This document shows positions 1 through 35,005 of a stretch of DNA of 35,005 bases, in pieces. The notes under the pieces are model-generated. The model worked only from the letters and a program-made list of their open reading frames with translations, did no database searches and was not told the DNA's origin. Location: the IMG/VR virus record IMGVR_UViG_3300033145_001664, positions 1-35,005 of that record, one strand, 5' to 3'. Origin of the DNA: a virus. The first letter of the stretch is position 1; each line of letters opens with the position of its first letter. The translations under genes and the position numbers were made by a program.

Positions 1-1
1 T

Positions 2-2386
2 GTTCTTCAAACAAGAATGAATTTACATAAATTAAAAGAGATTAGTAAATGTGAACATTTTGATGTTGTTTTAGCTTTAAATATTATTCATCATTTTAAA
101 ACTGAAGAGGTTGCGGAAGCATGTGAAGTCTTTAGAAAACTCGGGGATAATTTGATAGTAGAAACTCCTCCATCAGACGACTATGGATCTTGCGGTCAAG
201 AGAATTTAACAGAGATCTTAGATTACTTTATTGGAAACATAAAAAGAAGAAAAGGTACGATACTTGGGGAGTTTGAACGTCACACAAGTAAAACAAATAG
301 TGCTATTGTTTGGTGTAAAACTAAAAAAGAAGAGTTGGAGTGGCCTTATTACGAATACGAAAAATTATTTGACAGAAAGGATGTAGATGTTGATAGGTTG
401 AAGAATCGAGGTGTTGATGGATCTAAATCTATAGTAGAATCAGATTTCAACTCAAAGAAATTTAGAAATCCAAGAAAGACAGAAGTATTAGATTGGATTC
501 CCGGAATTAATCTACATACCTTTATTAATTTAAATGGAATTTATCCAAATGTTTCTCATCTTATAAAGAAATTAGAAACTAGAAATATATTGGGTGATTA
601 TAAATGGGATGATTCAAATAAAGATATTATGTCTCATAATTTTATATTGAATGGAAGTAATTTACATATAATTGATTTTGATGATAATTTAATAGTAGGA
701 AGCGGTGCTCCAAATGATCAACTACAACTAGAACTAACTATCAATGAAATAAAAAAATATTATCCTTATATTGATGATAGACCTGAAGAAGAAAAAATAA
801 AGATCAATCTTGGTTGTGGTAATGATATTAAACCTGGTTATATAAATATTGATAGATATAACAACACAGGGAAAGTTGATATGAGCTGTGATATTAGTAA
901 GTTACCTTTTGACGATAAAACAGTTGACGAAATATTTACATCTCATGTGTTTGAACATATTGGTATAATGGATATGTATGGTGTCATAACTGAATGGAGA
1001 AGGGTGTTGAAAGATAATGGGGTCCTTATGTTATATTTGCCTGACCTTGAGCATGAAGTAAAAATATGGTTAAATACTTCAGACAATAAAAAGTGGTTAG
1101 ATGTACATAGAATATTTGGATCTCAAACACATCCAGGTAATACACATTTTTGTGGGTTTAATACTGGAAGTCTTAAATCATTTCTTGAGGGTTTTAATTT
1201 TCATATTGAACATATTGGCATTGGAGATAGAGGGATGGGGCATGAGATTCAATGCGTTGCTATTAAATTATCTGATGCTGTAATTATACCTGCTTCCTAT
1301 TCTTGTCATTTTGTTGGTGGCCCAATTATAGATATTCAAGGTGATGCAAATGATAAGGGTTATTATGCAGTTGATTTTCTAGATCCGGATAATGATGCGA
1401 GCGTACATCAAACAACAATGAGTATTAATACTTGGACCAGACCATTTAGAAAATACTTTACAAACTGGTTGGTTAAGGTTAGACGAAATGGAGTACCAGT
1501 ATTTGAACACAAGTTTAATTTAAAAGGAAAAAATGTTTTAATTAATTTTGATACTAGATCAATCGGAGATACATTAGCATGGATTCCTTACGCTGATTTA
1601 TTTAGGCAGAAACATGAATGTAATGTTATAGTATCAACCTTTCATAACAACTTATTTAAAGGACACCCAACATACAATCATTTAAAGTTTATTGAACCAG
1701 GAAGTAGAGAAGAGAATCTATATGCATCATATTCAGTTGGATGTTACGATGAAGACCTGAATAAGAATCTTGTTAATTGGAGAACCGTTCCACTTCAACG
1801 AGTATGTTCCGATACATTAGGATTAAAATATAACGAGATCATTCCAGACCTTGCAATTACTCCAGGTGCTAGACCAATTAAAGAAAAGTATGTAACCATT
1901 TCTGAATGGTCAACTTTTCAATGTAAGCACTGGAATTATGAAGGTGGGTGGCAACAAATTATTGATTGGTTTAATGATAATGGGTATAAGGTGATGGTTA
2001 TCTCAAAAGAAAAAACCAATTTGAAAAATATTATTGATATGACTAATCAATCCATGAAGAATACAATAACAAATATTTATAATAGTGAAATGTTTCTAGG
2101 AGTTAGTGCTGGTCCATCATGGATTGCATGGGCATTAAGAAAACCTGTTGTTATGATCTCAGGATACAGCCATGCATTTGGTGAGTTTAAAACTAACATT
2201 GAAAGAATTATAAATGAAGATGTTTGCCATGGATGCTTTAATGATCTTGATAATGTATTCGATAGAGGCGACTGGAATTGGTGTCCAAGACATAAAGGAA
2301 CTCCCAGACAGTATGAGTGTACAAAATCAATTACTCCAGAAAGAGTAATTAAATCAATAGAAAATATCATAACGAATATTATATAA
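2..2386 (+). CDS. Multidomain methyltransferase / kinase-like / TibC-like heptosyltransferase, 5' end outside window
   Basis: Probably transfers a sugar, and perhaps methyl or phosphate groups, onto phage or host glycans or proteins. The frame is open to base 2 and the first visible residues are already inside a methyltransferase fold (FDVVLALNIIHHF), so the gene starts upstream; the ATG at 17 is probably internal. Numbering from that ATG: end of a first class I methyltransferase (1-105); a kinase-like stretch (about 140-225) with D203-x4-N208 and D220-F-D222, like an APH catalytic loop; a second SAM methyltransferase with LGCGND (265-270) and NIDRY (277-281); then a C-terminal half (about 420-789) like the autotransporter O-heptosyltransferases (TibC family), with SIGDTLAWIPY (515-525) and four cysteines C737-x2-C740-x15-C756-x11-C768 like the iron-binding set. 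The heptosyltransferase assignment is strongest; the kinase-like one is tentative. It lies directly upstream of surface-protein genes. Confidence 0.75.
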   Translation, partial: VLQTRMNLHKLKEISKCEHFDVVLALNIIHHFKTEEVAEACEVFRKLGDNLIVETPPSDDYGSCGQENLTEILDYFIGNIKRRKGTILGEFERHTSKTNSAIVWCKTKKEELEWPYYEYEKLFDRKDVDVDRLKNRGVDGSKSIVESDFNSKKFRNPRKTEVLDWIPGINLHTFINLNGIYPNVSHLIKKLETRNILGDYKWDDSNKDIMSHNFILNGSNLHIIDFDDNLIVGSGAPNDQLQLELTINEIKKYYPYIDDRPEEEKIKINLGCGNDIKPGYINIDRYNNTGKVDMSCDISKLPFDDKTVDEIFTSHVFEHIGIMDMYGVITEWRRVLKDNGVLMLYLPDLEHEVKIWLNTSDNKKWLDVHRIFGSQTHPGNTHFCGFNTGSLKSFLEGFNFHIEHIGIGDRGMGHEIQCVAIKLSDAVIIPASYSCHFVGGPIIDIQGDANDKGYYAVDFLDPDNDASVHQTTMSINTWTRPFRKYFTNWLVKVRRNGVPVFEHKFNLKGKNVLINFDTRSIGDTLAWIPYADLFRQKHECNVIVSTFHNNLFKGHPTYNHLKFIEPGSREENLYASYSVGCYDEDLNKNLVNWRTVPLQRVCSDTLGLKYNEIIPDLAITPGARPIKEKYVTISEWSTFQCKHWNYEGGWQQIIDWFNDNGYKVMVISKEKTNLKNIIDMTNQSMKNTITNIYNSEMFLGVSAGPSWIAWALRKPVVMISGYSHAFGEFKTNIERIINEDVCHGCFNDLDNVFDRGDWNWCPRHKGTPRQYECTKSITPERVIKSIENIITNII

Positions 2387-2389
2387 GGT

Positions 2390-2406
2390 TAGAACAAAAT
2401 ATAAAT
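2390..2406 (+). promoter_or_regulatory. TTAGAACAAA motif, copy 1
   Basis: Reads TTAGAACAAAATATAAA. It starts 4 bases after the stop of the transferase gene and 75 bases before the next start codon. It is flanked by GGTTA / TAACC, which could pair around it. One of nine intergenic copies; candidate phage promoter or RNA element. Confidence 0.5.
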
Positions 2407-2431
2407 TGTATAACCGAGATGTGGTGTTATT

Positions 2432-2448
2432 TAGAACAAAATAATAAT
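2432..2448 (+). promoter_or_regulatory. TTAGAACAAA motif, copy 2
   Basis: Reads TTAGAACAAAATAATAA, 33 bases before the ATG at 2465. Two copies in one 78-base gap is unique in this window. Confidence 0.5.
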
Positions 2449-2464
2449 AGTACGGGAGTCGAAT

Positions 2465-2680
2465 ATGATAGTATATGCAAATGGCAGGGTTGTAGCAACA
2501 GATACAGATGGAGATACTCAACCCGTTGGTGTCGTTGGTACACAACAGGATACTTTAAAAGTTGCTGATGATGAATCAAGAGGTTTGTTATTCAATGTGA
2601 TACAAGAGCTGAGAATATTAAATATGCATATGACTGATATGACTGATAATGTAATAGAAAAAGAAGATGTGGAGGTATAA
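2465..2680 (+). CDS. Small virion-associated protein (unknown)
   Basis: A 71-residue protein I do not recognise by family. The start is supported by GGGAG nine bases upstream. The N-terminal half is short-strand and polar; the C-terminal half (about 35-60, LKVADDESRGLLFNVIQELR) is an amphipathic helix of the kind often seen in small phage tail or fibre components. It is the first gene after the double motif and is followed after 5 bases by the tandem paralogue array, so it is probably co-expressed with those surface proteins. A structural role is inferred from position only. Confidence 0.55.
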   Translation: MIVYANGRVVATDTDGDTQPVGVVGTQQDTLKVADDESRGLLFNVIQELRILNMHMTDMTDNVIEKEDVEV

Positions 2681-2685
2681 AGTTT

Positions 2686-3270
2686 ATGCCAGAAATGATA
2701 AGAGATGGTATAGGAAGAGGTTATTTACTTGAAATAGATAACAATCATAAAGCTCAAACCGATGCTGTCATTCAAACAGAAGAAGCATATATAGGTGATA
2801 CATATGGAGAAGCTTATGTAATGTCGACTGGAGTATTAACTACAACATCTACAAATCCTCATGCAATGATATATTTCAAAAATTTAAATCCTGATAAAAA
2901 AATGTATGTATCCGCCTTGGTTCTTGGATGGAATGGAGGGAATGTAACTGGCGAAAAATGTGCTGTGTGGGATTATGTAGCATTTCCGGGTGATCCGGTT
3001 GCTAATTACACAGTTTCAGTTGCTGGTAATTTAAATTTAACATCTTCTAAAACAGCTCTAGCTACTATAGATATATGGGACGGAGTCGGAGAAGGCATTA
3101 CACTTGCATCTTCAGGAATCGTTGCAACATCAGTGATATTCGGTAAAGGATCATCTGACCTACTCATTTCAGGCATTCCTATCATAGGATACAATGATGC
3201 AGTTGTATTACGAGTTACAACTGAAGAGGTTGGGAAGTTTACAGGGGTTTTGAGAGTTTTTTATAAGTAA
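2686..3270 (+). CDS. Tandem paralogue 1, DGxGxG-box structural protein
   Basis: First of five consecutive genes whose products begin with the box [IL]-x-D-G-x-G-x-G...x-N/H-x-x. Here it reads IRDGIGRGYLLEIDNNHKA (residues 5-23). The remaining ~170 residues are rich in Ser, Thr, Gly and Val with alternating hydrophobics, as in beta-sandwich fibre or decoration domains. No catalytic motif is visible. GGAGG lies in the 3' end of the previous gene, so translation is probably coupled. The shared box with divergent bodies suggests a common docking segment and different exposed domains; this is inference. Confidence 0.65.
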   Translation: MPEMIRDGIGRGYLLEIDNNHKAQTDAVIQTEEAYIGDTYGEAYVMSTGVLTTTSTNPHAMIYFKNLNPDKKMYVSALVLGWNGGNVTGEKCAVWDYVAFPGDPVANYTVSVAGNLNLTSSKTALATIDIWDGVGEGITLASSGIVATSVIFGKGSSDLLISGIPIIGYNDAVVLRVTTEEVGKFTGVLRVFYK

Positions 3271-3282
3271 AGGAGAGATCAA

Positions 3283-3837
3283 ATGACAGAACAAATAACT
3301 GACGGAAAGGGCACTGGTTTTTTAGCTGGAGTTAGCAGCGAAAATAGATTAATGATTGCTGGCCCCACAACTTCAAAAGAACATCATACGAATTTTGTAT
3401 ATCAAGATGCATATAATATTATTTTTTCTGTAACTCCAGACTCAACTGCTGCTTTCTTATATATTAAAAATGAATCTACTCTTCCAATTATATGTGAAGG
3501 ATTTAATATTCGTTGTGCAAGCGATGAAATAATCAGAATTGCAATAGGAGTAGTTGGCACGCCCGTTGGCGGTTCTGATATAGTTCCTGCTAATTTATAT
3601 GCGGGAAGTGCTAAAAGAGCTATAGGTACTTTTCAACAAGGTACTGCTATTACAGGGATAACTAATGGGACTATAATTGGGAATTATTATATAGCAGGAA
3701 GTAATGATAGTAAGTTTATTAATTTTGATGCTGATATTATTATACCACAAAATCAATCAATGATATTTACAGCATTAACAGGCTCTATATCTATAAGTGG
3801 ATTTTTAGTTATGTGGCATGACCATGGAGGAGGATAA
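3283..3837 (+). CDS. Tandem paralogue 2, DGxGxG-box structural protein
   Basis: Product of 184 residues starting MTEQITDGKGTGFLAGVSS followed by ENRL, the best match to the shared box together with paralogue 3. The body is beta-rich, with a stretch (about 55-75: AAFLYIKNESTLPIICEGF) that aligns in position with IYFKNLNPDKKMYVSALVL of paralogue 1 and ILHITNTDPEKDLTVSYMR of paralogue 3, so the similarity reaches beyond the box. An AAGGAGAGATCAA leader precedes the ATG. Probable virion surface or fibre component; exact role unknown. Confidence 0.65.
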   Translation: MTEQITDGKGTGFLAGVSSENRLMIAGPTTSKEHHTNFVYQDAYNIIFSVTPDSTAAFLYIKNESTLPIICEGFNIRCASDEIIRIAIGVVGTPVGGSDIVPANLYAGSAKRAIGTFQQGTAITGITNGTIIGNYYIAGSNDSKFINFDADIIIPQNQSMIFTALTGSISISGFLVMWHDHGGG

Positions 3838-3840
3838 CTA

Positions 3841-4419
3841 ATGGCTTTTCAACTTGAAGATGGAACAGGCACAGGAAACAGGGCAACTGTAGATAATGAA
3901 AATCGGTTATTAACTACAGCGATTGCTCATGAACTTCAGCATCACATATCGTTTTATAATGGCCAGGTATATCAAGTTATAGGAGACTATAATCTTACTA
4001 GCTCTGGAACCAAAACAATATTACACATTACCAATACTGATCCTGAAAAAGATCTAACTGTATCATATATGCGTATTCAATATCCAGATAACACTTCTGT
4101 AATAGATATAGACACTTATTTTCAATTGGGTTTTGGAAGAGAATATGTCTCTAATGGATCTATTGTTACTCCAGTTAATATGAATAATACATCTGGAAAT
4201 GATGCAGTGGTTGAATGTCATGATAGTAATCCAATATTGTCTGGGTCATTTGCTGAAATAGATCGTTGGTATTGTGATAAATCAATGATGACTTTTAATA
4301 AGCATGGTTCGTTAGTTTTAGGATTGGGCGACTCACTGGAATGGCGTTTAGTAACCGATCAAACTTCTGGACTTGCATATGTTCGAGTTACAATGATGAT
4401 GATGGATAAACCTTTATAG
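3841..4419 (+). CDS. Tandem paralogue 3, DGxGxG-box structural protein
   Basis: Product of 192 residues starting MAFQLEDGTGTGNRATVDN then ENRL. Only 3 bases separate it from paralogue 2; its GGAGGA site lies inside the end of that gene. The region after the box contains ELQHHISFYNGQVYQV, which corresponds to ESEQNGNAYVWTTT in paralogue 4 and EEAYIGDTYGEAYVM in paralogue 1: each has 'NG/YG-x-x-Y' before the first predicted strand. No enzyme motif is seen. Likely a fibre or decoration protein. Confidence 0.65.
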   Translation: MAFQLEDGTGTGNRATVDNENRLLTTAIAHELQHHISFYNGQVYQVIGDYNLTSSGTKTILHITNTDPEKDLTVSYMRIQYPDNTSVIDIDTYFQLGFGREYVSNGSIVTPVNMNNTSGNDAVVECHDSNPILSGSFAEIDRWYCDKSMMTFNKHGSLVLGLGDSLEWRLVTDQTSGLAYVRVTMMMMDKPL

Positions 4420-4441
4420 ATATATTAGCGGAGGATAGACA

Positions 4442-4987
4442 ATGGGGTTTCAAATAGAAGATGGAACAGGTAGGGGACATAGAGTACAAGTAACAAATAA
4501 AAATATGTTACGCACATATTCTACTACTAAGACTGAAGTTGCATATGAATCAGAACAGAATGGTAATGCATATGTATGGACTACTACACAGAATTGGGGT
4601 GCTGATAAAAATATAATTTGGCTACGAAACGATTCAGCCAGTTATGATTTACATATAGAACGAATTGTTATTTCTTGTCCTGCTGCTTGTATGGTACAGA
4701 TTTTTGTTGGCGAGGGAAGTACAGTAGGAGGAGTTGAAGTTATAGGTACAAACTTGAATCGTGGTAGTGGGAATCAGGCAAATGTTACCTGTAGGCATAC
4801 TAATACTAATGTTGATGGCGGAACTGGTATGACACTATTAGGGACTATGTATGCACCTCCAACGTCAATGGCTGGCATTTCATTTATTGGTGCATTAAGA
4901 CTCACTCTCAATACCGAAGTTGCAGTAAATTTTATTACAGATGTTGATTTATCTTCTGTAAATATAATGGGTTACTTTCATAGGTAG
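4442..4987 (+). CDS. Tandem paralogue 4, DGxGxG-box structural protein
   Basis: Product of 181 residues starting MGFQIEDGTGRGHRVQVTN, nearly the same first eight residues as paralogue 3 (MAFQLEDG), then diverging. It contains an IIWLRNDSASYDLHIERIV stretch (about 60-78) matching the 'x-x-x-I-x-N-x-(S/T/D)' strand of the other paralogues. A strong GCGGAGGAT site precedes the ATG at a good distance. The pair 3/4 looks like the most recent duplication. Probable virion surface protein. Confidence 0.65.
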   Translation: MGFQIEDGTGRGHRVQVTNKNMLRTYSTTKTEVAYESEQNGNAYVWTTTQNWGADKNIIWLRNDSASYDLHIERIVISCPAACMVQIFVGEGSTVGGVEVIGTNLNRGSGNQANVTCRHTNTNVDGGTGMTLLGTMYAPPTSMAGISFIGALRLTLNTEVAVNFITDVDLSSVNIMGYFHR

Positions 4988-4995
4988 AGGTTAAT

Positions 4996-6063
4996 ATGAT
5001 AAAGACAAATATCACTGACGGAACTAGAAATCAATATAAAGCAGAAGTAACAGCCGAGCATGCTTTAAAGGTTTCTACTGTTGAATATAACGTTATGAAT
5101 CATGATGTTAAATTTTTTCAGCATCCTTTATACGGTGTTGATATGAATAGAAATTTTAGTGATACTCCTGCTGAGATTATACATAATGGTACTGATTCTT
5201 CTGCGTGGACAGCTACACAAATAATCGGCACAAGTATGGTATTTGATGATACAAACAATCCCGATACAGGATCTAAGAATATATCTATTACAAACAGTAA
5301 CAACGGTGATATTGCATTATTTGATAGAGGTTCAGATATAACTATTACTAACGAAGTTGCACTTCAAGGGCGGATATATATTACATCTTTGGCTGATGCT
5401 GGTGCTAATGTTAAGTTCGTTGCATCAGACGGTCTGGTTAAAATTGGTAAAGAGAAGAAAGTATTTGACTATATTGATAAGAATATACTTGGAGTTTATC
5501 AAACATTTAATATACCAATTGCTGATCTTGAGATACAGGGGTCAACATTTGATGGTCTCCAAATGAAACTTGACAAGAACGGTTCATATATTGATTTGGA
5601 TAACATTAAGTTTACAGAAGCTGGTGTTGCGATTGGAACAACAACATTTGAATTGGTTCCTGACAAAGGAACAGACTTATATATAGATGGTTTTATACTC
5701 AATATGGCAGATGCTTATGCTGGTACAGTGGCGGATGGAACAATGCCTAGTTTGAGATATGATGGATTTCTTGGAGAAGCTGCATTATCCAGTCCTATAA
5801 TTTATCAAGTTCATGATAATGAAGATATTACACTTGTAACTACTTTTAGCCAACTTATAGATTTCATGCAATTTGGGTCACCAGAGATTAGAGCAACTGG
5901 TTCGGATGGCGTAAATTCATGGTTTACATTATATATTGCATTAAAAGCTCCTAGAGTATTACAGTCTGCCTTAAATCAAAAGCTAACCTTCATACTAAGT
6001 TCTAATTTAGCTGGTTTACTTTTCTTTAGATTTAGTGTTGATTGTCGTGTATTAATTGTATAA
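4996..6063 (+). CDS. Tandem paralogue 5 (longer), structural protein
   Basis: Longest member (355 residues). The N-terminal box is degenerate: NITDGTRNQYKAEVTAEHAL (5-24), with DG and the following A-x-V kept but the second G-x-G lost. It is followed by an insertion of about 150 residues (roughly 45-205) absent from the shorter paralogues, reading like a beta-sandwich carbohydrate-binding or Ig-type domain (SSAWTATQIIGTSMVFDD... to YIDLDNIKFTEAG). From about residue 210 it returns to the fibre-like body, ending VLIV. The insertion may be a receptor- or glycan-binding module; this is a guess from composition. Confidence 0.6.
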   Translation: MIKTNITDGTRNQYKAEVTAEHALKVSTVEYNVMNHDVKFFQHPLYGVDMNRNFSDTPAEIIHNGTDSSAWTATQIIGTSMVFDDTNNPDTGSKNISITNSNNGDIALFDRGSDITITNEVALQGRIYITSLADAGANVKFVASDGLVKIGKEKKVFDYIDKNILGVYQTFNIPIADLEIQGSTFDGLQMKLDKNGSYIDLDNIKFTEAGVAIGTTTFELVPDKGTDLYIDGFILNMADAYAGTVADGTMPSLRYDGFLGEAALSSPIIYQVHDNEDITLVTTFSQLIDFMQFGSPEIRATGSDGVNSWFTLYIALKAPRVLQSALNQKLTFILSSNLAGLLFFRFSVDCRVLIV

Positions 6064-6085
6064 AACAACTTGGAGGATAATATAA

Positions 6086-6604
6086 GTGGTCGTTAATAAA
6101 GGCGAAGATATTGGGTTAACACTTCAGTTGGTCAAAAGTGATGGCCAATCTATAGAAGAAGATGCAACGGTATCTTACCAAATATTTGACTCAAGTGTGA
6201 CAGTAGAATATGTTTCTGGTTCGGCTACATTTAATATTACATCACAATCATATATTGCTACTATTGTTCCAAGTGTATCATGGATAGGTCAAGAAGTTGG
6301 GTCTTATGTTATTGTATGGAGTGTATCTAATACCGATGATGACTTTGCTCCAATTTATACAGAGGATTTACAAATAAGTATAGATAAGACTCAGATAGAT
6401 AAAATTCTTGGACTTGTTCATCAAAATATATTAATTGACCAAACAGTATATGATGAGTTTGGAAATCTAGATAATGCGAGATTGAGAATATATTCAGATT
6501 CAGCATCAGTTGGAACCACTAGTAATGTATTAGCAACATATCAGATAACATCAGAAAGTACAGAGTGTGGGCAATTTACTACATGGAAACAAGTTGAAGT
6601 ATAA
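6086..6604 (+). CDS. Ig-like virion protein, GTG start
   Basis: 172 residues, started at GTG because TGGAGGA lies 9-10 bases upstream and no in-frame ATG follows near the N-terminus. Residues 1-100 alternate strands as in an Ig-like beta-sandwich (SDGQSIEEDATVSYQIFDSS). Residues ~105-172 contain KILGLVHQNILIDQTVYDE and an RLRIYSD segment, a pattern I associate with small phage tail or fibre proteins, but I cannot name a family. It ends the surface-protein array and is followed by a motif copy that probably begins the next unit. Confidence 0.55.
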   Translation: MVVNKGEDIGLTLQLVKSDGQSIEEDATVSYQIFDSSVTVEYVSGSATFNITSQSYIATIVPSVSWIGQEVGSYVIVWSVSNTDDDFAPIYTEDLQISIDKTQIDKILGLVHQNILIDQTVYDEFGNLDNARLRIYSDSASVGTTSNVLATYQITSESTECGQFTTWKQVEV

Positions 6605-6612
6605 TAATAAAT

Positions 6613-6630
6613 TTAGAACAAACAATAAAA
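6613..6630 (+). promoter_or_regulatory. TTAGAACAAA motif, copy 3
   Basis: Reads TTAGAACAAACAATAAAA, 28 bases before the ATG at 6641. TTTA and TAAA ends could pair around a GAACAAACAA loop. Confidence 0.5.
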
Positions 6631-6640
6631 GGATAACATA

Positions 6641-6835
6641 ATGTCTATATCTATTGCAACAATGGGCAAGTTTAATGGTTGGTGTATGAAAGCTGGTGCC
6701 CCACCTTATAGACAAGACAATGAAGAAATTGTTAAACCAAGAGTAATAGTAAGTAGTGTTGAGATAGAAACTAAAGATTCTTTGGAAGATTATTTAGATA
6801 AAATAAAAGTTAAATTAATTAGTATAGATGATTAA
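6641..6835 (+). CDS. Small protein of unknown function
   Basis: 64 residues, preceded by AAAGGAT at a suitable distance. The N-terminal half (ATMGKFNGWCMKAGAPPYRQ, 6-25) is unusual in having Trp, Cys and Pro-Pro close together; the C-terminal half is a charged amphipathic helix (SLEDYLDKIKVKL). I do not recognise a family. It lies 14 bases before the scaffold-like gene and probably shares its transcript from the motif copy just upstream. Confidence 0.5.
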   Translation: MSISIATMGKFNGWCMKAGAPPYRQDNEEIVKPRVIVSSVEIETKDSLEDYLDKIKVKLISIDD

Positions 6836-6849
6836 GAGGGAGGAAACCA

Positions 6850-7608
6850 ATGTTAAAGTTAAATGTCAATCAGGAGAAACAGTTGACCTTTGAAGTCCAA
6901 CTTGGAGGCATACAGTCTGATCAAATAAAAAGTTATTTAAGAATTGAGATTGATGAAATTGAGTATGGGTTTCCTGCTGAAGTTAGGAATGAATCAATCA
7001 GTGTCAATTTACCTCCACTAAGAAGTGTAACTGCAAGGAAATTAAAAGAAGGTGACAAAGTAGAAGTTAAACTTGAAATTGTTGCTGATGGTAATTACTT
7101 AATTCCTTGGAAAGATACAATTCAACTTTCTAATCCTATGGTTATTGAAGCTAAGATTATGGATGACGATGAAGCACCTACATTTAAAACAAAGCTAGTC
7201 ACAGAGGTAACACATGAAGATGTTGAACCTGAAAATCTTACAGAGGCAGAAGATAAACTAACAGAAAAAATTGTTAGGAAGCTAGCCAAACAGCTTGCAA
7301 GAAAAAAATTAAATGAAGATGAAGCTGAAGAAATAGAAAAAGATGAAATAGAAGTTGATGCTGAATCTGATGCTGAAATAGAAGATGAAGTAGACGAATC
7401 ATGTGGCAAACCACATAACGAAGGATTCAAACCAAGTGACCTTCGTACTATAGATAAAGAGTTCGTTTATGCATATATGGAAAGAGCTGGATCAAAGAAT
7501 CCTCAAATTCAAAAAATTATTTATGAACAAGCTGAAAAAGCAGCTAAAACCTCACGACCTTTATATGTTCTAAAACAAGTTGTGAAAATATTAAAAACCA
7601 AAAAATAA
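6850..7608 (+). CDS. Scaffold-like or structural protein with acidic linker
   Basis: 252 residues. Residues 1-110 form a beta-rich domain (LTFEVQLGGI ... GFPAEVRNESISVNLPPL ... IPWKDTIQL). Residues ~125-190 are extremely acidic and helical (long runs of E, D and K). Residues ~190-252 are a basic helical tail (GFKPSDLRTIDKEFVYAYME to LKTKK). A globular head, an acidic rod and a basic tail resemble prohead core or scaffold proteins of large phages, but no prohead protease or capsid gene is in the window to support this. GGGAGGAAA precedes the ATG. The stop is followed in the same frame by a second open stretch, described separately. Confidence 0.5.
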   Translation: MLKLNVNQEKQLTFEVQLGGIQSDQIKSYLRIEIDEIEYGFPAEVRNESISVNLPPLRSVTARKLKEGDKVEVKLEIVADGNYLIPWKDTIQLSNPMVIEAKIMDDDEAPTFKTKLVTEVTHEDVEPENLTEAEDKLTEKIVRKLAKQLARKKLNEDEAEEIEKDEIEVDAESDAEIEDEVDESCGKPHNEGFKPSDLRTIDKEFVYAYMERAGSKNPQIQKIIYEQAEKAAKTSRPLYVLKQVVKILKTKK

Positions 7609-7623
7609 TATTGGAGGTTCATT

Positions 7624-7743
7624 ATTAAATCTACTTATGGATGTGTCAGATTAATTTGGAGATTAAGACGGAGACTACAATGTAAAAAAGCTCCAAAAAT
7701 AAAAGCGGAAAACATTTATTCTAAGAATCCGAAAAATATATAA
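7624..7743 (+). other. Possible mini-ORF with ATT start, or readthrough tail of the upstream gene
   Basis: In the same frame as the preceding gene, directly after its TAA (7606-7608), the sequence stays open to a TAA at 7741-7743. TTGGAGG (7611-7617) sits 6 bases before an ATT codon at 7624; no ATG, GTG or TTG lies in frame. It would encode a 39-residue strongly basic peptide (RLIWRLRRRLQCKKAPK inside). Either initiation at ATT, readthrough of the stop, or a remnant of a longer C-terminus could explain it. Chance is also possible because the stretch is short. Confidence 0.3.
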
Positions 7744-7754
7744 GGAGAGGGTTG

Positions 7755-8342
7755 ATGCCAGTATCATTTTATGTAGAAAGTTCAACCCCGCCTGTTGAAA
7801 ATCTTGAGTGGAATGAGAATTACAAAGATTCAGATATTCATCTTTATGAGGGTAACCTTAGAGCAGAACTCTGGACGGGTGCTGGAACTTTTAGTAGTGT
7901 GTTAGCTCTACCTGGAAAATCTTCTGGTAAATGGTTTGTTGAGTTAGAGGCTGCTGATATTGGTAATAGTTGTCAGATTGGATTGGCAAATAGTTTGTCT
8001 GTCGATCTTAATACATATTGTGGACTCGGCAATGATAGTTGGGGATGTGCAGCAACAAACGGAAGGGTTTACCATGACGGTGGTGATCCCGCTTATATCC
8101 CAGGTGGTTGGGATGCGTCAGATACTCCAATTGGGTTGGCTGTTGATGTAGACGCTGGTAAATTTTGGATTTCTAAAGATGGTGTATGGACAGGAGATCC
8201 AGTTGCTGGAACAGGTGAGGGCGCAAGCGGCTTGACAGGAACTTTATATCTTATGATTTCTTTTTACGCAATCGGACAGGAGTTGACAATTAATACTACA
8301 CCAACATATTCAGCACCTTCTGGTTATAGTAACTGGGCGTAG
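7755..8342 (+). CDS. SPRY-domain virion protein 1
   Basis: 195 residues. I chose the ATG at 7755 over the TTG three bases earlier because AAGGAGAGG is better spaced. The N-terminus (MPVSFYVESSTPPVENLEW) is a short lead, followed by a SPRY/B30.2-type beta-sandwich: GKWFVELEA, IGLANS, NGRVYHDG, IGLAVDVDAGKFWISKDGVW, then LTGTLYLMISFYAIGQELTIN. SPRY domains are protein-binding folds; in phages they sit on tail or fibre proteins. Its close relative follows at 8401, indicating tandem duplication. Confidence 0.75.
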   Translation: MPVSFYVESSTPPVENLEWNENYKDSDIHLYEGNLRAELWTGAGTFSSVLALPGKSSGKWFVELEAADIGNSCQIGLANSLSVDLNTYCGLGNDSWGCAATNGRVYHDGGDPAYIPGGWDASDTPIGLAVDVDAGKFWISKDGVWTGDPVAGTGEGASGLTGTLYLMISFYAIGQELTINTTPTYSAPSGYSNWA

Positions 8343-8400
8343 CTGAAATCCGGGTGGAACAAATTTTGTAGGGTTGTTTAACTAATAGGGGTAATGAATA

Positions 8401-9021
8401 ATGAAAAAAATATCATTTTATGTAAGGAAAACGCCAACACCACCAAGCGATCCATGGGAATTTGATCCATTGAATACTAATAGTGGTGTTCTCTTAACCA
8501 ATGATAATCTCACAATGTCTAATGTTACTACAGGTGCTACAAATCGAACTTCTATTTGTAACAAGTCTGTAACTACAGGTAAGTGGTATTGGGAAGTACA
8601 TATAGATGCTATTCACGTCACTTCTGATTTAATGACAATTGGAATATGTCATCCTGATGCTGATTTTACAAAAGATACAAGAGTTGGATGGAATGAAAGT
8701 TGGGCGTGGATGGGAAACAATAGATTTTACCATGATGGTTCTTATACATCTATTTTAGTTCATACTTTAAATGATATAATTGGTATGGCATTAGATGCAG
8801 ATGCTGGAAAAATATGGTTTGCAAAAAATAATGTATGGGTACAATCGGGAGATCCAGCTGCCGGAACAAACCCTCGGTGGGATGATGCTACTATACTTAA
8901 TTACCCTATTTATCCATGTTGTGATTTAAGATATACTGATGATCAATTAACAATTAGATTTTCAGCTGCACATCAAACTTATTCACCACCATCAGGATTT
9001 CTTCCAATACAAAATTATTAG
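8401..9021 (+). CDS. SPRY-domain virion protein 2
   Basis: 206 residues, a paralogue of the previous gene. It shares the lead SFYV-x3-(T/P)-P-P and the SPRY signature GKWYWEVHIDA, IGICHPDAD, NNRFYHDGS, IGMALDADAGKIWFAKNNVW, DQLTIRFSA, ending PPSGFLPIQNY, which parallels APSGYSNWA at the end of paralogue 1. The bodies differ enough to suggest different partners. ATAGGGG lies upstream of the ATG. Likely a virion surface or fibre component. Confidence 0.75.
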   Translation: MKKISFYVRKTPTPPSDPWEFDPLNTNSGVLLTNDNLTMSNVTTGATNRTSICNKSVTTGKWYWEVHIDAIHVTSDLMTIGICHPDADFTKDTRVGWNESWAWMGNNRFYHDGSYTSILVHTLNDIIGMALDADAGKIWFAKNNVWVQSGDPAAGTNPRWDDATILNYPIYPCCDLRYTDDQLTIRFSAAHQTYSPPSGFLPIQNY

Positions 9022-9032
9022 GAAAATATATT

Positions 9033-9455
9033 ATGGAACGAATAGTAAACTTATGCAGAATGAAACGAAGCGATCAAGGTACTCGTGGTATTTTATTTGC
9101 TGACTCTTTTCATTGTCAAACAATAGAGTTGCCATGGAGGGATAATAGAAGAAGTATATCGTGTATTCCTGCTGGAGAATATAAAGTTAGTATGAGAATT
9201 TCTCCCAAGTATGGTCAAGTATATCATGTCAAAGAAGTACCTGATAGATCGTATATTTTAATACATGCAGGAAATTTTGCTGGAGACAAACATAAAGGGT
9301 ATCGAACAAATGTTGCTGGATGTATTTTATTAGGAAAACATCAAGGACTTCTATGGGGACAGTGGGCAGTTCTCAATTCTAAAATTACAGTCAGACGATT
9401 TATGACCCACATGGAATTACAACCATTTACATTGAAAATACACGAAGCGTTTTAG
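9033..9455 (+). CDS. DUF5675 family protein, possible lysis enzyme
   Basis: 140 residues matching what I know of the DUF5675 family: FADSFHCQTIELPWRDN (about 23-38), the CIPAGEYKVSMRISPKYG segment (44-61), ILIHAGNFAGD (75-85) and VAGCILLGK (94-102). The family is phage-associated and has no established function that I know. Conserved His77 and Cys97 recall a cysteine-type transpeptidase/amidase arrangement, but this is speculation. It lies 12 bases before a 3-TM holin, which suggests a lysis role. Confidence 0.65.
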   Translation: MERIVNLCRMKRSDQGTRGILFADSFHCQTIELPWRDNRRSISCIPAGEYKVSMRISPKYGQVYHVKEVPDRSYILIHAGNFAGDKHKGYRTNVAGCILLGKHQGLLWGQWAVLNSKITVRRFMTHMELQPFTLKIHEAF

Positions 9456-9467
9456 GAGGATTGAATT

Positions 9468-10079
9468 ATGATAGGGTTAGATATAATCTTAGGTGGAATA
9501 ACGGGGTTACTTGGAAATTTTATTACAGGATGGATGAATCATAGAACCACCAAACTTAATAATGAACATGAACAAAAAATGGTTGCCCTAGAAACTGCGG
9601 CAATGAAAGAAGAATCAAAAATGCAGATCGCTATTACTAAAGCAGAAATAGAAGGTGCTGTTGAGTTAGCAGATTCTGCTGCATATATGGAATCAATCAA
9701 AGCTGGAAACAAAGCAATGTTTTCAGAAAAGTGGATTGATAAACTATTTAATGTTGAAGGAAAGGTTGGAAGATTCTTTGCTATTCCAGTTGCAGTACTA
9801 TTGGCAATGGCATTTGGATTTGTAGATTGGTTAAGAGGTTTCATGCGTCCAGCTATCACATTATATTTAACTGGTATGACAACAGTTATTACATATATGG
9901 CATGGCAATTGATTCAGACAAATGGTGGGATTATGGAGATGACAGAAGCTATCCAGATCTATAATAAAACAACTTCAATAGTAATTTACCTTACAGTCAG
10001 TTGTGTTACATGGTGGTTTGGTGATAGACGTATGGCGAAGTTCCTGACAAAAATGAATGAACAAAAGGGTAAAAAATAA
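9468..10079 (+). CDS. Holin of the 3-TM family
   Basis: 203 residues. A hydrophobic N-terminal helix (1-22), a charged helical middle (28-75, EHEQKMVALETAAMKEESK), then three membrane spans at about 106-124 (FAIPVAVLLAMAFGFVDWL), 128-150 and 168-186, ending in WWFGDRR and a basic tail. This pattern, including the FGDRR end, fits the gene-transfer-agent/phage 'holin of 3TMs' family. Holins make the inner-membrane lesion that times lysis. It overlaps the next start by one base (TAATG), so translation is coupled. GGAGG precedes its ATG. Confidence 0.7.
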   Translation: MIGLDIILGGITGLLGNFITGWMNHRTTKLNNEHEQKMVALETAAMKEESKMQIAITKAEIEGAVELADSAAYMESIKAGNKAMFSEKWIDKLFNVEGKVGRFFAIPVAVLLAMAFGFVDWLRGFMRPAITLYLTGMTTVITYMAWQLIQTNGGIMEMTEAIQIYNKTTSIVIYLTVSCVTWWFGDRRMAKFLTKMNEQKGKK

Positions 10080-10480
10080 TGAGCGGCACAGGTGGGTGGT
10101 TGAAACGTAGCATTGGAATAGTTGTCGGATTGGTTGCCATAGGTACTGCGATAGTAGGTGCTATAACATGGCAATATACTACATTTGCGACTGATGAAGA
10201 AGTAGCAGTCGTAGAGGAACATGCAGAACAGAATGTTGCACAACTATCACAGAAAACTCTTGAAGGGTTTGAAGCAGTTAATAAAACCAAAATGCAAAAA
10301 TCAATAAGACGATTTGATCTTAAAGATAGTCATAAAAGATTATTGGCAGATAAATATGAGCTTCTTGAAAAGCTTAAAATAGAACCAAACAATACAGAGT
10401 TAAAAATAGATTTAGATGTATGTCGAAGTAGGATAAAAATGATAGAAGACGAACTAATAGAATTAAGAATATCAAAATAA
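10079..10480 (+). CDS. Membrane-anchored coiled-coil protein, inner-membrane spanin-like
   Basis: 133 residues with one N-terminal transmembrane helix (about 9-31, RSIGIVVGLVAIGTAIVGAI) and a long charged coiled coil (about 40-133). This is the shape of an i-spanin, which links the inner membrane to the outer membrane at the last step of lysis in Gram-negative hosts. No lipobox-bearing partner was found nested in or after it, so a tail-membrane or holin-accessory role remains possible. Start overlaps the holin stop. Confidence 0.5.
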   Translation: MSGTGGWLKRSIGIVVGLVAIGTAIVGAITWQYTTFATDEEVAVVEEHAEQNVAQLSQKTLEGFEAVNKTKMQKSIRRFDLKDSHKRLLADKYELLEKLKIEPNNTELKIDLDVCRSRIKMIEDELIELRISK

Positions 10481-10493
10481 GAAAGGATACACA

Positions 10494-11063
10494 ATGGTAG
10501 ATTACAAAGAGAAAATTTTAGAGCTCCTTGAAAAACATATGAGCGAAAAGGGATTTAAATTATGGAAAGGCATTTCAAACATCCTTCCGAATACATGGGA
10601 AAATGCCACATCTTCAACAGGAAAATATCATAAAAAAATGAATGGCGAAGTTCCAACACAAGGGGAACATGCATATCATTTATTATATTCAACAGTTAAA
10701 CTATTTAGAATGTTTAATGTAAATTCGAAGACTACCGATGCTGACAAAATGTTATTTGCGGCAGGTTTACATGATTCTTTAAAATATGGAAATTTAGGTA
10801 CGAGAAAACATACTGATAGAAAACATGATAAAGAAGCAGCTGATATGGTATCATCAAATAAGAATACATTTTTAAAAGTATTAACAGAAGAACAATTTTA
10901 TGACATGGAAGAAATGATAAGGTTTCACAGTGGTCAATGGAGCACTGATGTTTCAAAAGATAAAAAATTTGATTTTAATGATTACAATCCAGAAACCATG
11001 TTTATTCATATTCTTGATATGATGAGCACGGCAGATTTAATTCAAACAGATGTGAGGGAATAA
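10494..11063 (+). CDS. HD-domain phosphohydrolase
   Basis: 189 residues with an HD-fold metal site: GEHAYHL (H59), the paired FAAGLHDSLKYG (H93-D94), FHSGQW (H145) and a late HILDMMSTADLI (D175 or D181). HD proteins hydrolyse nucleotides or phosphodiesters. The substrate cannot be read from sequence. AAAGGAT lies before the ATG. It sits between the lysis genes and a virion gene, and its stop directly abuts the next ATG (TAAATG), so it is expressed with late genes. It may act on nucleotide pools or second messengers during late infection; inference only. Confidence 0.7.
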   Translation: MVDYKEKILELLEKHMSEKGFKLWKGISNILPNTWENATSSTGKYHKKMNGEVPTQGEHAYHLLYSTVKLFRMFNVNSKTTDADKMLFAAGLHDSLKYGNLGTRKHTDRKHDKEAADMVSSNKNTFLKVLTEEQFYDMEEMIRFHSGQWSTDVSKDKKFDFNDYNPETMFIHILDMMSTADLIQTDVRE

Positions 11064-11729
11064 ATGGTAACTGTTCTAACTTCATATTCATTAGTTCCAG
11101 AGTTACAACATTTTTTTAATTTATTTGTTGTAGGTTCTGAAGTTAATAGAGATTTAGTACCACCGCCTGTGGATATTGCGGTAACATACATGCCAGAAAA
11201 CTCATTTATTGAAATGCTGTTTAATGATAGCTATTCAAAACAATCATATGAATATAAATATATTGAAGAAACAAATGTGGGATGTATTCCACGTTCAGCA
11301 TTCACTAGAATACAAATATATCCAGGGTCATCACAATATTTAACATTAGATGCTTCAGGTGATAATATTTTTAATTTGAGATCAGATGATATTGTATTAC
11401 TTGATGCACTGTTGGCGTTTAGAAATGGAGCAGATGATGCAACAAGTTTATTGATTATTGATTCAACCTCTGCTTCATTCGATAGTACAGCAATAATTTT
11501 ATATGCTAGTTATGAGTTTCTTTCTACTGAGCTATCGAAAATGATATATCTCTATTTAGTACTTGAGACACAAGGAGATTTTAGTTTATATAATAATGAC
11601 TTATTAATATCACAGACTGAAATGCTATACGTTTGTTATGAATCATATTTAATAGATAAATACTTTGCCTTCATGACAGTAATCGAACCTGATCTAATTT
11701 ATGATTGTGATCAAGGAGATTCAAATTAA
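11064..11729 (+). CDS. Uncharacterised virion or tail protein
   Basis: 221 residues with no motif I recognise. It starts at the base following the HD-protein stop, and its last base is the first base of the next gene (TAATGG), so it is translated together with the large baseplate/fibre protein. AGGG lies just before its start. It is rich in Ser, Leu, Tyr and Asp, with hydrophobic strands (SDDIVLLDALLAFRN, 101-115; LSKMIYLYLVLETQ, 156-169). A structural or chaperone role for the following protein is inferred from the tight coupling. Confidence 0.45.
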   Translation: MVTVLTSYSLVPELQHFFNLFVVGSEVNRDLVPPPVDIAVTYMPENSFIEMLFNDSYSKQSYEYKYIEETNVGCIPRSAFTRIQIYPGSSQYLTLDASGDNIFNLRSDDIVLLDALLAFRNGADDATSLLIIDSTSASFDSTAIILYASYEFLSTELSKMIYLYLVLETQGDFSLYNNDLLISQTEMLYVCYESYLIDKYFAFMTVIEPDLIYDCDQGDSN

Positions 11730-14302
11730 TGGCTCGTACCATAGATGATTTCTGGCTAATTCTTGATGAAATTCAAGGAGATAGTACAGAATTAACCGAT
11801 GCTATAAAATCAATTGCTAAAAATGAAAAGACTGTTTCCGAAAGACTTTTTACAAATATCATTGATCAAATATCATACAACAGTAGAGACTATACAAGAA
11901 TAAGATCTTTTTTAAGAGACTGGTATGCGGCACATAGAACGGTCACAACTTTTCAAGCAAATGTATCAGATATTTATCAAATGCCAAATGATCAACTGGA
12001 TGATTTATTTGAGAGTTTTGGTTATCCGTATTCAACAGGCATAAGAGATCCGATTTCTAATAATCCAACATTAAATAAAATTAATTTCTTTCTTGATCTT
12101 ATAAACCTTTATAAGATAAAAGGTTCTCCAAAAGCTCTCGTCGATGTTCTTCAATATTATGGTATTGTTGATGTTGATCTTTATGAAATGTCATTGCAGT
12201 TTGATGACCGTCCGAGTAAGGTTTCGACCGATCTTATTTTTAAAGGTAAGGTTGTATCAGGAACTACGGGAGATGTGTCTCCAATATATTTACCTTTTGA
12301 TTTATTGACACAAGGTGATCCACATTGGTTACAAAGTGAAAGCCAAATCAAAACTTTATTCAATCAGAATATTATTAACTTTCCATCACAATCTCCATAT
12401 TTTACTTTAAAGCCATTATTCAATGAAGAAGCAACTGATGCGGCAACAGGTATTCTACAAAGATGTGTTCAAGATCAACATGATACATGGGAAACTGCAG
12501 GATTTCCTCCAGAAGATACTTCCCCAGTATTACCACAGGATGCAGTAATTTCGATTACTGGAGATCAATGTTCGCTATTAACAATTTATTTAGCATCAAT
12601 ATATACATTCAATAAACAATATACTGTTGGGGCTCCTGCAACTAGATTTGTATGCTATGACGGAACTAATACAGTTGCAGCAGATATCATTGATGAGTTT
12701 AGAGATATTACACAAAAACCATCTAGTAGAAGTGATTATAAATCAAGACTCATAGAATATTTAGATACATTTACAAGAGCAATATCAGAAAACTTTTTAC
12801 AAACACATAGCGATGCAGGAACAATATTAGCAATATTGAATCCTACGGTTAAATCAAATTTAGATGGCCTTGCCACTGGTGTTAATACTGTTCTAGGCAC
12901 ATTATTAAAAGACCTTGGAGAGTGGGTTCGTGCTAACATAAGTTATGGGTTCATTAATATTAGTTATATTCTTTTTGGAATGGATTCTCTGTTCAGTCAA
13001 CTTCAAGACGTTATCGAATTTTTCAAACCTTATCGTGCAAGAATAATTCCTCTTGAACTGTTACAATTACAAAACAGATTATTTAATAGTATTATTGTTG
13101 AGGATAGTTTAGAAACTACTGCTGATATAAGTATGCATGATTATTTAATTGGAGATTCTATGCCATGTTGTGATGATGCTGCTTGTTCAGCATTATACAG
13201 TCCAAGAGAATATTATGACTGTGGATCATATCACGATATTGGTGCTGTAACTGATCTACCAGAAGAAATACAAATTACTCTTATAGATGAATATCATGAT
13301 CGTTTAGTATGTCCTTCTTCTGATTCAACTGGGTATGTTGTATCCGAAATGGTTAGCGAAGTACATAATATACCACAAGTAGAATCGCTTTCAAGTGGTA
13401 CAACAAGTCTTGCTATTTCATTTACTACACTTCAACCAAATACAGATTATTCATTAATACTTAATATTTATAATGAGACTGATGTTACACCATTACAAAA
13501 CTCATTAATTGTATGTGATAAACTTACGACAGGATTTGGAGTTGAGTTTTCTGCTCCGTTTGATTCTGCTAATTATAATTTATCATGGAGTATTATTGAT
13601 TCAACAAGCACTGTAAGTATTTCGGGTGTTAATTCAATTGCTTCTGCTTCAGATGAAGCAACCGTTACATTTTCTCAGGCAAGAAGCAATGTTAATTATT
13701 CTATTGCTTTATCACTAGAAAATCTGATTGATTCAACTACAACTATATTTACATATACAATTACAGAAAAATCAGTCAATGGGTTTACTGTTAAATTTTC
13801 TGGTGCTATGGATTCAGCAAACTATTCAATTGGGTGGACTGCATTTAATCATGGAAGAGAAATACCAAGTAGTCCTGTAGATGGGTGGGTTGCAATTCCA
13901 GCTGGAGCGACAACACTTACTGTACCGATGGTTCCATCAGAAGTTTATGATAATTATACAGTAGCATTTTCAATTGTTAATACAGATGATACATCAATTT
14001 CACAATATAGTTATGTTGTTACAGAGAAAACAATTGATGAGTTTACTGTTTTATTTTCAGGGCCTATATATTCTGCAAATTATTATTTATCATGGGCGAT
14101 TCCTGTTTCATCAAATGCTATTTTTGAGTCATACTTTTACAGGCAAGAAGGGCAGATGAGAGGGTTTGATGACGATATTTTATTTGATTGTACATTTGGA
14201 ATGGATCTAGTTGAAGTAGAATTGGTAGAAACCGTTAGCTTCTTATTAAAAGAAGATGGCGGTTACTTATTACAAGAAAATGATGATAGACTTATTCTTT
14301 AA
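11729..14302 (+). CDS. Large baseplate/fibre protein with three C-terminal repeats
   Basis: 857 residues. The N-terminal third resembles phage tail proteins joining baseplate and fibres: SFLRDWYAAHRTV (about 60-72) and FFLDLINLYKIKGSPKALVD (about 120-139), the latter reminiscent of P2 gpI-like proteins. The middle (about 395-450) has helical segments ending IEFFKPYRARIIPLELL. From about residue 557 there are three tandem beta-repeats of roughly 75-85 residues, each ending with a variant of 'GFTVxFSGxxxSANYxLSW'. The last ~50 residues are a separate tip (VSFLLKEDGGYLLQENDD). Fibre or spike role is likely; exact T4 counterpart unclear. Confidence 0.6.
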   Translation: MARTIDDFWLILDEIQGDSTELTDAIKSIAKNEKTVSERLFTNIIDQISYNSRDYTRIRSFLRDWYAAHRTVTTFQANVSDIYQMPNDQLDDLFESFGYPYSTGIRDPISNNPTLNKINFFLDLINLYKIKGSPKALVDVLQYYGIVDVDLYEMSLQFDDRPSKVSTDLIFKGKVVSGTTGDVSPIYLPFDLLTQGDPHWLQSESQIKTLFNQNIINFPSQSPYFTLKPLFNEEATDAATGILQRCVQDQHDTWETAGFPPEDTSPVLPQDAVISITGDQCSLLTIYLASIYTFNKQYTVGAPATRFVCYDGTNTVAADIIDEFRDITQKPSSRSDYKSRLIEYLDTFTRAISENFLQTHSDAGTILAILNPTVKSNLDGLATGVNTVLGTLLKDLGEWVRANISYGFINISYILFGMDSLFSQLQDVIEFFKPYRARIIPLELLQLQNRLFNSIIVEDSLETTADISMHDYLIGDSMPCCDDAACSALYSPREYYDCGSYHDIGAVTDLPEEIQITLIDEYHDRLVCPSSDSTGYVVSEMVSEVHNIPQVESLSSGTTSLAISFTTLQPNTDYSLILNIYNETDVTPLQNSLIVCDKLTTGFGVEFSAPFDSANYNLSWSIIDSTSTVSISGVNSIASASDEATVTFSQARSNVNYSIALSLENLIDSTTTIFTYTITEKSVNGFTVKFSGAMDSANYSIGWTAFNHGREIPSSPVDGWVAIPAGATTLTVPMVPSEVYDNYTVAFSIVNTDDTSISQYSYVVTEKTIDEFTVLFSGPIYSANYYLSWAIPVSSNAIFESYFYRQEGQMRGFDDDILFDCTFGMDLVEVELVETVSFLLKEDGGYLLQENDDRLIL

Positions 14303-14339
14303 TATCTTTTCAGATTTAAACCTTTAATAGATGATTATA

Positions 14340-14360
14340 AACTACATAACTTATGTAGTT
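14340..14360 (+). terminator. Hairpin after the large baseplate/fibre gene
   Basis: AACTACAT, a 5-base AACTT loop, then ATGTAGTT: a perfect 8-bp stem, followed after 7 bases by CCTTTCTTTTT. Weak (AT-rich) intrinsic-terminator candidate, or a spacer hairpin before the motif copy at 14375. Confidence 0.4.
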
Positions 14361-14374
14361 GATATCCTTTCTTT

Positions 14375-14392
14375 TTAGAACAAAAAACAAAA
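14375..14392 (+). promoter_or_regulatory. TTAGAACAAA motif, copy 4
   Basis: Reads TTAGAACAAAAAACAAAA, 46 bases before the ATG at 14421. The flanks TTTTT / AAAAA could form a short stem with AGAAC as loop. It lacks the ATATAAAA tail. Confidence 0.45.
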
Positions 14393-14420
14393 GTAAATCT
14401 TATAGGAGTATTAATTATTT

Positions 14421-15341
14421 ATGTCACAGCTAAAAGAAGAGATTATGAAATTAGCAACTAACACTATTTTAGATAATAAGGAGATTGCAAAAGTAGTTGG
14501 ATGCTCCCCAAGAACGGTCAATAGATATGCAGGATCACATTCAGACAGATGTAATTCAAAAATATCAGGTAATACAGAGGATATGTTTGAAATTCAAAAA
14601 ACAGTACTTCTTCCTGATATTCATTACCCACATTATGAACCAGAACTAATGAGTGCAGTAGAAGAATTTATAATTGATTATGAACCTGATGAACTTGTAT
14701 ATATGGGAGATCAAATGTCGTTGGACTGTATTTCAAGTTGGAATAAAAGAAAACCTTTGTTGAAAGAAGGTCAACGATTGTTAAAAGAATATGATGGTTT
14801 CGATTATCATATATTACAGACACATGAAAATATAACACACGAAAATACACGAAGAACATTCATGATGGGAAATCATGAACAACGAGTAGAATGGTATTGT
14901 GAAGAGCATCCAGAATTAGAAGGAATGATTGATCTTTCAAGGCATCTTGAATTAGAAGAAAGAGGTTATAATATTATTCCTTATAATGAAATTCATAAAG
15001 TTGGAAAACTAAATGTTATTCATGGTTTCTATTGGAACAAATATCATGCAGTAAAAACCCTTGATGCATTTGAAGGTAATGTTGTTTATGCACATGTTCA
15101 CAATCCTCAAATGTATGCAAAAGTGACACCGATTGATAGAAAAGGTTATCATACTGCAACATCACTTCCTTGTCTATGTAATATCAAACCTGACTATCAT
15201 AAGAATGCTCCAAACTTCTGGATTAATGGGTTTGGAATTGTAGAGCATCTTCCAGCAACAGGACTTTTCAATCTATATACAATTATTATTATTGATGGTT
15301 CATTTATGTGGAATGGTGTCTATTACGGAAAATCATTATAA
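14421..15341 (+). CDS. Calcineurin-like metallophosphoesterase with N-terminal HTH
   Basis: 306 residues. Residues ~15-37 (LDNKEIAKVVGCSPRTVNRY) form a helix-turn-helix of the kind found in DNA-binding or terminase-like proteins. The rest is a metallophosphoesterase: LLPDIHYPH (D66-x-H68), VYMGDQMS (G96-D97), MMGNHEQR (G150-N-H-E), IHG (H201) and AHVHN (H225-x-H227) supply the expected two-metal ligands. It could cleave nucleic acid, a nucleotide or a protein phosphate; DNA is suggested by the HTH. AGGAG lies about 12 bases upstream, a long spacing. Downstream is a strong hairpin, and a motif copy overlaps its stop codon. Confidence 0.8.
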   Translation: MSQLKEEIMKLATNTILDNKEIAKVVGCSPRTVNRYAGSHSDRCNSKISGNTEDMFEIQKTVLLPDIHYPHYEPELMSAVEEFIIDYEPDELVYMGDQMSLDCISSWNKRKPLLKEGQRLLKEYDGFDYHILQTHENITHENTRRTFMMGNHEQRVEWYCEEHPELEGMIDLSRHLELEERGYNIIPYNEIHKVGKLNVIHGFYWNKYHAVKTLDAFEGNVVYAHVHNPQMYAKVTPIDRKGYHTATSLPCLCNIKPDYHKNAPNFWINGFGIVEHLPATGLFNLYTIIIIDGSFMWNGVYYGKSL

Positions 15342-15352
15342 GAACAAAAAAA
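15339..15352 (+). promoter_or_regulatory. TTAGAACAAA-like motif, copy 5 (variant)
   Basis: Reads TAAGAACAAAAAAA, overlapping the stop codon of the metallophosphoesterase gene and touching the hairpin that follows. It is 31 bases before the ATG of a possible mini-ORF at 15370. Weaker match than the others. Confidence 0.35.
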
Positions 15353-15381
15353 GAATGAGACATTTTATAATGTCTCATTCT
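15352..15381 (+). terminator. Strong hairpin after the metallophosphoesterase gene
   Basis: AGAATGAGACAT, loop TTTATA, ATGTCTCATTCT: a perfect 12-bp stem starting 10 bases after the stop. No U-run follows, so it may be a transcript-end stabiliser or processing hairpin rather than an intrinsic terminator. Confidence 0.5.
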
Positions 15382-15471
15382 CAGGGTAGATCAATCGCTC
15401 ACTGGAACGGGCTCAAATATGATCCGTATTCGAAATCCCCAGCAGTAAGCACCCTGATGAAATCTAAATAA
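15370..15471 (+). other. GC-richer segment: possible 33-residue mini-ORF or structured RNA
   Basis: An open frame from ATG 15370 to TAA 15469-15471 would encode 33 residues (MSHSQGRSIAHWNGLKYDPY at the start). Its codons end in G or C far more often than those of the neighbours. The start lies inside the right arm of the preceding hairpin and has no good ribosome site. The same DNA has a perfect 7-bp closing inverted repeat, TCAGGGT (15381-15387) and ACCCTGA (15451-15457), enclosing 63 nt, and an inner GATCA/TGATC pair (15389-15393, 15420-15424). It is tRNA-sized but has no canonical T-arm. I cannot choose between peptide and RNA. Confidence 0.3.
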
Positions 15472-15474
15472 ATA

Positions 15475-15504
15475 GTTTTCATCTTCACTTATTAATATAT
15501 ATAG
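15475..15504 (+). promoter_or_regulatory. Promoter-like element A (GTTTT-N9-TTATTAATATATATAG)
   Basis: GTTTT, nine bases, then TTATTAATATATATAG. The same 16-mer with the same upstream GTTTT at the same spacing recurs at 23477-23506. The arrangement could be a host-type promoter (TATATA as -10, about 17 bases below GTTTT) or a phage early promoter. A TTAGAACAAA motif starts at the very next base. Confidence 0.4.
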
Positions 15505-15520
15505 TTAGAACAAATTAAAA
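15505..15520 (+). promoter_or_regulatory. TTAGAACAAA motif, copy 6
   Basis: Reads TTAGAACAAATTAAAA, immediately after promoter-like element A and 97 bases before the ATG at 15602, an unusually long leader. Confidence 0.45.
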
Positions 15521-15601
15521 ATTCCTACATGGTAATTCACTAACAGACTTTAAGCAAAATATGAGGGTTCAGTCTGTACCCTGTAAAAAGGAGATAAGAC
15601 C

Positions 15602-16438
15602 ATGACATATAAAGATCAGTTCGTCGTAGAAGTAAAGTGTAACGGAAAAATTTTGAGAGTACAAGATGATGTAATTCACCTACCTTTTGGCAGCGAGTAC
15701 TCTATCTACTTGAAGAATCTTAATTCAAGAAGAGCTGCTATAAACATTTCAATTGATGGAGAAGATGTTCTTGACGGTAGTTCGTTGATATTAGATGCAA
15801 ATTCAAGTACATACCTTGAAGGGTTTCTGAGAGGAGCAACCGCAAAGAACAGATTTAAATTCATTAATAAAACAAAAGAGATTCAAGAACATCGTGGAGA
15901 TAAAATTGACGATGGAATCATTCGAGTTGAATTTGCATATGAAAAAGCAAAACCAATTCAAAAGCTTATTGTTGAAGACCACCATCACCACGATCACTAT
16001 CATTGGAATTACAATGATTGGTTTACTGGAAATTCAAATGTGAGATACATAAGTTCAGGTCCTGTTATTGGTTCATCAGCAGACTTCAGTATGTTAGCTG
16101 GAAGTTCACGAGGTGACGATCAATCAGTGACAAAAACATTCTTTTGTGACAGTAATGTAACTATGGATTCTCTTGGTGTTGAAGCATTAGGTCAGCCATT
16201 AGATGATGAAGGAATTACAGTAAAAGGGTCTGAATGTAACCAAGCTTTTAATTATAGTTCGATTGGTGAGGTTGAAGAAGCTGAAGTGATCATTCTTAGA
16301 TTGAAAGGAATGACAGCAGCTTCTGCATGTGTTAGACAACCGGTTACAGTAAAAACAAAATTAAAATGTTCTACTTGTGGTAGAGTTTCGAAATCATCAG
16401 CGAAGTTCTGCTCTAACTGTGGAACATTTTTAGAATAA
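15602..16438 (+). CDS. His-rich zinc-ribbon protein
   Basis: 278 residues. Residues 5-115 form a beta-rich domain (LPFGSEYSIYLKNLNSRRAA, 27-46; NRFKFINKTKEIQEHRGDKI, 83-102) of a type I associate with uncharacterised phage and bacterial proteins. Residues 127-134 are DHHHHDHYH-like, with six His near each other (H127-130, H132, H134). A second domain (175-235) precedes a C-terminal zinc ribbon with C256-x2-C259 and C270-x2-C273. Metal binding is very likely; function unknown, possibly virion assembly or host takeover. AAAGGAGATAAGACC gives a strong ribosome site. It is probably monocistronic, with hairpins before and after. Confidence 0.65.
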   Translation: MTYKDQFVVEVKCNGKILRVQDDVIHLPFGSEYSIYLKNLNSRRAAINISIDGEDVLDGSSLILDANSSTYLEGFLRGATAKNRFKFINKTKEIQEHRGDKIDDGIIRVEFAYEKAKPIQKLIVEDHHHHDHYHWNYNDWFTGNSNVRYISSGPVIGSSADFSMLAGSSRGDDQSVTKTFFCDSNVTMDSLGVEALGQPLDDEGITVKGSECNQAFNYSSIGEVEEAEVIILRLKGMTAASACVRQPVTVKTKLKCSTCGRVSKSSAKFCSNCGTFLE

Positions 16439-16461
16439 TTTTAAATAATGCAGGAATTTAG

Positions 16462-16489
16462 GGAGCAAGATCGAAACTGGTCTTGCTCC
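16462..16489 (+). terminator. Hairpin after the zinc-ribbon gene
   Basis: GGAGCAAGATC, loop GAAACT, GGTCTTGCTCC: 11 bp including one T-G wobble. GCAGG (16450-16454) could alternatively pair with CCTGC (16488-16492). No U-run follows. Likely transcript-end or processing hairpin. Confidence 0.5.
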
Positions 16490-16531
16490 TGCTATCCGTC
16501 GATAAAAAAAGGATCCAAACCTGTTAGATAA

Positions 16532-16549
16532 TTAGAACAAAATATAAAA
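16532..16549 (+). promoter_or_regulatory. TTAGAACAAA motif, copy 7
   Basis: Reads TTAGAACAAAATATAAAA, the full consensus, 49 bases before the ATG at 16581. Confidence 0.55.
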
Positions 16550-16580
16550 CCTACCTCATCAAAAAAAGGATGATAATATC

Positions 16581-17267
16581 ATGAGCAAAAAAGTAGAAAC
16601 AATAGAAGTTAAAGCCGTAGACGTTTATGGAGAATGTCTCGGAGATTCAGTGAACAGTGTATTATCGAAAGAAAGAGTTAAACCAAAAGGTTATGTTGAG
16701 ATTTTTGAGGAAGGTAAAGACGGCAAGAAAAAACTTGTTGGAAGACATAATCTTGTACTATATATTGGTAGAGAATGGATAGCTGAAAGAATTGTTGCAA
16801 TAAACAATTCTTCGGTAACACCAAACTATGATGAATATATAACATGGTTTGGACTTGGGGACGGAGGTGTAATACCAGGAGATCCATTTAATCCTTCTTC
16901 ACCAATCATAACCGATACAGATTTAGCAGCTAGGATAATGATTAATGCAACAGATTCGTCTGCTGCAGATTATCATACTGTTGCTGCTGGTTATCCAGAA
17001 GAAGGTTATTATAAAGTACCATTCGATACAGTTGATTTTGAGCAAGATGCACAAAACGACGACGCATGGGTAGTACTAAAAATTACTGTGACAGTTGGAA
17101 TTGATGATGCCAACGGAAGTCAATTAAGTGAAGCAGGATTGTTTACTGCTGCTTCCAGCGCAGGCGGGTATAGTGGAAATTTTAATATTTTTTCAAGAGT
17201 TACTTTCCCATCAATTGTCAAAACAATTGACCGCCGAATTATATTTAACTGGTTCTTATATGTATAA
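16581..17267 (+). CDS. Tail-associated structural protein
   Basis: 228 residues without catalytic motifs. It carries KGYVEIFEEGKDGKKKLVGR (36-55), LYIGREWIAERIVA (60-73), ITWFGLGDGG (88-97), and a strand-rich C-terminus (LSEAGLFTAASS, then FNIFSRVTFPSIVKT to FNWFLYV). This pattern matches proteins I associate with tail genes of large myoviruses, here just before the sheath. It may be a tail completion or decoration protein; exact role unknown. AAAGGATGATAATATC precedes the ATG. Confidence 0.55.
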   Translation: MSKKVETIEVKAVDVYGECLGDSVNSVLSKERVKPKGYVEIFEEGKDGKKKLVGRHNLVLYIGREWIAERIVAINNSSVTPNYDEYITWFGLGDGGVIPGDPFNPSSPIITDTDLAARIMINATDSSAADYHTVAAGYPEEGYYKVPFDTVDFEQDAQNDDAWVVLKITVTVGIDDANGSQLSEAGLFTAASSAGGYSGNFNIFSRVTFPSIVKTIDRRIIFNWFLYV

Positions 17268-17288
17268 AATTGAAGATCATTTTCAATT
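17268..17288 (+). terminator. Weak hairpin before the sheath gene
   Basis: AATTGAA, 7-base loop, TTCAATT, directly after the preceding stop. AT-rich and without a T-run; a weak terminator or spacer structure. The rest of the 100-base gap holds only purine-rich sequence and the sheath GGAGGAG site. Confidence 0.3.
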
Positions 17289-17367
17289 ATAGACCTGGAG
17301 AGAAAGGAAGATAAAGAATAGAGTTTAATTAAAAACTAGAGAAATTAAAATAGGAGGAGTACGAGAT

Positions 17368-19317
17368 ATGGCAAATGTATCTCCAGGTGTTTACACCAAA
17401 ATTATCGACCTGTCTCAATTCGTGCAAGCTGTACCATCAACAATTGGTTTTATTGCTGCATTAACAGAGAAGGGAGAAGACAACAAACTTAGATTTATAG
17501 GATCCCGAGCAGATTTTATTTCAGAATTTGGGGAACCAAACATTTCAACTTATGGGAAGAATTATGGACAAGGTCCTTATTGTTCTTATAACTACCTTGG
17601 TGAATCTGGCGCTCTTTATTTCATGAGAGTAATGTCAGATAATGCCGCGTTTGCAAACATGAGAATTGATGCAACTATAGGCGCTACTGATACGACTGCA
17701 GGTTATTCAATTACATTTGTAGAAGGTATGAATACTACAACTGAATTTGGTACTAACTTAGCACAATCAGGAACTACATATCCAATTGCTTTCTTGAGAC
17801 CAATTGGTCGTGGTCAATGGTACAACAAGTTGGGGGTTAGAATTACTGAAGTATCAAACCCAACATTGTGGGATCAATATATCATGGATGTTTATGAAAG
17901 ACAATCAGATGGTCAAGATGTTATTATTGAATCATTTGAAATTTCATTCGATCCTCAAGCAAGAGATAATGCAGGTGAATCATTATGGATTGTTGATGTC
18001 CTTGAACTTTATTCATCAGTGCTTCGTGCAGAGATGTTTATAAGTGAATCACTTGGAACATATTCTGCTGGTTATGAAGAAAATATTCGTGTTTATGACA
18101 AGGATATTGGAACAGTAACTGTTGTAGAAACAGGTGGAGCAGCAACAATTTCAGATAACAAACAGGACTTTAGCGATTGGGAATCAGCTGCTGGTCCTGC
18201 TGAATATGTTGTAACTGTAAAAGACGCAAAAGGAAATGAACTATGGGGTTGGTTAGGAGCTGCAGGTGGAACAGATGACGAACTGTGTGCAGTTTATGAA
18301 GACAGAATGTTGACTAGTCAATCATGGAATGGTAGTACTACAAGTTTTGATCCTACTACAGAAGTAGATTATAGAATAAAAAAATCATATGGTTCTGTTG
18401 CTACCGCTTTTACATCATCTGAACCTGTACCATTAAGAAAGGGATCAGAAGGCGATCTTTTACAAGCTGATGGTTCATTAGATACTGCTGAAGCAACACT
18501 GCTTCTAAATCAAGCATACTCAGGTATTATTGATGATACAGTTCTTGACAATGAAAATACTTACTTCTCAATGGTATTTGATTGTGGATATCCATCTGAT
18601 GTTAAAACAGCAATCAGTACTTTATGTCAAACAAGACGTGACTGTGTCGGTATTCTTGACAATGGTGATAATGCTACTGTTACATTAGCACTCGCAGCAA
18701 GAAACGACACTAACACATTTAATAATTACTTTGTTGCACTTTACGAAGAATATAATAAAGTGTATGATTCATTTACAGGACAAGATATGTGGATTTCACC
18801 AGTATATCATATGTCCTACATTCTGCCAAGAAACGATACTGTTGCTGAACTTTGGTTTGCAGCAGCTGGTTTCAACAGAGCAGCAATTGATACAATTAAA
18901 GATTTGAGATTCAATCCAAGACTTGGTGAGAGAGATCAAATGTACTTGAAGCAATTAAATCCGATTGTGAAATTCAATCCTGGATATGTTGTTTGGGGTC
19001 AGCTGACTTCTCAAGCAAAAGCAAGCGCTTTACAAGACTTGAACATTGTTCGACTTGTACTTTATATCAAGAGAGCATTTGAGGACTTTTGTAAGTTCTT
19101 CATCTTTGAACAGAATGATGAAATTACATGGTCACTTGTTGCAGGTCAACTTGTAGAATTTCTTGAAGTTATCAGAAAGAAACGTGGTCTTTACAACTAC
19201 TCAGTAGAAGTAGGGGCAACTGATTATGAAAGAAAAACCAAGAAATTCCATGTTAATGTAACTCTTGAACCTACTAGGGCTGTAGAGCAGATACAACTTA
19301 ACTTTTTTATAGTTTAA
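17368..19317 (+). CDS. Contractile tail sheath protein
   Basis: 649 residues, close to the T4 gp18 length. It polymerises around the tail tube and contracts on infection. The N-terminus has the sheath signature VSPGVYTKIIDLSQF (4-18) and STIGFIAALTEKGEDN (25-40). The C-terminal sheath domain includes LRFNPRLGERDQMYLKQLNP (about 512-531), LVLYIKRAFEDFCKFFIFEQ (566-585) and ends TLEPTRAVEQIQLNFFIV, the usual C-terminal strand that links subunits. GGAGGAGTACGAG is a strong ribosome site. It is normally next to the tube gene; here a homing endonuclease and a minus-strand operon lie between them. Confidence 0.93.
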   Translation: MANVSPGVYTKIIDLSQFVQAVPSTIGFIAALTEKGEDNKLRFIGSRADFISEFGEPNISTYGKNYGQGPYCSYNYLGESGALYFMRVMSDNAAFANMRIDATIGATDTTAGYSITFVEGMNTTTEFGTNLAQSGTTYPIAFLRPIGRGQWYNKLGVRITEVSNPTLWDQYIMDVYERQSDGQDVIIESFEISFDPQARDNAGESLWIVDVLELYSSVLRAEMFISESLGTYSAGYEENIRVYDKDIGTVTVVETGGAATISDNKQDFSDWESAAGPAEYVVTVKDAKGNELWGWLGAAGGTDDELCAVYEDRMLTSQSWNGSTTSFDPTTEVDYRIKKSYGSVATAFTSSEPVPLRKGSEGDLLQADGSLDTAEATLLLNQAYSGIIDDTVLDNENTYFSMVFDCGYPSDVKTAISTLCQTRRDCVGILDNGDNATVTLALAARNDTNTFNNYFVALYEEYNKVYDSFTGQDMWISPVYHMSYILPRNDTVAELWFAAAGFNRAAIDTIKDLRFNPRLGERDQMYLKQLNPIVKFNPGYVVWGQLTSQAKASALQDLNIVRLVLYIKRAFEDFCKFFIFEQNDEITWSLVAGQLVEFLEVIRKKRGLYNYSVEVGATDYERKTKKFHVNVTLEPTRAVEQIQLNFFIV

Positions 19318-19332
19318 TATCAATAGGTTATA

Positions 19333-19359
19333 GACTTTTGATAAATTATTTATCAAGTC
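19333..19359 (+). terminator. Hairpin after the sheath gene
   Basis: TTGATAAA (19338-19345), 3-base loop, TTTATCAA (19349-19356), with an outer GAC/GTC pair and a TT bulge. AT-rich with no T-run behind it. It could end or stabilise the sheath transcript. Confidence 0.4.
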
Positions 19360-19374
19360 AACAACTTGAGTTGA

Positions 19375-19418
19375 TTGCCTCCTTTTCTTAGAACAAAATA
19401 TAAAAGAAAAGGAGGCAA
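19375..19418 (+). promoter_or_regulatory. 15-bp hairpin sequestering the endonuclease ribosome site
   Basis: Left arm TTGCCTCCTTTTCTT (19375-19389), 14-base loop, right arm AAGAAAAGGAGGCAA (19404-19418), perfectly paired. The right arm contains the AAGGAGG of the GTG at 19425. Transcripts reading in from the sheath would hide it, while a transcript starting in the loop would expose it. Similar hairpins limit expression of the T4 homing endonuclease I-TevI. Confidence 0.7.
19388..19405 (+). promoter_or_regulatory. TTAGAACAAA motif, copy 8, in the hairpin loop
   Basis: Reads TTAGAACAAAATATAAAA (full consensus), 37 bases before the GTG at 19425. Most of it forms the loop of the hairpin that hides the ribosome site. 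Confidence 0.55.
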
Positions 19419-19424
19419 CTTTTC

Positions 19425-20384
19425 GTGCGAAAAAATTCTGAAATATGTTTAATTTGTGGTAAAACTAATTTTAAAAATGCTAACAGTTTTACTAAACATT
19501 TGAGAGTTCATAAAATATCTACTAAAAATTATTATTTATTTTATATTGATCATAATGCAGGTATTTGTAAAGTCTGTGAAAAAGAAGTAAAATTTCATAA
19601 TATTGATAATGGATTTCCTAACCTTTGTAGGGTTTGTAATAATAAAAGAAATCCAAAAAGAATACAAAAAATAAAAGAAACTAATATAAGAAAGTATGGA
19701 GTTGAGAATGTCTCTCAAGTAGAAGAATTTAAAGAAAAGAGAAAACAAACAAATCTAAAAAGATTTGGAGTTGAGTATTCTCATCAAAATCCAGATATTA
19801 TGAAAAAATGTTTAGATACGTGGAGTAAAAAATATGAAGGAGGACATCCAGGAAGAGACCCACAAGTAAAAGAAAAGAAAAAGAAAACATGGCAAGAAAA
19901 ATATGGAGTTGATCATGTTTTTCAAAAAGGTCCAATCCGAGAAAAACGAGATAAAACATGTAAAGAAAAATTTGGGAGTAAATATCCAATGTGTAATTTA
20001 CAAGTTCGAAAGAAATTTGAAAAAAGCATGATTGAACAATATGGAGAAAAACATGCTTTACTAGTCCTAGAAATAGTAGAAAAAGTTTCTGGAGAAAATC
20101 ACTATAATTGGTTAGAGGATAGAGAGCAACGATTTGCTCCATACACAGAAAAATTTTTTGATGGAGATTTTCGTGAGCAAATTAGAAAAGAACAAAAAAA
20201 TATTAACCCTATGTCAGGTGACACGTTAGAAGAAAGTGCTCACCTTCATCATATAGATTATGATAAAACAAATGATAGTAGAGAAAATTTAATCTTTTTA
20301 AATCAGAGTAATCATTTTAAAACAAATACTAATCGAGAACATTGGAAAGAACTTTTGAAACAAATTAATCAATTATATATTTAA
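19425..20384 (+). CDS. HNH homing endonuclease with zinc finger and repeat region
   Basis: 319 residues, GTG start chosen by the AAGGAGG 9 bases upstream. A free-standing mobile DNA endonuclease. N-terminus: a C2H2-like finger C8-x2-C11-x13-H25-x3-H29 and a second pair set CKVC (48-51) / CRVC (68-71). Residues ~89-220: about five tandem copies of a roughly 23-residue repeat with cores RKYGVENVSQ, KRFGVEYSHQ, EKYGVDHVFQ, EKFGSKYPM and EQYGEKHALL, the DNA-binding repeat common in such enzymes. C-terminus: HNH motif HLHHIDYDK (273-281), N283, ENLIFL and NHF (296-298). The usual CxxC before the HNH is missing. Codon use is more A-rich than the sheath gene, fitting independent acquisition. Confidence 0.85.
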   Translation: MRKNSEICLICGKTNFKNANSFTKHLRVHKISTKNYYLFYIDHNAGICKVCEKEVKFHNIDNGFPNLCRVCNNKRNPKRIQKIKETNIRKYGVENVSQVEEFKEKRKQTNLKRFGVEYSHQNPDIMKKCLDTWSKKYEGGHPGRDPQVKEKKKKTWQEKYGVDHVFQKGPIREKRDKTCKEKFGSKYPMCNLQVRKKFEKSMIEQYGEKHALLVLEIVEKVSGENHYNWLEDREQRFAPYTEKFFDGDFREQIRKEQKNINPMSGDTLEESAHLHHIDYDKTNDSRENLIFLNQSNHFKTNTNREHWKELLKQINQLYI

Positions 20385-20387
20385 CCA

Positions 20388-20427
20388 AAAATAGACCTGG
20401 TTGGAGTAATCCTTCCAGGTCTATTTT
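20388..20427. terminator. Bidirectional terminator between convergent genes
   Basis: AAAATAGACCTGG (20388-20400) pairs perfectly with CCAGGTCTATTTT (20415-20427); inside, GGA/TCC close a GTAA loop. T-runs lie on both ends, so it can end transcription from the endonuclease side and from the minus-strand operon. Confidence 0.8.
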
Positions 20428-20433
20428 ACGTCA

Positions 20434-21144
20434 TTATATCTTTTCTATATTGGTAAAATGAAATATAAATTCAGGGGATATCATACTTCCATATTCAGTT
20501 AAACTACCTTCTTCAATAGAATCTAGTTTGTTTGTAGAAGATTTTTCAAAATATCCGCTAAAATATATTACATCATCATCGTTCATCTCTGCTATTGTCA
20601 TATACAATGCATTTCCGTTTTTAATAAGTGTGTTTGAAAACATATCTGATATCGTATTATTCCATGTTTTTATTTTTATATTTGTATTTGGAATTATGAT
20701 TGATAGATATGCATGACCTTCGCCAGTTGTTGCCATTTCTTCAATAATACCAACCCAATTTGAAACATTTCTAAATGCTCTTGTTTCTATACCTCGTTGT
20801 TTTCTAGCCTTTGATTTTAAAAGATCATTTTCAGCTTGTTGATATTGATTGGAATAGTTTTCAACTATTTCAATAAAGTTATTTTGATCTATAGGGTTTT
20901 CTATTTGAGATTGGTTTCGAATTTCTGACTGTAACATTGATTCATAGCTTTTAATATCTGATGAAGTATCACCACCTCCAAGAGCTATAATTAGAGTCAC
21001 TACTAACCATCCAAAACCAAAAATCCTAGAAATACTGCTATGCCCTTTTCGAAGAAGAAACCATGAAAATATTAGTGGTATAAATAAAATACCAAACCCC
21101 AACAAAACACTTACCTTACGATTTTCATTTATTATTTCTGTCAT
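20434..21144 (-). CDS. Two-TM membrane protein, accessory cassette
   Basis: 236 residues, last gene of the minus-strand operon. Two N-terminal membrane helices (about 11-31, VSVLLGFGILFIPLIFSWFL; 41-56), then a charged coiled coil (60-115) and a soluble beta domain (about 125-236) with NWVGIIEEMATTGEGHAYLS (129-148), YFSGYFEKSS and SLTEYGSMISPEFIFHFT. The helix pair and C-terminal segment resemble uncharacterised bacterial membrane proteins I recall, suggesting a host-derived gene. AAAGGAG lies well placed before the ATG, 17 bases after the preceding gene. Possibly envelope-directed; function unknown. Confidence 0.6.
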   Translation of the reverse strand: MTEIINENRKVSVLLGFGILFIPLIFSWFLLRKGHSSISRIFGFGWLVVTLIIALGGGDTSSDIKSYESMLQSEIRNQSQIENPIDQNNFIEIVENYSNQYQQAENDLLKSKARKQRGIETRAFRNVSNWVGIIEEMATTGEGHAYLSIIIPNTNIKIKTWNNTISDMFSNTLIKNGNALYMTIAEMNDDDVIYFSGYFEKSSTNKLDSIEEGSLTEYGSMISPEFIFHFTNIEKI

Positions 21145-21161
21145 TTTTAACTCCTTTTATT

Positions 21162-21677
21162 TTAGTGTTTGCTAATTCTGATGTATGGCAATCCTCCCCA
21201 GTCATTGTTTGCTTCAAGTTCATAAAAGAGTTCACCCCCCTCATCACCGTATTCAAAAAAGTATGCATAAGTCCCCTCATATTTTAACATAAGATCCAAC
21301 GCAACAGTTAAGTGATGTTGATCTCTTTTAAGCTCTTGTTCTTTATACATTTGCATATACCAAATACGAGTATCATATAGTTCTTTTACAGTGATATTAT
21401 TCTTTTTACAAAATTCTTCTGGATTGTCCTCATCAAAATAATAATCACCCATAGTATATCCATCACTCAATTTATTTATAAAACTTTGCATTATAGTTTT
21501 GGAAGTTTTGTTAACTATCATTGGAGTCTTACCTTCTGCATCGCTATAGATAGTTTTAGCAAAAATATCCTTTTTAATATACTTTGACACATCTTCTAAC
21601 CTTTTAATTTCATGTGGCCAAAATACAATAAATGAAGTTGAGCTAGAATTTGTTACAAAATCAAATTTGAATCTCAT
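21162..21677 (-). CDS. VTNSSS-box protein 2
   Basis: 171 residues beginning MRFKFDFVTNSSSTSFIV, the same box as the protein before it. The body (19-171) is unrelated in sequence to that partner: a basic helical part, an acidic segment (GYTMGDYYFDEDNPEEF) and a C-terminal stretch YFFEYGDEGGELFYELEAN then DWGGLPYIRISKH. I remember similar N- and C-terminal patterns in uncharacterised bacterial proteins but no function. Its ATG overlaps the previous stop by four bases (ATGA), so translation is coupled. Candidate substrate or partner of the radical SAM enzyme two genes upstream; inference. Confidence 0.7.
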   Translation of the reverse strand: MRFKFDFVTNSSSTSFIVFWPHEIKRLEDVSKYIKKDIFAKTIYSDAEGKTPMIVNKTSKTIMQSFINKLSDGYTMGDYYFDEDNPEEFCKKNNITVKELYDTRIWYMQMYKEQELKRDQHHLTVALDLMLKYEGTYAYFFEYGDEGGELFYELEANNDWGGLPYIRISKH

Positions 21678-22060
21678 CTATTTTCCCAACAGTCTTGAAT
21701 ATGTCCGACTGTAACGTCAGCGGATAATGCGTATTTGATTTTTGTTGCAACTCTTTCTTTAAAATCTGCTAGAGTTTCATTATCATGCATTTTGCTATAT
21801 GGCAAGCCAATCATCAAGCCACCATCGCCATAATCATCATAAGGACCAGATGAAGTTTGAAGGTCTGTACCTTGAATCAATATATCAATACATTCTTCCA
21901 TCTCACTTTTAGCTTCATCGAGAGATATAGGTTCTTCGGGATATTTTTTATTGATTTTTTCTAGGAGTTTAATAGTAATAACATCTTTTCCTAAATATGC
22001 CCCCATTACTATAAATGATGAAGAGCTTGAATTTGTTACGTGATCTAATTTGAATTTCAT
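21674..22060 (-). CDS. VTNSSS-box protein 1
   Basis: 128 residues beginning MKFKLDHVTNSSSSSFIV. I chose the ATG at 22060 rather than the one at 22093, because AAGGAGAAGTAAT lies just before it, starting right after the radical SAM stop, and because the box then starts at Met1 exactly as in protein 2. The body is acidic, with GPYDDYGDGGLMIGLPYSKM (about 73-92) and a helix FKERVATKIKYAL. Twelve bases separate it from the radical SAM gene. A modified or processed N-terminus is a possible role of the box; not established. Confidence 0.7.
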   Translation of the reverse strand: MKFKLDHVTNSSSSSFIVMGAYLGKDVITIKLLEKINKKYPEEPISLDEAKSEMEECIDILIQGTDLQTSSGPYDDYGDGGLMIGLPYSKMHDNETLADFKERVATKIKYALSADVTVGHIQDCWENR

Positions 22061-22071
22061 ATTACTTCTCC

Positions 22072-23058
22072 TTATAATCCTAATGGGCAACAATCTCTTT
22101 TATTGTCCAGTATTGTTCTGAATTTTTCGAACGGTTCTGCATTAACCCATATTTTATGTAAACTATCTTCAATTGGAATACTCCAATTTGATTCGTCTGC
22201 AAAACTGCAAGGCATAAACTTCATATCCGGAGTTATATATGCTGACATTCTTGCTGCCTCACATGTATCAAGAGCTGCTTTTTGTAGTCTTGATGCTTTT
22301 CCATATCTCATTACATGATTTACAAGACAGCTATCCATTCCAATTTTGAATTTAGATTTAGGAGTGAATGTCACAGAAGCAAAATCTTTTAGTTGACCTG
22401 TAGTTGGAACCCAATCAATCCTTTTTCCAGCACCTTGAGGTTTAAATAAAAGAAAAATTACAGCATTTAAACTAGATATATCAAAATCCCATATACCAGG
22501 ATTTCGCCCTTGAACTATATTGAAACATTTATCAAAACTTTCCTTTGAGAATATTTGATGAATGTTTGTTTTGACTCCGCCTTTGATTAATCTGTCAATA
22601 GCTTCGTATGTATATGGTTGTTCATAATCTGAAACTGCAACAGCACCACACATTTTTGATATTTCAATTTGTTCATCAGTTATATCAATTCCGCTTGTTG
22701 TATAGTTTGGCACAACATTTTTCGATCTGCAATATTCGACTATTTCTTTGAAGTTCTCATGATGATTTGGATCGCCCCTGCCTCCGAGTGCAACCTGATT
22801 AACATGATAGAACGTTTCATCAATAATCTTTTTGAAGTCTGACAGCGGCATATTAAGGCGATCAGTATGTCCCTGATAACAGAATGTACATTTATGCTTG
22901 CAAGTGCCCATGACACCAATATCGAGCAGAGACGCCATTTGCATAACGAATGGGTCATCATGTCCATTGATCCCTCTTGTTACTTCAAGTCCAGTAGTGG
23001 TATTAAATAGAATTTCATATTTATCATTCTTAAATGATTTGTCAAATTTTAAAATCAT
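22072..23058 (-). CDS. Radical SAM protein with SPASM-like C-terminus
   Basis: 328 residues. It has the radical SAM cluster motif C53-x3-C57-x2-C60 (MGTCKHKCTFCYQG), a GGxGDP motif (92-97) for SAM binding, and late cysteines C244, C266, C284, C323 and C324 in a SPASM/twitch arrangement (CEAARMSAYITPDMKFMPCS; ending RDCCPLGL) expected to hold an auxiliary Fe-S cluster. SPASM enzymes usually modify ribosomal peptides or proteins. Translationally coupled to the gene before it (ATGA overlap) and closely followed by two proteins with an identical Ser-rich N-terminal box, which are plausible substrates. It may also be an anaerobic enzyme-activating protein. Radical SAM call is firm; substrate unknown. 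Confidence 0.88.
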   Translation of the reverse strand: MILKFDKSFKNDKYEILFNTTTGLEVTRGINGHDDPFVMQMASLLDIGVMGTCKHKCTFCYQGHTDRLNMPLSDFKKIIDETFYHVNQVALGGRGDPNHHENFKEIVEYCRSKNVVPNYTTSGIDITDEQIEISKMCGAVAVSDYEQPYTYEAIDRLIKGGVKTNIHQIFSKESFDKCFNIVQGRNPGIWDFDISSLNAVIFLLFKPQGAGKRIDWVPTTGQLKDFASVTFTPKSKFKIGMDSCLVNHVMRYGKASRLQKAALDTCEAARMSAYITPDMKFMPCSFADESNWSIPIEDSLHKIWVNAEPFEKFRTILDNKRDCCPLGL

Positions 23059-23441
23059 AACTGCTTTAGTTCCTCACTTTCCTGGTTATCGGTTATTGGT
23101 TTTAATTCGTCTTCCTGTTCTTGTACAACCACTTCTACTTCTTCTGGTTCTTCAATAGTAGTTTCTGTCTCTGCAACTTCAACATCTTCTTGAACTTGCT
23201 CCATTGCATCTTCTACATTAACCTTGACTTTATTAACTATATCTGATAAGTTATCTTTTATATTGTTGAAGTTTTCTAATATTGTCTCTTCAACTGTTAT
23301 TTGTTCCTCAGCTACAATGTCATCTTGAGAAACAATTTCGATATTTGTGTCGCTATCATCACTATCGCCAAACCACATGAAACATAGAAACCCCCAAAAA
23401 ATAATTGACCCCAACCCAATTCCACCCGATTTACTTGCCAT
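23055..23441 (-). CDS. Single-TM acidic membrane protein, first gene of the minus operon
   Basis: 128 residues. A glycine-rich start and one membrane helix (about 8-25, IGLGSIIFWGFLCFMWFG) lead to a highly acidic, coiled-coil-like tail (28-128) full of Glu, Asp and Val repeats. GGAGG ten bases before the ATG is strong. It is the first gene of the minus-strand operon and overlaps the radical SAM start by four bases. It might anchor the system to the membrane; no family recognised. Confidence 0.55.
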   Translation of the reverse strand: MASKSGGIGLGSIIFWGFLCFMWFGDSDDSDTNIEIVSQDDIVAEEQITVEETILENFNNIKDNLSDIVNKVKVNVEDAMEQVQEDVEVAETETTIEEPEEVEVVVQEQEDELKPITDNQESEELKQL

Positions 23442-23476
23442 TTATAAAACGCCTCCTTATAAAAAATAGATAAGTT

Positions 23477-23506
23477 GTTTTATTTATTAGTTATTAATAT
23501 ATATAG
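23477..23506 (+). promoter_or_regulatory. Promoter-like element B (GTTTT-N9-TTATTAATATATATAG)
   Basis: Same 16-mer TTATTAATATATATAG and the same GTTTT nine bases before it as at 15475-15504. It lies in the 138-base divergent gap between the minus operon and the HAD gene, so it could serve the plus side or, being AT-rich, both sides. Confidence 0.4.
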
Positions 23507-23542
23507 ATCATTAAACTTTTATTGAACGACATGCCAAGATCT

Positions 23543-23560
23543 TTAGAACAAAATATAAAA
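23543..23560 (+). promoter_or_regulatory. TTAGAACAAA motif, copy 9
   Basis: Reads TTAGAACAAAATATAAAA (full consensus), 37 bases before the ATG at 23580, the same distance as at the endonuclease gene. ATCT and AGAT flank it and could pair. Confidence 0.55.
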
Positions 23561-23579
23561 CAGATGTACAGGTATTAGA

Positions 23580-24110
23580 ATGGAAATCGTAGATAAGATT
23601 TTAAACAAACGTAAAGTTAAAGACGAAGAAGCAGTTGGGGGATTTGCGATTGACTCATTCCCAGAAACTCCTAAGAAGAAAAAGCGTCAAATAATACGAA
23701 CCGTATATCCTGAATCTAAGAATGAATCTATTCCTAGACGAGCAATGATTGATTTGGATTTAACAATCCATAAATATTCAGAAGGATATAAAGATGGTGA
23801 GATATATGATGATGCTTTTGAAGGAGCTAAAGAAGTTATTGATTGGTTAAAAGACCAAGGTTATGAAATAGTTATTTTCACAACTCGAGCATCGAAAGAA
23901 AATGCTAAAGAACTGGGTGGTGACTCTAATGATCAGATTAAAAAAGTAGGTCAATGGCTTAAAAAACATAATATACATTTTGATAAAATTACTGGCGAGA
24001 AATTGGCAGCTGATTTTTACATTGATGATAAAGCCATTCATATACCAAATGGGAATTGGGAAACAGTTCTCAAAGTAATAAAAAAACGTGTAAAGTATAA
24101 AGTTGTTTAA
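23580..24110 (+). CDS. HAD-superfamily phosphatase
   Basis: 176 residues. The N-terminal ~52 residues are a basic extension (ETPKKKKRQIIRTVYPES). The HAD core follows: motif I MIDLDLTIH (D58-x-D60-x-T), motif II VIFTTRAS, a Lys-rich helix, and motif IV FYIDDKAIH with paired Asp. The final Gly of the usual DxDGT motif is Leu here, which occurs in some phage members. Likely substrate is a phosphorylated nucleotide, sugar or nucleic acid end; not determinable. The ribosome site is weak (ACAGGT). It is the first plus-strand gene after the minus operon and lies before the tail tube. Confidence 0.72.
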   Translation: MEIVDKILNKRKVKDEEAVGGFAIDSFPETPKKKKRQIIRTVYPESKNESIPRRAMIDLDLTIHKYSEGYKDGEIYDDAFEGAKEVIDWLKDQGYEIVIFTTRASKENAKELGGDSNDQIKKVGQWLKKHNIHFDKITGEKLAADFYIDDKAIHIPNGNWETVLKVIKKRVKYKVV

Positions 24111-24129
24111 CAACTAGGAGGACACTAAC

Positions 24130-24864
24130 ATGGGTATGAAATATTCATTTGCCGAATTAGGACAAAACATTTTAACTAGAAAGTTCGGCGGGACTACAGT
24201 TGGTGTTGCTGATCCTTATGTATCAGGATATCATTTTGTATGGTTTGATAAAATTCCACCAGGGTTATCTGCATATATTGCTAGTAATGGCATTAGTGGA
24301 ATATCATCAGCTGGTGAAGTACAAAACATATTAGCAGCATCATGCTTGTCTGTAACACCTCCAGGCGGTACTCTAAATAAAATAGAGTACACTGGGCTTG
24401 GTGGAGTTAAATGGGCAGTACCAGGAAATATTGATTACGGTAACACCGTATCTGTCAAATTTCTTGAGTTTAACAAAACACCTGTTCTTGACATTATGCA
24501 CAATTGGGTAAAGTTAATTAGAGATTACAGAACCGGAGCTACTGATTTGATAGATGGCGATCAGGGTGAAGGTTACACAAAAGCTACATATGCTGGATTG
24601 ATGTATTATTGGACAACAGCTCCAGATGCACAAACAGTCGAATACTATGCAGCATACGATGGAGTTTTTCCATCTAAGGATCCACAAGATCTTTTTACAA
24701 GTGATGTGGAAACCGTCGGTAGAATTGATTTAGAGATTGAGTTTAATGTTGATTACGCATGGCATGAACCATGGGTATTGCAAAAATGTCAAGCGTTTGC
24801 AAAAACCTTTTCTCAAGTTAAAGATACTGTTAAAAATTACGGTCAAAGACAGTCATCAGGTTAA
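24130..24864 (+). CDS. Tail tube protein
   Basis: 244 residues. It carries features of large-myovirus tube proteins: YHFVWFDKIPPGL (about 37-49), NKIEYTGLGGVKWAVPGNID (84-103), VSVKFLEFNKTPVLDIMHNW (108-127), YWTTAPDAQTVEYYAAYDG (161-179) and a late IDLEIEFNVDYAWHEPWV (198-215). It forms the inner tube of the contractile tail. AACTAGGAGGACACTAAC is a strong ribosome site. Sheath-tube order is conserved with other myoviruses apart from the inserted genes. A stable hairpin follows 16 bases after its stop. Confidence 0.82.
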   Translation: MGMKYSFAELGQNILTRKFGGTTVGVADPYVSGYHFVWFDKIPPGLSAYIASNGISGISSAGEVQNILAASCLSVTPPGGTLNKIEYTGLGGVKWAVPGNIDYGNTVSVKFLEFNKTPVLDIMHNWVKLIRDYRTGATDLIDGDQGEGYTKATYAGLMYYWTTAPDAQTVEYYAAYDGVFPSKDPQDLFTSDVETVGRIDLEIEFNVDYAWHEPWVLQKCQAFAKTFSQVKDTVKNYGQRQSSG

Positions 24865-24880
24865 TTAATAAATACCAAAT

Positions 24881-24918
24881 TCTGCTTATTCGGCATTACA
24901 CAATGTCGAGTAGGCAGA
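24881..24918 (+). terminator. 17-bp hairpin with G-U wobbles after the tail tube gene
   Basis: TCTGCTTATTCGGCATT (24881-24897), loop ACAC, AATGTCGAGTAGGCAGA (24902-24918). All 17 positions pair if G-U wobbles are allowed; the reverse strand would not pair fully, so it is an RNA signal for the plus strand. No U-run; likely 3' end stabiliser or partial terminator after an abundant transcript. Confidence 0.65.
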
Positions 24919-24945
24919 TAAAATACAATCAGGAGATTACAAACG

Positions 24946-25638
24946 ATGGATAAAAATAGAATGAGATTAGGACTAATGTATATTTTTGCTGAAAGTTCAA
25001 GTCTTTCAAAAAAAGGAAAATTACAATTAGTTAATTTTATAGAAAATGCTACTGATCATCAACTTAAAGCTCTTGCTTTAGATGGCGAGATACATTCAAG
25101 TGTTGAGCTTGATGAGCAAACATGTGAAATAATTGATGAACGTTTTCAAGATTCTGGACATATTACAAAATCCTTGAATAAAGCATCGCTGTTAGCTTTA
25201 GAGACAGTTACAGATAGAGTATTTGAAAAAAGCATAGTAGAAGGGATGGATCCAGCAAAAGCTCAAAAGAAAATACAAAAACTTCTTCTAAAAAATAAAG
25301 ATAATCAGTTTATGATGGGTCAGGGATGCATGAAGGGTAAAGATGCAACACAAGTTGGGATTTGCCGTAAATTATATGCTAGGTCGCTGAATAAAAATAA
25401 TGAAAAAATCAAACAGATTAAATTAAATATGAGAAGTGAATCTAAAGTAAGTGAAGGAGCTAAAGCTGATTGGGCACAACATCAAAAAGAATATCAGGTA
25501 TTGATTAATGATATTAAAATTAAATGTGCAAAAAAGAAAGACCCAACAGATAGGACTGCATGCTTGAAAATTAATAAAGCAAAAGCTGATGCCCAACTTA
25601 AAAAATTGAAACAAAAATATTATAGTAAATATAATTAA
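24946..25638 (+). CDS. Helical tail/baseplate-region protein with two Cys-pair modules
   Basis: 230 residues, highly helical and basic. The N-terminal part (5-45) is compact; the C-terminal half holds two modules, C128-x11-C140 (GCMKGKDATQVGICRKLYAR) and C194-x11-C206 (CAKKKDPTDRTACLKINKAK), each followed by a long basic helix. The same module occurs twice in the protein at 27113. The cysteines could form disulfides or bind metal. CAGGAGATTAC precedes the ATG. I do not recognise a family; virion or tail assembly role is inferred from neighbours. Confidence 0.5.
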   Translation: MDKNRMRLGLMYIFAESSSLSKKGKLQLVNFIENATDHQLKALALDGEIHSSVELDEQTCEIIDERFQDSGHITKSLNKASLLALETVTDRVFEKSIVEGMDPAKAQKKIQKLLLKNKDNQFMMGQGCMKGKDATQVGICRKLYARSLNKNNEKIKQIKLNMRSESKVSEGAKADWAQHQKEYQVLINDIKIKCAKKKDPTDRTACLKINKAKADAQLKKLKQKYYSKYN

Positions 25639-25692
25639 AAGTAACACCATTGAAAAAATAAATATAGATCCGAAAGAAAGGAGATCAAAGAT

Positions 25693-26484
25693 ATGACGTT
25701 TACAGGGTTCGATGTGCAATATCCCGAATACGAGGTTATTACACCGCAGACAAAACTATCATTTACATTAAGATCACTTAATGTTAGTGAGGAAGAAAAT
25801 TTAAAAGGGAGTTTGGTCACTCCTACAAAGATTGCTGACCATTTGAATGCTTGCATCTTTCAATCGTTAGTTAAAAAACCAGAAGGTATTTCAACACTTG
25901 ATGATTTTTTAAGAAGAACAACATTGAAAGATCGTGATGCTCTTTTATATGGCCTTTATCATATCACATATGAAGAGATAAGAAATTACAAAGTTACATG
26001 TTCAGAATGTAGTACAGATTATGAAGTATCTGTTCAAGCATCGAGTACATTTAATTTTAATGCTTATCCAGGTGAGGATATCACAAAAGATAAAGCAACA
26101 TTTGAGTTACCTGTAACAAAGGGAGTTTTTGTTACTCTTATACAGCCAACTCTATTTGATGAAATGACAGGGATTAAAACTCTTGGTTCAAGACCAGGAG
26201 CAACCCTTGAATTAATAACAGAAACTCTAATCATTGAAAAGTTTGAGCAAGACATTACTGAGAAAAAAGAAAAGATTGTTTATGATGATAGAATTGATGT
26301 TATTGATGCTTATATGACTCTTCCCGCTAAGGACAAGAGAGAAATATTTAAACATTATGCAGACAAGTTTGGTCAGTATGGTGTTGATTTAAAAATGAAG
26401 AGTAACTGCAATAGTTGTGGGCATGAAGATCTTCATACTATAGATTTGGTGGAAAGCTTTTTTCGTTCATTGTACTCAGCATAA
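25693..26484 (+). CDS. T4 gp26-like baseplate hub assembly / tail-assembly chaperone
   Basis: 263 residues. The order tube - this gene - gp25 - baseplate J suggests the T4 gp26-like baseplate protein family, thought to assist hub/tail assembly. Visible features: VITPQTKLSFTLRSLNVSEE (15-34), a helical segment (DDFLRRTTLKDRDALLYGLY, 70-89), and a split zinc ribbon C103-x2-C106 ... C239-x2-C242. It ends ESFFRSLYSA. At its end, T6 (26458-26463) leads to a +1 frame that stays open for 73 more codons, so a longer fusion may be made (separate entry). AAAGGAGATCAAAGAT precedes the ATG. Confidence 0.65.
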   Translation: MTFTGFDVQYPEYEVITPQTKLSFTLRSLNVSEEENLKGSLVTPTKIADHLNACIFQSLVKKPEGISTLDDFLRRTTLKDRDALLYGLYHITYEEIRNYKVTCSECSTDYEVSVQASSTFNFNAYPGEDITKDKATFELPVTKGVFVTLIQPTLFDEMTGIKTLGSRPGATLELITETLIIEKFEQDITEKKEKIVYDDRIDVIDAYMTLPAKDKREIFKHYADKFGQYGVDLKMKSNCNSCGHEDLHTIDLVESFFRSLYSA

Positions 26485-26683
26485 TGAGATTTCCGAATAC
26501 AAGCATGATTTAAATGAAACCATATACGCTTGTATGGAGATGAGTAAACAATCATATACTGAGTGCATACTTATGCCGTTTAAAAGATTCCAAGATTATA
26601 TGACTTGGAAAGTTAAACTTGAGGAAGAAAAACAAAAAAAGATTAATGAGGAAATGAACAAACATGGTAAATCTTTTAAGTAG
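26458..26683 (+). CDS. Probable +1 (or -2) frameshift extension of the gp26-like protein
   Basis: After the Phe codons of T6 (26458-26463) the +1 frame has no stop until TAG at 26681-26683, encoding VHCTQHNEISEYKHDLNE and later MPFKRFQDYMTWKVKLEEEK. This is coding-like (amphipathic, Trp, charged helix), has no good start codon or ribosome site of its own, and fills the gap to gp25. UUU-UUU-C allows tRNA-Phe to slip +1 onto UUC, or -2 onto UUU, giving the same frame. Tail-assembly chaperones of many phages make such fusions. Internal initiation at the ATG at 26534 is the main alternative. Confidence 0.55.
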
Positions 26684-27110
26684 ATATAACAAGGCTGTTG
26701 CTGGTTCTGAATCAAAGCTAGCTGATTATAAATCTACAATTGCCAGCATTGGTGATTTTAGAAGAATAAGTAACATTCAAGTTATATTAAATTCATGGAG
26801 TAATATCCTTACTACACCAAGAAGAACATACATGTTTGATCCGCAGTACGGAAGTGATTTATATAAAATGATCTTTGAACCTGCAGATAAAGATACTAAA
26901 CAAACAATCATTGATGAAAGTGTTACAGTATTGCAACGCTATGATGATCGAGCAATAATCAATGATGTAAAGGTTGAATTTCTTGCGAATAAAAAGGGAT
27001 TCAATGTTGCTATTGATGTTGAATATGAAGGGGAAACAGGGCAAATAGAAGTTATTGTTGATGAGGATTCATACTTTCAATTTTTTGAATCTGATTCATC
27101 AGGAGCATAA
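26664..27110 (+). CDS. T4 gp25-like baseplate wedge protein
   Basis: 148 residues, slightly longer than T4 gp25 (132). The family signature is clear: NILTTPRRTYMFDPQYGSDL (47-66) then YKMIFEPAD, followed by an acidic helix and the beta segment IINDVKVEF ... FNVAIDVEYEGE. The protein sits in the baseplate wedge core near the sheath and helps trigger sheath contraction. The family is sometimes annotated 'lysozyme' by homology in old records; no glycosidase site is visible. Start overlaps the frameshift extension by 20 bases; GAGGAA is 10 bases upstream. Confidence 0.85.
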   Translation: MVNLLSRYNKAVAGSESKLADYKSTIASIGDFRRISNIQVILNSWSNILTTPRRTYMFDPQYGSDLYKMIFEPADKDTKQTIIDESVTVLQRYDDRAIINDVKVEFLANKKGFNVAIDVEYEGETGQIEVIVDEDSYFQFFESDSSGA

Positions 27111-27112
27111 AA

Positions 27113-28336
27113 ATGATTACAGACAATGATAAAAAATTATTAATGGAAGCTGGAAAGGACTATCTTTATGATATAGTTCTTGAAAGCGTTTATTTACAAG
27201 AGAATCTTTCGTTTAAAGAGCAGATTCTTCTATGTGATCAAATTGAGACATTAACTTATGAAGAAGTTATATCTCTAACAGTTACTGAGGATATCCGTGC
27301 ATTTGAAAGTAAGTGGAGCAAGTTTCTAAAATATGGGATGGCTGCAATTGCAGGCATGAAAATAGCAGGATCAATTACTGCTCTACCAGTTACTCTGTTT
27401 GTTTTATATTTATATCGTAAAGCGACCGATACATGTGTAAGAGCATGTTTTCGAAAAATGCCTTTATCAAAAGAAAGAAAAATTTGCAAATATACATGTC
27501 AGTTAAATGCTGCAAAGAAAATAACTAATGATATTCGAAGTGAAATATCCAAGTGCAGTCAGTTTACAAAAGCAGCATCATGTGAAAAGAAACTTCAAAA
27601 AGAATATATAAAATGGGCAAAGCGAGTTCAGACATTAATAATTAAAGTAAATCAAATAAAAATGGATGTAGGTGAAAAACAAAGAAAAGCTAAAGCAAAG
27701 GAAACCGCACAAAAAGCTAAAGCTATTACTGCTGGTCTTGATTTATCAGGTAATAAATTATCTGATTTTATAGCAGAAAATAAAAAGTTAAGAACTGACT
27801 TATCATTTGAAAAACATCTGGATCTTTATAATTCTGTTGTTATGAATGAAGAAGATGAAATGGCTGCAGTTAAATTAGATCCAAAAAAAGAAAAACAAAT
27901 AAGGCAGGCTATGTATTTAGGTTTATGGATTGTTCCTATTCCATTTTTTAATGATGTAGTAAATTATATGATTAAAAAATATAGTGTTGGGTGTGCTACT
28001 AAATGTACAGCTAAAGCTAATATGCCACAAGATCTTTGTTATAGTCAATGTGCATATCTAGGAGCAAAATATGCTGTAGCTGAATTGACAAGGCAAATGG
28101 GAAAATGCAAACAAGCAAAAACTCCTGAAAAGGCATTTAAATGTAAAAAAACTGTAATGAAATTAAGAGCAGATTGGAAAGTTCGTGAAGTTGAACGTAA
28201 AATTAAATTTGAGCATGCTATAAAGAAACAGATACAAAATGCTAAAGTAAGGAATCAAAAGATAAGAGATAAACAGATGAAAAAAGCAGAAAAGATGCAA
28301 TCCAAACAAGATAAGGCAAATAGGGCACACTACTAA
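27113..28336 (+). CDS. Duplicated Cys-rich, two-TM baseplate-region protein
   Basis: 407 residues with an internal duplication. Each half has a hydrophobic helix (about 75-99 and 267-287) followed by the same cysteine pattern: C108-x3-C112-x12-C125-x3-C129-x18-C148-x8-C157 and C294-x3-C298-x10-C309-x3-C313-x18-C332-x11-C344. The rest is basic coiled coil. The C-terminal ~50 residues are almost entirely K/R/Q/E. It lies 2 bases after gp25 and overlaps the next start by one base. It could be a virion protein that inserts in the host membrane, but no known family is recognised. Confidence 0.55.
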   Translation: MITDNDKKLLMEAGKDYLYDIVLESVYLQENLSFKEQILLCDQIETLTYEEVISLTVTEDIRAFESKWSKFLKYGMAAIAGMKIAGSITALPVTLFVLYLYRKATDTCVRACFRKMPLSKERKICKYTCQLNAAKKITNDIRSEISKCSQFTKAASCEKKLQKEYIKWAKRVQTLIIKVNQIKMDVGEKQRKAKAKETAQKAKAITAGLDLSGNKLSDFIAENKKLRTDLSFEKHLDLYNSVVMNEEDEMAAVKLDPKKEKQIRQAMYLGLWIVPIPFFNDVVNYMIKKYSVGCATKCTAKANMPQDLCYSQCAYLGAKYAVAELTRQMGKCKQAKTPEKAFKCKKTVMKLRADWKVREVERKIKFEHAIKKQIQNAKVRNQKIRDKQMKKAEKMQSKQDKANRAHY

Positions 28337-29007
28337 TGGCTATTCAAAACTATCAACGTATTTATAGTTATATTCATGAATATCAAAACCTTGTTTATGA
28401 TTATTACAGTAAGCATATACTTTCTTTTTTAGTTACATATTATAATCTCAATGTAGATGAAACAATTTGGGAAGATGAAGATCTCATGGGTGGAGCATAC
28501 GAACAGGTCGGTGATCTGTCCGGTATAAAAAGAAATAAATTTTTAGTCCTTCCATTATTCTATGCAGAAGATGTTACAACATCATTTGATGGTCAAGAGA
28601 TTGGATATGTAAAAGAAAATGAAACTTCATTTGTCATGCCAAGTACTTATAAATTCAAACCCTATCCAAATGATATTATTAAATTAGAGCAAGGTTTCTT
28701 AAGCCCAACGAATGATACGTTTCCACTATTTACTGTGACTGGAGTAGAAATTCATCCAAATACAGAAAAACGATTTTGGAAAATTAGATGTAAAACATTT
28801 CAAAGCGAAGGATTAGCTTCAGTTGAATCACAGGTTATGAACACATATTCGTTTGTGGATTATGACAAGAAAATTCATACATTATCAAACTCTCAATTTA
28901 TAGCAAGATTATTATATAAACATTCATTATTAAAACCAAAATTAAAAAATTTATATGATTCTAGATCTGGATTTTATTATGAATCGAGAGAACCTGTAAC
29001 GTGTTAG
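28336..29007 (+). CDS. Uncharacterised baseplate-region protein
   Basis: 223 residues; its ATG overlaps the stop of the preceding gene (TAATGG) and it is followed after 10 bases by the baseplate wedge gene. Visible segments: YQRIYSYIHEYQNLVYDYYS (6-25), a beta middle (KNETSFVMPSTYKFKPYPND-like, about 95-115) and FWKIRCKTFQSEG (about 148-160). No motif I can name, and it does not resemble T4 gp53. Its fixed place between gp25 and gp6-like genes makes a baseplate or neck role likely. Confidence 0.5.
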   Translation: MAIQNYQRIYSYIHEYQNLVYDYYSKHILSFLVTYYNLNVDETIWEDEDLMGGAYEQVGDLSGIKRNKFLVLPLFYAEDVTTSFDGQEIGYVKENETSFVMPSTYKFKPYPNDIIKLEQGFLSPTNDTFPLFTVTGVEIHPNTEKRFWKIRCKTFQSEGLASVESQVMNTYSFVDYDKKIHTLSNSQFIARLLYKHSLLKPKLKNLYDSRSGFYYESREPVTC

Positions 29008-29017
29008 GAGATAAATA

Positions 29018-31498
29018 ATGACTGACCTATTATCAGAACAAGTATATCTATCAAGAGATAGTATTAGAGAACAGATAACTGCCGAAGTTAAGAATTACAT
29101 GGAACTTAATAATGTAGATCTTACGAAATCATCATTCCTTAGTTTTATAATAGATATAACATCAACCCTTACAGGAAACTTATTATTTTATCAGTTATCA
29201 ACATATAGAGAATTTTTCTTAACTAAAGCACAACTTCCAGAATCAATATTAAATTTGTCTTCATTTCTCGGGTATAATACAACAGAAGCAACTCCTGCAA
29301 CAGTGAATGTTCTTATGAACATACCTTTAACATTTGATGACCCTTTAGTTCAATTTTCAATTCCTGATGGTTTTGTTTTTTCTGCTGATGGGGATGTTGA
29401 GTTTAGAACGTATTATACAACAACTTTAACAATTGAAAGCAACACAACTGTTACAATTCAAGTAGCAGAAGATAACAAACGATTTACATTACCTTATGAT
29501 ATTAATAGTGGTGTTTTAAGTTTTGTTCTTCCTTTAAGACAAATTAAAGAAACAATTCAAGAATTTCAAATTGATAGCGACACACAGGAATTTCAATTTG
29601 TTACATTAGATGTTCCGATAACTGGAGAAGTAGCTTCTCTAGATGTTAAAATACAGGAACCTGGAAGTTCTGCATATACTCAATGGACTGAGTTTAACAG
29701 TTTATTTTTAATGTCTGCAACTGATAAAGGTTATGTATCACGAAGAACAGACTCTGGAAGGCGGTTAACATTTGGCAATAATTTAATTGGAGTTCAACCA
29801 ACAGCCGGATCAAGTGTTTTAGTGACAGTAACAACAACTGCAGGGGCAGACGGAAATGTTATTGCTGGTTCAATTCGTGATGGTGAAAGAATTTATGTTA
29901 CAACTGTATCAGGAATAAATGAAGTTGTTTCTTATGAAGTAATTAATTCATCTCCTGCATTTGGTGGTGTTGATGAAGAATCTCTTGAAGAAGTAAGGAG
30001 CAATTCAATTGCTTCCATTTCAACACTAAATAGATTGGTGACAGAAAATGATTATAAAAATATTAATGTTGTTGTGCCTGATTCACCGATTGCTCAGAAC
30101 TCGTTACCTGTATTGAAACGATCTGATCTTCAGGTAAATGAGATTGAATTGTTCAGTGGTATTTTATTTGGGACAGGTACTACTGAGATTGATAATCTGG
30201 TTCCTACTCGAAACGCTGTATGGACAGTTCCTGATACCCAATCAACAATAGCAAGAGATGCTGAAATTACAATAGGGGATGATACCTATTATTCAATGTT
30301 TGAAATTTCAATTGATACTCTTAATACTGTTGGACAGTATGAATATTTAATTTATGCTCTTGAGTTATTGCCAGCTCTTCAAACAAGTTATGGCGAAACA
30401 TATGATCTTTATTGTGATAAATTAGAAGTTTCTCGTAGTGGTACACAAGGTATATATAAATTATATTATAAATCGGAAGAAACAGATGCTGATCAAGCTA
30501 CATGTGAGATGGTCATTCAATCTAGTGGTTCTGTAAGACCAATGACTAATGATGCAACTGCTGGGTATTTTATATATACATTTGATCCTTATACTGATAT
30601 TCCTCTTGGTGAACAAACATATGAGTTCAATATTGAGGATCCAAGTTCAACTGACATTGCTCAATATTCAAACAAACTAACTTTTAGGGGTGACCTAAGT
30701 ACATTTATGAGATCAAATGTTGAAATTGATAGTACCTCAATAATTGTTTATGATGTTCCTGTAATTGAAAAAACATATTATGATGGAATAAGCAAACTAG
30801 ATTTTGAGTTACAAGTAATGCAAACATTAATTTCATCTCTCGATTTAGAAGATGTTAAAATGTTAACTGATTTTACAAATATAAAATTTACAAATACTTA
30901 TGGACTTCTTCAAAATATGGCATTGAATGAAGCAACGATTTCTGCTGTTCTTGACATTGTTACGGCGTTGCCAATAGGATGTGCTGTAGATAGTAGATAT
31001 ATTTTTGCACCCACATCGGGCGATGATACACATCAAGATAATATAATAAAATGTACAGATTCAACAGCTGGAACATTTATATATGAAGAAACTGTTGCTG
31101 ATGCAATTACTTATGTTACAAGTCAAGGGGAAAATTATATTTTCTCAGAACGTGGGTGGATTCCATTACCTGAATATACAATACCATTAGAAATTGAAAT
31201 TGAAGTTTTCAGATCAACTTCATTTAGTGGGACTATTACAGCATTAACAAATACTGTACGTGAAACTCTTTATGAAGCATTTGAAGATCGGTTCGGTACA
31301 AATGCAACAATTTATAGATCGGAGATAATTGATATTATACATAACATTGATGGTGTTAGTCATTGTCGTCTTAGAAAACCAGAAACAAGTATTTTTTTCA
31401 ATTTTGAGTTGAAGAATTTGACTCAAGCTCAATTATTAAGGTATGGTCCAGAATATGTTTTCTTTACAGAAGATTCTATAACAGTTAGGGTGATATAA
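29018..31498 (+). CDS. Baseplate J / T4 gp6-like wedge protein
   Basis: 826 residues. The baseplate J signature is visible: GGVDEESLEEVRSNSIASIS (about 314-333) followed by NRLVTENDYKNI. N-terminal helices (1-70) with FLTKAQLPESILNLSSFLG and a beta region typical of the family precede it; a long insertion (about 370-600) with strand-rich sequence sits between the signature and a C-terminal ring domain (IDIIHNIDGVSHCRLRKP, about 770). In T4 the equivalent gp6 forms the continuous wedge ring that transmits the contraction signal. It is longer than T4 gp6 (660). TAGGAGATAAATA precedes the ATG. Confidence 0.8.
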   Translation: MTDLLSEQVYLSRDSIREQITAEVKNYMELNNVDLTKSSFLSFIIDITSTLTGNLLFYQLSTYREFFLTKAQLPESILNLSSFLGYNTTEATPATVNVLMNIPLTFDDPLVQFSIPDGFVFSADGDVEFRTYYTTTLTIESNTTVTIQVAEDNKRFTLPYDINSGVLSFVLPLRQIKETIQEFQIDSDTQEFQFVTLDVPITGEVASLDVKIQEPGSSAYTQWTEFNSLFLMSATDKGYVSRRTDSGRRLTFGNNLIGVQPTAGSSVLVTVTTTAGADGNVIAGSIRDGERIYVTTVSGINEVVSYEVINSSPAFGGVDEESLEEVRSNSIASISTLNRLVTENDYKNINVVVPDSPIAQNSLPVLKRSDLQVNEIELFSGILFGTGTTEIDNLVPTRNAVWTVPDTQSTIARDAEITIGDDTYYSMFEISIDTLNTVGQYEYLIYALELLPALQTSYGETYDLYCDKLEVSRSGTQGIYKLYYKSEETDADQATCEMVIQSSGSVRPMTNDATAGYFIYTFDPYTDIPLGEQTYEFNIEDPSSTDIAQYSNKLTFRGDLSTFMRSNVEIDSTSIIVYDVPVIEKTYYDGISKLDFELQVMQTLISSLDLEDVKMLTDFTNIKFTNTYGLLQNMALNEATISAVLDIVTALPIGCAVDSRYIFAPTSGDDTHQDNIIKCTDSTAGTFIYEETVADAITYVTSQGENYIFSERGWIPLPEYTIPLEIEIEVFRSTSFSGTITALTNTVRETLYEAFEDRFGTNATIYRSEIIDIIHNIDGVSHCRLRKPETSIFFNFELKNLTQAQLLRYGPEYVFFTEDSITVRVI

Positions 31499-31503
31499 TA
31501 TAT

Positions 31504-32622
31504 ATGGAAGAATTATTAGCAAAAGCAAAAATAAAAGATTCACAATTAAAAAGTTTAATTTCACGGATCGTTGCTAAGAATCTTAGCTCATTAGCTGAAC
31601 CGTGTTTTTATCCAGAGTTGAAAAAACATTATTATGAATTTCTTAAGTTATGTGGATTAACAGAAAAAGATGTTAAAGAATTTGTAAAGCGTAGGTGGGT
31701 AGGAAAAAAGGAAGCAAGGTTTTCCACAAATACAAATTCGATTGCAAACTTTTTAATTTTTCTTATGCAATATTATCTAAAGAAAAAAGATAAGCAAACA
31801 TACAACTATGTTATGGTTTTGTATAATATTCGTCATTATGCTAATTTGATGCATAAACATTTTAAGTTTTGTAATCCCGATGCATTTAAATATGCATTAG
31901 AGACATTGACAAAAACACATTTATTCGCAAGAGAAAAAACAATATCAAATGCTATTTATTATATGGCTCAAGTAATGATAAAACGATGGACATCTGCATT
32001 ACAAACAAATGATCTTGATGCAATTGGAATGTTTATGCGGGAAAGTCGTCACCGTGTTTCACAAAGTATAAAGAGTTTTGCTCAAACATATTATAAAATT
32101 GCTGAACAAGGTGTTGGAATTAAATCAGATGAAGCTACTGGTGAAGATGATGAGAATAGTTATCAAGCACAATCAGGAGCAAAATCAACAAAACTTATTG
32201 ATGATACTACTAAAAAGATTACAATTTATAATTATTCAGATAGAAAGTCTCAAGAGGAAGCAAGAAAAATTTCTAAAATTAATTCTTCTCTTGCAACTCA
32301 AATTATAAGTAAGTTAAATAATACAAAATATTCTGATCAAATAAGATTGATCTTTAAACTTTATATTAAGGGCATTACGACAACTAATCAATTATGCGGA
32401 AAAGATTATGAAAAATATATTAGAGAGTTAATGTCTTTGAAAAGAACACGCCAAAAAGTTTATTTCAAACAACAAATTAACATCCTGTTAATTAAATTAT
32501 TAAAAGATTTCAAGTACATGAAGAAGTATGAAAAGCTAACTCCACAAACTCAATTTCTTATTAATTTATTTCTTGCATATTATCTAACTATGTTAATGAG
32601 AAAAAGTATTTGTATTAAGTAG
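31504..32622 (+). CDS. Uncharacterised helical tail-region protein
   Basis: 372 residues, mostly helical and basic. Stretches include KNLSSLAEPCFYPELKKHYY (about 25-44), a variable polar linker (about 205-240, GEDDENSYQAQSGAKSTK) and a C-terminal helical bundle (IKLLKDFKYMKKYEKLTPQT). No motif or family recognised. Ribosome site is poor (AGGGTGA about 9 bases off), so coupling from the baseplate gene is likely. Its 3' end overlaps the convergent minus-strand gene by 8 bases, leaving no room for a terminator. Confidence 0.5.
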   Translation: MEELLAKAKIKDSQLKSLISRIVAKNLSSLAEPCFYPELKKHYYEFLKLCGLTEKDVKEFVKRRWVGKKEARFSTNTNSIANFLIFLMQYYLKKKDKQTYNYVMVLYNIRHYANLMHKHFKFCNPDAFKYALETLTKTHLFAREKTISNAIYYMAQVMIKRWTSALQTNDLDAIGMFMRESRHRVSQSIKSFAQTYYKIAEQGVGIKSDEATGEDDENSYQAQSGAKSTKLIDDTTKKITIYNYSDRKSQEEARKISKINSSLATQIISKLNNTKYSDQIRLIFKLYIKGITTTNQLCGKDYEKYIRELMSLKRTRQKVYFKQQINILLIKLLKDFKYMKKYEKLTPQTQFLINLFLAYYLTMLMRKSICIK

Positions 32623-33904
32623 TAGTTATAAAATCCGGATTCGACTCTTCAGTTAATGACTCTTCAATGTTTGCCACTTCAGTAGGTACTCTACTATCAA
32701 CTTCTTTTTCCAAAACTGTAGGTGATTGCCTTCTTCTCGCTGCTTCATTTTTTGCACTAAGCGAATCCCTAGCATTTTTTGCTGCAGGATTTTGTACAGG
32801 TGATAACGCCGAAATTTTAATGTTTGGCCCATCTGATGCTCCAGCGAATATTTTAGCACTATTTCTCATTTCATTTCTTGTAAATGATTGTACGCCTTCG
32901 ATATCCTCCATCCCATGAAGATAATTTCTTAATGTTGGTCTATCAGATTGAAAATTAGTCGTAGTTTCAACTACCATTGTTGAATACAAACTTGTAAAAT
33001 CAATTCTAACATCAACCATTGCTAATTGTTGGTTGAATGATATTTGTTGTTGATCTCCACCTTTTACAATTGTGACATTTGTAATAACAGCAGGATCTAA
33101 TTTATAAATTCCAGCCGATCTAACACGTAAGAAAAATGGCCATTTGAATGTTTTTCCATCATGAGATTGTGGTAACGTCAAAGATAATATTGCTGCAATT
33201 GGACCTAGAATATGTCTTTTTGTTGATAACTTATTTCCTGGATTTGGATTATATAATCGAACAGTTGCTGTATATGATGGAGTGAATCCACTGTTTCTCC
33301 AAATCATCGGAAAGTCTACTCTATTACCACCTAACATTTTATTAATTGTATTTAATGCCCCTCCTAAAAACCGACTTTGTTGCCCAACATTTTGCATCAT
33401 TCTTTCTAACCCCTGTACACCGCTTATTAACCCCTCTGCCCCACTTTTAACCATACCTGCAGCACCACCTTCAACGTCTTCAAACGCCGCCGCCGTTCCG
33501 GCAGCCAACTTTTTTGCACCTTCAGTACCTGTTTCCGAGTTAGTAATTTGAGCTAATTGTTGCATCCCTTGTGAGGCAACATCTGTAAATTTTTGAAGGA
33601 AAGTTTCTCCGTATTCATTTGTAAATGAATCTGTTGGAAAGTTGTCAGCAATAAATGCTAATTTGAGTCCTTTTGTAGGCAGCCGAAACCCATGCCTTTT
33701 TAATATTGATGCATATCTCTCTATTCCTGGTCCGGTGTCTACTCTAAATAATGTTAACCCAGATTCAAAATTAGCAAGACCAGGTATAATTTCTACAACT
33801 GGCATACTATTCAGAATTGCAGTATCGCTTACATGTGATCTTGGTGGCAATCCAAATATACCATTGAATCCTGTTAATTTCATTACGTTTGAGTTATCAG
33901 CCAT
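32615..33904 (-). CDS. Tail-tube/baseplate junction protein, gp48/gp54-like position
   Basis: 429 residues. Residues ~1-110 form a folded domain (NGIFGLPPRSHVSDTAIL, 14-31; FRVDTGPGIERYASILKRHG). A Gly/Ala helical linker (about 120-190) follows, then a beta domain with FPMIWRNSGFTPSYTATVRL (about 198-217), ILGPIAAILSLTLPQSHDGK (233-252), FKWPFFLRVRSAGIYKLDPA and ISFNQQLAMVDVRIDFTSLY. The C-terminal ~90 residues are polar and probably disordered. It lies 11 bases after the tape-measure-like gene, the order seen for T4 genes 29-48, and the beta domain is tube-like, so a baseplate hub cap / tube initiator is likely. Confidence 0.55.
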   Translation of the reverse strand: MADNSNVMKLTGFNGIFGLPPRSHVSDTAILNSMPVVEIIPGLANFESGLTLFRVDTGPGIERYASILKRHGFRLPTKGLKLAFIADNFPTDSFTNEYGETFLQKFTDVASQGMQQLAQITNSETGTEGAKKLAAGTAAAFEDVEGGAAGMVKSGAEGLISGVQGLERMMQNVGQQSRFLGGALNTINKMLGGNRVDFPMIWRNSGFTPSYTATVRLYNPNPGNKLSTKRHILGPIAAILSLTLPQSHDGKTFKWPFFLRVRSAGIYKLDPAVITNVTIVKGGDQQQISFNQQLAMVDVRIDFTSLYSTMVVETTTNFQSDRPTLRNYLHGMEDIEGVQSFTRNEMRNSAKIFAGASDGPNIKISALSPVQNPAAKNARDSLSAKNEAARRRQSPTVLEKEVDSRVPTEVANIEESLTEESNPDFITTT

Positions 33905-33915
33905 TATTTATCTCC

Positions 33916-35004
33916 TTATGTATTACCTGCTGCAAGTGAAGCTGCAAGTGCTTCGCTTCCTGTTGAGTATGATGGTGGTCCTGATGGAAATGGGCTCATA
34001 CCACCACCAACATTTGTGGATGTATTACTTGTGACAACATTGTTTGTTGTAACAACAGTAGTTTTATTTCTTGACTCAGTATTTTTATCACTATTGTCAT
34101 TAAGTTTATTTGTTTGTCTATTCATTCTATCTTCTTCTGCTTTTTGTTTTGCAGCTTCCTCATCTGCATATATTTTAGCAATTTCTGCTGAAGATAATTT
34201 ATCTCGTTGTGCATCTGTAACAAGTGCAGGTTTTCCTTCTAATGCACGTTCAAGACTTTTTGACATATCTCCACTCTGTATAGATTTTACGCTTCGTTTT
34301 GCCCACTTATATGCTTTACCAATAATAGGAAGACCTGATAACCATCCATCCACTACGTTCCCTATATTTTTTAATGCAGCTACCAATCGTGGAATTGGAA
34401 AGAAAAAATCATAGAGCATTTGTTTAAGTTTATCACCAGAGAACATACCTACAAGATTTTTAAATATTCCTGAAATAAATCCTCCAATCATTCCCATGAA
34501 ATTTTTAAATTTTTCCCATATTGCTCCAATCCACCCTGGTCCACTTAATTTTTCATCAATCCAATTCCATACTTTCTTTGCTGCGAATTTTAACACAACA
34601 TTAATACTTTTGATTACCTGACTGACTAATTGAAATGGAAATATTGCGATTTTCCAAATTGCTTTAGCAATATCAGCAATACCAGACATTGACTTTGAGA
34701 TACCTTCTGATAGTTTTGGTCCACCAACGAATCCAAGAATCATTCCAGCTGCACCACCGATAGCACCACCAATTAAAGTTCCGAAACCAGGAACAATCGA
34801 CCCTATTGCTGCTCCAAGTGCACTACCTTTCATTGCTCCAGACATTGCTCCTTTAGCACCGGTATCTGTTCCGCCAATAAAACCTGCAAGACCTCTTACA
34901 ATAAAGTTTCCAACAAAACCTTTTGCATCACCACTCATGATTGCTTGGGCCATATCCCACAGAGCCATACCACCACCAACTACTACCCCGCCAGCAGCTC
35001 CAGC
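33916..35004 (-). CDS. Tape-measure-like protein, C-terminal part (5' end outside window)
   Basis: 363 codons are visible. The frame is open to the window edge (AGAAGGVVVGGG precedes the first Met) and that ATG has no ribosome site, so the gene is cut by the edge and longer in reality. Features: Gly/Ala-rich hydrophobic helices (MKGSALGAAIGSIVPGFGTL, GGAIGGAAGMILGFVGG), several amphipathic Trp-containing helices (IWKIAIFPFQLVSQVI; GAIWEKFKNFMGMIGGFISG), a charged coiled coil (DEEAAKQKAEEDRMNRQ) and a Thr/Asn/Ser-rich end (TSNTSTNVGGGMSPFPSGPP). This is typical of tape-measure C-termini, which enter the host membrane. Transcribed opposite to sheath, tube and baseplate genes. Confidence 0.65.
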   Translation of the reverse strand, partial: AGAAGGVVVGGGMALWDMAQAIMSGDAKGFVGNFIVRGLAGFIGGTDTGAKGAMSGAMKGSALGAAIGSIVPGFGTLIGGAIGGAAGMILGFVGGPKLSEGISKSMSGIADIAKAIWKIAIFPFQLVSQVIKSINVVLKFAAKKVWNWIDEKLSGPGWIGAIWEKFKNFMGMIGGFISGIFKNLVGMFSGDKLKQMLYDFFFPIPRLVAALKNIGNVVDGWLSGLPIIGKAYKWAKRSVKSIQSGDMSKSLERALEGKPALVTDAQRDKLSSAEIAKIYADEEAAKQKAEEDRMNRQTNKLNDNSDKNTESRNKTTVVTTNNVVTSNTSTNVGGGMSPFPSGPPSYSTGSEALAASLAAGNT

Positions 35005-35005
35005 G

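Follow-up and report, generated by a model that had tools for sequence, protein, structure and literature searches.

A thumbless TibC-type glycosyltransferase module fused to other sugar enzymes in phages, with the phages' own fibre proteins as candidate targets

A multidomain enzyme at the edge of a phage tail module

The window, meaning the whole 35,005-nt stretch of DNA analysed and the whole of its record, begins inside a gene. Frame 2-2386 on the plus strand is open without a stop over 794 aa but incomplete, its 5' end having been cut off. The features that matter here are as follows.

2..2386 (+), multi-domain glycosyltransferase/methyltransferase ORF, 794 aa, 5'-truncated by the contig edge
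2..316 (+; aa 1-105), weak candidate for the C-terminal end of a class I SAM methyltransferase (PF08242, E=0.011)
314..787 (+; aa 105-262), stretch resembling a kinase in its letters D-x4-N (aa 208-213) and DFD (aa 225-227)
785..1279 (+; aa 262-426), class I SAM-dependent methyltransferase domain (PF08241, fold match)
1289..2383 (+; aa 430-794), TibC-like module: N-terminal beta domain, GT-B core and iron finger (TIGR04414, 4rap, fold)
1559..1591 (+; aa 520-530), SIGDTLAWIPY motif; D523 aligns with the TibC catalytic base D110
2063..2065 (+), T688, replacing TibC R286 (adenine contact) in the alignment
2225..2320 (+), predicted iron-finger cysteines C742, C745, C761 and C773, spacing 2-15-11
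2465..2680 (+), small ORF of 71 aa between the enzyme and the array
2686..6063 (+), array of five proteins with a DG-rich N-terminal motif, candidate virion surface proteins; the first four are mutual homologues
7752..9021 (+), two homologous tandem SPRY-domain proteins, candidate fibre/receptor-binding proteins (PF00622, E=4.8e-5 and 3.6e-13; phrog_10080, phrog_19943)
17368-19317, tail sheath
24130-24864, tail tube
25693-26484, baseplate hub
29018-31498, baseplate wedge

The sheath, tube and baseplate genes downstream point to a fragment of a contractile-tailed phage, with the enzyme at the edge of its tail module. A preliminary description of this DNA placed the enzyme directly upstream of a tandem array of surface-like proteins, which is correct apart from the intervening 71-aa ORF. 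The array proteins match no PHROG or Pfam family and contain 9-22% Ser+Thr without a Gly-X-Y repeat, hence no special acceptor signature. On the downstream side of the enzyme gene, the side that the contig covers, the neighbours are phage tail and virion-type proteins and no autotransporter substrate is seen. Further along, a homing-endonuclease-like ORF (19425-20384, +) directly follows the tail sheath gene, and a minus-strand cassette of five ORFs (20434-23441) splits the structural module between tail sheath and tail tube. One of the five encodes a radical SAM protein whose C-terminus is SPASM-like (22072-23058; PF04055, 1.4e-7; phrog_7293).

Domain make-up of the fusion ORF

The preliminary description divided the N-terminal half of the ORF into two methyltransferase domains and a kinase-like stretch. 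The second methyltransferase is borne out by a PF08241 match above the cut-off (E=1.5e-12, aa 273-343) and by a Rossmann-like fold over aa 262-426 (Z 11.6 to 3sm3). The first is weak, being at most a remnant at aa 1-105, where the N-terminus is cut off, the model is of low confidence, and PF08242 scores 16.9 bits against a cut-off of 30. The D-x4-N and DFD letters do occur at aa 208-227, but the stretch around them (aa 105-262) has no Pfam, NCBIfam or PDB match and only low-confidence models, and the kinase assignment is unproven. The fold search gave no kinase match either, though it covered mainly residues 262-424 and 505-794 and is therefore uninformative for this stretch. Taken together, aa 1-262 fold poorly alone and have no homologue among the phage records searched and the loci fetched.

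A TibC-type module with a conserved active site and iron finger

TibC-type enzymes have been described as bacterial virulence enzymes, decorating adhesins and functional only as rings of 12 subunits. The TibC-type pattern claimed for the C-terminal half, with SIGDTLAWIPY and four regularly spaced cysteines, was confirmed: aa 453-789 score 287.3 bits against TIGR04414 (autotransporter strand-loop-strand O-heptosyltransferase; cut-off 200), and the TibC crystal sequence (PDB 4rap) matches the ORF with E=7e-53. Structure prediction, which the preliminary description proposed as a check for a GT-B fold, found that fold in the 5'-truncated protein. Specifically, the AlphaFold model has pLDDT values mostly around 88-98 across aa 431-794 and superimposes on the TibC structure with Z 39.2 and an rmsd of 1.9 over 353 residues, the N-terminal beta domain included, while GT9 heptosyltransferases are matched at Z of about 18-21.

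Residue roles in TibC have been assigned to a catalytic base, Asp110, and to the donor-site residues Thr226, Lys230 and Trp305 (Yao et al. 2014, PMC4358343). The last three correspond in the alignment to T638, K642 and W707 of the window ORF, and its C742/C745/C761/C773 align with TibC C339/C342/C358/C370. The iron finger formed by these cysteines is described for the TibC/AAH family of protein-modifying enzymes (PMC4358343), and its retention argues for a protein acceptor over LPS; metal binding by the window enzyme is predicted. At position 300 of TibC, which governs heptose stereoselectivity (PMC4358343), the ORF has Ser, as does AAH.

This conservation extends to the relatives described below. 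The residues D110, T226, K230 and W305 and all four cysteines are kept in 57/57 of the phage and MAG domains first aligned, the window included. The same active-site and iron-finger residues are present in about 120 of 122 domains of a wider set, in which added sequences were placed without opening new columns. Fold, catalytic residues and metal site lend good support to the reading of the protein as a TibC-like O-glycosylating enzyme; the kinase part of that reading is unsupported.

Loss of the thumb and of Arg286

Two features of TibC are missing. A beta-hairpin thumb links TibC dimers into the active dodecamer, and Arg286 contacts the adenine of the ADP-sugar and is needed for activity (PMC4358343). 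The thumb hairpin is deleted from the window ORF just upstream of T688. The segment equivalent to TibC 256-286 measures 31 residues in 9/9 classical members and 20-27 in nearly all phage-type copies. Position 286 is R in all 9 classical members; among 122 phage-type domains it is T in 73 and R in 7. Because the hairpin is missing, a dodecamer of the known kind probably cannot form in phage-type copies, and because Arg286 is replaced by Thr, the use of an ADP-sugar by the window enzyme is uncertain.

Thumbless sequences also cluster apart from classical ones, with two MAG copies branching earliest among them, and classical members score 484-650 bits against TIGR04414, phage-type copies 223-333 bits. 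On sequence grounds we place the enzyme, as a putative member, in a phage subfamily of TibC-type proteins that lacks the thumb, and do not class it as an autotransporter heptosyltransferase, because the profile score and active-site residues of the family are present while the thumb, Arg286 and an autotransporter partner are not.

In Gram-negative hosts, ADP-heptose of the host, from LPS biosynthesis, would serve as donor. Most of the phages with a TibC module had no ADP-heptose synthesis genes when these were searched for, and good matches came from two huge phages only: a GmhA equivalog above the cut-off in LR756504 (L088 6084-6653) and an HldE-kinase-like protein below it in LR756501 (L087 7196-8182). 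These matches are too few to serve as proof of an ADP-heptose donor.

Relatives and fusion architectures in phages

A scan of viral sequences with an alignment of the TibC domain recovered 336 relatives, of which 80 were kept, whereas scans of viral contigs with one protein query (the whole ORF, aa 1-262 or aa 255-443) found none. At least 120 distinct phage-type modules are now recognized, and nearly all copies are fused to GT4, GT2, FkbM, sugar-binding GT or SAM-methyltransferase modules. The module is mostly C-terminal, in proteins of 700-1470 aa among the relatives from the viral scan; fusions overall span 700-2265 aa. Exceptions to this order include L044 and L050, in which the TibC module is N-terminal; the L044 ORF (9902-12712) also holds an FkbM methyltransferase and another domain of GT9 type. 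Among known phages, Microcystis phage Mel-JY01 bears the module, as do two huge metagenomic phages (636 and 735 kb).

The nearest relative, L005, encodes a GT4-GT2-methyltransferase-TibC protein of 1425 aa, whose methyltransferase module is 57% identical to the aa 262-426 domain of the window ORF and whose locus is syntenic with the window downstream. An independent scan with the GT4 module alone gave 64 distinct phage loci, and in 64/64 the ORF also encodes a TibC module, with proteins of up to 2265 aa. GT4 relatives were considered as a TibC-negative control and rejected, all 64 loci being TibC-positive. Just after the largest of these ORFs (L296, 9959-16753; 2265 aa, GT4-TibC) comes a frame of 1062 aa that contains Gly-X-Y repeats.

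Among cellular genomes, classical members are present in 7/398 genomes of one phylum. A scan of cellular genome contigs found two relatives, a number that is no measure of rarity, as the patterns were taken from phage sequences. We found no report of TibC-type enzymes in phages in the literature searched, subscription papers being largely outside the search. What is new here is a set of more than 100 distinct thumbless phage versions of TibC, fused to other sugar enzymes and found beside collagen-like fibre genes.

Linkage to Ser/Thr-rich collagen-like genes

In L005, a gene for a 1192-aa collagen-like protein of (GTSGSSG)n begins 49 bp after the enzyme gene; beyond it lie homologues of the genes at 6086, 6850 and 9033 in the window. 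More generally, a Ser/Thr-rich Gly-X-Y ORF lies within 10 kb of the enzyme in 35 of 56 distinct loci, and within 1 kb in 19. In 11 large phage records, a mean of 0.85 of the (GTSGSS)n-type repeat DNA lies no more than 10 kb from the TibC gene, against 0.18 at random (5000 permutations, p=2e-4); most of these records were drawn from ones that had matched the repeat, some are relatives of each other, and fibre genes cluster anyway. The window itself contains no collagen-like Gly-X-Y repeat, and the part of the genome beyond the contig edge may carry the acceptor.

The linkage is not universal. One phage (G021) has no Ser/Thr-rich repeat within 10 kb of its TibC gene, and three further records (G018, G025 and W03) have no match to a strict Ser/Thr Gly-X-Y pattern. 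At the other extreme, the 735-kb phage LR756501 has 275 DNA matches to this pattern, far above the other records searched. Repeats are also borne by related contigs that yielded no TibC gene: of 26 short related phage contigs, 8 have repeats and 1 a TibC gene. Record-level co-occurrence of TibC and Gly-X-Y was therefore rejected as evidence in favour of the positional test, and because repeats are common in these contigs the association may partly mirror a shared location in the tail module.

Independent support comes from the two cellular relatives (L085 and L086), which are thumbless, stand alone and lie near GSS/GTS repeat proteins (L085 1402-9158; L086 5890-9062). In a gammaproteobacterial MAG, the thumbless homologue is 0.8 kb from two short lipoprotein-like (GTSGSS)n ORFs, and in a MAG of Schekmanbacteria the homologue and a repeat protein are 5.1 kb apart. 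The resemblance to lipoproteins concerns the repeat proteins of L086. GSS/GTS repeats are absent from the flanks of about 1.5 kb at seven classical bacterial loci.

A proposed role in fibre glycosylation

From the computed features above we infer the enzymatic activity, donor, acceptor, order of steps and biological role of the fusion enzyme. We hypothesize, at a probability of roughly 0.6, that the thumbless TibC-type module O-glycosylates the phage's own tail-fibre or surface proteins and that the fused modules extend or cap the sugar. Own fibres are the best-supported target because related phages link the enzyme to collagen-like fibre genes. The C-terminal GT-B module would move a sugar to Ser/Thr of these proteins, probably heptose from host ADP-heptose or possibly a sugar from another nucleotide-sugar. 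The modules fused to it on one polypeptide (here a methyltransferase; in relatives GT4, GT2, FkbM and others) would then act in assembly-line fashion, and the decoration might protect or tune the adsorption fibres. More tentatively, and at somewhat less than even odds, these enzymes may form a widespread phage system in which one polypeptide starts, extends and methylates a glycan on Ser/Thr-rich collagen-like fibres, with a donor shifted from ADP-heptose and a rare cellular branch decorating (GTSGSS)n surface proteins. If the proposal holds, it would explain the function behind many 'FkbM methyltransferase' and 'glycosyltransferase' annotations in aquatic phages, and would provide a natural way of making protein O-glycans with a single polypeptide.

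The fusion enzyme could instead remodel a surface glycan of the host, LPS O-chain or capsule, during infection, for instance to exclude rival phages, its TibC module having been recruited to a carbohydrate acceptor. GT4, GT2 and FkbM modules typify O-antigen synthesis, and clusters of this kind have been interpreted in reviews of large phages as modifying outer polysaccharides (PMC7824862; PMC7029224). In addition, the fold is close to that of the LPS heptosyltransferases WaaC/WaaF (Z 18-20), and the thumb required for the adhesin-modifying ring is absent. However, the enzyme keeps the iron finger and the N-terminal beta domain found in TibC/AAH, which modify proteins; the enzyme genes sit within the tail module beside fibre genes; and two cellular genomes again show a homologue linked to GTS/GSS repeat proteins. 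We regard host-glycan remodelling as the main rival, but an unlikely one.

A protein acceptor other than a collagen-like fibre is less probable again. In such a case the array at 2686-6063 or the SPRY proteins would be modified and collagen-like proteins would be irrelevant in this lineage, as the array following the enzyme and the missing Gly-X-Y repeat might suggest. Yet the corresponding position in the nearest syntenic relative (L005) is occupied by a collagen-like gene, the array proteins are not Ser/Thr-rich (15-18%), and the missing part of the genome may hold the acceptor. Phage glycosyltransferases can also modify DNA (PMC12619734), and the modules might act elsewhere, in hypermodification of phage DNA, or be decaying. 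We consider either very improbable, given near-invariant active-site and metal residues in more than 100 distinct sequences, open frames and a protein-modifying family.

Comparison with known systems

The closest known system is TibC/AAH (BAHT; TIGR04414; PDB 4RAP, 4RB4), with which the window enzyme shares the GT-B core, the N-terminal beta domain, the catalytic Asp, the Thr/Lys/Trp donor-binding residues, the four-Cys iron finger of 2-15-11 spacing and a score over the family cut-off. Unlike these enzymes, it lacks the thumb hairpin, has Thr for Arg286, is fused to other enzymes, and lies in a phage tail context with no autotransporter partner seen. The GT9 LPS heptosyltransferases WaaC/WaaF share the GT-B fold and a PF01075 match, but have neither the iron finger nor the TibC N-terminal domain, and LPS is their substrate. 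A parallel in function is virion glycosylation in mycobacteriophages, where phage enzymes are reported to attach glycans to capsid and tail-tube proteins of the same phage (Freeman et al. 2023, cited in PMC12619734). The sites in that case are the C-termini of these proteins and not collagen-like fibres.

Among phages with a TibC-type fusion, Mel-JY01 is an isolate, which makes fibre glycosylation by a phage directly testable. Its WWT39291.1, annotated as 'methyltransferase FkbM', is a GT4 - methyltransferase-like - TibC fusion of 1226 aa; the annotation omits the TibC module and, unlike the window ORF, the gene is complete. A Ser/Thr-rich Gly-X-Y frame lies about 1.7 kb upstream of it. In this phage, the Gly-X-Y frame at L003 5-3052 (+) overlaps a minus-strand CDS annotated at 739-2298, and one or the other has probably been called in error.
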